NCBI GenBank assembly: GCA_001600415.1
Contig: BCJX01000014.1
Location: forward strand, 591,779 to 655,778
From: Pascua guehoae
Taxonomy: Eukaryota; Basidiomycota; Tremellomycetes; Trichosporonales; Trichosporonaceae
Length of the DNA: 64,000 nt
Direction of reading: 5' to 3'
This document shows, piece after piece, positions 1 through 64,000 of the stretch. Under the pieces are notes generated by a model. That model was not told where the DNA came from. It was given only the letters and a program-made list of their open reading frames with translations, and ran no database searches. The translations under genes and the position numbers were made by a program. Numbering within the stretch: position 1 is the stretch's first letter; every line of letters begins with the position of its first letter.

Positions 1-369
1 CGGGACGAGAACGACCTGTCCTTGGAGTTTCACACTCCCAACTCCAAGAACGAGGACAGCACCGATCTTCCCGTTGTGCTTCGTCGTCACGAAAGCCTCA
101 TCCTTTGCCCCGTCCTCTGGCACCTGGTTCTTGCCCAGCGTGCCAAGGCCCTTGACCACCTCAAGCCTGTCGCCGAGCTCTTGTCTCCCTCGCTCTTTGC
201 CAACAAACACGAGCTCGGACTCCTTCAAGTTTCCGCTCAAGGGCGGCACGGTGTATCGATCGTACAGCAAGCTCGGCCGGTCCTTTGTGGCCCTTACGCC
301 CATGTCGTTTGCAGTCTACTTGTTTGGCATTTGGGCGGTGCTCAAGTTTGACCCATACATTACAGCACC
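1..369. other. Left-edge fragment, no intact gene
   Basis: Two + strand frames are open across this stretch. One, about 215-350, contains a hydrophobic segment (PMSFAVYLFGIWAVLKF) that could be a membrane helix from the end of a gene lying mostly outside the window. No start, stop or intron could be fixed, so this may be a relic or the tail of a neighbouring gene. Confidence 0.25.
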
Positions 370-876
370 ATGTCATCGGATCCGCTGTTGCGACACGGCT
401 CAAGTGGCTCGGTGAGTTTCACGGGGCAAGGCAACCCGACTGACTTTCCAGGTAAGAGCATCAAGGAGATCCAGGCCCAGCTGCGTCACGCCCATGAAGA
501 GCAACACGTGGACGGCATACGCCAACACTGCCGCGTAAGTCTCCCCAAGAGCGCCGTTCATGCTTGCTGACTGACTCGAAGCGCGTCTGACGTGACTGCT
601 GCCGTGGCCGGGGGATCGACCGGGTTTGACGCACTCGGATAACCTGCCCAATGCCACGGCGCCCCGGACTGGACAAGTGCTCTCCTCGGCCAAATATCAG
701 GAAATCTACAACCATCCGGACGGTGAGTCCACCTTGATTGCGACCCAATGCTGACTGCAGTGCGCTACATGCACGACCAGTTGTCTGCGTTTAGGTCCGA
801 GCAACTGAAGCGTCACAACGTCGATACGGTTGCGTCATTGCCGGACGAAGAGCGGTTCGCAGTCAAGGCCAAGTAG
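370..876 (+). CDS. Candidate small spliced gene, function unknown
   Basis: An ATG at 370 opens a short exon (MSSDPLLRHGSSGS) followed by a perfect short intron (GTGAGT at 412 to CAG at 451). Near the 3' end another good intron (about 722-760, GTGAGT to TGCAG) joins a frame ending NHPDG to a frame beginning VRYMHDQLSAF, which stops at 874-876. The middle exon and its splice phases could not be made consistent, so the full protein is not resolved. I do not recognise it. Its 3' end overlaps a membrane-protein relic on the other strand, so at least one of the two is not functional as drawn. Confidence 0.3.
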
Positions 877-1480
877 AGGATAAGAGCAACAATGCTCAGG
901 CGCGCGTCGAGGTAGAGGAGCTGACAAGTGTTGCCAATGACGTAGAGAATGATGGTGATGATATTCTCGAGGGAGACAAACGCCTTCGGGCGCTTCGAGT
1001 TTTTTACGCCCATCTCGTCCAAGTCGATGTCGTTTTTGATGAAGAGGACCACACTCCTGGAGATGGTCGACGAAATGAGCTTTCCGTGGAAGCGAAAGAA
1101 GCCGGTCAACGCGTACCAGAAGCCGAGCATGGTTGTGAGGGTCACAAAGCGATTGATAAGACCGATGCGAGATTACGCGTAGAATGTGACGAGTGATACC
1201 CACCACGGGGCAGTGGGGAGGGGCTTGTCGGGATGGAGGAGGTCGTCAACGTTGGTGACACCCGGTGGCAAGAGCTCGGCCGCGGCCTCGCTGCCAGACT
1301 CTTCGGCGACGGCCCAGGTGAACCAGTCGCGGAGGCGGGCCCGGACGCCCTTGCGTGCCATCACCTCATTCGCGCTCGAGTTCGATCCAGCGTTGCCCTG
1401 CGGTTCTTCCTCCAAGCGAGTTTGCTCGCGCTGGGCCTTGCGCCTAGCCGCCGTCTCCTCCTGCCCGAGAGCCTGGGGGG
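813..1480 (-). pseudogene. Multi-pass membrane protein fragment with in-frame stop
   Basis: Read on the - strand, the frame begins near 1480 with a charged helical stretch (ARRKAQREQTRLEEE). It continues through DDLLHPDKPLPTAPWW and meets a TAA at about 1173-1175. In exactly the same frame it resumes with a hydrophobic, aromatic-rich region (TMLGFWYALTGFFRF), then ENIITIILYVIG and further hydrophobic segments, to a stop at 813. No GT-AG intron removes the TAA, and no ATG lies upstream in frame before another stop. This suggests a decayed or truncated gene of at least 200 codons with three or four membrane segments. I could not name the family. Confidence 0.4.
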
Positions 1481-1931
1481 CAGCCCCGCCGGCGACACGA
1501 GTTTTGAGTTAAGGTGAGTCGACGGGGATGGTTGGAAATGCAACGGGATGTCTAGAAACGGGAGGCCGGTGTGCCTACATGTGTGTCCCGAAAGTCATGA
1601 GACTACAACATGAGGCCCCGGCCGGCACGGATAGGGCGACGTGCAGGACATGAGGGATACAGCAAACAGGATGCATCAGCGTGTCTGTCTGCCGTGCCAT
1701 TGTTATTACATACCTAGAGAGTGCCCATGCGTGGCTCAACTAGACCAAGGTCAAAGCCGAAGTCTGAAGACTTTTCCGACGCGCCTGTATTGTATCCTTA
1801 TCATAGTCCCTTTGGCTTGGGTAGGGTGCTCGCAATGACAGATCACCAAGTAATGAGGGCAGGGGAGGCCATGGGTCGGACAGTGCAGCATTGCACCCAG
1901 TTGAAGGCTTTGTCAGTTGTTAGTCTGTACC

Positions 1932-2075
1932 CATGAAACCGAACCGTGCAAAAGAAAAAAGACGAAGAATTTGCACGGTGCTAGAGTTCACATAGAGTTG
2001 ACCATGGGTGAAGACAGGATGCAGATGGATTCCAATGTGCTGGAGAGACTGGCCTTGGGACTTGTGCTTATTGCA
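1932..2075 (+). repeat. (CA)n-linked hairpin repeat, right-half copy
   Basis: Begins ATGAAACCGAACCGTGCAAA and ends GAATTTGCACGGTGCTAGAG. The arms CCGTGCAAA and TTTGCACGG are perfectly complementary. After a short unrelated insert, a further shared block (TTCCAATGTGCTGGAG ... CTGGCC ... GGGACTTGT) matches the copy that starts 195 bp downstream. Confidence 0.75.
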
Positions 2076-2120
2076 CCCATTTCTGGATGCTGTGCTGGTG
2101 ATTGTGTCCTCCGGTCTCCC

Positions 2121-2280
2121 CCACACACACACAATTTGCCGCATGGTTTTCACATGGTTTGTCTCGACCAAGATCGCTTTATATATAAAATGAAACCAAA
2201 CCGTGCAAAAGAAAAAGACAAAGAATTTGCACGGTGCTAGAGAAATTCCAATGTGCTGGAGTGACTGGCCCCGGGACTTG
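2121..2280 (+). repeat. (CA)n-linked hairpin repeat, full copy
   Basis: The order is a short CA run, CATGGTTTTCACATGGTTTG, CTCGACCAAG, TTTATATA, ATGAAACC, then the hairpin with arms at 2201-2209 and 2226-2234, then TGCTAGAG and the TTCCAATGTGCTGGAG block. It matches the copy at 12374-12545 along most of its length. Confidence 0.8.
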
Positions 2281-2328
2281 TAACCCCTCCTCCTCCCGTC
2301 TCTGTCCTCCCCCGTCTCCCCTCCCCCC

Positions 2329-2391
<63 letters not shown>

Positions 2392-2512
2392 ACACACAGA
2401 GACACACACACCCGTGCCCTCACCTCCTCCAGTTCCCCCCCGCCCAGCGGCCATGTGGAAACCACGCAGCTTACACATGGTTTATCTCGAGCATCTTCGC
2501 TTTATATAATAG
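2329..2512 (+). repeat. Long (CA)n tract plus left half of the hairpin repeat
   Basis: About 35 CA dinucleotides (2330-2398, one interruption) are followed at 2471-2512 by ACACATGGTTTATCTCGA and CTTTATATAATA, which is the left half of the same dispersed repeat. The hairpin half is missing. Frames through the CA tract encode only Thr-His or Cys-Val runs and are not genes. Confidence 0.75.
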
Positions 2513-3366
2513 ATAGATGTGATTCTGGTCACTTGGGGACCTGGAATCGGTTGCTGCCCGGCGCAGCTGGCACTGAGGGCCCGGCTCTCGTCCAGTAAGT
2601 CATAAATCTTGGCGAGTCTGTGACGTATATAGCTCATGGATACATTGACAGTCTCATTGCTAGCTGGTGGGACGGGACGGACTCAAAGCTGTCAAGGCGG
2701 TCAAGGGTGGCTACAATCCTACGACGACTTGTTCCATAAATTCAGGTCAAATCGTCACCATTCTACTCTCTCCTCTGCACATAATCTGAGCTTCATTGGT
2801 GCAGAACTGGATTTAAAAATCCTCCAACCCCATGTTGCAAAATGCAATGTCGTAGCGACGAATTTGATCGACTCCAAGCTTTGCAAGTCTTTACGTGTCC
2901 GCGGGGGAAGACCCCAGGCGGGTCGGCGTGCCAAGTGTCGTGGCAGGCCGCAACCCGCCACACTGGCACGGTTTGGATCTCGAACCTTGGGCCCTGGAAA
3001 CGTGTTGCCTCTCTGCCCTTTTATGGCCTGGTGGGTGAACACGTGGGGCGTAGGAGTTGGAAGCAAAAGGATTGGAACCGGGTTGCGACCGAGGCGTGGT
3101 CTGAGCGAGCCCAGGGTGGCCCGTGGTGCGGCAAAATGTATATTTTTGTTGGGGCACGCACGTACCGCCGCGACGGCCTGAAGGGCGTGCGGGTAGAAGG
3201 AGGCGGATGGTGTTTCGCATGGGATCTCGGGGCGCCCCAGGGAATGGCCCAAGTTGTGCTCACACATTTTTCAACATATCGAGATAGTGGGAGTCAAAAT
3301 TGTTGTAGTCCCTCGCCGTCTCCTCGAGGGGCGGCGCCACGCCCCGCCGGCATTGTTATTGGCCGC

Positions 3367-3430
3367 GTCTCCAGTACTTACATACCTCGCTTGTCGCTCC
3401 GTCTCCCCTCATGCAACGTCGTCTACAACA
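3367..3430 (+). repeat. Diverged repeat shared with 13865-13927
   Basis: About 63 bp align without gaps, at roughly four-fifths identity, to 13865-13927. The shared blocks include GTCTCCAG, TACCTCG, GTCGCTCCGT, CTCCTCAT and GTCTACAAC. In one frame both copies encode Tyr-Leu-x-x-Arg-Ser-Val-Ser-Pro-His, so they may be relics of one coding gene. Confidence 0.55.
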
Positions 3431-3608
3431 AAAATGTTGAGACAAAGAGGTTGGCCAACCACTTGGCAACCCTCTGAATTAATTCGAATATTATAGCTGT
3501 GATCCTCTCAAGTTCACAGCTGGGGAAGCTACGGTCATTTTATGTTGCTACATGTTCCAAAGTGTAACTCGAGACTGGTGGAAGGAATGTATTTGACCAA
3601 AGACACGA

Positions 3609-3692
3609 GTTGCAAGGTTGCACGGGTTGCACGGGTGCACGGGTTGCACGGGTGCACGGGTTGCACGGGTTGCACAGGTTGTACAGGTACAC
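3609..3692 (+). repeat. GCACGGGTT minisatellite
   Basis: About nine head-to-tail units of 8-9 bp (TTGCACGGG alternating with TGCACGGG). The last units drift to TTGCACAGG and TTGTACAGG. Further loose copies of AGGACACGG follow at 3710-3775. Confidence 0.85.
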
Positions 3693-4005
3693 AGAGAACC
3701 GGGGCATAAATAGGACACGGGTTTTTAAGGAGGACACGGTCTAAAGAGGGTTCGGTCCAAAGAGGACACGGGGATTGGGAGAGGTTTGAACGACAAAGGG
3801 ACAGATGGCAAGCCGGCTATGGATGTTCAGAATCAATGTGCACACAAGGGTTTCATTACTGTTACTTGTTCAAGATCGTGCTGGAAAGTGTACAACAGTT
3901 CGGCTATAGTCCAATATCAAGCCAAGGCTATTACGTGGTGGTGGTGGTGGTGGTGTATTGACATCGTCGTTCAGTTCCTTTACTTGCTCCTTCACGGCCT
4001 TCACA

Positions 4006-6942
4006 TTAGCTGCCCTCCCCGTCCGATTCCTCCTCCTGTACCTCTTTCTGGACCTGGCTGTCCTTTGGCTTCTGCGTCGCGCCGCTCTCGGTAAAGTCAT
4101 TGAACACGTCCAGTCCACGGTGGCCGAGCATGAACGAGATGACGGCTTGGGTGAAAAAGTCGGACACGGCGCCATAGTACATTCGGCTCAGCGAGTTGAC
4201 GCCGTCGTTGAGCTGGACCTTGTCAGCATATAAAAAGGGCAGAGGTGAAGGAGACGCACCATGCCAGCAATGTCGCGCTTGCCTGTACGGACAAAGTCGC
4301 CCTTGAGTGCAAACGTGTGCGCGTAACACAAGCTGATCATGTCGCCGTTATTTGCCCAGACTGGCGTCAGCGCGGAAGACAGCGTCAAACTCACTGTCGT
4401 TGAACACTGCGTCAAAGTTGCACTTTGATGGCTCGAGGACAATGCCGAGCTGGAGCAGCATGCGCGCAATGACATGGCGCGCGATTGCAGACTGCACGAC
4501 GTTGGTACGGTCAAGACAGTCGATACAGCTGGAGGTCAGTTCGGTTGGTCTAGCTGTCACTCACTTGGCCCTGAGAACACCCTGTTGTTCCTCTACAATT
4601 TCGCCTTGGAGTGACCATAGGAAGCCCATCGCATTGAAGTCGAGCTCGTCGATCAAATCTGTAATGTTGTCCCACTTCATCCCGTGGCACTTTGCGTGAA
4701 AGTCAAAGGGGACGTAGGTTAGGTCCGGGCGCTCCAGACCCTTGACGAGCTCCTCGTAGGCTTTCGTGACTACTCCTTCCTTGCCCGTCTGCTCCGAGAG
4801 GTTGATAATGGTCTGTTGTCAGTTTACTGCCTTTGTATCCACTGCCATACTCACAGTCGGACCGTACCGCATGCGGAGGTCGTCGAAATGCTGGTTCGCA
4901 ATATCATATGTCTGGTCGACAGGCAGGTCGAGCACTGGTGGCGGCTTCATCGACCACGGCGTCTGAGACCACTTGAGTGGAATCGATCCGCGAATCTGGA
5001 CAAAGCTAAAGATCGAGACCTGGCCGCCGACCTTGGCACGGACCATCATTTCCGTTTCGACAAAGTTGGCGACGTGTCCCTCGTCGTCGATACCACGACG
5101 CTGGTATCGCATACCCGCGCGTTCGCGGCTGCGGCGCGAGATGAGGACAATGTCGACGGGGAGCGGTGGTGGGGTTTCGCCCTCGTCGGTGGGCGAGGGA
5201 GGGATAGGTGCGTTGAATGTAGATGCCTGCACCCAACCCTGCGAAATGGGAAGGACGTAGGCGTGGAGTCCGAGTTCGACAAAGTCCGACGTCAACCACT
5301 CGTTCCAGAAGAAGCGTCGGTCAAAGCGCCTCCACAAGGGCATGTGGATGTCGGGCTCGACAATGTCGCTGCCTCCGGGACTCGAGGCACCGGACCGGAA
5401 GCTACCGCCGTTTCGCGGCGACAGCAATTGCGACTGGTCGGGCGATTCGTCAAAGAACGCCGTCGATGGAGTAGGTTGCACATCGAACAGCTTCTCGAGG
5501 AGCTGCTGTGATGTGGTGTGGTGCGTTAACCGGCGCCGCTTGTGCTGCAGTGAGTGCGACAGGTCGTAGTCGAACGAGTAGAAGAACTCTCCAGAACCCA
5601 GTTCGCGCGTAATGGACTTTAGGATTCGTGTCTCCATCGCCTGGTGCAGCGTTGCGCCGCCTGGTGGTGGGCTTGGCGAGCTGTTGCGCGAAGGGGGCTC
5701 CAGCGGCAGCCCGTCTGCTTCAGGTGGTGGAATAGGGACGGACCCCGCGTCTACACCGCCTGCCACCAGACGAGGGGTTGGGTGTTCAGCGCTTGGGCGG
5801 CCGCTGAGATCGGACAGCTCTTGCTCCTCGTCCGTGTCAGATTCCTCAACGGTGCCCTTGCCCTTTGAGCCGCGGAAAGTATCCACCAGCTTTCCCGCCA
5901 CCTTTTTCGGGGTGCCGAGACTCGGGGCGAATCGGCCCCAGCCAAGGACGAGGGGGCTCTTCTGGCCCTTACCTGGACTGGCCGACAGTGTCTGCGGTGG
6001 CATGGCAGGCGGTGTTTCGTCGGCCTCGGGCGCGGCAGCCGACGACCGTCGTCTCCGACGCTCTCCTTCACCATCCTCGTCTTCGCTGTCAGAGTCGCTG
6101 ACCTCGTCATCATCGGATCCTTCGACTGCAGGTTTCACGCCGGCAGTGGCCCATGGCAGACTCAAGAAGCTGTTGAGTCGAGACTTGGGTACAGTCTGGC
6201 TGGCTGCTAGCGCGTCTTCGCGCTTGGTCTGGCGTAAGCATGGGCACGCGGACAGTTCAATACTCCAGGCCCCGCTGCCAGGTGGAGGGGGCCCAGGCAG
6301 GGGGGGGGGGGGGGGGCAGCCCCAGAGTATGCCCTTGGCAAGTGTGTTGGGGGGTTGGCTGGCCCGGCCGGGGGCGGGCCTAAGCTTTCACAACTCACGA
6401 TGACAGACTTGATGTGCTCGATCTGTCGCTTTGCACGCTCTGGCTCGAGCGGCACAGCATACACGTCGGCAAGTGTGTAGACCTCGTGTGCGCTCAGGTG
6501 GTCCGGGCCAAATGTTTCCTCGTTGGGGAACAGTTTTGTTGGTTGCTTGGATGGTGGGAGGAAGACGAGGAGGTAAGCCGCTTGACGTCAGCCAAAGTCG
6601 CACGGAACGAGCCGGCAGAGGGGACCCAGCGGGGACCCAGCCTGGATCAGTGAACGCACTTTCCCACAAGCGAACAATGCCGAGCAGGCCACCCAGCTCG
6701 ACTCGGTCGTCCTCTGCGGGTGTGTTGTCACGCTCGCAAACCTCGAGAGAGCCGTGAAGGCCCCAATGGATGAGGACGCCGGCATCGTCGGACACTGTGC
6801 TGAGTGGGTGGAGGCGGAGACCGCCGTCGGTAAAGGCCAGTGCCAAGTGGCGGTGTATCCGGGGTGGGAGCGGGGGCACGGTGAGTCGGGGAGGGAGTTT
6901 CTTGGGCGGAGACGATCCCAGTGTCGGCGATCGTAAGGCCAT
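4006..6942 (-). CDS. SAC-domain phosphoinositide phosphatase, INPP5F/Sac2-like
   Basis: Seven exons: 6942-6660, 6580-6399, 6228-4855, 4812-4565, 4528-4395, 4360-4260 and 4218-4006. All junctions are GT-AG and in phase, giving 844 aa. The N-terminus lacks a signal peptide. An acidic, low-complexity insert (DDDEVSDSDSEDEDGE) separates it from the SAC domain. Visible family blocks include FFYSFDYDLS, RFFWNEWL, LISRRSRERAGMRYQRRG, VETEM and SFVQIRGSIPLKWSQ. The catalytic CX5R loop CIDCLDRTN has its cysteine at about residue 697, and WANNGD and LKGDFVRTG follow. The order and spacing match the human INPP5F SAC domain more closely than yeast Sac1 or Fig4. SAC enzymes of this type remove phosphate from phosphoinositides, mainly PI4P, on endosomal membranes; that specificity is inferred from the family. 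The C-terminus is short (TQKPKDSQVQKEVQEEES), so the extra domain of animal INPP5F is absent. Intron 2 (6229-6398) carries a two-hairpin repeat. Confidence 0.92.
6264..6383 (+). repeat. Two-hairpin GC-rich element, copy A (in SAC gene intron 2)
   Basis: The left part is a C/G-rich palindrome expanded by a run of 17 G (6300-6316). The right part contains TTGGCTGGCCCGGCCGGGGG followed by CGGGCCTAA, with arms GGCCCG/CGGGCC. It lies wholly inside the 170-nt second intron of the phosphatase gene, on the antisense strand of that gene. Confidence 0.7.
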
Positions 6943-7600
6943 GTTGTCTAGGTGATGTGGTGTTTGTGATCAGATGGAGAGTGCAAGAGTTGGGGTGCTA
7001 GGGGTTGTAGATGTTGTGGCCTGGCCATCGCGCAGGGGAAGGGTGGAGCCATCAGTCGGACGATCATCCACAACAAATCACAGCTGTTACGTAATTGAAA
7101 AAGGTGGGCCGATGGTGGGCCCAGGTCCTTTTTTCCGGGTAATTCAGTCGCAAAGGCAAACGCATGCCCTGCACGTCTGCAACCAACAGTCGGCGAATCC
7201 TCCCGCATCCGACGCATCGATGACTGACAGTTCCGTCGACAATGTTGCAACTGGACAATACGCGAAAGCGGCGGGGCAATGCAGAAAGGAGGATTGCTGG
7301 CATGTTTTGTTGTTTGGGCGAGAGTGATATCTCGGTCATGTCTCGGGGTGTTATTGGCGCCACCATACCCCTTTAGTTGCCGACTTCCAGTACCATTGGC
7401 GCTGTCCCCCAGATGGGCAAGGGAGCAAGGGGTCATAAAGGTCCAAGTGGCGTCCAAGACCAACCGAGGAATGTCGGTCTCCGCTGCGGAGTGACACACC
7501 CCTCATAAGGAGATGGCTGAGTGTGCCTGCCCATGAGCGTGCGCCGGATGGCAGGAACTGCAATGCAAGCGGACCCATCTCTGCTACAGACCGCCGAAAA
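6943..7600. other. Upstream region of the SAC gene, no gene seen
   Basis: Open frames exist on both strands, but none has a recognisable domain or a coherent intron pattern. It probably holds the promoter and 5' leader of the phosphatase gene. Confidence 0.45.
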
Positions 7601-7795
7601 GCGCCTCTGTCTCTGGGCCGAAGACGTCGCTCACAAACGTCTCGATGGGGGAGAAAGTCGCCTTCTTCACGCTCGACCATGATAAGCATCGTCCAGCCTC
7701 CCGACATGAACCATGATCTTGGAGAAGCGACGAGTCTATTGTGGTGGCTGGGATCGACCGAGCCGATAGACGCATTCACCAGCCTCCCGACATGA

Positions 7796-8617
7796 CATTC
7801 GAGAAGAACTGGCATTTTTGGAGCCGTACGTTACCGAACTCTTTGTCCTCTTGGCGACTGTGCAACCGCCTCGCCACTGGACTGTGACGCGGCACGAGAT
7901 CCGTGACCGCTTGGTACGCATACAAGCTTAAGGTTGCAGTTGGGCCACATGGGTTTAATACAGGCACCAGGGAGTACCGTAACCCCAAAGAGCGGGCGGC
8001 TTCTCGTCGTCGCCGGAGTGGTACCAGGTAATGACGTCGATCATCCACTTGGCGATCACATGTTTGTTTCAGAGCGGCGTTTCGTAGCGGCCATGATGCG
8101 AGTGGCTGAATCGGAGCAAATGGGCCGGGTTTGCGCACCGCGTAGTAACTCCGACATTGTTGCATACCTTGAATCAATCATGTGCATGGAGGCTCCTGTA
8201 CGTACGGGCCAGCTCCGAGGGTTTCGATATGGGCCACTGGAAGAGATGGAAGATTGGCTGGCCAGGTACATTGAGGCATTCCATCATTGGTAGTCACGGA
8301 ATTCCAACGGAATACCGTGAGAACCACTCGTACCTGGGATGCAAGACGTTCGGGGCCTCGGGCGGTCGAGATGTTGGACCATTGGCTTTTGTCTTGCAAA
8401 GCATCTTAAAAGCGAGCTCGGCGGTGATCCGAAGTGGGCCAACTACCTACCGTCCGGCCGCCGAAGCTTAGCTTCGGCCGGTCACCGCATGAAGCGAAAC
8501 AGCGCCAGAGCACCACTTCTTGACTGGCGACGTTGGCGTCATGGGTTTGGAACAGGAACGTCCGAAAGTGGCATGGGATTCTGGAGCTTGCGCTACAATC
8601 TTCAGCACATGACACAA
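7796..8617 (+). pseudogene. Fragmentary + strand gene, probably decayed
   Basis: Coding-like stretches occur in different frames. The first (about 7805-7925) includes LEPYVTELFVLLATVQPP and ends at a stop. The second (7924-8027) leads to a good intron (GTAATGAC to TTTCAG, about 8028-8072). The third (about 8073-8293) has MMRVAESEQMGRV and DIVAYLESIMCMEAP. The fourth (about 8339-8620) has HLKSELGGDPKWANYLP. No set of introns joins them into one frame. I do not recognise a family. It could be a recently broken gene or one with introns I have misread. Confidence 0.35.
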
Positions 8618-8718
8618 TGACTCATTCCAAGGAGGCTTGCATTCACGGGCGTTTCGTCTACTTAAAGAGGACCTACTGACCTTGTTCTTGGCACCAACTC
8701 CCCTCCTCCCCATCCCCT

Positions 8719-11700
8719 ATGCGCTCCACATCACTTGTTCTGGGCGCTGCCGCCCTCGGGGCGGTTGGTGTCCTTTCCCACCCTCTGGATTCAAACGAAC
8801 CCAGCCTCGCCCGCCGCCAAGACAACAGCGGTATCATCGACATCCCGTCACCGGTCGAGCACACGGGCGACGTCGACGCCTGCGCGGGCTACAAGCTCGT
8901 CGAAGTGTCCGAGCGCGACGACGGTACGGGTGTCAACGGCGTGCTCGAACTCAAGGGCACGTGTGGTGCTTATGGCCCGGACTACAAGACGCTCAACCTC
9001 ACGGTGCGGTACGAGACGGCCGACCGTGTGCGTGTGCGCATTGTCGATGCCGAGGGCAAGGCGCATGTGGTGCCCGATGACGTTGCGGCGTGGCCCAAAA
9101 TCGACGCCAACACGGTTTGTGACAAGGACAGCGCCCTTTCGTTCGAGTACCAAGAAGACCCGTTTTCGTTCAAGGTGACTCGCAAGTCGGACGGCGAGGT
9201 CATTTTCGACACCGAGGGCCAGGCTCTGATCTTTGAGGAGCAGTATGTCCGCATCAGGTCCAAGCTCGCCGAGGGTTCGCATATCCAGGGCCTTGGACAG
9301 CACAATGACAACTTTACGTGAGTCTGGCGAGTGTCCATTGAATTTGTGCTCACACCCCAGCCTGCCCATCGAGGACCCCACCTATGTCCGTACTCTGTGG
9401 TCGCGCGACGCGTACGGCGTGCCCTCGCGCACAAACCTGTACGGTGCCCACCCGTTCTACGTCAACCAGAAGGTGGGCGAGAATCCGTCGGCATCGGGTG
9501 CCTTCCTCCTCAACTCGGAGGGTATGGACATCAAGTTCCCGGGCAACGAATCGTACATCGAGTATGACACGCTCGGTGGTATCATTGACCTGTTCTTCTT
9601 CAACGGCCCCACCCCTGGTGATGTCGCACAGCAGGGCGCCCAGGTGTTTGGACCCAGCCACATGGTACCCTACTGGTCCCTCGGGTTCCACAGCTGCAGG
9701 TACGGCTACATTGATATTGCTGAAGTGGCCGAAGTCATTGCCAACGTGAGTGACGAGGTCCCCGTCGGGGACACTTTGACCACTGCTGACGCCACAGTAC
9801 ACCGAGGCCAAGATTCCGCTCGAGACGCAGTGGATGGACATTGACTACATGTTCAACCGCTGGATCCAGACGCTCGACCCTGAGCGGTTCGCGCTCGAGA
9901 AGACGCGCTATGTCATTGACCAGCTGCATGCGACTGACCGCCATATGATTGTCATGGTCGACCCGGCCACCTTTAGCGGCACACCCAACATGACCGCCGA
10001 CGACTATGAGACGCTCCAGTCGGGCATGGACCAACAAGTCTTCCTCCACTACGACAACGGCGACCTGTACCAGGGCGTCGTGTGGCCTGGCCCCACGGCG
10101 TTCCCCGACTGGACCGCTGAGAATGCCCAGTCGTGGTGGACTGCCGAGTTTGCCAGGTTCTTTGACCCCGAGACTGGCGTCGACGTGTCTGGTGAGTTGC
10201 GCGGTACTCTCCCCAGTTGCAAAAACGTAGTCAACATTGCTAACATCCACAGGCATTTGGCTCGACATGAACGAGCCGGCCAACTTTTTGCCATACCTCG
10301 AGGCCAACATCTACCGCATCTCTGACGAGCGTGTGTCTCCCCCCCCTCGCCCGCTGCCGCGTATTATCCCTCGCGCGATCCCTGGATTCCCAGCATTCAC
10401 CCCCGGGACCAACATCTCTGCACCTTTCGGCAACGCCGACGCCGACACGGGTGCCACGCGCCGGTCTCTCACTATTCAGGGCAACAATCTCGTCGCGAGG
10501 CAAAACTACCCGCCCTTCCCAGACACACTTGCCGACTACCTCGACCCATCGCTCGACAGCCAGTGGCTCTACCCTCCCTAGTGTGTATCCTCTGACCATA
10601 CAAAACGGCAAGCAACTGACAACCCAGCCGCATCCAGGACCGCCGTGCCCCGCCGTCTGCGAGCAACGCCGACGAGGGTCTCAAGAACATTTCTGACTTT
10701 ACCGCCCGTACCGACCTCATGCAAGCCAACGGCGCCCGCATGTACGATGAGCACAACCTGTACGGCTCGCGCCACGCCATCCGCACCCAGGAGGCACTCA
10801 CCGTGCGCAAGCCCGATGTTCGGCCGTTTACCATCGCACGCTCGAGTTTCTCGGGCACGCCCAGCGGCCTGTGGCTCGGTGACAACCTCTCGACCTGGGA
10901 GCAGTATGGCGAGACCATCCGGCAGATGCTCCAGTTTGCTGCTATTGGCGGCGTTGGCGTCGTCGGCGCCGACAGCTGTGGGTTTGGCGGTAACACGACC
11001 GAGACCCTGTGTGCTCGTTGGGCATGGTGAGTCCTTAAGTCGTAGATGACGTTGCATTATAGGGATACATTCGCGCAAGCGATAACCTAAGTAGCCGAGA
11101 TGGGGACAATTTAGAGGCCGACAGCGGCGCGTGGCGCCGCCACTCGGCACGACAGCGAGACACTTTATACACGTTGAGGGTAGTTTGCTAACACTCCAGG
11201 CTGGGCGCGTTCAACACGTTTTACCGCAACCATAACGAGATTAGCAGCATTTCGCAGGAATTCTACCGCTGGAACCTGACGACGATTGCGGCGCGTGCCG
11301 CCGGCCGCGTCCGTCTCGAGCTGCTCGACTACACCTACTCGATGGTCCACAAGCAGGCACACGAGGGCATCCCGACCATGTGGCCGCTGAGCTGGAAGCA
11401 CCCCGAGGAGGCGGCGACGGTCCGCATCGAGAGCCAATTCTACTATGGCAAGAGCCTGCTCGTCGCGCCCGTCACGGTCGAAAACTCGACGAGCGCAACC
11501 TTCTACCTGCCGAAGGACAAGTACTACGACTACTTTACGCTCGAGGCTGTCGAGGGCCAGGGTGCCGAAATCACCCGCGACAATATCGGGTACGACACAA
11601 TGCCGCTGTATATCCGCGGCGGGTGGATCCTTCCCCTGCGCAAGGGCGAGAGCTACACGACCACCGAGAACCGCGACCTGCCCTTCCAGCTCGTCGTCGC

Positions 11701-12007
11701 TCCCGGTAACGACTGCAAGGCGTACGGCTACCTCCGCCTCGACGACGGTGTCTCTCTCGACGTCGGCGACGAGTACTCGGACATTGAGTTCAAGTTTGAC
11801 GGCGACACGCTCGAAATCTGCGGCACCTTCTGCTACGACGACCACAACAAGCTCGACAGTATCGTCTTTGCAGGCCAGGACTGCGAAAAGGACGTCCTCA
11901 TCGACGGCGAAAAGGCAGAGTGTGTCGAGTACGACGCCGAAAAGCAGACCATCACCGTGTCCAACCTCGACAGGACCCTGTGTGAGTCGACCATCAAGCT
12001 GTATTGA
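8719..12007 (+). CDS. Secreted GH31 alpha-glucosidase
   Basis: Six exons: 8719-9317, 9361-9745, 9798-10191, 10253-10580, 10628-11026 and 11200-12007. The product is 970 aa, a normal length for fungal GH31. The N-terminus is a signal peptide (MRSTSLVLGAAALGAVG) followed by a dibasic, Kex2-like site (LARR). The catalytic block GIWLDMNEPANF places the nucleophile at Asp464, and WLGDNLSTWEQY gives the acid/base Asp654. Other family blocks are QGLGQHNDNF, FHSCRYGY, TQWMDIDYMF, RWAWLGAFNTFYRNHN and PLYIRGGWILPL. GH31 enzymes of this type release glucose from the non-reducing ends of maltose, maltodextrins or sucrose outside the cell; the preferred substrate cannot be read from the sequence. The upstream 30 bp are C/T-rich. 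The fifth intron (11027-11199) is three times longer than the others. Confidence 0.95.
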
Positions 12008-12371
12008 AGTTGCCACACATCTGGCGGACAATGAAGTATGAATGAGTAGTATAACGTTGAGGGTCCGTATAATGTTTGTAGGCCAATTGAACATTGAGGC
12101 CGGCACTGCCCTGGCCTCGCCCCCAATGCAAGCAGTTCAGAAGTTCAAAGCCTGGACCAAACGCCCCCGGCGGGCGGGCCTAGCCCTCAAAACAAAACAA
12201 GACTGTAAGAAGCGGCCCCCTCCGCCCAGGAGGCAGGCACAGTCCAAAAACGACGCAATGCGCTGTGCTTTGTATGACCCAAGTGCCCTTTCGACGGTGT
12301 GAAGGATTTCTTTTGGATATAAGAAACCGAACCGTACCTCCTGTCTGTCCGGTCTCCCCCTCTCCCCTTCC

Positions 12372-12373
<2 letters not shown>
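12008..12373. other. 3' flank of the alpha-glucosidase gene, no gene seen
   Basis: Contains purine- and pyrimidine-rich stretches leading into the (CA)n tract at 12374. No frame here resembles a known protein. Confidence 0.4.
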
Positions 12374-12424
<51 letters not shown>

Positions 12425-12545
12425 GCCACATGGTTTGCCACATGAGTTTCACATGGTTTGTCGCGACCAAGGTTGCTTTATATAATATGAAACCGATCCG
12501 TGCAAAAGAAAAGAACAAAGAATTTGTACGGTGCTAGAGAAATTC
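12374..12545 (+). repeat. (CA)n-linked hairpin repeat, full copy
   Basis: About 23 CA units are followed by CACATGGTTTG, TTTCACATGGTTTGTCGCGA, CTTTATATAATATGAAACCG and the hairpin CCGTGCAAA ... TTTGTACGG, then TGCTAGAGAAATTC. It matches the copy at 2121-2280. One arm base differs (C to T), which keeps pairing as G-U in RNA. Confidence 0.8.
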
Positions 12546-12656
12546 AACACACCCTCCCTTCTCATCCCCCTCACCCCTCGCCGTACATAACGCACGACCA
12601 TTCCACGCCTCCCTCCTCGCCTCCCAGGCATCCCAAGCATCACCTAGCCAAAAAAT

Positions 12657-12785
12657 TCTCCGCCAGGGAGTCGAACCCTGCTCTATCGCGAACTCCAGAC
12701 ACGCTCGAGCTGCTTGGGGTGGCTGCTCGTCATGGCCGGGCTCTCTGTTGAGAGGCGATTATACTAACCGATATACTAGCGAAGA
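12657..12785 (-). tRNA. trnE(CUC): tRNA-Glu(CTC) with intron
   Basis: Read on the - strand, the acceptor arms TCTTCGC and GCGGAGA pair in all seven positions (one G-U). The D arm reads TAGTATATCGGTTAGTATA. The anticodon stem ATCGC/GCGAT is perfect. The loop starts CTCTCA, giving anticodon CTC at 12752-12750, and an intron of about 57 nt is inserted after position 37. The T arm CAGGG-TTCGACT-CCCTG is perfect and contains the B box. The mature length is 72 nt without the discriminator base. It reads GAG codons. The exact intron ends are uncertain by one or two bases. Confidence 0.88.
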
Positions 12786-13560
12786 CGGTGTCAGTGATAG
12801 CTCCGGCGCTTGTTGGTCGGGGAGTTCGGAAGCTCGGGACGAGCGAGATGGTACTTGATGGTTGAGAGAGGGCATTTTGAGGAGCAAGAGAGTTACCGAT
12901 GAAGCTGATGAAGATGGCGACGAATGCAGAAGAGGACGCAGGGGCAAGCAGGAACAACCCCATAGGGAGTGCCCCACGGAGTGTAGAGACAACGTACCCA
13001 AATGGTATAGCACCCAGAGTATCCAGGGTAGTGGATAGCAGCCAAAGCAACTAGGGTTGCAATATGTTGCAATGGCAGAGTGGTCTGACTATTGAGGTGC
13101 ATTCTGCAGCTGAGTAATACGCGTTTTGGTGGTCACGCGCAGGAAATGCAGAATATAACAGGCAGGGAACGTCACTGTGGTCGTTGGCTATGGATTAGCA
13201 GGTAGACAATGGACATCTTTGTCAAACTGGCACTTCTGCCATCTGCCACATAGCGACCATACAGTAGCGTCGGCGTTCACCACTCCCTAGTTGTAGATAA
13301 CACTCATTTCCCTCTAAATTATTCATGCATTGCTTCTTCTCTCGTCTCGACAATGTTCGCCTGGACAGAGATGAAAGTGGCAATCTCAAGACTTTCTGGA
13401 CGCACTTGCATTTGGCGGGTAGGTCACTTTGTCATTTAGGAGAGGCAAAGAGGCTGTGCTCCACAACCCACGGGGAAGGCCACTCATGCTGGTGATGTAG
13501 CCCAAAGCCGCTACCTTTTGGGTATATATGGATAGGGCGCCTTCGTGGTGTTATTACAAG
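12786..13560. other. Intergenic, no gene seen
   Basis: AT-richer than its surroundings, with only short frames and no recognisable motif. It may hold the upstream control region of the tRNA, which is transcribed leftward. Confidence 0.4.
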
Positions 13561-13864
13561 CCCGTCTGGCTAAAGCTCCGTGATTTGAGCCCGGGCCCTT
13601 TGTTATCCGGCGCTTTGGTCATCGTCAACTTCATCCTCATCCCCCCCGCGGGGGGCCCAACACCCCACAGACTAGTCCCCATGACTAACTTCGTCGAAAC
13701 TAAAATTGGGCCTGCCTACCCTCTGCGCCCCCTCCCCCAAACAGTCAGAAAGGACCATCCCCGCTGCCCCGGCGGAGGGGACCCTCCCTCGCAAAAGCCC
13801 AAGTCCGACCACTAACGCATGTTGTAATTCGAGACTCCTCACGCTCCGTATCATTTTTGTCCTT

Positions 13865-14044
13865 GTCTCCAGAACTTGAATACCTCGTTCGTCGCTCCGT
13901 ATCTCCTCATATAAGGTAGTCTACAACGACCTCAACTACACTGACGTCAACTTTGACAGCCAGGACATGGACGCGTTCTTCATCGACCGCGTCAAGGCAC
14001 CGGAGGGAAGGCCGAAGGCCGTCTCTCAGGAATTGAAGCACTAA
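13865..14044 (+). pseudogene. 3' exon relic of an unknown gene
   Basis: Starts with the block shared with 3367-3430. It then has a clear coding stretch from about 13915 (VVYNDLNYTDVNFDSQ, then DAFFIDRVKAPEGRPK) to a TAA at 14042-14044. Upstream, the frame is interrupted by stops and no start is visible. Codon use is normal for this genome, so this looks like the tail of a gene that has lost its 5' part. The family is not recognised. Confidence 0.4.
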
Positions 14045-14541
14045 ATCTTTACGCTATTCCTCTACCTAACACAACTCTTCTTCTAGAATGAAGTGGAGCT
14101 GTAGTAACATGTGCTCGCCATGTATTAATTCAAGGAAACCGACCGACACCACGTCTTTAAGTCGGCGGTGCCGACCTGAGGACACATCACCCAGTTCATC
14201 TTAGCCAAATGTCAAGCGCACCAATGTCGCAGTTCCAGAGGCGCATCCGTCATGGATGACGTTGACGACCACCCTCAGATTGAGTGCTCTCACCACACTA
14301 TTTATATAATTTTATTAGTCAATTATGTCGCAGTGACTAGAGCCTCGCGCTCGAGGCATGTGCGCTGGAGGGACGCAGGCTGGAATAGCAGCCCGCTCTC
14401 TACATATACCCGAGTGCGCATTCATTCTGTGCATCACTCTGTCTCTCACTATTACCACTTCAAACCCCAAGCACACACAACCGACCTCGTGAGTAGCTTC
14501 CAGTGACTTTTTCTAGATGCTGACTCCCCAAGCGACCAAAA

Positions 14542-15838
14542 ATGTCGTTCTTCTCCAAGAAGAAGGCTGGTGCCGCCGCCTGCAAGGCCGCCTTCGCCAT
14601 CAAGTCGCTCTTCTCGTGGGAGGAGACCGCCCCAGCGGTCACTATCACCACCGCAATCATCTCCAGCCCCCTCGAGGCAACGACCACGGCCATTCCTATG
14701 ACCACGACCACTGCCCCAATTTCCACCAGTCGAGCATTGTCAACCTCGCACCCAAGACAATGCACGACGTGGAGACCCTACACGTGACCCGGCTCCACGA
14801 ATGTGCCAGGGGGCCAGGCACATCTCTTGGTGATGCGGTCCTCCAACAGTTTGTGATCGTCTACACGGCCGATGCCGACGCCGGCAAGGTCACAAGCGCG
14901 CTCGTGCTCGCCGGAACCGACCATCCACAGGCGGCCATCGAGATGAAGTCGGGTGCAATGAACCAAACCACGCATAGGAGGGCCTCACCGTGGGCATCCG
15001 TCCTTGGTCAAGACAAGCTCATTCAACTGGGCGTTGATATCAACCAGGGCAGCCACGTCACGCTCGACTACGGGCGCCCGTCTTACCATTTTGCGGCGGT
15101 GTCCCATGGCGAGACCTTGCGGTTGCGCTACGGTCAAGCTTGTGGTTGACCGACTTGCACGATGCGGAGAGATTGTGAGTGGCAGAAACAGCTGTCCATT
15201 GCATACCCGAAAGCTAATAGCAGGTCAATATTCAGCCCGAGCCTACCATTGGCAAGAAGAAGATTCACGTCGGCGTCATGTTTGCAGAGGAGGAGAGTGC
15301 CGCATGGGCATTGGCCCTGGTGAGTACCGATGCGGAGCGTGCACTGACCTCAAATTAGCATTCGACTTGTGCAATACTCGGCCGGTGACAGCCGTCTGGA
15401 ACTGGCAATCAGTCCCCGGACATTCAGCACCGGCACACTACAGGTGTCAGCTCCTGAAAGCTCGCCCATGCTAATTCCCCAGGTCCGTGTGACCCCAAAT
15501 CGAGCTTGACGGTCGAATTCGCCTGGGAGTCACCGTGCCCGACTGCGAGTGCCAGAAGTACAGTATCGTCCACGCCGGGCAGAGACTTTGTTTGGGCGCT
15601 GTTGAACACAGCGCTTCCAGTACCCGAGCCAAACAGAATGTCGTCGGGCGACCAGCGGACGCGGTCACCGCTGTTGGGCGTGATGGTCAGGCCCGGCACG
15701 GAGCGGCTAGTGTCGAGGGATATCATGGAGTCGGCGACAGACCGTATCAACCGTCTCCTGGCCGAGAACAAGTTCGACTATGCTGAACCTCTCGCGGTCG
15801 ACGCGCCGGACCCGTCCAAGTGGAGGCAATCTCGCTAA
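14542..15838 (+). pseudogene. Frameshifted gene relic, unknown family
   Basis: A good start (MSFFSKKKAGAAACKAAFAI) lies at 14542. After about 30 codons the coding-like signal moves to another frame with a His-rich stretch (GHSYDHDHCPNFH), then SSIVNLAPKTMHDVETLHV and VIVYTADADAGKVTSALVLA. It shifts again near 14970. A clean exon at about 15226-15320 (QPEPTIGKKKIHVGVMF, AEEESAAWALAL) is bounded by good splice sites (GTGAGT at 15171, GTGAGT at about 15320). The last segment ends ENKFDYAEPLAVDAPDPSKW at 15838. In the stretch 15424-15771 the - strand is also strongly coding-like. Introns alone do not reconcile the frames, so a pseudogene with several frameshifts is the simplest reading. Confidence 0.4.
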
Positions 15839-16422
15839 CTGCCGGACTTCACGTGCGTGCCCTGCCATTCTCGCGACTGTCCGCTAATATGCACATTTTT
15901 CGTCCGTGCGCGTCTTTCACTTTCGCTATATGGATCTTCCTACCTTCTAAACCGCATGGTCTACAGGCTCACTTAATGCACCCGACTACAGCTTGCGTGA
16001 GGGGTTGGCGCATCGATACGTTTACCATTTGCTGCTTCTGTGTACGACCCTCTACACAATTCAGCTCTCTCTGCTGCAACCTGTATATGACCACCCACCT
16101 GTAGTGTCTGTGTTTCGTGCCATGTACCTTATAGCATCTTATAGGAGAAAGCGCGTGACAGCGGGGCCGGTGCCGCTGGACAAACCTGTCGAGCGAGGGA
16201 TGGAGCGATAGAGCGATGCATGTTGAATACAGTCTACCGAGATGGCCTATATACTGCGTGCGTGCGAGCGCGCACAGCTCATTCGAGCTCGGGCCAACCA
16301 ACAAAACCTGGCTGGCATCGGCTGGCGACAGCTGGCAGCCTGTGCAGAGTACAGGGGCATCGCCGCCACCGTCAAGTGAGGCTCCATCTGAGCAACAAAC
16401 ACGGCGACTCTAGTGTGGTTTT
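15839..16422. other. Intergenic, no gene seen
   Basis: Short overlapping frames on both strands, with no family motifs or splice pattern. Confidence 0.4.
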
Positions 16423-16524
16423 GGACGGCCCCCTCCTGACCTGGGGGGGGGGGGCCGTCGGGGAAGTGCTTTGGGCGGTTTGAAGGTTGGGGAGGATGGG
16501 TCGGCCAGCCAGGGGCGGGCCTTA
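16423..16524 (+). repeat. Two-hairpin GC-rich element, copy B
   Basis: The left hairpin is GGACGGCCCCC ... GGGGGCCGTC with a run of 12 G. After about 50 bp the right block reads GGTCGGCCAGCCAGGGGCGG followed by GCCTTAG. It has the same order and spacing as the other full copies. Confidence 0.75.
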
Positions 16525-17449
16525 GTGGAGGGGAGCAGGGGTGGGAGTTGTGGGAAGGCTGTTCTCCATGCAGGGTGCGCCAGCTCTGTCGATCTGTGGA
16601 GGATGAAGTTGAGGTGTCATGGCTGCACCTTGTGTGTACATTGTTCGACAGGCCGCTGACACGTGCTGTTGACCCACCCACTCGCCTAACTGCGCACTCA
16701 AAATGCGCACAAAACACTGCAACTTTTTCTCTCATTCTTGACATTACTCTCTGGCGATCTCTGCACTGCATTGTCTGGTTTCCTAGTCTCTCATGCCTCT
16801 GCTACAGTTAAGCAGAACTGCTTTTTCAAAGCGTCTCTGACTATCTACTGTTGTTTGTTAAGCGAATGCATTGATAGGCGCGATTGCCAGCCATGCGGGG
16901 TATCACAGGTCAGCTAGCAAGAATTATCAGAGGTGTTGGACTCCGTCGGCAACATGGTGCTTGCATGGCTCGATGTGAATGTGGGCGGGGTGTGTCCCAA
17001 CGGCGATCCTTTACGGTGACGCCACCTAACCGTCGATCCGTCGACGCAGCGCTATCGCCCTCGCCGAGCCGACCTGCCACATGCTGCCACACATGCACTC
17101 CAATGTGCACGTCCATGGTTACTACCTCTGGTGGATGAGACGGCCGTTCCTGAAACGTGTAAATCACGTGTTTCATGACGTCACTCATTTAAATCGCGCA
17201 CTCGGTCTCATGGCGCCGGCCTCGGCCTCGGCCTTCTCATGCGACTGCACCACTTTGTGCAACAAAATGTTGTTGCTGGCAGAGAAAACAACAACCGGAG
17301 TGCATCGACGTCGAAACCAAGAATGATACATAAGGGGTGCGCTCGCAGGACAATGCATCACGCTCCCAGCAGCCTTGACCACCCTTCACTCTCTCTCCTC
17401 ACTTTCTGCCATTCTCACACCCCTCATTCCACTCTTCTAGCCGCACACC
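16525..17449. other. Intergenic and promoter region of the NmrA-like gene
   Basis: No supported gene. A C/T-rich leader (about 17380-17440) precedes the ATG at 17450, as is common in fungal 5' regions. A CATTTAAAT stretch at about 17187 is the only AT-rich element and may be part of the promoter. Confidence 0.35.
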
Positions 17450-18421
17450 ATGTCCAAGCCCAACACCGTCCTCGTCCTCGGCGCTACCGGGCAGCAAGGC
17501 AGTGCTGTCTGCAAGGTAAGCCCATAATCTGTCATACTCTGGCGACCTGTCCGTGTTTCTGACTGAGCAGTACCTCTCGCAAGAAGGCGGCAGCAAGGTC
17601 CTCGCTGCGACCCGCGAGGCAAGCAGCGCAAAGGCAAAGGAGCTCTCGACTCTCCCCAACGTCACGGCCGTGACGGCCGACCTGTCCAACGCCAAGGGCA
17701 TGTTTTCGCAGCCCGTCGACGGCCTCTTCTTCATGATGCACTCCCACACGCCCGACGAGCTCGCGTTGACAAAGACCATCATTGACGCGGCGGTAAAGCA
17801 CGGTGTCAAGTACGTTGTGTATTCTGGCGTGGACCTGTCTGGTGTCCCCAAGACGGGAATCGATTCGTGAGTCACCAGGCACATTCTAGTATCGCCAGCT
17901 AACAGCTAGATTCGACGTCAAGCGTGACGGCTGGGCGTATCTCCGCGACCAACCAGTCAAGAGCACATTCGTTGGTCCAGCAGGCTTCCTCGAAACCCTC
18001 TTCTGGCCCGACTTTGCAGCGTACACGCAGGACTGGGAGCCGACATACGTACACAAGTACATTGCGACCGACGACATTGGGCATATCGCTGCACTGTGCC
18101 TCGCCGACCCGGACAAGTACGAAGGAAGGAAGCTCATGATTGCGGGCGACGCCGTGAGCGCAGAGGGGTTTAAGCGAGTCTGGGACGAGGTCATGCCCGA
18201 TAACAAGCTGGAGAAGAAGGCGCCCGACGGGTTCGTAAAGCACATGTTTACAGTGAGTACACGACACGTTTGCAGGGGTATGGTGCTGACGACCGTAGCA
18301 ACTCGAGCAGAATCCGTTTGAGGCGGATCCCGAAGAGTGCAGGAAGGAGTTTCCGTTCATGTCCACCGTCCGCGATTGGCTAGAGAGGGTTTACAAACCG
18401 GCGCTGGCGACCCACAAGTAG
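17450..18421 (+). CDS. NmrA-like NAD(P)-binding family protein
   Basis: Four exons: 17450-17515, 17571-17866, 17910-18252 and 18299-18421. All are GT-AG and in phase, giving 275 aa. The N-terminus is a Rossmann strand-loop with the glycine motif GATGQQG (residues about 10-16), typical of the NmrA/HSCARG branch of atypical short-chain dehydrogenases. Further family features are FFMMHSHTPDELALTKTIID, VKYVVYSGVD, FVGPAGFLETLF and YIATDDIGHIAALCLADP. Members bind NAD(P) and often act as redox sensors or regulators, not enzymes. The usual catalytic Tyr-x-x-x-Lys is not obvious, so a regulatory role is possible. There is no signal peptide, so it is probably cytosolic. It is convergent with the copper amine oxidase gene, with 381 bp between the two stops. 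Confidence 0.9.
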
Positions 18422-18802
18422 GGCGATATGTGCAACAGTGTCCCTTGTGCTGTAGAGGAGTAGATAATGCACAATTTGTGACATGAATACACCATACGTA
18501 TGGCCATGACGGCGCTGTGGGCACGAATTAGCGTTCGCGTATTGAGGTAGGACCCCCCAATGTGCAATGTACCATTGATGCTCGACAACTCATTTGCAGT
18601 AGATTCTGTTGCGGAATGGAATGGTGAGTGGCATGAGCTTCATCAGCTAGTCCACACTCGTATACCATCAGCTCTGCCTAATTTGGTTCATACATTCTGC
18701 TGTCCGTCTTTACACTTGTACTATGCTGCGCCGCGGCCTATACTTGGCTCGACTGCTAAAGCAAGCGAGAGCCTTCTTCTTTCTATGGCTTCGTTCATCC
18801 GC

Positions 18803-21669
18803 TTACATCCCAAACCGATGAACCATGTCATCTGTATTGTCAGCAAACACGACTATCCACCAATGCGCCAACATACTGTGTGTGCGCAGCTCCGAGATCT
18901 CAATGGGAGTCATTGGTGTTCCGTCCTCCCTCCACCCTTCGAGACCGTGGTACGTCAGCTCGTGCAGCTGCGACAGGGCGCAGTGCGGCTGCCGGACTGG
19001 CTCGACAATGCGCCAGTTGCCATCCTCGTTGTTCAGGAGAACCGAGTTGCGAGAGCTGTGGTAAGCCAAGGCAATAGCTCGTACGACTTTACAGGCACGC
19101 AGGTATGCGTGGCCCGTCGTCTTGACAGCCACCCGCACCGACATCGACTCACTCCATTGCAGGATCCTCGTCGTGGAAGTTCCACGGAATAATGAGGAAG
19201 TAGCTCGTAGCGACATTCGTGAGCGTGTTGGGTGAGTCCTCTGCGCGCGGAATGTGGTGCGTGCCCAGGTTGGCCCAGACGACGAGGTCCTCGTGACGGA
19301 TACTCTCATTGTTGAAGAGCTGCGACGTGAGTGTTGCTCCCCCCGTGCACAGTGTTCTCACCTTGTCATAGTCGACCGGCGGCGCGCCGGGAAGGTTGCC
19401 GTTCCACATTGAGCACGACGACGGCTCGTCGTCGTGGTACCGCGTAACGCCCAGATGGTGCTTTGCCCACTGGACCGACTTTTCTGTCCGCTTTGCGTCG
19501 ACGTTGGCGAGGTGGCAGAGGGGACCAGGATGGAGGGCATATCCACGCGGGTTCCCCCAGGCGTTCTTTTCCTCTTCGTTGATGACAACGTAGGCGCCCT
19601 CCATGCTGCCCCTGTCAGCAATGCCACTATGGCACTCCAGCTCACTTTTGCGGGTAGTTGAATACACTCTCCTCTTCCACAATCTCGCGCACAATCTTGG
19701 ACTGGGTAGGAGCGCCCCATCCATCGATGTCTGCCCATGGCACGTCAAGGGTCTCGCGCTCCAAGCCAACTTTCACAAACGAGTTTTTCGTGCCGAGGAC
19801 GTCAAAGTCAATCTTGTAGTTTATGACATGGTCGTGCAGGGACCCCATGGCCCCCGCCCGAAGCTTGTGGCCGTAGGGCGCTTGGCCGTCCTCCCAGTAC
19901 CCTCCTTGCAGATATCCCGATGCGGAGACCCGGACTTCAATAGTCCCGTCGAGCTGGAAGACATAGTCGAAGATGCTGTGCGTGAGTAGATGTCACTTTA
20001 TACAGTGACGCACTAATCGTAATTGCCCACAGAGGATATACTCCGGACCACCAGTTCGTATCCCTTCACGGCGCCCATTTCGTCCCTGCCTTTACCCGTG
20101 TGGCGCGAGAGCGGCCGCTCGGCCTCGCGTTCATAGACACAGATTGCGTTCCGGCGTGTCGTCGATCCCATTTCGTGGACCGTGGCGTTAAGGAGCGCGG
20201 CGTGGGCAGGGCAGTCGTAGCCTAGGATGACTTCACGCACCATTCCGCCCATCCCAAACGCGCGGTCGAGCCACACTGTCGAAGCCTGGTGCGGGTCTCC
20301 GCCAGAGTACTGCGCCATGGCCTCCTGCGGTGACAACTCGTAGATGATACGCTCGGAGCGGAAGCGAATGTCCCACAGATGCAAGCCCATATCGCGCTGG
20401 AACGACGTGTAGAATGCCCATCCCATCCACGTCACGTACCCCTCGCCCACGTCGATGCGGTACCGCGCGCCGTCGGCCTGGATCGTGCGGGGCCCAGCAC
20501 GGTCGTCCAAGTCGCGCCGCTTGCCGCGCAGCTCCCTCGTAGCCCAGTTTGTCAGGTCCCAGTCGTCGGCCTTGCGCTGTATCTGCCCCGCGTTGTACGC
20601 CGCGCGAAGCTCGTCGGCAGTTCGGTACATTTTGCCACGGACAATGTACGCCATGACGTTGTACTGGCCCCCGTCGGTGCCTGTCAAGTCCACCTAGGTG
20701 TCAGAAGTGAACCGTGTCGAGCAGCTGAACGGTGGGCTACACCTCGAACAATCTTACCAAGAAGTGGAAGTCAACAGCATGCAGCCAGTGCCCCGGCCTC
20801 TCACGCTTCAGCTGCGCCCACGCCCGTCGCCAGCTCCCGTCGTAGCTCAGGGGCATGACTGCGGAGAGCGTGAGCGTTCTGTCGGCGATGGAGATGTTGA
20901 AAAGGTCATGGATAATGTCATCGAGCGGGGAGACGAGCCTCCCGATTGCCTCGGCGAGTATGGCATAGTTGAACGTCGTCCGCGAGTTGAGCGGGATGGG
21001 CGCATGGTAGATCTCTGTAATGGGGCGCAGCTTGGTAGCGTTAGAGAGCGGGAGGGGCCCGATCAGGTAGTCGGAGATGCGCTCGTACACGCCTTCGTTG
21101 ACAATGGCCTGGGGTCAGACACGGTGGGAGCCGAGGCCAGCTCTGAGCTTAGAATTAGTAGTGCTCACCCGCGCATACTGCGCCACGCCGCGCGTCGCGT
21201 CCGAGAGGTACGCCAACGCGTTGTCCTTGGGCGGCGGGTAATTCTCCACCAAGTGGATAAAGTTGTCGCTATCCGTCAACCATCAGTGCTGGTACTGACC
21301 CACCTGTCCACCGCCACGGCCGAGTCGGTGAGGTTGAGCCCCTGCGCGGGGTCGGCGAGCCACTGGCGCAACGCCGTCGCTTCCGTGACGTCCAGGTTCT
21401 TCCACAGGTCTGCTTCGTCAGCTACTTGACAGTAACGTCTACACACTCGTCCGGGGCGCCTTGACGTGCACTGCCTCGGGCGACGGGCACCGCCTGAGCT
21501 GGTCTTGGTGAATGCCACGGTACTGGTGCATACAGAGGACGATGGCGAGCAGGACCGCACCGGCGGTGAGAAACGGCCATGGTCGGTGGGGGCGGGTACG
21601 CCGCTGGGGCTCGGCCGGGTGCTTGTCGGACAGGAGAGGCTGCTGCGCCTCGGCGTCTTGGGATTGCAT
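18803..21669 (-). CDS. Membrane-anchored copper amine oxidase (TPQ type)
   Basis: Nine exons: 21669-21447, 21412-21304, 21268-21169, 21108-20758, 20693-20014, 19975-19646, 19611-19362, 19319-19153 and 19055-18803. All are in phase, giving 820 aa. A cytosolic tail (MQSQDAEAQQPLLSDK) precedes one hydrophobic segment (PFLTAGAVLLAIVLCMHQ), so the enzyme is probably a type II membrane protein with its catalytic part outside or in the lumen. The cofactor motif SVGNYDY puts the tyrosine that becomes topaquinone at residue 486. Copper ligands are the His-x-His in SLHDHVINYK (535 and 537) and a His in THHIPRAED (702/703). The Asp in WLDRAFGMG is the probable catalytic base. These enzymes oxidise primary amines to aldehydes, H2O2 and ammonia, so a role in nitrogen scavenging is likely. 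A longer start at 21741 is possible. Confidence 0.93.
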
Positions 21670-22938
21670 GGTGTTTACTCGAGGTGACTGTAGTACCGTG
21701 TCCGTGCGCTTGGGCAATCGGTCAGGGAGTGTCGATGACAAGTGAGTACGAGTTGGGGTTGTGAGCTGGACAACGTTGGACAGAGGAGGGCATTGTCCGT
21801 TCGGGTCCGGTCATCAGTCAGTGGACGTGACCGACGAGCAGCCTCGTTTCGAGTCAGATGGCAAATAATGGGGTGAGTTTGTCGAGACAGTGGACGACGT
21901 CTGCCAAGCGAGCCGGTGGGATACGGCTCAATCGCCGGGTGGGCCATGACGTCTGTGGCTCGGCTATCCCGCCAAAGTACCACCTTATCGGACCTCACAC
22001 ATTAGGGGGTATCGAGTCGACTCACCTCCGTTCACCGATCATGCTCTCTGAAGTGGTCCCGCAAATGTCCACAGACACGGAAAGTATGTTCAATGGTAGC
22101 GCCAAGACAGCCTTGAGGAAAGTTGGGGCAGTGTGTTTGGTCGATTGTATCAGAGTAGACATGTGGAGCACAATCGGAGTTCCTTTATAGTGAAGCTTGT
22201 TAAAGACTCGGCATTAGTGGTCTGGATAAATGCATCTCAAGTCTGGTACTGGGACAGCACCACAATTGGCTTCGCCGCGTATTGATCTGTACATGTGCAT
22301 CCTTCAAACTCGTTCCCGGCCGGATCCGCCGAGGAAACATCTCGTAAATGTTTCCGATCGTTGCACAGCCCACCATTCTCGGGTCATTTTCCGAAGGCGA
22401 GTGCTACAGTGAGCGCCACGCAAGCGTCTGAAGGCAGCCTGCCTATGACATGACGGGTTGGGTGCAAAGTGGCTTGCCCCATTTTACACACCACGTCTCG
22501 TCTGGGTTACATTGAGGAATGGTGGGGTTCGAAAAGTTCACTCTTGGAGGAAAGGAGTCGATTCAACAACTTTTGTGGGGCGCACGTTACATCTCCATAT
22601 GAACGGTGTCACAACTTGGAATCAGGTAAGTCTATTGTCCTCACTCGCCTTCCCCCCTTTGAACTCGTGATGAAGGACCGCTCGTCAATAGCAGAGTGAC
22701 CAGCCCGGTCTGCTTGAACTGTTGAGAAGGGCGTGCTGGCGAGCACGATACCTTCCTTTTCGAATGTCCCTACTGCCCAGTACGTCCCTGCTCGCCAGTT
22801 CAAGCGGACCAAGGTAGTCGCATCATGGGCGTTACACATATGGAGACCGAAATAGGCGCTAATTTGGTGCAGAACGTACATCACTTTAGCCAGCAGGCGT
22901 TCCGGGGGAACTTCCAGTTTGGACAAGGCATGGATTTC
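21670..22938. other. Upstream of the amine oxidase gene; relic frames only
   Basis: Contains the presumed promoter of the copper amine oxidase gene. A 105-codon - strand frame (22609-22926) is in the same phase as the larger frame at 22939-23655, from which it is separated by a stop. No family was recognised. Confidence 0.35.
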
Positions 22939-23655
22939 CTAAGGCGAGTTACGGCCTAGGTCAAAATAACGTGGTGTCAACCGAACATGTGATTTCGGAA
23001 ACCTCGAAAGCGAAAGTAAAAGACAAGGGGCCATACTGGTAACTTGGTTCGCGGCAACATGAACCTCAAGCTCGCTCACTACCTCAAAAGTCCGCCAAGA
23101 CCTCGTAGTTGTACTTCGCCCAGAGGGAGGGAGCCCAGCTGGGAGAACGTAGTTGTACCTTCCTCGGAAGGCTTCCGAAAATTTCCCAACGGTGAACAGA
23201 GTAGTGATGTAGAAGTTACCCAGCGATGTAGAGTCTCCGGGTGCTTGAAAGATAGGCTTGTCCACGGCGTCCGAGAGTGTTGTGCACAAGTAAAAATGGA
23301 ATCGTTGGCCTACGAACGCCATCGAGTCGGACGTCTTGCCCTGTTCTTGCGTCAATATCCGCACAGTCGCCACCATGGCGACGTGCTTGGGTGGCCTGTA
23401 GTTGAGAGGGTGTTCCTGTGCTAGACGATGGAAGTGTGAGGGGCGAGCTGGATTGACACCCGACGCATCGGCGATCTTTATATAGCTATTTCCAAGCTCG
23501 TACAGGCGGCGGGAGCATTGTCCCCCACTCATCAGACGCTGCGGGGTGAGTAAGCAACGCGGTTCCAACTCGACCACCGGCACTCGCCGCGTCAGCCGAT
23601 ACAGCCATGCGCTGCGCCATTCAGTGTCACTGCATCGTATATCACTCAGGGACAT
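22939..23655 (-). CDS. Uncertain 238-codon ORF, possibly a gene relic
   Basis: An intron-free frame starts at 23655 and ends at a TAG/TAA near 22939. A further 105 codons stay open in the same phase beyond the stop. It contains natural-looking segments such as HVAMVATVRILTQEQGK, FVGQRFHFYLCTTLSDAV and LGNFYITTLFTVGKF. I find no signal peptide, membrane segment or known motif. Base composition is less GC-biased than in the secure genes. It could be a decaying gene or chance. Confidence 0.25.
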   Translation of the reverse strand: MSLSDIRCSDTEWRSAWLYRLTRRVPVVELEPRCLLTPQRLMSGGQCSRRLYELGNSYIKIADASGVNPARPSHFHRLAQEHPLNYRPPKHVAMVATVRILTQEQGKTSDSMAFVGQRFHFYLCTTLSDAVDKPIFQAPGDSTSLGNFYITTLFTVGKFSEAFRGRYNYVLPAGLPPSGRSTTTRSWRTFEVVSELEVHVAANQVTSMAPCLLLSLSRFPKSHVRLTPRYFDLGRNSP

Positions 23656-24364
23656 GATCGTCGGATGTTTTTTCTGCCGTGTACCGATATATGTACCGAA
23701 CTTTCAGGCACACGCGCCACAGAGACCTCACGTGGAGCGGATATGACGGGCTAGCATGACCGCTGCAGCCACTGCTTACGTGGCCGACTCCTATTCCTGG
23801 TGAGACTTTGGTGACAATTGAAAATCACGTGTGGCAGATATCAGATGACGCTGCGACCTCGGAGAAACGCCGAGGTAGTTGAACAGGCATCAATAGGCCA
23901 CCTAGCGGATGTTGCGGACAAGATTACTCGGGCAGCAGCGTCATTGCTCCCATTTGCTGAGCAAGCAGCTAAGTGTCGCCACTCGGAACATTGAGCGGCA
24001 ACAGGTGATAACCTCTCTCGGCAAGTTTCGCCAGTAAACCCGGTTCCATGACTTCCGAGGTCGCGCCGAACTCGCCGTCAACATCCTCAGCTGACATCCA
24101 AATCCCAGTCCGGACAAATCATCATCGGGGGCGAACATGGATGGTACTAGGTGTTCGCAAAGCCAGTCGGCACGTCTCCGAGAGTCTCCGACCCCTCGGC
24201 GCGAAGAACCGACAGTGGCATTAATTCTGGCACGGGGCTCTGTACAGCAGCTTCAGCGCAACAACCTGCCCAAGAGCACTTGGATTATTGCCATGAGAAC
24301 GTCCAGCCTAACCACCTCCCTGTAAATGCCGCCCTCGGATCCGTCCAGGCCCGCTGTGACGAGG

Positions 24365-24934
24365 CGGCACCAAGAAACTCAAACTCGACAATGCCATCAA
24401 GACACAGATGGCCGACTTTGACACGTCCAAGCGTTTTTCGTCATTTGCAACGATTCCGTTGATCCCGAGAACGGTGGCGGTACGGGATAGAAGAATATCC
24501 CCAAAGCCATTTCTCTCAAGTTGGGCCTGTGACCAAAACAGAAGACCGGGGCTTACAGGGGCATGATGAACGCTGCGACCAGGACGGAAAGATTGTTTTG
24601 TGTGGTTCACAAAAGCGGTTTTGGACGAATCAATACGGCAATCTACGGTATCCTGTTCAGCTGGTCGTGTTGATCATCAGTGTCCTGAGAGGGCAATTGC
24701 CTATTCCTTTCATCACACAGGAAATGACTGGTCACAAACAGGTCCGTGCCGCTCTTCAACGAATCACAATATGTTTGTCGGTGAGGAACTGACGGCGACG
24801 AGGGAATCTCCATCAAGGAGCTGTTCAACTCAATGAACACCAGCGACCCTTTCCATAGCTATTCGACCTTCACCGACGAGGGCCATTTTGTGCCTTCCGC
24901 TGGGTTATGGCCTCAATTAGACATATATCCTTGA
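24365..24934 (+). pseudogene. Two-exon relic of an unknown gene
   Basis: A 66-codon coding-like frame starts inside at 24365 (KKLKLDNAIKTQMADFDTSK, then FSSFATIPLIPRTVAV) and stops near 24564. A second frame at 24794-24934 reads DEGISIKELFNSMNTSDPFH and then STFTDEGHFVP, and ends in TGA. Between them another frame (WFTKAVLDESIRQ) is briefly coding-like. Stops and frame changes prevent a single product. It looks like a gene that has lost its start and accumulated indels. Confidence 0.35.
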
Positions 24935-25408
24935 CAGGGCCATGTGAGCTTCCCTCTTGACTGTATTCTGGCCATTGTTTGTGTACACGGAAAGCTTAGA
25001 TTTACGACGGAAATGTAAAGGTGCGCAGATCATGGCGCGCCGGGGAGTGGAGCACGCCTTGTGTCACAGGAGCGAGTACATAGGGGATGCACTGATCAGG
25101 TCTGCGGCGACTAGCGGCCATAATGACGACATACGGATGGAGTGGTCAGTTGTGGTTTTCTTTCCATTCACTGAGGTTGAGCAGTGGCTTTCCTCGTCAA
25201 TCGATATGGCAGGATCGCGGTGCTCATGGTTTGTGAGCAGAGGGCTGGGCGCACAAGCAGATTGAGTACTGTAGATGGGCCGTAGACGACCCGACTGGTG
25301 GGAAGGGTGCATCCATGCACGATACGCACCGAAGGGCATTGCCGGCGGGGAGGCGCCAGATTGCGCGACAAAAGCAACTCCACATCTTTGGGCAATGCGC
25401 ATCGTTCT
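24935..25408. other. Intergenic, no gene seen
   Basis: Open frames occur on both strands but have no start, intron pattern or motif that I can defend. Confidence 0.35.
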
Positions 25409-25512
25409 GGACGGCCCCGGCTCCCGGGGGGCATGGGCCGTCCTCGTTCGTTTATCTTGTCTGCAAGTTTCGAAGGGTGAGCCGGCCTGCCGGCCTGCGG
25501 GGACGGGCCTGC
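25409..25512 (+). repeat. Two-hairpin GC-rich element, copy C
   Basis: The left hairpin is GGACGGCCCCGG ... GGGCCGTCC. After 50 bp the right block reads GAGCCGGCCTGCCGGCCTGC followed by GGGGACGGGCC. It lies 110 bp beyond the 3' end of the first paralogue of the tandem array. Confidence 0.75.
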
Positions 25513-25621
25513 GTTTCCCATCTGCCGCATGAGGAATTCCTGGACCGGCAAACATCCTTAATACACTCAACAAAGGGTACAACCTTGTACAACCTCCACT
25601 ATCACAACTTGCCTCGCTGCT

Positions 25622-26836
25622 TCACTCTACTGTCTCGACCCGCCACTGCTCCTCGCCGACTGTCCGACGATACTCGTCTCGGGGCACAAACGTGACCGCG
25701 TCGTGGGAGATACCGGGGTGGTAGGGAAGCGGAGTGCGTAGGGGTGACGCGGACACAATGTCTCGAAAGGCCGACACCATCTCGTCGGGCGTGAGGTGGG
25801 GGTACCAACCGAGCCACTGGGGACGGAGGTGTTCGAGTCCGACGACGGTCAACTTTGTGCGACCGAACGTGCGCTCCGACCATAAATGGTGGAGAAGCGG
25901 CCAGAGCATGCCTGCACGGATTCGGTTTGGGGTTCCGTGGACCCTTTCGGCGATATCGGTAAGTCTGATCCCGGGCTCGTCCGGGCCGAATACGACCGGG
26001 CGGCCGTCGCGCTCCAGTGTGTGTATCCCAATATCCATGTCGCGGCCAGGGTCTTCAGGCTCGGCGTATGGTTGTCCTCGTTGGGTAAAGTGCACGACAA
26101 TCTCCTCGAGGCTCTGGACACGCGGGTGGACGTCCATAGAGTAGTAGGCGTTGTTGAGCCACGGCGCCGGCTCGTAGATCACATTGACCACGAGCCGCTG
26201 CGCGCGCGTCGCGAGTAGGACACCGGGGGCCATCGTGAGGAACTGGTCGCTCACGTGCTGCGGGCCTGCCTCCTCGGCCTCGGTGAACACGACAACCGTG
26301 TTGGCACGCGGATGCACGTGCCGCCTCTCGGGGTGGTACCGGAGAGGTACAGGGAGAAACTGGGCGCTGAGATGGGGTCGGCCAGTGGGCACGAGGTGGA
26401 GACGCAGCGCGTCGAGATCGTGGGAAAGGCTCTCGACAATCGAGAGCAGGTGAGTTGGCGGCACGGGCCCCACAATGTCGAGGACGCGCACGAGCTCAAA
26501 GTCGATGGGGACAGGGATACGCAGCGGCGCGTTGCCCGACGGACATGGATCGCGGCTCTTGTTGTATGCCAACCACGGCCCAGCATCGCCCACGCCATAC
26601 GGGGTGATATCGGTACGCGCATCTCGATGGTCAATGACCAGGTGCGAGAAGATGATAGGGTCGACGCGCGACTTGATCTCGTGCGAGAGGAGGCGGAGCT
26701 GGAAGAGGACCGAGCGCGGCGCCGCCGCCAGCACCGCGTCAAAGACGTGCGGGAACGATAAGTGGTCAAGGATGCAGGGAGGTGGGTCGCGCCCAGTGGG
26801 GACAGTTGCGTTGATGCTCCCCAACGTCTCGTTCAT
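25622..26836 (-). CDS. F-box-like tandem family protein, paralogue 1
   Basis: A single uninterrupted frame of 404 aa starts at an ATG at 26836. N-terminal module: SFPHVFDAVLAAAPRSVLFQ, then LRLLSHEIKSRVDPIIFSHL. This follows the helix pattern of an F-box (a hydrophobic helix, Pro, then the Leu-Arg-x-x-Ser region), but it is too diverged to be certain. The middle has VRVLDIVGP and LVVNVIYEP. Near the C-terminus come LTVVGLEHLRPQWLGW and the conserved tail VTFVPRDEYRRTVGEEQW plus VETVE. The same ordered blocks recur in the four neighbouring genes. If the F-box is real, the protein would be the substrate-recognition part of an SCF ubiquitin ligase; that is inference. No signal peptide or membrane segment is seen. 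Confidence 0.8.
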   Translation of the reverse strand: MNETLGSINATVPTGRDPPPCILDHLSFPHVFDAVLAAAPRSVLFQLRLLSHEIKSRVDPIIFSHLVIDHRDARTDITPYGVGDAGPWLAYNKSRDPCPSGNAPLRIPVPIDFELVRVLDIVGPVPPTHLLSIVESLSHDLDALRLHLVPTGRPHLSAQFLPVPLRYHPERRHVHPRANTVVVFTEAEEAGPQHVSDQFLTMAPGVLLATRAQRLVVNVIYEPAPWLNNAYYSMDVHPRVQSLEEIVVHFTQRGQPYAEPEDPGRDMDIGIHTLERDGRPVVFGPDEPGIRLTDIAERVHGTPNRIRAGMLWPLLHHLWSERTFGRTKLTVVGLEHLRPQWLGWYPHLTPDEMVSAFRDIVSASPLRTPLPYHPGISHDAVTFVPRDEYRRTVGEEQWRVETVE

Positions 26837-27233
26837 CGCGGAACTGAAAAGAGTTAGTGGTCAAGTGGCCAAGTGGGCAGTGTCAGAGTTAGATCGCGAC
26901 ATGACAACAAGCAAGGGCCGTTGAAGTCTTGTGGCGCCCCACGCCATTGACGTCATTATTGCTTCCGCTTCAATGCCCACGCCCACACTATCACTGTCTC
27001 GAGGTGGACTGGGCGTGGATGCATACAGTAGTGTGTGGTAGCAATAATAGCTCATGCAATCATTTGTAAAGGACGGAAGTGCACAATCACAAAGATGGGC
27101 ATGCAAAGTGTGAGCTAGGTTGGTAGGGGAATCTCGTGCAGTAGCGCGGTAAAGCTCTTGATGGATCAGCCTGGCACTGCAGTTCTCACAGTGACACGCA
27201 CATATGTCTGGGCAGGGTCGCCCGGCCCGCCCG
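26837..27233. other. Spacer between paralogues 1 and 2
   Basis: 397 bp without a gene. It must contain the promoter of paralogue 1 and the 3' end of paralogue 2. No TATA box or repeat stands out. Confidence 0.4.
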
Positions 27234-28274
27234 TTACTCCTTGGTCTCAAGAAGATACTGCTCGTCGCCAACCACCGCGCGGTACGCGTCGCCCGAGATG
27301 AACCTGACGCGGTCGACCTTGTCGACGACAATGGGAATCTCGAGGGCGAGGGCCGGCCGATGCGCCGTGTCCGCATTCAACCACCCGTTGTGGTCGAGCA
27401 AAGCCCAGAGATGCTCTGCAATCCACCCGCGGACACAGTCTTCGACCTTGGCGCCTCTGGGCTCGACGCCGAGGAAGTGCGGGTCGATGAGGTGCAAATC
27501 GACTAGTGTGACCTTGACATCGGCCGAAACGTGAAGCTGCGCGCGGTTGAGCAAAAGGTCGGACATGGCCGCACCCAACAGTCTGCCCTTTGACGCCCAC
27601 GTGCCGCGGAAACGGGGTGGTGACCATCTCCCACACACCACGACGACGTCGCGGATGTTATCGGGCGCGGGGTGCAGGCGGATCGTGTCCCACAGGCAGG
27701 AGGGCTGGTCGAGGTGCCGGACATTGACGACGACCTTGCCCGGTGATGAAGGGTGGACAATCTCGCCGCCCTTTAGTGGGTCGTGCCACCAGGCCGAGAG
27801 TCCCGGCTCCCCAAACGATACGAGCGTCGGCGCGCGCAGCAGGCGCGCCCACGCAAACGCGTACACCCAGTCGTCTTCGCCAGGACGTAGTCGGACAACA
27901 TCGACCCGGCCGCACAGCGGGTCCAGGAGCTGGGTGATCATCAGGTTACCGTACAGGCCCCCCTTTAGATCTACGATACGTGTCGTACGGTTATTGTAGC
28001 CCGGTATACGACCGCAGAAGGGTGCAGCAGCGCGCAGCTGGACGCTGTGATGGATCAGACCATGCTGTTTCTGCAGCTCCTTGTCGGTGACACGTTCGGA
28101 TTGCGTCGAGATCACGATATGCCGTCCCATAATCGCCGACACGCGCGTCTGGAAGTCTTTCGATGTCCCACGGAAGGCCAGAAGGAGCTCCCATGATGCA
28201 GCGTCGAGAATGGCGTCGATGATGTGCGGGAATGCGGCGTGGTCGATCACGACCGGTGGGTGTGCGGACGTCAT
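27234..28274 (-). CDS. F-box-like tandem family protein, paralogue 2
   Basis: An uninterrupted frame of 346 aa starts at an ATG at 28274. It shows the family blocks in order: AAFPHIIDAILDAASWELLL with AFRGTSKDFQTRV; TRIVDLKGG; VVVNVRHLD; VTLVDLHLIDPHFLGV; and the tail VRFISGDAYRAVVGDEQYLL followed by ETKE. The conserved Glu before Tyr in the tail is Ala here. It is shorter than paralogue 1 mainly in the middle. No intron is needed, in contrast to the neighbouring non-family genes. The function is unknown beyond the possible F-box. Confidence 0.8.
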   Translation of the reverse strand: MTSAHPPVVIDHAAFPHIIDAILDAASWELLLAFRGTSKDFQTRVSAIMGRHIVISTQSERVTDKELQKQHGLIHHSVQLRAAAPFCGRIPGYNNRTTRIVDLKGGLYGNLMITQLLDPLCGRVDVVRLRPGEDDWVYAFAWARLLRAPTLVSFGEPGLSAWWHDPLKGGEIVHPSSPGKVVVNVRHLDQPSCLWDTIRLHPAPDNIRDVVVVCGRWSPPRFRGTWASKGRLLGAAMSDLLLNRAQLHVSADVKVTLVDLHLIDPHFLGVEPRGAKVEDCVRGWIAEHLWALLDHNGWLNADTAHRPALALEIPIVVDKVDRVRFISGDAYRAVVGDEQYLLETKE

Positions 28275-28724
28275 GCTCAGCGGTGGTTGTGTCGCACGGC
28301 TGTTCAGCTTCGAGTCGAGGAAAGAATATCGCCTCTCGGAGCGGAACGTGTGTGAGCGGGAGAGAGAGTGTCGGTTCTACTCCTTTGAGCGGGGATGGAT
28401 GGGACTCGGCCTGTGATGAGTGAACAATGGACAACAAGAAGAGAGCTGGATAAGATCGGGAGGCTGATGTGGAGGGGATCGATCCGAGCCAACTTTAGTG
28501 GCAGCGGGGCACCACACCCACCAAGGCTTGGCAAATATACACGCAGCAGCATTTGCTGCTTGTGTCATCCATAGTTTACTCTGCACTTGCCTAACGAACC
28601 GAGCACTGATTACCAGTCGTACAGGGGACATTGTATGCATTGGGGGGACGGACAATCTACAAAGTGGATATCTATGGCTTCTTAAGGGGGTTGCGCTGTT
28701 CTGGGAGTGTGTTGCTTTTAGAAA
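28275..28724. other. Spacer between paralogues 2 and 3
   Basis: No gene seen. It contains the presumed promoter of paralogue 2 and leads into a half copy of the two-hairpin element. Confidence 0.4.
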
Positions 28725-28763
28725 GGTCGGGCCCGCCCCAAGGGCGTCCGCGGGCCTTAATTT
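28725..28763 (+). repeat. Two-hairpin element, half copy (inside the array)
   Basis: GGTCGGGCCCGCC ... GCGGGCCTTAATTTTGG matches the right half of the element, including the GGGCCTTA end. The left hairpin is missing. A nearly identical ending (GGGCCTTAATTTT) is found at 37549-37560. Confidence 0.6.
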
Positions 28764-28912
28764 TGGAGCTTGAGCAGCTCCTGGAGGTTGTCACGGGTTC
28801 GTGTTCGAGACAGGGAACGTGCGGTGGCTGGCGATTTCATCGGTGTCGCGGTCTCAGCAGTATTCGTACAGCTTTGGGGTGCGGGACGTCGCAGAGGGTC
28901 TACCCGAGCCGC

Positions 28913-30004
28913 CTACTCGGCGGTTTCGAGGGCGAACACCTCGTCGCCGACTTGTGCGCGGTACTCGTCGCGGGTGAGGAACGTAATTTCTTCGGCTGCG
29001 GCCTTCGCTTCGTCCTCTGGCCAGCGGGACCAGCGGACGAGACCGTCCTGAACGGCCTTGACGATAGTCTTCTGCACGACGTCCGGGGGCGACTTTGCGC
29101 CTGGGCCAGTCTGGACGCCGAGCCACGCGAGCTTGAGCTGTTGCGCGTCGACGAGCGTGTACGATATGCGCGGGAGGGTCATGGTGATGCGTAAAATGAT
29201 GGTGTTGAGGAGGCCCATCGGCTTGACGGCGTGGCGGTACCAGACCGCTTCGGACTCGCGGTGCGTCGTGATCTGCGTAAACACGATAGTGGTATTCTTG
29301 AGGCTCGCCGGGGTCGACCCCGGCGTAATGTATCCTTGAGGCAACCACGCGCGCCCCGGGTCGTAGCGAATGTTGAGGACGAGGCTCTCAGTACCGTCCG
29401 GAACGGGGCCGACCTCGGCCACGCCCGGATAGTCCCATAACCCACTCTCGGAGAAGGTTGTAAATGTTACGAGATGAGGGGCGTGCACGGGCGACTGCGA
29501 TGGTAACGGGCCGGCGGGACGGTGACGAACGCGGACCGTCTCGACGCCGCTCAGCGCGTTCACGATCCATTCGAGACGGTCATCCGGCATTCCCTGCGGT
29601 CCAACGAGGTCCACGACTCGCGTGTGCGCAAGCTGCTGCACGACGTGCTCGCGACCGATGGACTCGTCCTCGTCGAGCGGTCGCAGAGCGGGAATCCGCC
29701 CGTGCCGCCCGGAAATATCGGCGGGCGCATAGCTCGAGATCTTCATGTGCCGCGCAAGCAGTGGGTCTGCACGATCGCGGAACGCACGAGAGGCGGCGCG
29801 GAGCGCAATGAGCGAGCGGCGGGGGGCGTGCTCAAACACATTGTCGAGGATATGCGGAAAGTGGGCGTGGTCAATGGCGACAGAAAGGAGCGGCGATGGG
29901 GCGCGGTCCGGGGATGGACATGTCGAAGGCAGAGAGGGTGGGAGGGGTGGCAGCTCGACCGTCGTCCCCAACGGAGGTGTGGGGTGGGTGGCGACGGCGG
30001 CCAT
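28913..30004 (-). CDS. F-box-like tandem family protein, paralogue 3
   Basis: A 363-aa uninterrupted frame from the first in-frame ATG at 30004. A longer frame to 30037 has only a GTG. A Pro-rich leader (PPLPPSLPSTCPSPDRAPSP) precedes AHFPHILDNVFEHAPRRSLI with ALRAASRAFRDRADPLLARH. Then come TRVVDLVGPQGMP, LVLNIRYDP, TTIVFTQI and YTLVDAQQLKLAWLGV. The tail is ITFLTRDEYRAQVGDEVFAL plus ETAE. This is the best match to the family consensus at both ends. It is divergent from the carrier gene, whose ATG is 448 bp away, so the two may share a promoter region. Confidence 0.82.
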   Translation of the reverse strand: MAAVATHPTPPLGTTVELPPLPPSLPSTCPSPDRAPSPLLSVAIDHAHFPHILDNVFEHAPRRSLIALRAASRAFRDRADPLLARHMKISSYAPADISGRHGRIPALRPLDEDESIGREHVVQQLAHTRVVDLVGPQGMPDDRLEWIVNALSGVETVRVRHRPAGPLPSQSPVHAPHLVTFTTFSESGLWDYPGVAEVGPVPDGTESLVLNIRYDPGRAWLPQGYITPGSTPASLKNTTIVFTQITTHRESEAVWYRHAVKPMGLLNTIILRITMTLPRISYTLVDAQQLKLAWLGVQTGPGAKSPPDVVQKTIVKAVQDGLVRWSRWPEDEAKAAAEEITFLTRDEYRAQVGDEVFALETAE

Positions 30005-30451
30005 GGTTGGATGAGCAATGGCAACAAGACGAGTCACCAGGTGGAGCTTGTTTCAGTGGCGGTGGCGGCGTTTCGGCCCCGCAGCGTCGGATAATTAATT
30101 CTTACACCAAACTCCACAGCAGCCATCGCCATCTCAGTCCTCGTCGTCACACGTTGCCCACCACCAACAGTGTATTCTCGACCGTCAACACTCTCGGCCA
30201 TGCTTCACGCCCGCCAGCTGCCGCCAGGTGTATCCGGCCCGACTTGCGTAGGCTACTTTGGCGACTAGGATTTGGTGGTTATCGCCCCTTGATTCAGGTC
30301 TGCACGGACGAGCAGCTCGGGCGAGACAAACACGTAAGAAACGAGTGATTGTCCAAAACGGACACCAGCCCACATACCACACGACTGTACATCAGCTCCA
30401 GCTCATCATCAACACCGGTTCTAGCTCTCTTCGTCACAGCCAAATACGCCA
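30005..30451. promoter_or_regulatory. Divergent promoter region, paralogue 3 and carrier gene
   Basis: 447 bp between two start codons on opposite strands. There is no clear TATA box. The only AT-rich part is AATTAATTC at about 30092-30100. Confidence 0.4.
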
Positions 30452-32256
30452 ATGATGGGAGAACAAAGCAGAAAACGCGACCCGATCGCGACAGAGGTGG
30501 TCCTCGACCCCGAGGGCGAGAGCCTCGCGCCAGCGCCAAAATCGCACTCGCCGTTTGTCGGCTTCGCGGCGGGTATCCTGTCTGGGTACGTTGACCGTGT
30601 AGAGGAGGGATAGTAGAGGAGGCATAGTACTGACTCGCGCAGATGGACCAAGGTAGGCCGCGCTGAAGACGGGAGCTGGGGGACCCGACATGCTGACATC
30701 GCGCCCGTTTACAGTTGATAGTTGGTGAGTCGCTCCGGAGCCCTCAACTGCCCGCCAGCCGCTGACAACAACAGGGCACCCTTTTGACACGATTAAAGTG
30801 AGATGAAGCGCCCCAATGTTCCTTCAGAGTCCTAGCTGACACCGCAGACTCGATGTGCGCCTCCTCACACCCACCCCTCGGCAATGCTGACATCCAGTGC
30901 AATGTGCTCCACCAGGGACCTACACTGGCGCGTGGAACTGCCTCAAGACAACTGTCGCACGAGAGGGCCCGTTGGCAGTGTACAAGGGTGCATCGGTTCC
31001 CGCCATCTCGTGGGGAATCACAGACTCGATCCTGATGGGGAGGTGAGTTCGGTTGGGCCTGGCCCCCGAAGGGAGCTAACAACAGCTTGCACAACTACCG
31101 CGCGTTCCTCAAAAAGCACGGCTTTGGCGAGAGGATACCGGGATCAACAGAGGATGGACCTGGTGGCATGCGCCTGTCGCTGCTGGGACATAGCTTAGCG
31201 GGTCTGTTTGCGGGCTGGTCAAAGTGAGTTCAAGTTGTTGGGCGCGAGGATCGTGGTCGCGCCGTGTTGTCGATGTGCCGCGCATAGCCTGCGGGTCTGG
31301 TCTGCAAGTCTCCATGGCTGTGACCAGACGCCCCGCGGCAGGTGTGCCTTCCTGTGGCAGGTGGTATACTCTGAGATGAGGGCCACAGCCTGCAGTGGCG
31401 TCAGCATCACAAATGTTGTCAACATGCCCGACATTTCGGCGAGTGGCCGTACCTGGTGACTCACTCGTTTCTTCCGATGTCCCCTTTTGTCCACTGTCCT
31501 CCTGTTTTGTGGCCGAGTGTTCCTCATTTGGGTGTCTTACTAATTCCCAGTGCGCCTGTAGCCCACCCGACCGAGACGATCAAGTGCAAACTCCAGCTGC
31601 AGCTCGTCCAACCTGATCACCTCCCGAAACAGTACTCTGGCCCTATCGACGTCGTCCGGCAGACTGTAAAGGCGCTGGGCGTTACGGGCATGTGGCGTGG
31701 TCTTCCCGCGAGCTTCATGTACCGGTCATGCTTTGCTGCCATGTTTGGAAGTGAGTAAACGATCGCTCCGAGCAGTGCCCATACTGACCATAGGCTTCGA
31801 GGTGTTCAATCGCGTATTCAGCAGCTGGAAGGGCACGACCTGGGAGATGTCGCCTGGCGCTGCAAACTTCTTTGCCGGCGGTCTCGCGTCAAACGTCTAC
31901 TGGTTCACGGCATTGCGTGAGTCGCTGCAGTACTCATTCCGGTTCTCTGGCTCACACCGCAGCACTGGACAACATCAAGAACCGCCTCATGGTCGACTCG
32001 CCCACAAACCCTCGGTACAAGGGCGTGTTGGACGCGTACCGCCAGACATGGCGGGAGACGTACGATGCGCGTCGCAGCTTGGGGTGGAACAGCCTTGCGC
32101 GTGTGCGCAACTTTTACAAGGTAAGTCGTGTCCTGATACTGGCGATGAAGCCTTGCTGACAGTCAGGGGTTCGTCCCCGTTGTGCTCCGCGCGTTCCCCA
32201 CAAACGCGGCGGCGTTGGCGGTATGGGAAGGAGTCATGCGCTGGGCGACAAAGTAG
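30452..32256 (+). CDS. Mitochondrial carrier (SLC25) family protein with micro-exons
   Basis: Eleven exons: 30452-30585, 30643-30652, 30715-30724, 30775-30797, 30848-30854, 30898-31042, 31086-31223, 31551-31750, 31794-31916, 31963-32120 and 32167-32256. They sum to 1038 nt and 345 aa with every junction GT-AG and in phase. The three carrier signatures are present: GHPFDTIKTRLQ, AHPTETIKCKLQLQ and PLDNIKNRLM, each starting the PX[DE]XX[KR] motif after an odd-numbered helix. This defines three repeats and six membrane helices in the inner mitochondrial membrane. Other blocks are GTYTGAWNCLKTTVAREGPL, YKGASVPAISWG and MWRGLPASFMYRSCFAAMFG. The substrate cannot be told from sequence. Exons 2-5 are 10, 10, 23 and 7 nt long. 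Intron 7 (31224-31550) is long for this genome. The gene lies between family paralogues 3 and 4. Confidence 0.92.
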
Positions 32257-32667
32257 AACCGGGGTGGGTGTATAGCAGACGTCGTCAGCTGGCCGACGTC
32301 AGCATCCGCTAGGCACGTAGAGAGTGGAGCAACGGCTCCCACCAGGTATAGGATGGGCGACCAGCTCGGTGGTAGTCGGAAGTCTTGAAGGCAGCAGCAG
32401 CATTGGACAAGACAGTTTTGGGCAACTCAGCATGGGCTGATCCTCATCATGTAATGCAATCTACAACACGCCGTAGCAAACAGAGATGAATAGCTGTGTG
32501 CTATGTAATGGCTGGGTCCATTATACCTGAGGACACGCCGTCCAAAGACGCGCCAAACAAAGGTGACGAGTACAACCATCATATGGGAAAAACAAAAGGT
32601 GTACGTCATTCAAACTTGGCCGTCAGCGACAACTCCCACATGCCCCCCTCGTGTCCTTGACAAACCC
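32257..32667. other. Spacer between convergent carrier gene and paralogue 4
   Basis: 411 bp with no gene seen. It should contain the two 3' ends; AT-rich stretches near 32440-32480 and 32560-32600 could serve polyadenylation. Confidence 0.35.
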
Positions 32668-33819
32668 TCACAGCGCCCCGTGCGCACTCACCACTGCCTC
32701 AAGCTCCATATCTCCTGGTTTGAGCGTTGCAGCGTACTCCTCCCGACTGCGGATGCGGATACTCTGCACAAGCTCGTCTGCAATTTCACGGTGTCGGCGG
32801 GTATCGCACTCGAGGTAGAGCTGGGTCTTTACGAGGTCCAAAAAGTCGTCGACGGATATCTCACGCGCCGGGAGGTCGACGAGGGTACACGTTGGCGCCG
32901 TGCGCCAGCCATGGAGCGTGGGCCGAAAGTGGTTGACGAGACCCCTGGCGATGAGTGGCCAGGTATTGGGTGGTGTTCCGACCTGGTTGCTGGGTGGTTT
33001 CTCCTTTGGGGCATCGAGGCATGTAAAGATGTAGACGACCTCGTCGGTGCTCACCTCGCGGACCATGACGTCTACGGGCCCCGCGTGAGTAATGTGAACG
33101 TTTGAGACGAGTTTGGGAAAGTGGCGCGAAAACCCCACGCCGCCGATACCGCCACCTCGGTCCTCGTTGTCCTTTGCGGTCGGAGAGAGGGGGAAGAGGA
33201 CAACACGGGGCGCGGTGGGCCAGCACCGCCAGTGCTCGGTGGGCGCCAGCGCGAGTCGGAGGGTCTGGACGTGCGTGAGTGTCTGCCATCCCCATTCAAA
33301 GGAATAGACGGCCCCGCGCAGGTCGAGGACGCGGACAAACGACAGCAAACGGGCGCACGCGAGGCGTTCTGTCCACCCGCGCCGCGCGAGCATGGCTCGC
33401 GGGTGCGGGCTCCAGTCGGCTTCCCACCCCTCATAGTCCCTCGGCGGGAAAAAGGGCAGCTCACAGCCCCCGCCCGCACGCGTCGTGATGGCATTCTCTC
33501 GCCCCGCATCCGTCCCGCTGACGACAATGTGCTCGAAGGCCAACCGGTCGACGAATTCGCGGTATGCCCGGCACGTCGAGCGGAGGACAGCCCAGCTGGC
33601 TGGGTGCGATGCGATGGCCTCGAGAATGTGCGGATATGCAGACGAGTCGATGCGGGCCGCCGCGGGGTGCGACGCGAGGGGATGCTTAGAAGGCGGTGCT
33701 GCGTTTTCGGCTTTGGCTTCTTTAGCACCCATCAGCTTTTGCTCCAGATCGACTGTAAAGCACCGGCGCTCACCCTTGTCTCCGACAGTGTTGCTTTCGC
33801 CGTTCAAATCTGCCGCCAT
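32668..33819 (-). CDS. F-box-like tandem family protein, paralogue 4 (diverged tail)
   Basis: A 383-aa uninterrupted frame from the ATG at 33819. An upstream GTG at 33903 would add 28 residues but is not preferred. N-terminal block: SAYPHILEAIASHPASWAVL, then RSTCRAYREFVDRLAFEHIV. The middle blocks are VRVLDLRGAVYS, LVSNVHITH and VVYIFTCLDAPKE, followed by CTLVDLPAREISVDDF. The C-terminal tail that the other four share is weakened here to IRIRSREEYAATLKPGDM and lacks the final Glu-Thr. It is closest to paralogue 5 at the N-terminus (the same SAYPHI and PASW). Function unknown. Confidence 0.78.
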   Translation of the reverse strand: MAADLNGESNTVGDKGERRCFTVDLEQKLMGAKEAKAENAAPPSKHPLASHPAAARIDSSAYPHILEAIASHPASWAVLRSTCRAYREFVDRLAFEHIVVSGTDAGRENAITTRAGGGCELPFFPPRDYEGWEADWSPHPRAMLARRGWTERLACARLLSFVRVLDLRGAVYSFEWGWQTLTHVQTLRLALAPTEHWRCWPTAPRVVLFPLSPTAKDNEDRGGGIGGVGFSRHFPKLVSNVHITHAGPVDVMVREVSTDEVVYIFTCLDAPKEKPPSNQVGTPPNTWPLIARGLVNHFRPTLHGWRTAPTCTLVDLPAREISVDDFLDLVKTQLYLECDTRRHREIADELVQSIRIRSREEYAATLKPGDMELEAVVSAHGAL

Positions 33820-34149
33820 GATGAGCAAGTATTGTTGAGAGAGCAAATGCAGGCGCAGGCGCGGTTTGGGATGGTGAGATCGCACGCATTTGTTTGAAAG
33901 CACCAGCCTGCAATGACGTCACCGTGGAACCCACAACGACAAACAATGAGACACCAGTTGGGCCTGGACTGCTTCCAGGGTGCCTAGAGAGAAACCTCTC
34001 GGCGAGCTGTCACTCTACGGTACTACAGCACCCATTATTGCTTACATCTATAGTACATGAGGTTGTCGTGGCGAGGATCCTGTACCACATCGCAAGTGCC
34101 TCCTCTACAGGAGCAATCCCATACAACCGCCGGTCCCCTCTGCCACCCT

Positions 34150-35226
34150 TCAATACCCCTGCTTCGTCTCAAAGTCGTACTCGCTCTCTCCAACCTGCGC
34201 CCGATACTCGTCGTGGGAGAGAAACACGAGGTCTTCGAGGACGCGGTCGACAAACCCCACTCGGTCGTGTTTGTCACTGTGGTAGCTTTCGAGGTGGCAC
34301 CGGAGCTGGGCGACGAAAATGTCTTGTTGGGAAGCGCCATGCTCCCAAATCCCATTGTGCCCGACGTCGCACAGATTGAGGTCGACATTGGTGGTTGGAA
34401 AGCCGACGACGATACGCCTCTGGCGGTCCGAAGTGTCATACTCGTCATTATTGGCCGTGCTGAGGACAATGTGCGACAAAAAGTCGTACCACTGAGTGCG
34501 GAAGCGCCGGAGCTCGTGCTCGCACAGCTGCACGGGAGAACGTCCCGATGCAGGGGTTGTACTGGTGCGATTGCCGTTGATACACCACAGTGGACACTCT
34601 GGGTGGGGCTCGACTCCTTCGTGGAAGACGTATACAAACTCGTCCGCGAGCACAATGTCGTCCTTCGTGAATGGGAGATCGGGGTCGAATGTGAATCGTG
34701 GCCCCCACCGAGGCGAGCACGCGACGTTGGTCACCGCCTTGCCTATAGGCCTCAGGAATACGGCAACGACATCGCTCTCGACGCCCATAGACGGTGGAAA
34801 TGAGACAATCTTGGTGGTGGCTTTCAGGCAGGTGTCGTTAAAGACTGCTCGCTGCAGTTCGCTTCCGAAACATCGCACCGCATCGATATCGGATAAGAGG
34901 TTGATCAGTGCCTTCGTCTCATGGTATTCGTAGTCGCCGTGGATGTCAATGATGCGGACGTGCTTCAGAAGACGTGCGAGCGTGTCCTTGACATCCGAGG
35001 GCCCAGACCGCGCCCAGTCGCGTGGCGGAGAGCGGGGTATTGGGAGAGGAGAGTAGGGCGAGGTTACAGTCGAGTTGAAGACGATGTGCCGAAACATGCG
35101 CGCATCCGCCTGCTCGCGATAGTAGCGCGAGGTCTGTCGAAGCGCAAGCCATGAGGCTGGATAGGATAGAATGAGCTCGACGATGTGGGGGTAGGCGGAG
35201 TGGTCGAGTGCAGACCGATCCGTCAT
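34150..35226 (-). CDS. F-box-like tandem family protein, paralogue 5
   Basis: A 358-aa uninterrupted frame from the ATG at 35226. The N-terminal block is SAYPHIVELILSYPASWLAL, then RQTSRYYREQADARMFRHIV, and it starts only seven residues after the Met. The middle has VRIIDIHGDYEY, AVTNVACSP and EFVYVFHEG. The tail LVFLSHDEYRAQVGESEY plus DFETKQGY keeps the family consensus. GC content is a little lower than in paralogues 1-3. Function unknown; the F-box assignment is tentative. Confidence 0.8.
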   Translation of the reverse strand: MTDRSALDHSAYPHIVELILSYPASWLALRQTSRYYREQADARMFRHIVFNSTVTSPYSPLPIPRSPPRDWARSGPSDVKDTLARLLKHVRIIDIHGDYEYHETKALINLLSDIDAVRCFGSELQRAVFNDTCLKATTKIVSFPPSMGVESDVVAVFLRPIGKAVTNVACSPRWGPRFTFDPDLPFTKDDIVLADEFVYVFHEGVEPHPECPLWCINGNRTSTTPASGRSPVQLCEHELRRFRTQWYDFLSHIVLSTANNDEYDTSDRQRRIVVGFPTTNVDLNLCDVGHNGIWEHGASQQDIFVAQLRCHLESYHSDKHDRVGFVDRVLEDLVFLSHDEYRAQVGESEYDFETKQGY

Positions 35227-35591
35227 TGTGTCGACTGAAGGTTAGGCGTCAAGGACAGCGAAGAGGAGTTAAACGTACGCGGGGACAATGTGAGCGTTCG
35301 AGTTAGACTGTGACTCGGAAAGGGGGGGGGGGGTCAACTGGTGTAACTGGCGAACATGAACAAGGTCTGTCAGGTAGAGGGAAGAATACCGTGGGTGACC
35401 GTGTGCACAGATGTTGTGGTGGCGAGGCCCCGTTGTTGACTCAGGGACGCCACCAATGCGGGGGAACGCGGGGGGACAGCTGGGGCTCCACGTTTGCAAA
35501 CAGAAAGATAGAGGACATCCATGACGATCAATCCACCCCAACAGGAACACCTCTCCTCTCTCTTCTCCATGCTCAACATGCTTAACGGCAG
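35227..35591. other. Upstream of paralogue 5, no gene seen
   Basis: Contains a G9-10 run near 35322-35331 and the presumed promoter of paralogue 5. Confidence 0.35.
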
Positions 35592-36060
35592 ATTAACGAC
35601 CGGTACCTCGTTGGCAAGGCTGCCGCCAACGACTACTGCATGTCAGTCACACTGCTGTGGTACCTCGGGCTGTACACAAAGTTGAACCCGCGACTGGCCA
35701 TGTCCCGGTGCCTTCAAAACTGCAACGAGAGCTGGTACTTGAGCGCCTTCTCATGTGCAGGGACACCACGCTGCTTGACGTCCCTTGTCGCCTATACTGG
35801 CACCATCTCTACTAACCCAAATAACCATTGTTTGACGGCTGCAGTGGACAGACAGGATTGACGCGCAGCACATGCCCACTCACTTTCGACTTGTACGCCA
35901 CCAAGCTATTTTCAGCCCAACCACCCCACCACCAGACGTCGTTCCACATGGATCCCATCATCTATCGTATGCGAATCGTCCATAACGGCCTTGTCCGTGA
36001 GGATGGAGGGACGTGCACACTCCACTTGAGCACACCATTGACAGGTCTGTATCGGAATTT
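35592..36060 (+). pseudogene. Two-exon relic of an unknown gene
   Basis: An acceptor-like CAG at 35589 opens a 56-codon frame with natural composition (INDRYLVGKAAANDYC, TLLWYLGLYTKLNP, MSRCLQNCNESWYLSAFSC). After an intron-like stretch ending GGCTGCAG (about 35843) a second frame gives FHMDPIIYRMRIVHNGLV and EDGGTCTLHLSTPLT. No start codon or continuous product was found. The first exon is Cys-rich in the manner of secreted domains, but no family is certain. Confidence 0.35.
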
Positions 36061-36148
36061 GAGCTCTCGTGGTGGGGAGAATACAGCGAGAGAGCCGCCT
36101 ACGGTTGCTCTGTCCCCATCATACCCACGGCCAACTGCGGTGGCTCTC

Positions 36149-36240
36149 GGACGGCCCCCTCCTGCGGGGGGCGGGGGCCGTCCTGGAGTGTGCTGGGGGG
36201 GTTGTGGTGGGTCGGCCCGCCAGGACTGCATGGGCAGGCT
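36149..36240 (+). repeat. Two-hairpin GC-rich element, copy D
   Basis: The left hairpin GGACGGCCCCC ... GGGGGCCGTCC is perfect over 11 pairs. The right block (GGGTCGGCCCGCC ... GGGCAGGCT) is decayed. It lies about 920 bp beyond the start of paralogue 5. Confidence 0.78.
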
Positions 36241-36700
36241 CCCCAAGCCTGAAAACTGCCGAGGACCGTTGACTGTGCTTCAGAAGGCCAGAGACATGGT
36301 TTAAAGCAGCCTTTCGGGAGAAAGACGTCCTTTCACCCCTCGCATCGCTCATTTTCCTTTCACGTTGAGTTCTTTGTGGTCTTCCCTTCCGCCGCCCTGT
36401 CCCCGACAGCCACTCCCCGCAACGTCATGGAGACGCCCGTCGACCGGCCGTCACCTTGGGGCCCCAAGACCGTGGCAAGTTGATTCAGTTTAGAACACAG
36501 CTTAATCATGTCTGGTTGGACGTATTGTTCAGCTAAGGCTGGTTCATCACTTGGTAAGTACAGGTGGTTCATGAGCAGGATGTGGCTCTAGATGGGAATG
36601 GAACCGAAGCCGTATGTTTGTCGTGTTTGGGGCCTGGTCTCCACACGTGGCTAGGACACGAGGAGGATCTCGGTGCTATGCTCTGGGTGGTGGGTTTCTT

Positions 36701-36803
36701 GGACGGCCTTCACTCCCAGGCGGAGGGGACCGTCCTGGTGTATGTTTGTTTGTGTGGCAGATAGAGTCGGAGCGGTGGGTTGGCCCGCCGGGGGCGGGCC
36801 TTA
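36701..36803 (+). repeat. Two-hairpin GC-rich element, copy E
   Basis: The left hairpin is GGACGGCC ... GGACCGTCC. The right block TTGGCCCGCCGGGGGCGGGC plus CTTA has arms GGCCCGCC/GGCGGGCC, perfect over eight pairs. This is the best right half in the window. It is in the same orientation as copy D, 460 bp away. Confidence 0.78.
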
Positions 36804-37526
36804 GGTTTGAGACAGGTTGGCCGGCGTGTTACCGCCTGCGACACAAAGGTTCGTGAGCGGCGCAGGGATACTGAGGCATACGACTGCTCCAGCCTTTCTA
36901 CTGCTGCTGAGATGCTGGTCGCCCGAACCTCACCCTGCGCCGCCACCAATGCTCACGAGCCTTTGCGACGCTGGCTGTACCTGCTAAGGACTCGGCCCAG
37001 CCCCAGTCTACTTTGAAGGTTGCCCACGTGTCCACAATGCAGAGTGTGCCCATGTGGGTGTCAACGACGAGAGATCGGCCAACAACGGCAGCATCGGCGG
37101 CCGATAAGCAGTAGTCCAGTTGGGTGCTAAATCGAGCGCGCCAAGTCCCGTGATAGCCCGCTCGTGCCCTCATGAGCTGAGCTGTGCCGGTACGACGCGT
37201 GCTCGCTGCTATCGAGTCTGTCCTGTGTAGATAAAGAGAAGGGAAACTCAATCGCGAACTAACCACGTCCTGCACGCGCTCGTTTGCGCTTATCCTCCCA
37301 CCTTGCCCTGGCTCTCAACTTCACCGGTTCTCAATAATTTACGTCTGAAGCTTGTTGGCGACGATTCTGCGTGCACCCAGCGAAACGCCCCTCATAGTGG
37401 CCAGTGGCGAGGCTAACTCCTGAACCAACTGGTGGGTGAGATGAACATCGCCAGCCCAACACCTTCTGCCCAGTAGTAGCAATGACAACACTAGCCATGA
37501 CACTGTTTGGCAGGTTGAGTTGGAAG
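36804..37526. other. Intergenic, no gene seen
   Basis: Only short overlapping frames; no motif or splice pattern. Confidence 0.35.
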
Positions 37527-37560
37527 GTGGGTTGGCCCGCTGGTGGCGGGCCTTAATTTT
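37527..37560 (+). repeat. Two-hairpin element, right-half copy
   Basis: GGTGGGTTGGCCCGCTGGTG followed by GCGGGCCTTAATTTT matches the right half of copy E. No left hairpin is found upstream. Confidence 0.6.
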
Positions 37561-39141
37561 CCCCAACCTACTCCACAAAGAGCCCCATCAGCGGTTCCGT
37601 TCGCTTCCACTTCTCCAGACCTACGAGCTAACGCGCATTCACAGAAGCTGCTTCAGTCGCTCGGAGCTTGGCGACATGCTCGGCGCGGCTACTGATCATA
37701 ACATAACCTGGACGGGCGAACAAGACGTCATAGCGGCGCTCCCCCCGAGTGGCCCCAGCTTGCCAACATGGCTAGTAACCAAATTATTAGTGGGGCATGG
37801 GCGGGGCTCTTTTCCAACAGCGAACAAGGCACAAACAAAAGTGGATGGCCCCATGGGGGCCGTATTTGACCCGCGGACCAGTGCAGCGACTGAACCGCGG
37901 CACGTATCGGAACTCAGACTTGCATGCTGGTATTGTGTGATCTTTCGGCATCTGCTTTAGGACCAAAAGAAAGGAAACAAGCTAGAAGGTGGTCGTGTGC
38001 CAGGGGTTGGTAAGAGGACCATGGAGGTGGTTAATTGAAGGGGGTGAACTTGTAGGCAGTTTGTTTCGGCAAAAACCCCGACTGGGATCTCACGCCTGGT
38101 GAGTGGAGGGGGGATGGTTGACGAAATGAAGTGCAACCGTCATTTTAGCCAAACAGGAGTGGGCAGCTGGGCAGGCCAGGAGGACAGGAGCCCAGGAACA
38201 ATAACCGGCCCCGCGGCCAAAAAGTGGACCCACATGGTGCATACAGGGTGCAACAGGGCGGAACAAGGGGTGTCATGTGCTCCACATGGTCCCAAACGAC
38301 CACACTTTTTTTAGCTCCACATGGTGCATTTGGCTCGGCACGAGCCATTGGCCATTGGCCATTGGACTTGTAACACCTTTGCTCTCGTGCGCTCTGACTG
38401 CCGGCCCCAGCCCTGGAGGTGCATAGGCGGGCCAGGCGCGGGCCCAAGTTTGCATGAAGCCAATCGCTCACGTCCGCCGGCCAGGAGGCCAAAACTATCA
38501 CCATGCTGGCTCAAGTGCTTGGCGCCTGATCCGGCGGCATGTGCACCCTCGCCAAGCCAGTATGCTTATACCGCAGACGGTATACATCACAGTGGCCCAT
38601 GCGAGCGGGTGCGACACCTGCAGGGTGTGGCGATCCCTCACCGAGGCGAAGAGCCAACAATGTACAAGTCTTCTGCAAGATCCGGACATGAACTGGTGCG
38701 ATCCGCATCGGCGTGCACGCGGTGACAGCAAACCGGTCCTGAGTTTGCTATCATCAACCTCTGGTGGCTTACGACCCAAACCTTACCAGGCACAGGGGCC
38801 AAGCCAAACAAAGCATGTGACGGCTTTGCCCACAGGCGATCCCGCGCGCAACCTCCGTGACCTCTCGGGCGGAACACTTTACTTTGCACGCTTATTCCTC
38901 CTCCCACCCCTAGCCCATCACTTTGCCGCTCTGCTGCAAAGCATGCTAGACCAACAGCCTGGGCCCCCCCTTCTGACACCTCGTCTCTCTCCTATCGGCG
39001 GCTCTCGCCGGTGCACCCTGGCGCTCCGTGTCGTAAACTCAAAAACCCCACAGCGCTAACCGCTAGACCCCTCACTTAAAAGGCTCACAGTGATCACAAG
39101 TCGCATCACAAGACCCCACCCACCACACTCATTTCTACAAC
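37561..39141. other. Intergenic and promoter of the peptide transporter
   Basis: No gene supported. At 38341-38366 GGCCATTGGCCATTGG-type triplication occurs, and at 38400-38450 there is a further decayed two-hairpin-like block (CCGGCCCCAGCCCTGG, then GGCGGGCCAGGCGCGGGCCC). The final 100 bp are AC-rich and lead to the ATG at 39142. Confidence 0.4.
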
Positions 39142-41172
39142 ATGACGTCCCACCAACAGGACACTGAGAAGGCCTACGAACAGGATGCCCAGGCTCCTTA
39201 CAAGGCCGGCAAGGACGAAACGCCGGCGGGTGTGTCTGTCCACGGCGCCGACCACACGGACCCCCAGCTTGTCCCGACAGAGGAGGAAATGCACACCCTC
39301 CGCAAGATTCCCGCTGGCATGCCGTGAGTCTTGGCGCATCAGTGGCAAGCGCATAGTGTGCTGACCAAGCATAGTATCGCCGCCCTGGCCATGTGTCTGA
39401 TCGAGTTCGCCGAGCGTGCGTCCTACTACGGTACCAAGACGCCATTCAACAACTTTATCAACAACCCTCTCCCCCCGGGAGGTAACGGAGCCGGTGCGGT
39501 CGCCCCCGGCGCCGCCGGTGTCGAGCAGAGTGCCGGTGCCCTCGGTTTGGGCTCGGTGTCGGCATCTGCCCTCACCCAGATGTTCAACTTCCTTGCCTAC
39601 GTTATCCCCATCTACGGTGGTATTGTGGCCGACAACCAGTGGGGCCGTTTCAAGACCATTTGCGTCGGTACTGCTGTCGGCGCCTTTGCCCACGTCATTC
39701 TCGTCATTCCCGCCATCCCCCAGGTCCTCGCCCACCCCAACGCTGCCCTCGGTGTCTTCATCGTCTCGATCCTTATCCTCGCGTTTGCCGCCGGCTTCAT
39801 CAAGCCATGCCTTGGCCCCCTCCTTTGTGACCAGAGCCCCGTCAAGGAGCCCACCATCCACCACACCAAGAAGGGCGAGCGTGTCATCATCGACCCCCAG
39901 ACCACCGTCTCTCGCTACCTCCTCATCTTCTACATGTGTATCAACATTGGCGCCCTCTTCCAGATGGCTACCCAGTACTCTGCCCGTCTCGTCGGTTTCT
40001 GGCTCGCCTACTTGCTGCCAGGTATCCTCTAGTGAGTCAAAAATAGCTACAATCGCCCACAGCCAAACACGTGCTAACGCTATCCAGCATGGTCATGCCT
40101 CCCGTTCTCTGGTTCTGCTCGTCTCGCCTGGTCAAGCAGCCTCCTCAGGGTAGTGTCGTGCCCGACGCCATGCGTGTCCTCAAGCTCTGCATGGCCAACG
40201 GCGGATGGGTCAAGATGGGCCGCGGTGGCCAGCCATGGTGGGACAAGGCCAAGCCTTCCTACATCCGCGAGCGTGACGGCGACGTCGACACGACGGCCGT
40301 CCACTGGGACGACAAGTTTGTCGACGAGGTCCGCGCGACCTTCAACGCATGCGCCGTCTTCATGCTTATCCCCATCTTCCAACTCGCCGACGCCGCATCG
40401 GTCGGTCTCGGTAACATTCTCAACGACATGTCGGTCCCTATGCGCAAGGACGGTCTCCCCAACGATCTCCTCAACAACTTCAACTCGATCTGTGAGTAGG
40501 GCCTTGGAGGTTTTTGCCTTGGGAGTTTTGTTTGCTAATGTCAGCTATCATTGTCTTCGGTCCCATTCTCTCGTACTGGGTGTACCCCTTCTTCATCAAG
40601 ATCGGCTACCCCATCAAGCCCATGATGCGCATGTTCATTGGCTTCATCCTCGCCACCATCGGCTGTGTCTTTGGCGCCATCGTGCAGGACCGCATCTACA
40701 AGACCTCGGCCTGTGGCAAGTTTGCCACCCACTGCCCGACTGTTACCAACGTCTCGCTCTGGTGGCAGATGGCCGTCATTATCCCTCCCTCCGTTGGCGA
40801 GCTCTTCGTCAACGTCACCGGTTACGAGCTTGCCTACACCCGCTCGCCCGCACGCATGAAGGGTCTCGTCTACTCTCTCTCTCTTTTCAACACGGCCATT
40901 GCTGCCGCCATCTCTCTCGCCTGTTCTGCGGCCCTCACCGACCCCAACCTCGTTATTGCCTGGATCGTGCTTGCCTGCGCCTCGTTCGTCTGCGCCTTCG
41001 TCTTCCCCACCTACTTCCGCAACCTCGACAACTTCGAGTTCAAGTGGTCTGACGAGGAGCGCGCTATTCTTACGCGCAGGGAGTCCAGGGTGAGTTTAAT
41101 GCGGCATACAACCCCAAACACAGCAAGTGCTAACTCTATTCTCAGCTCAGCACCGACGAGGAAAAGTACTGA
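39142..41172 (+). CDS. PTR2: Proton-coupled oligopeptide transporter (POT/PTR2 family)
   Basis: Five exons: 39142-39323, 39375-40031, 40088-40491, 40545-41089 and 41146-41172. All are in phase, giving 604 aa. A hydrophilic N-terminal tail of about 60 residues precedes the first helix. POT signatures are visible: CLIEFAERASYYG (the ExxER-type motif of helix 1), GGIVADNQWGRFKTI between helices 2 and 3, and FYMCINIGALFQ later. The hydrophobicity pattern fits 12 membrane helices with a long central cytosolic loop (VLKLCMANGGWVKMG to VDEVRATFNACAVF). These plasma-membrane proteins import di- and tripeptides with protons. The last exon encodes only LSTDEEKY. The family assignment is firm; the gene symbol follows the yeast family member. 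Confidence 0.93.
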
Positions 41173-42988
41173 GCCGTTTTTCCGTTTAAGGTTGTTTAGT
41201 AAGAGCACAAATCATTTCAGTAATCGCACCGGTCAACCAAAGTAGTTTGTCTTTTGAGGTTTGGGAAGGAACAACTGTTCTGTACTGTACAAATGAAGAG
41301 ACATGCATACTGGTAATTCAAGACTATCGAGGTAGCAGGCACCCACGGTTGACCGTCTTGGCATCCCGCTCGTAACTGGAATGACGCTGTCCGTTACCCG
41401 CCTCCCAGCTGACCACCTGGCATGGGTGTGTGGTCAATGGGCTGCTGACCTGTCACGAAGCGGGGAAGAAGCAAGGTTTGCAAAACTTGGGACCTCTCCT
41501 CGAAGCCACTCCGCAAAGTCGCGCGGGCTTAGCATGTCGTCTGACGATTTGAAAACTTGGGGCCTCTCCCGGAAGCCCGCCAAGTAGAGGTTTACAGCAC
41601 CAGGTTGATGTCATTATTATTCTGTATCCTTGGCGTCATTTAGGTCGTGACTGCCTGGCGGTTTCGGATGTGTGGAGCTTGTCGAGCCCAGCGACCTCGG
41701 TTCTCTTCACCTCTTCTCAGAAGCGCACAGACGATAAATTCCAACAACGCCCATGATCTACCTTATAGTCTCGGATGAGTGGAGCTTGCCTGACACCATC
41801 CAGTGTCCTTTGTCATTCTCCACCTCTTTTCAACCGCGCAGAGCCCAGAAATTCCAGCAACGTACATCAACTACTTCTTAATTGCATCCCGTTCTCCATC
41901 ACAACCACCCAAGGAGCATTGCTGCCATCAATGCTCTGCCCGTAGACTCGTTGCTGAGGCTCACACGAACGTGCCGTTGATCTCTTACGACACAACTCGG
42001 GCTGGACTGTTCCTGCCCGCTATCTGTGACGCCATGTCGGTATCCAAACAAGGTGTCTAACAAGTCTCACTCTTTATCGGCAAGGGCGGAAGGAATGCAC
42101 AGCGCGGGAGCGCCCGTGTGGCTGGAGTTCGGGTCGTGACAAGCCAGACCGAAACTATAATTCTTCTTGTATTTCGCTTGGAGGTTATGCCCCCATTGCT
42201 CCATGTACACGTGCGCTTTTGGTTCCAGTAATCGATACCCAGGTACCGTCTATGGCTCGTTGTGTCAAAGTGTTGCTGCTGCTGGACAAAGGTGATACAA
42301 TAGAGTACATGTAGCAGGCGCGCATAAGTAGTTGATAGAGGAGTTGGGCAGCAGGAGAACACGAAGCACTACAGTAGGGGTGAAATGCCACACGGACGGC
42401 CATGTCCGATGGTGGACATGGCCCGATTGGAACCATTTGTCCCGCATCAAACAAGGGAGCGATATGCTGGATGAAGCTGTACATACCACCACTCGTCATG
42501 CATGCATCACTCACAACAAGATCATGTCATCCTACACAGTACATGTACAGGACTGGTTAGTAGTAGTAGTGGGCGGTGCCCAGGTACGTGGCATATTAAT
42601 GTTTCTGTTCGGCAGCATTGTGCCGTGCAGTGGCCCGCCTTGCCGGAGCATTGAGTTTAACCATGGTCCGGCACATGTTCGGAAGTCGTGTTTCGGAATG
42701 TTGCCACATTCGGAACGTCACTGTTGGCCATGATGACCCCTCGTCGCTTCGCGCTTCGGCGCTTGCCACCCGTCCACGCGATCGCTTGCCACCCCATCGC
42801 ACCTCCATACCCCGACTCGCAACTGATACTTATCCAGGCCCAACACGCAACATGAACCATGCATGTCTTAAACTCTCACGCGCTCACGTACTTCGGGGAG
42901 CATTAAACATCTCCCTCGACATCACCATATCGTACACGCAAAGCTTATCGTTGACGCTGGAATTCCTCGCCCCAAGACATCCATCATC
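41173..42988. other. Intergenic, with two diverged tandem duplications
   Basis: No gene supported. AAAACTTGGGACCTCTCC at about 41478 recurs as AAAACTTGGGGCCTCTCC at about 41549. A larger duplication pairs 41661-41755 with 41770-41865 (shared GGATG.GTGGAGCTTG, CTCTTCACCTCTT or CTCCACCTCTTTTC, AAATTCCA.CAACG). A short leader with CATCACCATATCGTACACGC precedes the ATG at 42989. Confidence 0.45.
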
Positions 42989-45458
42989 ATGACCACATCC
43001 ACCTCGTCTGCTGGAACGACAGAGGCGACGACACTCGACACTCCACAGCTATCCCGTCTCTCCCTCGAGCCAGCATGTGGTTTATCAGTCCTACCCACCG
43101 ACCCCGAGGGATCCAACACCCTCATCTCGTGTCTCACACACATGTCTCCTTGCACGTTCCCCTACCCCACCGTCGCCATCAACGGCGACGGCCACAACAT
43201 CAAGACCCACACCACCAACGACTGCACGTTTGCTGCCCATGGCACAAACGGCACAAACGGCGTGGTCAAGAAGCGCTTCCCCCAGGCCCCAGCCCCTCGT
43301 CCGACCTCGGAACTCGGCACGCGCGAGGAGCAGCGCAGGATTTATCTCGGACCCAAGCTTAGTGACCGAGCGACCGGTGGCCCTGATGCAGGTCCACTCA
43401 TCGAGCGCTTCAGCTGTCTGTTCAAGAACCGTGCGTTCCACCTCCACTTGGCACTTCTTCACGAGCACAAGCGAGTGCAGACTAACGCACAGAGTACCAT
43501 TGCAAGACGAACCGGTGCGGTATCATCTCTCTGTGCGTCGCATCGGACCTTGCCATTGTGGCCGGCTACTTACGTATCCCAGCGGTGTGGCCGAGAACTT
43601 CCTCCTCGAGAAGGAGTGTCTCGAGTACTTTACCAAGGCGTTTGCAGACAACTTTCTTGCTTCCGACCTGAGCTATGGCGACTCGCTGTGGGGCAGTCGC
43701 CGCATCAACCGTGCTCTGGCATCCTTCTTCAACGAGTGGGTAGAGGCCATGCTACACTTCTATTAGGTCCGCCGCTGATACACCAGCTGGTTTGACCCTG
43801 CCGAAGAGGTTCAGCCCGAGCAGCTGATCACTGGCGTTGGTTGTTCGGCTGGTAAGTGAGGCCCACGCGTGTCGGTGACAAAGTTGCTGCCGGTGCCTAA
43901 GCAGATCTACTTTAACTTTGTACCTGCGCTGTGTGACCCATTGCCATCGCTGACCCCAGTCCTCGACCAGCTCTTCTTTACACTTGTGGACGAAGACGAA
44001 GCCGTCCTCCTCGCTGGACCGTAGTGAGTTGCTTTCCGAGTGTGCTATAATCTCCAAGACTCTTGCCACTGATGGGTTTGCCACCTACACTCCACTATCG
44101 CCACATCCACTAACTCCAGCTACACTGGCTTCGACCGCGACCTCATCGGTCGTGCTCGCGTGCGCCTGGTTCCCGTCGAACTTCCAGAGGGCGATGGGGC
44201 GTTCGACCCCTCGACCCTGGAAGCCTTTGAGGCCAAGATGGACGAGCTGGCGGCAGAGGGTGTCCGCGTGCGGGCCGTGGTGAGTAGTCGGCCTTGCAGA
44301 CCAGTGTTATTGGCACCGATATTGTGCCACAAAAGGGTCACACAGGCTACGGCCCCCACACAAACGCAACAACTAACACACAGATCCTCTGCAACCCCCA
44401 CAACCCTCTTGGGAGGACGTACCCGCGTGAGACGCTTCTCGAGTACGCCCGCTTCTGCGAGGAGCGTGACCTCCACCTCGTCAGCGACGAGATTTACGGA
44501 ATGAGCGTGTATGAGAACACTGGTGAGTGTCTTGGTCTCCTTGCCTTCGGAGGATACTCATTCATCATGCCCCCATCGTCATCGATGCTGACCCCAGCCT
44601 TCCCGCACGCCCTGCCCTTCACGTCTATGCTCTCACTCGACGTCGAGCGCGAGCTCGGCATTCCGTTTGACCGCGCCCGTCTGCACGTGGTGTATGGCAT
44701 GAGCAAGGAGTGAGTCACCATTGGTCACAGAGGGGCGTGATGTCTGCTTCAATGCCCCCGGCCATCATCCTTCCCAACGATGAATAAAGGCTGCATTTCG
44801 GGCGAGCCCTCAACAAGACTTTAGATGTCGACCAAGCCCTTGAACTAGATCTGTTTATCAGGCCTGTCCGCTGAACCAGCACTGACTCCAGCTTCTGCGC
44901 CAACGGCCTTCGTGTAGGCGCGCTTGTCTCACAGGCCAACCCGCTCCTTCTGCGTGCCATGGCCAGCACTTCGATGTTGATGAAGATTTCCTCGCCCTCA
45001 GACGTCATCTGGTCGGCTCTCCTGTCCGACCGCGAGCGCCTCGCCGAGTTTATCGGACTCAACCGTGATCGCCTCGCTGAGGCGGCGCAGTTTGTGCGCG
45101 AGTGGTTCGAAGAGAGGGGCGTGGTCGTTGCGCATTCGAATGCGTGAGTAGTACACGTCTTATTACGGGGGTCAACCCAAGGCCAACCATACCGTTTGCA
45201 TAGTGACTAACAATCAGTGGCAACTTTGTCTGGGTCGACCTTGGCGGCCGCCTGGGCTTCCGCTCCGAATGCGAAGAGAAGCGCATCTTCCAGCTTCTCC
45301 TCGACGGCGGCGTCTACGTCGCCCCCGGCACGGCGTACCACAACCCCGTTCCCGGCTGGTACCGAATCACATTCAGTGTGGCCAGGGACAATCTCGTCGT
45401 CGGGCTCGGTAAGATTGAAACGTTGCTGGGACTCGAGGCGAGCGCGGCCGAAAACTAG
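42989..45458 (+). CDS. Class I/II PLP aminotransferase, ACC-synthase-like
   Basis: Ten exons: 42989-43430, 43493-43532, 43583-43735, 43787-43851, 43960-44023, 44120-44279, 44384-44522, 44598-44709, 44892-45143 and 45218-45458. All are GT-AG and in phase, giving 555 aa. A weakly conserved N-terminal extension of about 125 residues precedes the fold. Family blocks in order are GIISLGVAENFLL, SDLSYGDSLWGSRR, VGCSAVLDQL, LAGPYYTGFDRDL, ILCNPHNPLGRTY, SDEIYG, YGMSKDFCANGLRVG with the PLP-binding Lys391, and PGWYRITFSV with the carboxylate-binding Arg. The GVAENFLL and PYY blocks point to the ACC-synthase/alanine-aminotransferase-like group. Fungal members are often not true ACC synthases, so substrate and reaction are open. 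It is probably cytosolic, since no targeting peptide is visible. Confidence 0.9.
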
Positions 45459-47460
45459 GTTGTTTTGGGTGACGCGCGGCTGTTATGATACACGGTGCTC
45501 GGCTTAAAGTAGTGTTGTGGTTCGTTTGTGCTATAACTTCAGTGTCAACTTCCCCTTGGTACAGCTGTGTGAAGATACAGTGATAATCCATGTATGGTGT
45601 GCAGTCCTCGTGCAGTTGAGCACTACCATTGAAGGGCAGATACCCCATGCCCAGCACTTTTAAGTGCTGGCCTGGCCTAGGCGAGTCTAGTCACGAGAAG
45701 CCGACGACATGGCGGTATAGCAGCGACTTTGTAGTCCTCCGGGGGCCGCTTGACGACAGAGAGGTCCAGAGGCACAGACACAGTGATCGATGTGGGCCCG
45801 GGACCTCATCTTTGTGAGCTTAGGAGGATTGATGACGTTGGTCGTTGTGTACAACTGCCAGAAGCGGCGGATCGGCGTCGTCATCGGAGATTTTACCACC
45901 ACGTGACGAGCATCCAGCACGTCAACAACTGCCACTCAACCACCTGGCATATGCATGGCCGGCCGCATGGCTTACATGCGCTTACACCGCACAGCTGACA
46001 AGCTCTCACAACGCTGCCCTCTCCCTGCGTCCGCTTGGCTGAACAAGTATGTTAGCTCGACCCCGGGATCGCGGCTGTTTGTGTGACGTTTACGACCTCC
46101 TCGGCCTGTTGGGAGGCTCGTACACGGACCCCCGGCCCGTACACTCAACTTGATCCCCACCGGCGCTGGCCCGAGGCCGAAGTACAGGGCGGCCTGGATG
46201 CGGTTCTAACGGCGGCGTGGACGCTGGCGGCCGCGCATTGGGTCGGCGGGACCCGTCTCGGTCTCACGGTCGTTAGTGCTTTGTTCAGCGGGCTGCTCTT
46301 TGGAAGGGGTTTGCGATCGAGATCGCTTCTAGTGACGCGTCTGGGGTGGTAGAGCACAGCTGAGGGGGACCAGAAACCATCTTCTGTGTAGGGAGGCAAC
46401 AGTGGGAGACGGCACGCAGACCACAATACGACTTTCCTAACACCAAGATCCCAAACACTAACTCCCTGCCGTCCAAAGATGACCGTGACAACAATCTCAT
46501 CCGACGAGAGGGCACGAGAGGAAGGGCAGCCGAAGACGACAAGCCAAGAGGGCATGTCAGCACTGCGCCATCTCGCACCTGATGGCAAACACGACCCTCT
46601 TCGCCGACGCCGACTGTACCTCGGACCCGATCCCAACCACTCTACGTTGGCGCTCGATCGGGAGGCACTTCCATCTCCTCAAGGGCTCACCCTCACCAAT
46701 CTCAAGTTCCTCGCTCGGGAGCAACATGGCGGCGAGACGTGCTTCACCCGATCCCGACCCGAGTACAGCCTAGACCCCCAACCAACCGCCCAAGCGTCAA
46801 AAGGTTGAGGTCAGCCTGCTTTTGAAGCACCCCCCCCCCCCCCCCTGCCATTCCGCATTGGCTACAGGCTGTCTCTCGACTTGTTGGATCCATCCTGCAC
46901 CAAAATCCGGTCACTGCACCCCCCCAAGAGGTCGCTCTTGGACATGTGCCTGGGAACCACCACAGCCAGTGAGGGTAAGAAATCAACTGCCCAAACTGCT
47001 GCGCAAACAGACAAACTGCGAACGGGGCAACAGACTCTGGACCCATGGGTGCATCGAGGAGTTTACATCGATCGAGATCCCCCCGCCACCCAAGGACCTG
47101 GAGGCTAGCACAGGCCCATCGTCATTTACGGAATGGCACTCTGGACAGAGCTCGGACGCAGGCTCTGGTTTCTCTTCAGGGCAAACCTCTTGCGAGGACA
47201 CATTCTCAACCCCTCGAATCAGACAGGACCCATCCTCTGATTCCGGTTCGGAACCTCGCGACTGGGCGGAAGGCAAGTTCGCTTGTGGGGGCGAGCCAGA
47301 CCTCGGAGTTGCTCGTCCGGGTGACTAGGTCATCTCGTCTGACATCGAGGACTTGGTCAAGAAGTTCACTTGTGCTTGCGCTCGTGATCGACTCACTCTT
47401 CTGCTCCCCCTCTTTGTACGTTTCCTCAGCTGTCAACGCCGGCTCCCTCCTTCCGTATCA
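45459..47460. other. Intergenic with weak ORFs and a C15 run
   Basis: At 46083-46352 a + strand frame contains a membrane-like stretch (AVLTAAWTLAAAHWV, LTVVSALFSGLLFG). At 46822-47328 another has a Ser/Pro/Glu-rich stretch (EEFTSIEIPPPPKD, SFTEWHSGQSSDAGSG). Neither has a clear start or splice pattern. A run of 15 C lies at 46831-46845. Confidence 0.3.
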
Positions 47461-47548
47461 GGCGATTTAGCTCAGTTGGTTAGAGCGCATGCTTAACAGT
47501 TGCAAGGCTGCGACGCATGAGGTCGGCAGTTCGACCCTGTCAAACGTC
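47461..47548 (+). tRNA. trnV(AAC): tRNA-Val(AAC) with 15-nt intron, copy 1
   Basis: Acceptor GGCGATT / AAACGTC pairs with one G-U and one A-A mismatch. The D arm is GCTC-AGTTGGTTA-GAGC. The anticodon stem is CATGC/GCATG with loop TTAACA, giving anticodon AAC at 47495-47497. The intron is at 47499-47513. The T arm is GGCAG-TTCGACC-CTGTC. It reads GUU (and GUC after A-to-I editing). About 45 bp of 3' flank is also shared with copy 2. Confidence 0.85.
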
Positions 47549-48485
47549 AGAGATCCTCTTCTTTTGCTGCTCGATGCATTGAGAGGTAGAGAGACGAGTG
47601 TGGTGTGCAGGTCATAACGTGTCGGATCAAAGTGAAGTCACTTCAGCGGGGACATGCTTGCCTCGATCACTCGTACCTCGGTCCTGCCGATGTACAGCTG
47701 TGCACCGTCTAGTCATCTGAAATGACACGTCTCAGTTTGTAAAGGGCTTGGGAGGGCAATGTGGCAGCCAGGACACGAACGGGATCGAGAGCGAGTGAGG
47801 ACGCAGAAATGAGGGCTGGCCCGACGAGGCCAGGTGCACTGGAGCTGGGCGTCACTGCAGACGCGACGGATGGTGTGTGAGGAATACAGAGGTTGGGCAA
47901 CAGAGAACACGTGCATAGCTCGAGTGGACTGAGTGTGGCGGCCCACGGCAATAGTAGTATGGCAAGGGAAGTGTGCGCGCAAGACTATGAGCACGGTGAA
48001 GAACACTGGGATCGGGGAACGACCTAGAGGCTTGCAGGGCGGAAGTAGATTGCGGGCTTATCGACCAGCGAACACAAATGGATGCCGGCCGGCGCAAGTA
48101 TTGTCATGTCAGATGGTGTCCTGATGAACACGTTTGGCGCTGATTGTCTGCTCAATGCTTCCATTGTTATCATGGGCGAATTCCACGAAGGGAACAAAAG
48201 GACGTGGGCGTCGGTGCTGTCGTAGGCTACGTTGCATGAGGGGATACGGAGCAACGAGCGAGGTATTCAAGTACTGGAGACGTGGTGCCGCCACTCGGGG
48301 AGACGGCCAGACCGAGCATCGGGAATCTCGGATTACAACAGGTGCCATGCAGCTCAAAGAGGGTAAGTGAACATCACGCCCCAGAGTTGCACGACAGCCA
48401 TGCCGCATTTTCCCTACCTGAGTGCTAACCCCAGACCCCGCTCTTCTCTCAGTGCGTTGAGCAGCAGCAAAAGAGGAAGATCTCT
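47549..48485. other. Spacer between the convergent tRNA-Val genes
   Basis: About 940 bp with no gene. The first 45 bp beyond each tRNA are similar (AAACGTCAGAGATC, then CTTTTGCTGCT and a CACTGAGAG-like block), so the duplicated unit extends past the tRNA. Confidence 0.5.
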
Positions 48486-48574
48486 GACGTTTGACAGGGT
48501 CGAACTGCCGACCTCATGCGGAACACAAGTATCTTATGTTAAGCATGCGCTCTAACCAACTGAGCTAAATCGCC
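48486..48574 (-). tRNA. trnV(AAC): tRNA-Val(AAC) with 16-nt intron, copy 2
   Basis: The mature sequence is the same as copy 1, including the A-A mismatch in the acceptor stem, with anticodon AAC at 48540-48538. The intron (48521-48536) is 16 nt and differs completely from that of copy 1. It points toward copy 1. Confidence 0.85.
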
Positions 48575-48673
48575 ATTACGGAAGTACTGGAAGGCGGAGC
48601 AAGGTGGGACCGCTGAGGAGAGGTACGAGGCAGGTGGAGAAGGCGGGTAGGAAGCTAGTCAAAGGTCGTCCTG

Positions 48674-49180
48674 ATGTCGGCGAGGGGGCACAACCAGACG
48701 CTTAGAGACTGTCCCGCCCACGTCTGGTCGAGCCTGCGGGCCGCGTCCAGGATATTACCCCGCGTTTCCTGGTGGAGCGGACAGAGGACTGGGCGGCATG
48801 GGCGGGAGCGGCCCTTGGCGCTTGGCTTCGTGTGGACGATTGTAGTCCGTTCCAACCACTTCTGTCCAAAAGACGACACTCTAATTTGCTGTGCCGGCCA
48901 ATGTGAGACTGTCAAGCTCCTGGATTCTCTGAAAATGATGGCATCAGAACGGCCAGCTGGGATGAAGGACACCGAGGTCGACAGGCTGTTTCGCGATCTC
49001 GACTATTTGGATCAAGGGCATGTACTCGAGTGCCATGACAGCATGCGCAAGGTCATTCTGGTCACCAACATCAGCGAAGCGTCAATGACAGTGCGTGAGC
49101 TCGTCTACGTTATCGACAGCGGTGAGGATAAGGTCATGCAGCCGGAGACCCAGCGTCAGTATGTGAATAGTGCAAGTTAG
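48674..49180 (+). pseudogene. DEAH-box RNA helicase fragment
   Basis: The 3' half of this stretch reads KVILVTNISEASMTVRELVY followed by VIDSG. This is the motif V region of DEAH helicases, where the usual pattern is KVVLATNIAETSLTI then VIDSG. Upstream is a degraded CRETVxLL-like stretch. No ATPase core (GKT, DEAH), no start and no C-terminal domains are nearby, and the frame ends soon after. The Ala-to-Val and Thr-to-Ala changes in the motif fit loss of constraint. It is a solitary relic beside the tRNA duplication. Confidence 0.6.
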
Positions 49181-49508
49181 TATGGATCGACATGGCATAG
49201 AGGACACGAAGAGTGCAGCGGCGCAATAAAAACCGGGCAATGACCAACTGCAAGATTGAGCGAGGACCCAACTGGGCCTGAGTGCTGGGAGATGCATGAT
49301 TACAGGGTGGCGCACGAGACAGTCGGCACTACTACTAGTCATCTGTGGATCTCACGGCGCCCAGCGCGCGCGGTGGATACTGTATTGTCCTGGGGATGGA
49401 TGGTCCTGGGTGGTGTAACGAGGGTGAGTCCAGGTCTGAATCGATGAAGAGGTCGGCGGGATGAAGGCGGACCAACGCCCAGTCCAACGTCTCAGCGTGC
49501 ATCTTCGC
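49181..49508. other. Intergenic, no gene seen
   Basis: 328 bp between the helicase relic and the 3' end of the large disordered-protein gene. No motif seen. Confidence 0.4.
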
Positions 49509-52500
49509 CTACTTTCCCCAACGCAGGCCCAACCAGCGCTTGCGCAGACTGTGGGCCGACTCTGGCTCGCCCGACTCGCGCCGCCCGTTGGGGGCGGGGC
49601 TAAAGTCTGTGCTTGCGGGGCTGGCGTGGCGTGCGCGGAGCCTGCGGTAGAGCGAGAGGCTGGGGCGGCGGGAGATGTCGGAGCTCGAGGTGGAGCGCGA
49701 GCGCGATGTGAGCGTTGTGGTCGAGACAGATCGGGGGAAGCTCGCGAGGGCCGGCTGTGTGGGGACGGTGCGGATGTGCGAGTCGCTCCGCCGGTTCGGG
49801 TTAGGGTTTGGCCGCGGGAGGGTGAGCGAGGGGCGGGGTGTGGCTCCTGTCCCACCTTGTCCGCCCGTCTTGGGGATGTGAAGGACGGTCAAGCTCGTCG
49901 AGGTCGGGACGCCCGGGATGCCCCGGACCGCGGCGCTCGGGATGGGCGGGGGGTCGCGCGGGTCGAGAAATTTCAGGCTCGACTTGAGCGATGTCGTCGA
50001 CACGCTCGGGGGCCGGATAGACGTTCCCGACACGCTCGGGGGCTGGATAGACGTTCCCGACATGCTCGGGGGCTGGATAGACGTGCTGGCCACGCTTGGG
50101 GGGCGGATAGACGTGCTCGACACGCTCGGCGGTGGGGGAGGGTGGAAGTGCGGCGCGGGGCTCTCGCGCCCCGGGCCAGGGGTATGCGAGCTGTTGTGGG
50201 TATAGATGTAAGGGGTATGGCCGTAGATGGTATGGTTTGTGACCGACAGGGTGTGCGGGAGCGAATGCACAGAGGATGTCGCCGACTCCACCGTGCTGCT
50301 CGTGCTGTGCGCGTACGGCAATGTGGTGACTGGCGACGACGGACGTGGAGAGAGTGAGCCGCGCGCCGGGTAGCGTGGCGCCATGGCTCCAGGCGGCAGA
50401 GGGAGTGGTGACGTTGCGCGCGATGACAGTGGCCGCTGGGACGTGATTGTATCACATCGCTCGACGTGGGCCTTGGGGTCGGCGTTGGGCGCCGCCTCGG
50501 CGAGCCACGATGATGTCTGTGTGCCCCGTCGTGAAAGAATCGCCAGTGTGGCAGGCTCGACCTGCCGGACTTGCTCGCCAGGCGCTTTCGAGCACGTAGA
50601 CTCCGGCGCCTCCAATGTGCTGACAGGCGGGCCGTTGGTAATGTTGAGCCCAAGGGGACCATTCGGCTTGTCTGGACTGACTGGCCGTTTGGGACCGTTA
50701 CCGACGACAGGCTGACTGGGGATGTTGTTGGCCTTGTGCGCGCTCTTGCCGCTGTGGTTGCTGCGAACGTCACTCGTACTCCCCAGCTCATGACTCGAGA
50801 TACTGGCGGGCAACAATGTCGGCGGCGCCTTGTCCCCATCAAGGCCCACAGGCATCGACTGCGACGACGGCAGCGTCCGCGATGGGTGGCGGAGGCGCGG
50901 CGGCGGGCGCAGCGACGTCACAGGGGAATTTAATGGCGAGGCGACCGAGGTAGCTGCCGACGGCACCGGGATCGGGGCGGGCACGTTGCTGCGTGGACCC
51001 TGTGGCCGCGCCTGTGTCGGCGTGCTCTGAGAGCTGTACGAGTCTGGGGGACGCCCCGTGGTGGGAGTGGTCCGACCCGCTGCAGAACCGTTTGCTTGGA
51101 TGGGCGGAATCGGGAGTGGCCGCCGCGCCCGCCGAACTGTTGGCGTATGGTCATCCACAAGGTGCGGACGCTCACGGGCGCGTGGCTTACGGCGGTAGTG
51201 GTAGCCCTCCGACTCCGCAAGCGCTTCGTACCATAACATACCGCGCTTCCCGTTGCACTCGCTGCCATCTTCATCGATATCGGCAGCGCCTGCGTCGGCA
51301 GCGCTCGCATCTGCAGCACTGGCCTCGGCGGCACTGGCATCTGCAGCGAACTGCGCCTCACGGGCCACCATGTGAGCTCCATTGGCGATATCACGCGCCA
51401 TGTCGCGTAAGTCAGTCATTGCACGTGTCCACACGTCCTCGGCCCGACGGAGGTTGGCCCACCCATCCCGGCCGAGACGGTCCGCCTCCTCGAGGAGGTA
51501 TGCAGCCGCGGGAGACTGTGGGCGATGGGGAACCGAGTTGGAAGGGGGCGAGAGGAGGTTTGGATCGTGGGCGGGGTGGTGGGTTGCTCCATGATCGCTG
51601 TTGAGGGTCTGTGCAGTGTGCGGCGCATGGTCGCCAGGGATCGTCGGCATGCCAGTGGCCGTTCCCTTTCCCCGGCTTGTCCCTGAGGCTTTGCGTGTGT
51701 GGGTGGGCCGTGGGGGCACGGGTGTTAAGGGATCGTCGTCGATCAGTGCGTCCACAGGTGCAGGACGGGCCGAGCGGGTGGGAGAGTCTTCTCGCAAGGT
51801 CACTGGGACATCCCTTGCCCTTGACACAGCCGGTCGAGTCTGGGCAACAGCCGGCGTGGTGTTAGGTGGTGTCGGGAAACCCTTGAGGTCAAAGGCAGTG
51901 ACCGATGGCATCTGCGGTGTCGATGAGGCGGCTGGTGTCGAGTGGATCGAGCCGACACCCGCGTACCCCATGAGACGGCTGCCCCACTCGAGGCTCTCGG
52001 CGGCCATGGTGCGCATGGTCGTGCTGACCTCGTTCATGGTCTCGGCGTGACGTAGCAAGGTGGCAGCATGTGTACTGAGCATGTGGCTCGCAACGAGAAG
52101 AAGCACCTCGGACGACGGATGCCCGTGCGCGAGATTCCGCTCCGAATTGCGCGCCGAATTGTGCACCGAGTTGTGCATTGAGCTTGGCACAGAGGTACTG
52201 CACGGTGACAACTGCAGGAGGTGCCTGTGCATGGACTCTGTGCTCGGGAGTGTGTGATCCGACGAGGAGCGAGATAAGCTTGGCGGCGACGATGGCGAGG
52301 TCGTGAGTGTCGCGTTCTCGCCAAATTCGGGGAGCGGTGACAGTTTCTGCGTCTTGTCGTGGGCGATGGAAGCGCCTGCTGATCGTCCAAGAGTGGAAGC
52401 CTCATCCTCGGATGGCGCGTCGGCGTTCTGTGCATACAGCTTCCTGCGGACATTTGCGTCCACAAGACTACCCGCACTCGTGCAACGTGGATGGTACTGG

Positions 52501-54216
52501 GCAAAGTCGTATGAGCCATAGGGACGAACGTCTGCGTGGTCCGAGCCGTCGTCGCGGACACCAAAGGTGCCAGACGTCCGGATGGCAGTGCGGATCGGCG
52601 TGTCACCCGCCAGGCTCTCGCCCTCTAAGCCTGAAAAGGAATTTCGGGGTGATGCCGTCGGAGTCTTGCCAGGCTTGCTGCGCGAGAAGAGCGACGATAG
52701 TCGCCCCGACCTCCGTTTGAACAGGGAGGATGATTCGTCCGGGTCGAGGAGCTTGTCCGGGGTAGACTGCAGATGCTTGGTTGGGGATGGCGACAGCATT
52801 CGACCTGGACGCCTCTTGTCGGCGGCACTCGAAGGGCGCGGCCGGTGGTCGGCCGAGACGGCACGAGGCACCTCCATCGAGCCACGCTTCCCGGGTTCAA
52901 GAGCGCTCTGTCCACGAACAAGTCCAAAGGCAGGGAGCGAGAAGGGTCGTGAGCTCCCTGACCGTGGTAGAGCCGGTTGAGAGGCTACAAGTGCCTTTGG
53001 CGTCCCCTTACGAGGCGAAGGCGGCGTCGACGACGGCCGCGGCATGTTCTCTATCTTCAACGACGGGTTGCTCCGCGGCGCCGAGATCGAGGTGGCGTCC
53101 ATTGACCGATGTCGCACCGCACGCGCCCGACGTGCTCGAATTGCAGTACCATTGGGAGTCAAGTGGCTGCGGTTTTGGAGAGATATTTGTTTGTTCTCCT
53201 CCTGCTGTGATCAGCGCGCGCGCAGAACAGTTTTGCACAGAAAACCTACACTCAACGGTACTCCCGTGACAGGCTCGCTCGAGGCCTGGCCCGTGCTCGG
53301 TTCCTCCTGTCGATCAGTCAAAGAATGGTTGCAAGAAACATACACTAAGTGAAGTGCCCCCAACACTGCCCCCAAGACGCTCGGTCGACCCCGTGCTCAT
53401 GGATGCACGCGATGGGCTTGCATCGCGCGCTGCAGCTCGAGTTGCCGCGACGCGTAAATCCTCGAGTGACGGAACAGGTTTGCGCTTGGAATATGATGCT
53501 GTCCGTGCTAGCTGTCGCGGTTGTGGTTCAGCAGATCCTGACGTAGTAGATGGTGCGGCAGGTGGGGATGGTTCACCCGTGATCGAAGTGGCATAAGAGG
53601 CCAGTGACGTCGCTGACGCGAGTGAGGGTGGCAAGGGTGGAACAGGTGGCACGGGTGGCAAGGGTGGCGGGGTTGCACGCGAGGCATAGCTGTCTGATCG
53701 CCGAGCTCCATGGGGAGTCACCCGAGGCCCCTTGAGGCTCGACTGGCGCCGTGGTAGCGCAGGGGTTGGTCGGGGCAAGCGTGACGGAGTAATGTCACGA
53801 CGCGCTTGAGTTTGTGGTAGAGGCGGTGCCGCCGTTGGACTGCTGGCTTCACTACCACCACCAGAAATAGTCGGTGAAAGGGGCGACGACGGGTCCAGTC
53901 GTGTAGGTGACTCGGGCCCCCGCTGTATCGAAGCGGCACGAGCGCGCGATGAGGTGCTGCGACGATCACGTCGAAGAGGAGACGGGATAGACGTGATAGA
54001 TGGTGAGGACGGCGCCGTCGCGAAGTTTGACGAACTGGGCGAACTTGGAAAGGTGGAGGTGGGCGAAGCGGGAAGCGGGGGCGGGCTATCCAAAAGAAGC
54101 TCTGAACCGGGATGCGAACGCAGTGTTGACGGCGCCGACTCGGGAGGAGACTGTAAGCTGCGCTCCGTTATCGGCGAGAGCGTGCGCGGTGCGCGTTCCA
54201 CCGTGGCCAGCTCCAT
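49509..54216 (-). CDS. Very large low-complexity, probably disordered protein
   Basis: Two exons: 54216-53344 and 53204-49509, joined by a GTATGT...CACAG intron in phase, giving about 1522 aa. The start is the first in-frame ATG. A longer N-terminus from an upstream exon (about 54548-54363, MISAEPGPSDTAV) is possible. The protein is dominated by Ser, Pro, Thr and Arg, with many short proline stretches (PPLPPVPPVPPLPPSL). Only two parts look helical: LLLVASHMLSTHAATLLRHA with AETMNEVSTTMRTM, and AAYLLEEADRLGRDGWANLR with RAEDVWTRAMTDLRDMA. There are small internal repeats (MHNSVHNSARNSERN, AAEASAADASAADAG) and a 10-residue tandem repeat. I recognise no family. This composition is common in fungal scaffold proteins of cell polarity or signalling, but that is only a guess. 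Confidence 0.7.
49996..50145 (-). repeat. 30-bp in-frame tandem repeat
   Basis: About five units of 30 bp, each encoding a variant of Pro-Pro-Ser-Val-Ser-x-Thr-Ser-Ile-Arg in the large disordered protein. Units begin at about 50002, 50032, 50062, 50092 and 50122 and differ by a few substitutions. The frame is kept. Confidence 0.85.
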
Positions 54217-56726
54217 CGTCGAGCTGTCGAGCTCTGGAAGCGCGGGCCAGGCACCCAAAGAGTCGCCGTAGTGCAAGCGAGTCGCACGCCCGCGGTGCGG
54301 ACCTCCTCCCGCTGTTGCCGTTGTTTATCGACAGCGACCCAGCGAGGTGCAGGCGGACGCTGTTACGATGTGTGGGACACGACCGTCGAGTTGGTTGTCT
54401 GTGATGACTGCCAGAGGGCGATGGATTGGTGGATGGTGTCTACCTCGTCTTGTAAGTACTTTGAGTCAGAGAGAAAGAATGGAAAGATGGCGCGGATGGC
54501 GACGATCCCGACGGCGGTGTCAGAAGGACCGGGTTCGGCTGAGATCATTGCACAGAGGGCACAGTCCCCCGCCTTGTCTGCTCTCTTGAGGTGTGCTGAT
54601 GACCATCATGTCCGCAGACTCCGGAAGACCTTCGGGTTCAAGGTTGTCAGGGGCAAACATTATTGATTTGTCCCAAGGAACGGAATGACAGGCAGTGTGT
54701 CGCGATCTGAACAGCAGCAGAGAGCAGGCAGCAGACTGTCTGCGGGCGTCTTTTTGCTCACAGGCCTCATGTGCCAAGCCACCGAAGCCCAAAGACACCG
54801 AGCAACCGAGCAACGGACATTGAGCGCGCACGACCCCGAGCATAAAGCGATCGTTAAGCGAAAGCGCCAGCGCGCCAGGCAGGATGCATGGCGTGCACAC
54901 GGCGGGGAGCGCATGCCGTCCACATCCGCACACCCTAGCAACCTCCTTGGCGCGCAGTCATTTATACACCAACTGGGCGCCATGTTGGCGTCGAATGCAT
55001 ACATGACCACCATGAGTGCATCCATGCATGCACATGCCGATAGCCAAGGGCCGAGGGTGTGACTGGGTGCCCTGCTGTGATCTTTGGAATCACGTTGCCA
55101 GCGCTGTCGCCGCGTGGGCTTAGAGCGTGGATAGCCTTATCGACATTTTGGTCGGCGTGACAAGGGCTGGTAGCTCGGAGAATGAAAGAAAAAGGACAGG
55201 GAGCGCCGGAGGGATAATGATCATGGGGACGCAGCGAGCGGGGCGGGCAGGCGGGCAGGCAGGCGGGCGGCAGGGGGCATGAGTGCCTGTCGTTGGAATA
55301 GGGCAGTGTGCGAGCCGAGGAGAGAGGGATGGGGGATGAGGGGACAAGAAGGGAACGCGGCCGCGTTGAGGGAGGGAGGGAAGGGAACACGAGGAGAAGG
55401 ACGAGAGGACAAGATGCGTTCCAGGCACCTTGACAGTGGCTTTGATCAGACGACAGAGTTAGAGTACGTGGGCGACATGGAAACAAAAACAGAGAGAAAA
55501 AAATAAGGAAAAAGAACAACCTTGACCTGCCGGACGCAGTAGGGCCGCGCGGTGCCACATGCATCAGTGTACACCGACTCGGCGGAGGCGGCGTGCATCA
55601 ATTGTTCAGCCACCAGCCACTGGAGCACTGGATAGTGGATATACTGAAGAGCGAGCCACGACTTAATTCTGGGCCCGAGGGCCTCGAGGAACCCACCGAG
55701 AGGCCAGGCACATGGTTCCCATTACCACTTTGCTCGGCTCTGGTGCCCTGTTCGCACTCTTTGCGCTCATTCCTCGCATTTCGGGCGCTGTTCGGTTACC
55801 ACACTGCAGGCTTGGGACTCGTGCACACGGGCACCCGGCAACACGGCACACTGCAATCCGAATCCGTTCCGTCTTGACCGCGTGGTTTCTCGCACCCCTC
55901 CTTCTCCTCGCACCCACCTGGTTCAATAGGGAGGGGTGCGAAGCTGGGTCACTGGCGATCAGGCATTGAATTGATGGTTGTCGAGAGAGCAGTTCTAGCA
56001 CGTAGCTGTGACGAGTTTCATCCCCGCCCAGCTCGTTTCACTCTCCACCTTGCTCACACATAGTTTAAATACGTGGCTTGGCCCTGGGATTATGTATCAG
56101 CTATCAGATGGGTCTGCCACGTGCAGCCGACTGTGACGTCAGGTTTCCCCAAACCTCCACTCTACACCTCTGCACGGCCCTTCTGACGTCTTTGACACAA
56201 CTCCCTGCACATCGACACACCGAGTGCAACATGGAGCACTGTATATCACCAAGATCCAATGCAAGGAGCGAGAATGTGGGAAAGAGAACAATTGTGTCCT
56301 CTCTGCACGCGGTTTGCGACTTAGAAAACGTTGCATCGCCATTGAACGGGCTCGCCGAGTCGACTTTTGGTGGCTCTGGTGGATCGAACGGCCATCCATG
56401 GCCCAGGCTCTGCGTCGACTTTCGCAATTCAAAGGGGGCATTACGCCAGATAACACTGCCTCTTGAACGTCTTGACGCTACCGCTGACGTTCTAACTCGT
56501 TGTAGAAGTGCCCCCACAAAGAGAGCAAGCGCCGTACACGTCACTGAATGTGGCTCGGACGGAAGCTCCGGATCTGGGGCACGGGATTTCCGGGGTCAGA
56601 CCGTGGGGGTGGGAAGGGCATTGCCGACAGTCTGCGTCATTCCTGTGTCATTGCTGCGACATTTGGCCTGGGTGTTGCTCACAATACGAGCGCTTGCATC
56701 AGCGTCTCAAGACCTCCAGTGCTCGG
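54217..56726. other. Divergent upstream region; possible 5' exon of the large gene
   Basis: A - strand frame at 54363-54548 (MISAEPGPS to NSTVVSHTS) looks coding and may be a first exon of the large protein. A donor GTAACA and an acceptor CGACAG at about 54226 would join in phase. Beyond it, 54660-56700 has no supported gene. A GGCAGGCGGGCAGG tract lies at about 55240-55275. Confidence 0.35.
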
Positions 56727-56733
56727 TATAAAA
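56727..56733 (+). promoter_or_regulatory. TATA box of the fasciclin-domain gene
   Basis: TATAAAA lies 97 bp before the ATG at 56824, in an otherwise GC-rich upstream region. It is the clearest TATA box next to any gene in the window. Confidence 0.6.
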
Positions 56734-56823
56734 GCAGCACTTACGATGTGAGGGTCCCACCCATGAACGGTCGTGCTTTGACCAGCTTCGACACCCAACC
56801 ACCGCCTGAACACCCAACCGACC

Positions 56824-58727
56824 ATGAAGCTTTCAGTACTGGCATTCGCGCCAGTGGCACTCGCCGTGCCGCTCCTTGCGGACCTCAACCCGTTCCAGTG
56901 GGGCCAGGTGCAGGACACCATCGCCACGCACATGGAGAATGCTGCCGAGTATGTGCTCGATGGCCTCGACGAGCTTGCCGGAAGCTACACACCCCAGGGC
57001 GACGACTCGGAGAAGACCATCTGGCAGCACCTCCAGGACGACGACAAGTACACGCGCCTCGTCAAACTCATGAAGGTAAGTGTGTCACCGTTATCTCGGG
57101 TGGGAAACCCGAACGTGGCGGATTGCAAGTGGCCCGGAAGTGGAAACATTGGCTGACGTACAGTTTGAGGGTGAAATCTACAAGGACCTCGACAAGAACG
57201 ACGCCGAGCACCAGATCACTGTCTTTGCACCGAACAATGACGCTCTCAAGCCGCCCGAGCACCACCACGATGACGACGAGGTACGTGTTGGTGACTTTGT
57301 CCTCACTCCCTGTGTCTATTATCAACGGTGCCTCTGTTACTTCCCCCGCTCACGCTTTAGAGCACACACACACTCGCCTCGCTCTCCCACGCTCTCGAGA
57401 CCGAGAGCTGGCTCATGTCTGGCGACAAGCACGACGACAAGGACAAGAAGCGCCGCCGTGCGATTTTCAAGAAGATTCTCCACTATATCATTCTGCACCA
57501 CGTCCTTGCTGGCTCGCACTCTGATCAGGAGCTGGCCAAGAACTCGACATGGCCGACCAAGCTCAAGGCGCCCGGCGGTGCCCAGGACGGACTTCACCAG
57601 CGCATCCACATTGAGAAGCAGCTTCTCCCTCCGGCCCTCAAGCTCAACTTTTACATCAAGGTCGTCTCGTCCGACGAGGCCAAGAACGGGCGTATCCACG
57701 AGATTGACCACCCGCTCCTCCCTCCCGCGTCCATTTTCGAAGAGGCGTTTGTGGCTGCAAAGTGGCTCTCGACGACGACCACGGCCATCCAGCGCGTCCA
57801 CGCCACGCACTACCTCGAGTGGGCGTACGACCGCAAGCACAGCAAGAAGGGCAAGCCCAAGTTCTGGGGCACACCGCTCGCGACCTTCTTTGCACCCAGC
57901 AACGATGCGTGGAGTGCTCTTCCCCAGCGCCTCCAGTTCTTCCTCTTCTCCCGCTTTGGCCACCGCGCTCTCGCAAAGCTCCTCGCGTACCACTACGTCC
58001 CCAACTCGCTCGTCCTGACCGAGGTCTACCACCACGGCAAGCACGGCAAGAAAAAGGCCAACGCCGACAGCCTCACGGACGACGACCCGAGCTTCAAGCA
58101 CGAGTACGAGGTCGAGTCGGGCCTCAAGGGCAAAAAGCTCAAGATCACCGCCGAGAAGAAGCAGCTCGTCCCCATCGAGGGCGCCGTCAAGATCTCCCTC
58201 AAGGTCAACGACCACGAGGTCAAGGCCTTCGACATCCCGGCCAGCAACGGCGCCTGGCACATTCTCGACCACGTCCTCTGCCCCCCGCACAAGCACCACG
58301 AGTTTGCCGAAAACACTTGGGACAACTGGGAGGAGTAAGTCGTTTTGGTACCCAGTTGGATTTTTGTTCGGGGTGGCCGTTCTGCTTTGCCGTTCTACCA
58401 GAGTCGCCTGCCATGTGGGTGCCGGGTTCCAGGCAGCCATCAGACCAGTGTGCCAGCGTGCAGCAGTCGCGTGCCACTGTGGCAGTCGCCCACAGCGTTA
58501 GGGAGCGCTCAGCCCTCACATTATTTCGGCCGAGTACGCACGTACGCGGCTGCACTGGTGGCCATGTGGCAGTCAACTCGGCTCATGACGCAAGCACAAG
58601 CACAAGCCCCGGCCCAGTCCCACCCTGTGATGTGTTGCGTCATAGCAAAGTGACATCACCAAACATCCCGGTTCATTGCTGACTCCACAGGTGGCTCCCT
58701 CAGTGGGCCGAGGAGGATGACTTCTAG
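56824..58727 (+). CDS. Secreted fasciclin (FAS1) domain protein
   Basis: Four exons: 56824-57075, 57164-57280, 57361-58334 and 58691-58727. All are in phase, giving 459 aa. The signal peptide MKLSVLAFAPVALAVPLLAD is clear, so the protein enters the secretory pathway. Two FAS1-type modules are suggested. The first has TIWQHLQDDDKYTRLVKLM, TVFAPNNDAL and LHHVLAGSH. The second has WGTPLATFFAPSNDAWSALP and LLAYHYVPNSLVLTEVY. The FAPNNDAL/FAPSNDAW pattern and the following HxV block define the family. FAS1 proteins act in adhesion or at the cell wall; there is no GPI signal, and the C-terminus is short and acidic (WLPQWAEEDDF). The His/Lys/Asp-rich inserts are unusual. Intron 3 (58335-58690) is 356 nt, far longer than the others. 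Confidence 0.9.
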
Positions 58728-61700
58728 GTCAAGGAAGGTTAAGCAACTCCCCGACCCCACGCAAGACTTATTCCGTAGGAAGAGAGAAAGAAGCAAAAAT
58801 TACAGAGAGTACAAAACAACTCATTTGTGGCCCGATCCACAGGAACCATGGTGACGTGAAAGCTGTAGGATAAAGAGATCGACCGTGCGCGTCTTCAGTC
58901 TGTGCACGTTCCATGCTGTATGCAGATCGTTTGGCAGAGTTTGCACCCGAGAGTTCCATCGGACAAGTCGGGTCAGATGACTGGTATTCCGTTCGGTCTC
59001 CGCCATTTGCATAGAGATGAACGAGGTGGAGCCGATCAGGCTGACGCTGTGTACTCCGTCGACACTTCCGCAATGCGGATTGCCTTTACTCTGCCCGTGT
59101 CAAGGGACACCAGAGCGCTCCAACAAGCTGTGTTGGCGAATTGCGCCATGGACGTCGGCCAGTGACGCATACAAACGTGCTCCATCGTTCCCGCCACACT
59201 TGGGCCGGGTCTGGATGACATTTCCCACTAAACTCTCTTTTGCGACCCATGGAGCGCAGTGCTTTGCCACCTAGGCACCGGGGAGCATGACTCCCATGCG
59301 TTAGACAAACATTAAGCCATCATGGATGTGTGGTCAGGCTCTCTGGTCAGGCTCTCTTGGATTGAAACGAGCAGCACGTGATGAGGTGACTAACCACCAC
59401 ACGTTTTGCTGCGCATCTGGTATCTGATAGCCAACCAACCAATAACAGTAATGACTACGTCTTTCCAGTCTCCTTGCGTCCTGCCACGCACTGACCGGCA
59501 CGTTCCAATTGCAGCGATGGCAGTGCACGTTCGCTACCTGATGCTGTGGCGCCAAGTCTTGGCGAGTGGAGCTATCAGACGGCCCAATAGTCGTCAGGAT
59601 CGCTAATGGCAGGCATAGCAGCCTTGCGTATTTGCATGGACACTTGAAATTCGTTTCACAGTGCCATTTTCAGAGGCAGAGAAATTAGGAAGAAGGCGCT
59701 GTCGCACAGATACAACCCGCTGCTGCTTAACCGCCAGCCCACTACGGGCGCCTGTTGATACTACTGCGCCCCGTGACAGAGCGACAGAGATAGCTTTGGG
59801 TCGATATTTTCGTCAATGGACGTTGTCGGTTGCCTCGGCAAAATGTACTGGGAACGTCGTGTTCCCCGCAAGGAACAGCTAGCTGGGGAACGCACTATCT
59901 CGTGTGCGTTCCTGCTCGTTGCGTTGGGGTTGTGCCAAGCCGTGCGATGCGGCCGGACATGAAAAGGCAGGCAGGCATAGGCAAGCTACTAGTTGTTATA
60001 CGACATTCCAGACCAACGACAATGATGTGGAACGAAGGCGAGAGATGTGGGGGCGTTCTTGATTCCAATGCGGACATTTGGGACCTGTATTCCTCGGGGG
60101 TAGAGGGTACCACATGGGAGCAAAATCAAAATGTCGGATCCAAACAGATTCGGGGTCACATTTTGGGGTCCCTTCCCGCACCTGGGTGGGATATGCATGC
60201 TGCTGCGTGGTACTGCGAGGTTGCAACGCATGGAACAGAGGTCTGGACTCGGAGACACCTGAGAGAGCACGTTGCCGTGAGGACGATCCTGGAGGCACTA
60301 CGGGTACCCCTCGGCCACTTGGTCATCTTCCAAACTCGACCAAAGACTCGTAGCAACATTGCGGGGGCGATCATACCCGATTCCCCTAGTTGTAGTTCTC
60401 AACGGGCATGTGACGCTCTAAATGTGACTGACAGTCTATCCTCTACTAATGTATACCCGGGCGATGGACTGTGGGGTGGGGGGGATAACGAACTAGCAAC
60501 GTACCGAATCTGATCTCGTCGTCAAGCGTAACTCGGGCAGGGCCTTGGGGAATGCAGTAGGCCCCGAGCTATGATCACAAACGGGACGGGTGCGCGTTTG
60601 GCCCATACTCGCCCGTCATGTGGTTTGTTTCGGTAGATCGATTGGCACCAGTACCTCTGCACTTGACAGCATGTTTTTTTCCAACACAGAAAAAATCCGA
60701 CAGTGGTGGCCCAGTTTCTGGACCATGAACTCGGACGACTGCTTGGCAAACTCCCTCAGCGTTGTCAGCTGGGCTCGAACGTGCACGTCCAATGTCGACA
60801 TTTGGGTCCATCCGTCGTGACCCGTCACCATGGATGGGATGGTACTATAGTAACGTCTGTGACAAGTCTGGAGGATAATCGAGCAGGGTTGGGCATCCCG
60901 ACAACGTAGCATCCGCGCAGTTTGTTCCTTGCTCCACCGCTCCACCGGTATCGATTCGCGTGTCGGTTCCCTCACATGCTGACTGAACTGTCACAGCCTG
61001 TATGCCTGGGGTTCCTGAGACATTTGGTGCACGTCACCTACCTAGGTACAGTGTGTCGAGAACAACGTTCGCCGGCCGCCCCTTGCAACGAGTTAATATG
61101 GCGAGTGGGAACAAAGACTACATGTTGCACGGGGGCAACGTACTCGCGTCTGAAACCATGTGTCGGGTCTCATCGGGAAGCGTTTGGAGTGTGGAACGTG
61201 TGGAAATTGGGGGTGGGAACGTCGCAGCACGTTGGTGTGAACTGAACCAACGGCCGTCGCTATGGGAATGAGCCCGTTCCGGAACACGGAACACGGGGAC
61301 CAAAGCGCCGAGATACATGATTGTTCACTGCACTATTGGTGGCCATTTTTGTAAAATCACGCTCAATAGCATGGCGCTATGAATTGCATGGCGCGGGGCG
61401 GGTGCTGCGGACATACACAGGTTGAGTGCACGCATTCACGCATCCGGCGGGGAACTTAATGAGGGGGGGTCCGAGTTGGCTCGTGGGGCTAATTAATTGC
61501 TCACGTCTCGCCCAAAGCTTGCGCGGGGCCGGGGACTGGGGGGGCGGTGGTCCCTAACATCTTGGGTTTATGGGTTGTGATCGCGTGAGGACGTGTGACA
61601 TTTGGTACGGCTTTGTGATCACATGACGTCGCGCTGCCGTGCCGCCCCCACCCCCCCTAACACTCTGACCCCTGTTAGCCCCTGCACTACTACGACCCGC

Positions 61701-63571
61701 CGCCACCTACCTCTTGCATCGACTGCTTTACGATTATTATTACTCTTTGTACGACATGTCAAAAACCCAACAAGCTAATGGCCCATGGGGTCCCCGACCC
61801 AACGCCCGTCTGCCGCGGTAAAAATGACACACGGCACCGGGATGTTGCGCGTCGCATGCCTGGATGTAGAATATCCTCACCGCGGCTGTACAAAGCAATT
61901 GCAGAAGGCTGCTGGCTGGCCCTGGCGCCATCGTGCTGTGCCTCGGAGGAAACAGTTACCCTGAATGACCCGAGCTGCATACCTACATACCCCGCAGGCC
62001 GCGGGCCAAACCCCGCGAGGCCCCAGGTTGTTGGAAAATCGTGGCTTTCATTTACCGATGACTCGATTTCCTGAGGCTGACAATATTGCCAGTGACGTCG
62101 ATGCCCAGCGACTGCCCAGAAGCACAGCCCAGAGTGCCCAGAACAGGTCAAGACTTCAAGACAGGGCCCAGCCAACATACCAGCGTGCGTCGCGTACAGC
62201 GTGGTGCCTCGATGGCATCACGCTGGTTTTGAACAGCCGCCATTTGAGACATTCCGCCCCGAACGGCATGGCCTAACGCGCCTGCGTATCTCAATAGGGT
62301 ATGGTTCTCGCCTCTCGCTTGATACAGAGGAGAGCGCGAGTCAAATTTCGGGCTGGCTTGGCTTGCGGCGGGCTTGCCGTCAGACGCGTCATGCTTGCCA
62401 GCAGTGCGGCCGACACAAAGCGTGCACGCCTCTCCCCCCACCCGCGGACCTTGGCGGCGTCCGTCATGCGCCCCAGCCTTTCCCCAAAGAAGAGGAGACA
62501 AGCGTGGGCGTGAGAGCACGACGAAGGGGCAGCTTGTATGTGGTATGTGGGCATCCAGAGCATGATGGCATTCGGCTTGGCCACCCAACTCTTGGGCTGG
62601 GTGGTCGACGGCCCCGCCCGTTGTCAACAGGGCAAGGGCGAGCTTCACGTTGCTTTCTGGGTGAACACACAAGCGCCTCTTGCAGACGAGTATCGCGGGG
62701 CCAGGGCAGCAACAAGCTGCTCGGCTCGGGGAGAGGCAATCGTATCGGCCCCTTGCTGCCCCCGCTTCTCCCTCTGCCTCGGCGTCATCGAGTTCTGAAT
62801 GAGAAATCTCGATTTTTGTATCGAGGGACACATAAGCGCAAACTGTTACGCGCCTGGCAGAGTCCGAGACGGGTTCAGGTCCCATAGGGCGGACCCAATC
62901 GTGACGCATCGCCCGACCAACTCTAGTCGGGCTGCTAAGAGTTCTCTTTCTCTGTGTCCACCCCGCGTGCCCCGCTTGCGCCCTGAGATGGGAAACGCAA
63001 ACCGCACAGCAAGCAGCACAGCTTGATGACCACACTGGGCACTTTTTAGGCGGAAATCTGGACCAACGACTGTACAGTCGGCCTTACCTGGGGAACTGCG
63101 GCATGATGCATGCATTGGCTCCGGGAGCCATCACCAAGACGGTTAGGCGTCAAAGAGGTGCAAAGAGGCCAAGACGACGACATTGTTGCAGTGCCGGGAG
63201 AGCGTTGAGAAGGGGTATGGGGTGTTGGCACGCCATAATACAATCAAGTGACCTTCAGGAAGCCAGAAGCCAGCCAGCCCAGCCACAAGCTGAGACCAAC
63301 TCCGTTCCCAGTTACCCACACGCACCAAGCAACCCCGCGTAGTAACAGAAGATCAAACCCAGACGCCGCCGCGAGTCAGGTAGATCAAGCTGCTGCTTGT
63401 TAGGCAGTGCGAGTACACCTTGTCTCACATCCACCCGTCTTCCTTTCAAACAACTCTGGAATCCCCACCTAAACACACCACACCATCGCCATGAGTAGTT
63501 AACAGACACCGAATTCCACGCCCAGTCTGCAGCGCTGCTGTAATCGACCTCTATCCACCCATCTTTCCATC

Positions 63572-63574
<3 letters not shown>
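58728..63574. other. Long intergenic region without a supported gene
   Basis: Many frames are open on both strands, but they overlap, lack introns and have no recognisable domain. One - strand stretch at about 60616-60850 (VRAQLTTLREFAKQSSEFMV) has natural composition and may be an exon relic. Base composition is less GC-biased than in the genes up to about 61400. A G7 run lies near 61465 and G/C-rich blocks follow. Confidence 0.45.

Positions 63575-63612
<38 letters not shown>
63575..63612 (+). repeat. C38 homopolymer
   Basis: An uninterrupted run of 38 C, followed by GCGCGC. It translates only as poly-Pro or poly-Gly and lies in non-coding sequence. Its length is likely to be inaccurate or variable. 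Confidence 0.9.
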
Positions 63613-63613
<1 letters not shown>

Positions 63614-64000
63614 CGCGCACCGCATCTCCCATCTGCGCCCACTCTATCCTCGAGCTCGCTCCTCTTGTTGCCCCACTGTCCGAACCCACCTCTAGTCCTC
63701 AGCTTCTTCTTACTCGTCTGGTTGGAGCATTTGCCATTTTGCGCGCTTTCGACGTTGGCTTACTCGCCCCTTGCGACTTGAAGTCGGTGGTTGCGTGCTT
63801 TTGGGCACCAATCGCAGAATTAGCCGCATTGGCACGCGCAACAAGTTGCTCAAACCAACACGCACGACGCTCGCGCCCCCACCTACGACAGTCATATAGA
63901 CGCACGCTCATCATCGGTCCGTTGTCATCCGCCGGCACGTCCCTACGTTGATCGGACGCGTGCAGCCCGTGTCTCCTGCTGCATCATTGTTGGGTGAGTT
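63613..64000. other. Right edge, possible 5' region of a gene outside the window
   Basis: C/T-rich sequence with no convincing frame. A donor-like GGGTGAGTT forms the last bases, so a 5' UTR intron of a + strand gene could start here. A - strand frame at 63699-63938 is basic and Ala-rich but has no recognisable motif. Confidence 0.25.

What the first reader, a model, noticed from the sequence alone, without database searches (positions are those of the whole stretch)
25622..35226. Tandem array of five intronless F-box-like paralogues with a conserved C-terminal tail
Five genes on the - strand share, in the same order, four blocks: [FY]PH[IV] followed by L-R-x-[TS/LS/AS]-x-[RK/H] and a His-[IMLV] pair; [VT]R[VI][LVI]D[LI]xG; [LAV]VxN[VI]; and the tail [FIL]xxxDEYRxxVG[DE]xx[YWF]xxET. 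They are strongly diverged elsewhere. All are single-exon genes, while every secure gene outside the family carries at least one intron. Local expansion plus divergence suggests a lineage-specific family under changing selection, possibly SCF substrate receptors or part of self/non-self recognition. The shared blocks are read directly from the sequence; the F-box call and the role are inference. I know of no described family with this tail.
Basis: partly seen in the sequence, partly recalled or inferred. Interest (0 to 1): 0.78.

Follow-up and report, generated by a model that had tools for sequence, protein, structure and literature searches.

The report
Huge divergent F-box family in yeast
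Five neighbouring intron-free genes in a basidiomycete yeast belong to a genome-wide family of more than a hundred very different relatives that look like substrate-picking subunits of a protein-destruction machine, a larger set than is usual for fungi; what they destroy is unknown.

Summary
The five single-frame genes and their shared blocks are real. A profile built without them finds exactly these five in the window (E 6e-26 to 1e-79). They are the tip of a larger family: five searches of the same genome give at least 134 loci on 22 of 28 contigs, and this array is the largest cluster found. The N-terminus is a diverged F-box. It misses Pfam's cut-off in all five, but profile comparison with eight ordinary F-boxes of the same genome scores 33.0, against a best of 18.7 in 100 column shuffles. 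Two AlphaFold models show three F-box helices, an irregular LRR-like solenoid and the 'tail' at its C-terminal end; F-box-LRR proteins top their structural second look, at moderate Z. 'Local expansion' fails: the five are not a clade, ORF4's sister lies on another contig, and ORF3 groups with genes of other organisms, Cutaneotrichosporon among them. Six close pairs show dN/dS 0.22-0.50, so changing selection is not supported. Most likely they are SCF substrate receptors with a constant Skp1-binding end and a diverged reader. Substrates and any immune-like role are untested.

The parts
25622..26836 (-). ORF1, 404 aa, family member: F-box-like N-terminus, LRR-like middle, tail DEYRRTVGEEQWRVET
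27234..28274 (-). ORF2, 346 aa, family member; tail reads DAYRAVVGDEQYLLET
28913..30004 (-). ORF3, 363 aa, family member with about 50% identical presumed orthologues in Cutaneotrichosporon
29744..29875 (-). F-box-like three-helix region of ORF3 (residues 44-87)
   Evidence: (PF12937 15.0 bits, below cut-off)
28916..28993 (-). C-terminal tail of ORF3 (residues 338-363): short strand plus two helices, among the most confident parts of the model
32668..33819 (-). ORF4, 383 aa, family member; diverged tail; sister gene on contig C3
34150..35226 (-). ORF5, 358 aa, family member; groups with ORF4 plus its C3 sister

Best explanation
The five genes are members of a very large, old, intron-poor family of diverged F-box proteins. 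The N-terminal F-box (about 45 residues, opening with [FY]PH[IV] where a usual F-box has LPxE) docks on Skp1, for which one gene was found. The middle is an irregular LRR-like solenoid that binds a substrate. The shared tail is a strand and two helices at the C-terminal end of the solenoid, probably closing it. Each protein would bring its own substrate to an SCF ubiquitin ligase. Shown: family, copy number (lower bound), F-box homology, order of elements. Inferred from models: LRR-like solenoid and cap. Inferred from the F-box family: Skp1 binding, ubiquitylation. Unknown: substrates.
Against: All five fall below Pfam's F-box cut-offs and three give no F-box match reported at E up to 1. Foldseek alone found nothing at E <= 0.001 among 469 matches, and its top rows are unrelated. 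All structural Z are below 8, which can mean only a common arrangement, and some F-box rows align the model's F-box to the target's LRR part (for example 7sa1_B from residue 340). No Pfam LRR match. The Leu-Pro-x-Glu start of canonical F-boxes is altered. Only one Skp1 gene was found, unlike the 21 of C. elegans (PMC4063957, passages). No expression or binding data.
Confidence: 0.75

Rival explanations
1. The proteins keep an F-box-derived fold but no longer bind Skp1; they act as SCF-independent LRR-like scaffolds or binders, and the changed first helix marks the loss.
For: LPxE start replaced by [FY]PH[IV]; F-box match below every curated cut-off in the five; only one Skp1 gene found although the family is very large.
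Against: The F-box is the most conserved part of the family (1.92 bits mean entropy; Pro50 in 41 of 42, His51 in 38 of 42, Arg69 in 40 of 42), which argues for one common partner.
Confidence: 0.15
2. The array is a recent local tandem expansion under diversifying selection for self/non-self recognition.
For: It is the largest family cluster found (5 genes); 46 of 134 loci start within 4 kb of another, against a random mean of 4.0, so tandem duplication does happen in this family; ORF5 does group with ORF4 and its C3 sister (96/92).
Against: The five are not a clade (at least two origins forced by starred branches), end branches are very long (median 1.34 changes per column), ORF4's sister is on another contig at 100/100, ORF3 groups with other organisms' genes (bootstrap had not settled, ORF1 and ORF2 sit on long branches). 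dN/dS 0.22-0.50 in six close pairs.
Confidence: 0.07
3. The family is a repertoire against foreign or selfish proteins, like the expanded F-box sets proposed as immune in nematodes or the F-box antidotes (KSS) of Caenorhabditis toxin-antidote elements.
For: Size, divergence and architecture are similar: KSS proteins also have an F-box not recognised by sequence plus a solenoid, and degrade a toxin through SCF (PMC12680543, passages read); immune proposal for nematode F-box proteins (PMC4063957, passages read).
Against: ORF3 is kept as a conserved gene in other organisms including Cutaneotrichosporon; no sign of fast evolution in whole-length dN/dS; linked toxin-like genes were not searched for; no expression data.
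Confidence: 0.15

Closest known systems
F-box-LRR proteins (FBXL: KDM2A/KDM2B, FBXL2, FBXL3, SKP2; plant TIR1/D3)
   Same: N-terminal three-helix F-box directly followed by a strand-helix solenoid; best rows of the structural second look for both models
   Different: F-box below Pfam cut-off, no LRR sequence match, irregular solenoid, family-specific tail
KSS/KSL F-box proteins of Caenorhabditis tropicalis (PMC12680543, passages)
   Different: nematode, fast-evolving, partner toxins known; here no partner known and slow evolution of at least ORF3
Ordinary F-box proteins of the same genome (PF00646/PF12937)
   Same: homologous first domain
   Different: 36 PF12937 matches over cut-off outside the family lie in shorter open frames (median 238.5 aa against 458)
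Cutaneotrichosporon 'hypothetical' / 'F-box domain' proteins (P0005, P0008)
   Same: presumed orthologues of ORF3, 50% and 49% identical; UniRef names P0008 'F-box domain', so the label exists in databases
   Different: no function or family description found in the searches made

Membership tests
F-box (PF00646/PF12937) | match over the curated Pfam cut-off | tested here: not met
   best of the five 15.0 bits against 24.3; of the 14 PF12937 matches in family loci one passes, C15:29074, 25.3 bits
F-box (PF00646/PF12937) | homology of the domain to canonical F-boxes | tested here: met
   hhalign score 33.0 against best 18.7 of 100 shuffles and at most 8.2 for five other regions
F-box (PF00646/PF12937) | three-helix F-box fold | tested here: met
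   helices 50-59, 62-69, 73-83 in ORF3 and 13-20, 23-30, 34-44 in ORF5 (predicted models only)
F-box (PF00646/PF12937) | binds Skp1 | not testable with these tools
   no complex prediction offered; one Skp1 gene found
F-box-LRR (FBXL) | LRR consensus by profile | tested here: not met
   no LRR family among Pfam matches of the five at E <= 1 or of 20 members at E <= 0.1
F-box-LRR (FBXL) | solenoid of LRR fold after the F-box | tested here: inconclusive
SCF substrate receptor | recruits a substrate for ubiquitylation | not testable with these tools
   needs biochemistry

The most novel reading that the evidence does not exclude
A Trichosporonales-type yeast carries a repertoire of 134 or more mostly single-exon F-box/solenoid receptors, with a constant Skp1 end and a constant C-terminal cap around a diverged reader, all served by one Skp1: a fungal counterpart of the nematode and plant F-box repertoires, used to destroy foreign, selfish or aberrant proteins.
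Probability: 0.15. Interest if true: 0.82.

Novelty: new variant of a known kind. Interest (0 to 1): 0.52.

Why it matters
A published table (24 fungi, one oomycete, three plants; PMC7991009, that section read) gives 11 to 95 F-box proteins per fungus and 19 for Cryptococcus neoformans (same class, Tremellomycetes, by recall). This genome has at least 134 diverged loci beside 36 ordinary PF12937 matches (methods differ, so the comparison is rough). Standard annotation by cut-off would miss most of them. If they bind Skp1, this is one of the largest substrate-receptor sets known in a fungus, in an organism where one Skp1 gene was found, and a tractable system to ask what large F-box repertoires are for. 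Of eight literature searches made, four combined F-box with Trichosporonales, Cutaneotrichosporon, Trichosporon or Tremellomycetes; they listed 0, 1, 15 and 2 papers, and none of the titles or abstract starts describes this family (only listings were read; subscription journals are mostly not held).

Tried and rejected
Recent local expansion: rejected on the tree. A Pfam-only F-box test: too weak alone, so profile-profile comparison with controls was added. Sequence search of solved structures with the family profile: one match, E 2.3, unrelated. Foldseek alone: no significant match. Orthologues of ORF5: none at E <= 10 among 1443 candidates, which says little because the candidate step needs exact 5-letter words. 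The profile search of proteins gave 10 hits, 6 of them already in the 7; it scored only the 7993 candidates sharing most words, so it is not a census of other species. dN/dS: six pairs, dS 1.0-1.7, near saturation; the ORF4-ORF5 pair rests on 90 codons. The 134-locus count was merged by hand from 325 match rows of five searches; it is a lower bound and may split or join a few genes. Of the 24 regions fetched, chosen because they held matches, 23 have an ORF listed at E <= 1e-15 by the family HMM, and the 24th (L050) covers the same gene as L026, which is listed. Rows dropped: the tree and the entropy counts use 42 of the 62 family ORFs (fragments and two-domain ORFs left out; the tree adds P0001-P0011, 53 rows).

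Full report
What is there. Five uninterrupted frames of 346-404 aa lie on the - strand at 25622-35226 exactly as stated. They share the blocks in the same order; identity to ORF1 is 23-30%. BLASTP within the five links every pair (best hit per pair 1e-15 to 3e-4), and a profile from 15 paralogues elsewhere in the genome picks out these five and nothing else among all window ORFs of 25 aa or more. The profile's rows were taken from an alignment that had included the window proteins, a small leak. The tail is literal in ORFs 1, 3 and 5, nearly so in ORF2, and diverged in ORF4.

Not an array alone but a genome-wide family. The window is part of contig C14 of a 33.6-Mb, 28-contig genome. Searching that genome with ORF3 gave 109 matches at E <= 1e-3, and with ORFs 5, 1, 2 and 4 gave 51, 70, 65 and 30. 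Merged by hand these are 134 loci on 22 contigs; 46 start within 4 kb of another, against a random mean of 4.0 and a maximum of 18 in 2000 placements. The window's five are the largest cluster. In the window and the fetched loci the family HMM recognises 62 ORFs at E <= 1e-15 (some are pieces of one gene), of which 46 run full length in one frame after one miscount is removed, and many that were not in the seed align over nearly the whole profile, tail included. Six of the 109 matches contain a stop.

Intron-poor. Median open frame around a family match is 458 aa (103 loci) against 238.5 aa for 36 ordinary F-box matches of the same genome.

What it is. Pfam gives only sub-threshold F-box-like matches, for ORF3 (15.0 bits) and ORF5 (14.8 bits), and none for the other three at E <= 1; of 20 family members three match PF12937 and two PF00646 at E <= 0.1. 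In the whole genome 14 of 93 PF12937 matches fall in family loci (0.07 expected from the matched spans), one above the cut-off. Profile-profile comparison of residues 44-92 with eight canonical F-boxes of the same genome gives score 33.0 and probability 92.9; 100 column shuffles reach 18.7 at best and five other regions of the family 8.2 at best. The F-box call therefore stands as homology, although membership by curated cut-off is not met for the five.

How it evolved. In a tree of 53 proteins (42 of this genome, 11 from elsewhere) the five are not one clade; ORF4's sister is L058 on contig C3 (100/100), the two join ORF5 (96/92), and ORF3 groups with eight proteins of other organisms (98/89), two of them from Cutaneotrichosporon (Trichosporonaceae); the five's label is no more clustered than in shuffles (213 of 500 as low) (bootstrap not settled, many long branches). 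The organism is therefore inferred to be a relative of that family. Six close pairs give dN 0.38-0.69 and dS 1.0-1.7, a ratio of 0.22-0.50. Paralogues are most alike in the F-box (1.92 bits) and tail (2.33) and less in the middle (2.89); yet between ORF3 and six of its nearest relatives the middle is as conserved as the F-box. Old duplicates, each kept with its own reader surface, explain this better than a recent burst.

How it works, most likely. Skp1 docking by the F-box, substrate binding by the solenoid, capping by the tail; one Skp1 gene was found. Docking and ubiquitylation are inference from the F-box family. Immune-like or antidote-like roles are possible by analogy with nematodes (PMC4063957 and PMC12680543, passages read) but have no direct support here.

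Novelty. The kind (F-box receptor) is known; the diverged F-box, the family tail, the copy number above that of each of the 24 fungi in a published table (maximum 95, Laccaria bicolor; PMC7991009; methods differ, so the comparison is rough) and the intron-poverty make it a new variant. One relative already bears the database label 'F-box domain'.

On recounting against the calls I mended: the dN/dS range (0.22-0.50, earlier 0.30-0.50), the full-length count (46, script 47), the E-value range, the overlap, and the make-up of the published table.

Noticed in passing
window 49512-53210 (-): An unbroken 1233-aa Ser/Pro-rich frame without any Pfam match at E <= 0.01; if it is a gene it is another long single-frame gene, outside the family.
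   Followed up: partly
window 19152-20693 (-): Copper amine oxidase gene split over at least two frames (introns), Pfam PF01179 E 5e-44 and 1e-31.
   Followed up: partly
window 4822-6387 (-): SacI-homology (Syja_N) domain, E 1e-55.
   Followed up: no
window 8680-9318 (+): Sub-threshold match (23.1 bits, cut-off 27) to the N-terminal domain of glycosyl hydrolase family 31.
   Followed up: no
window 21390-21452 (-): Weak PF12937 match (E 0.12, profile 25-45) outside the array; probably chance.
   Followed up: no
G000 contig C14:275521-275688 (L063, L064): The only Skp1 gene found lies on the window's contig, about 4.4 kb from a family match at C14:270862-271131; may be coincidence.
   Followed up: no
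L044:2112-3992 (-): One open frame of 626 aa holds one nearly full family protein and the first half of a second, as if two tandem copies had fused.
   Followed up: no
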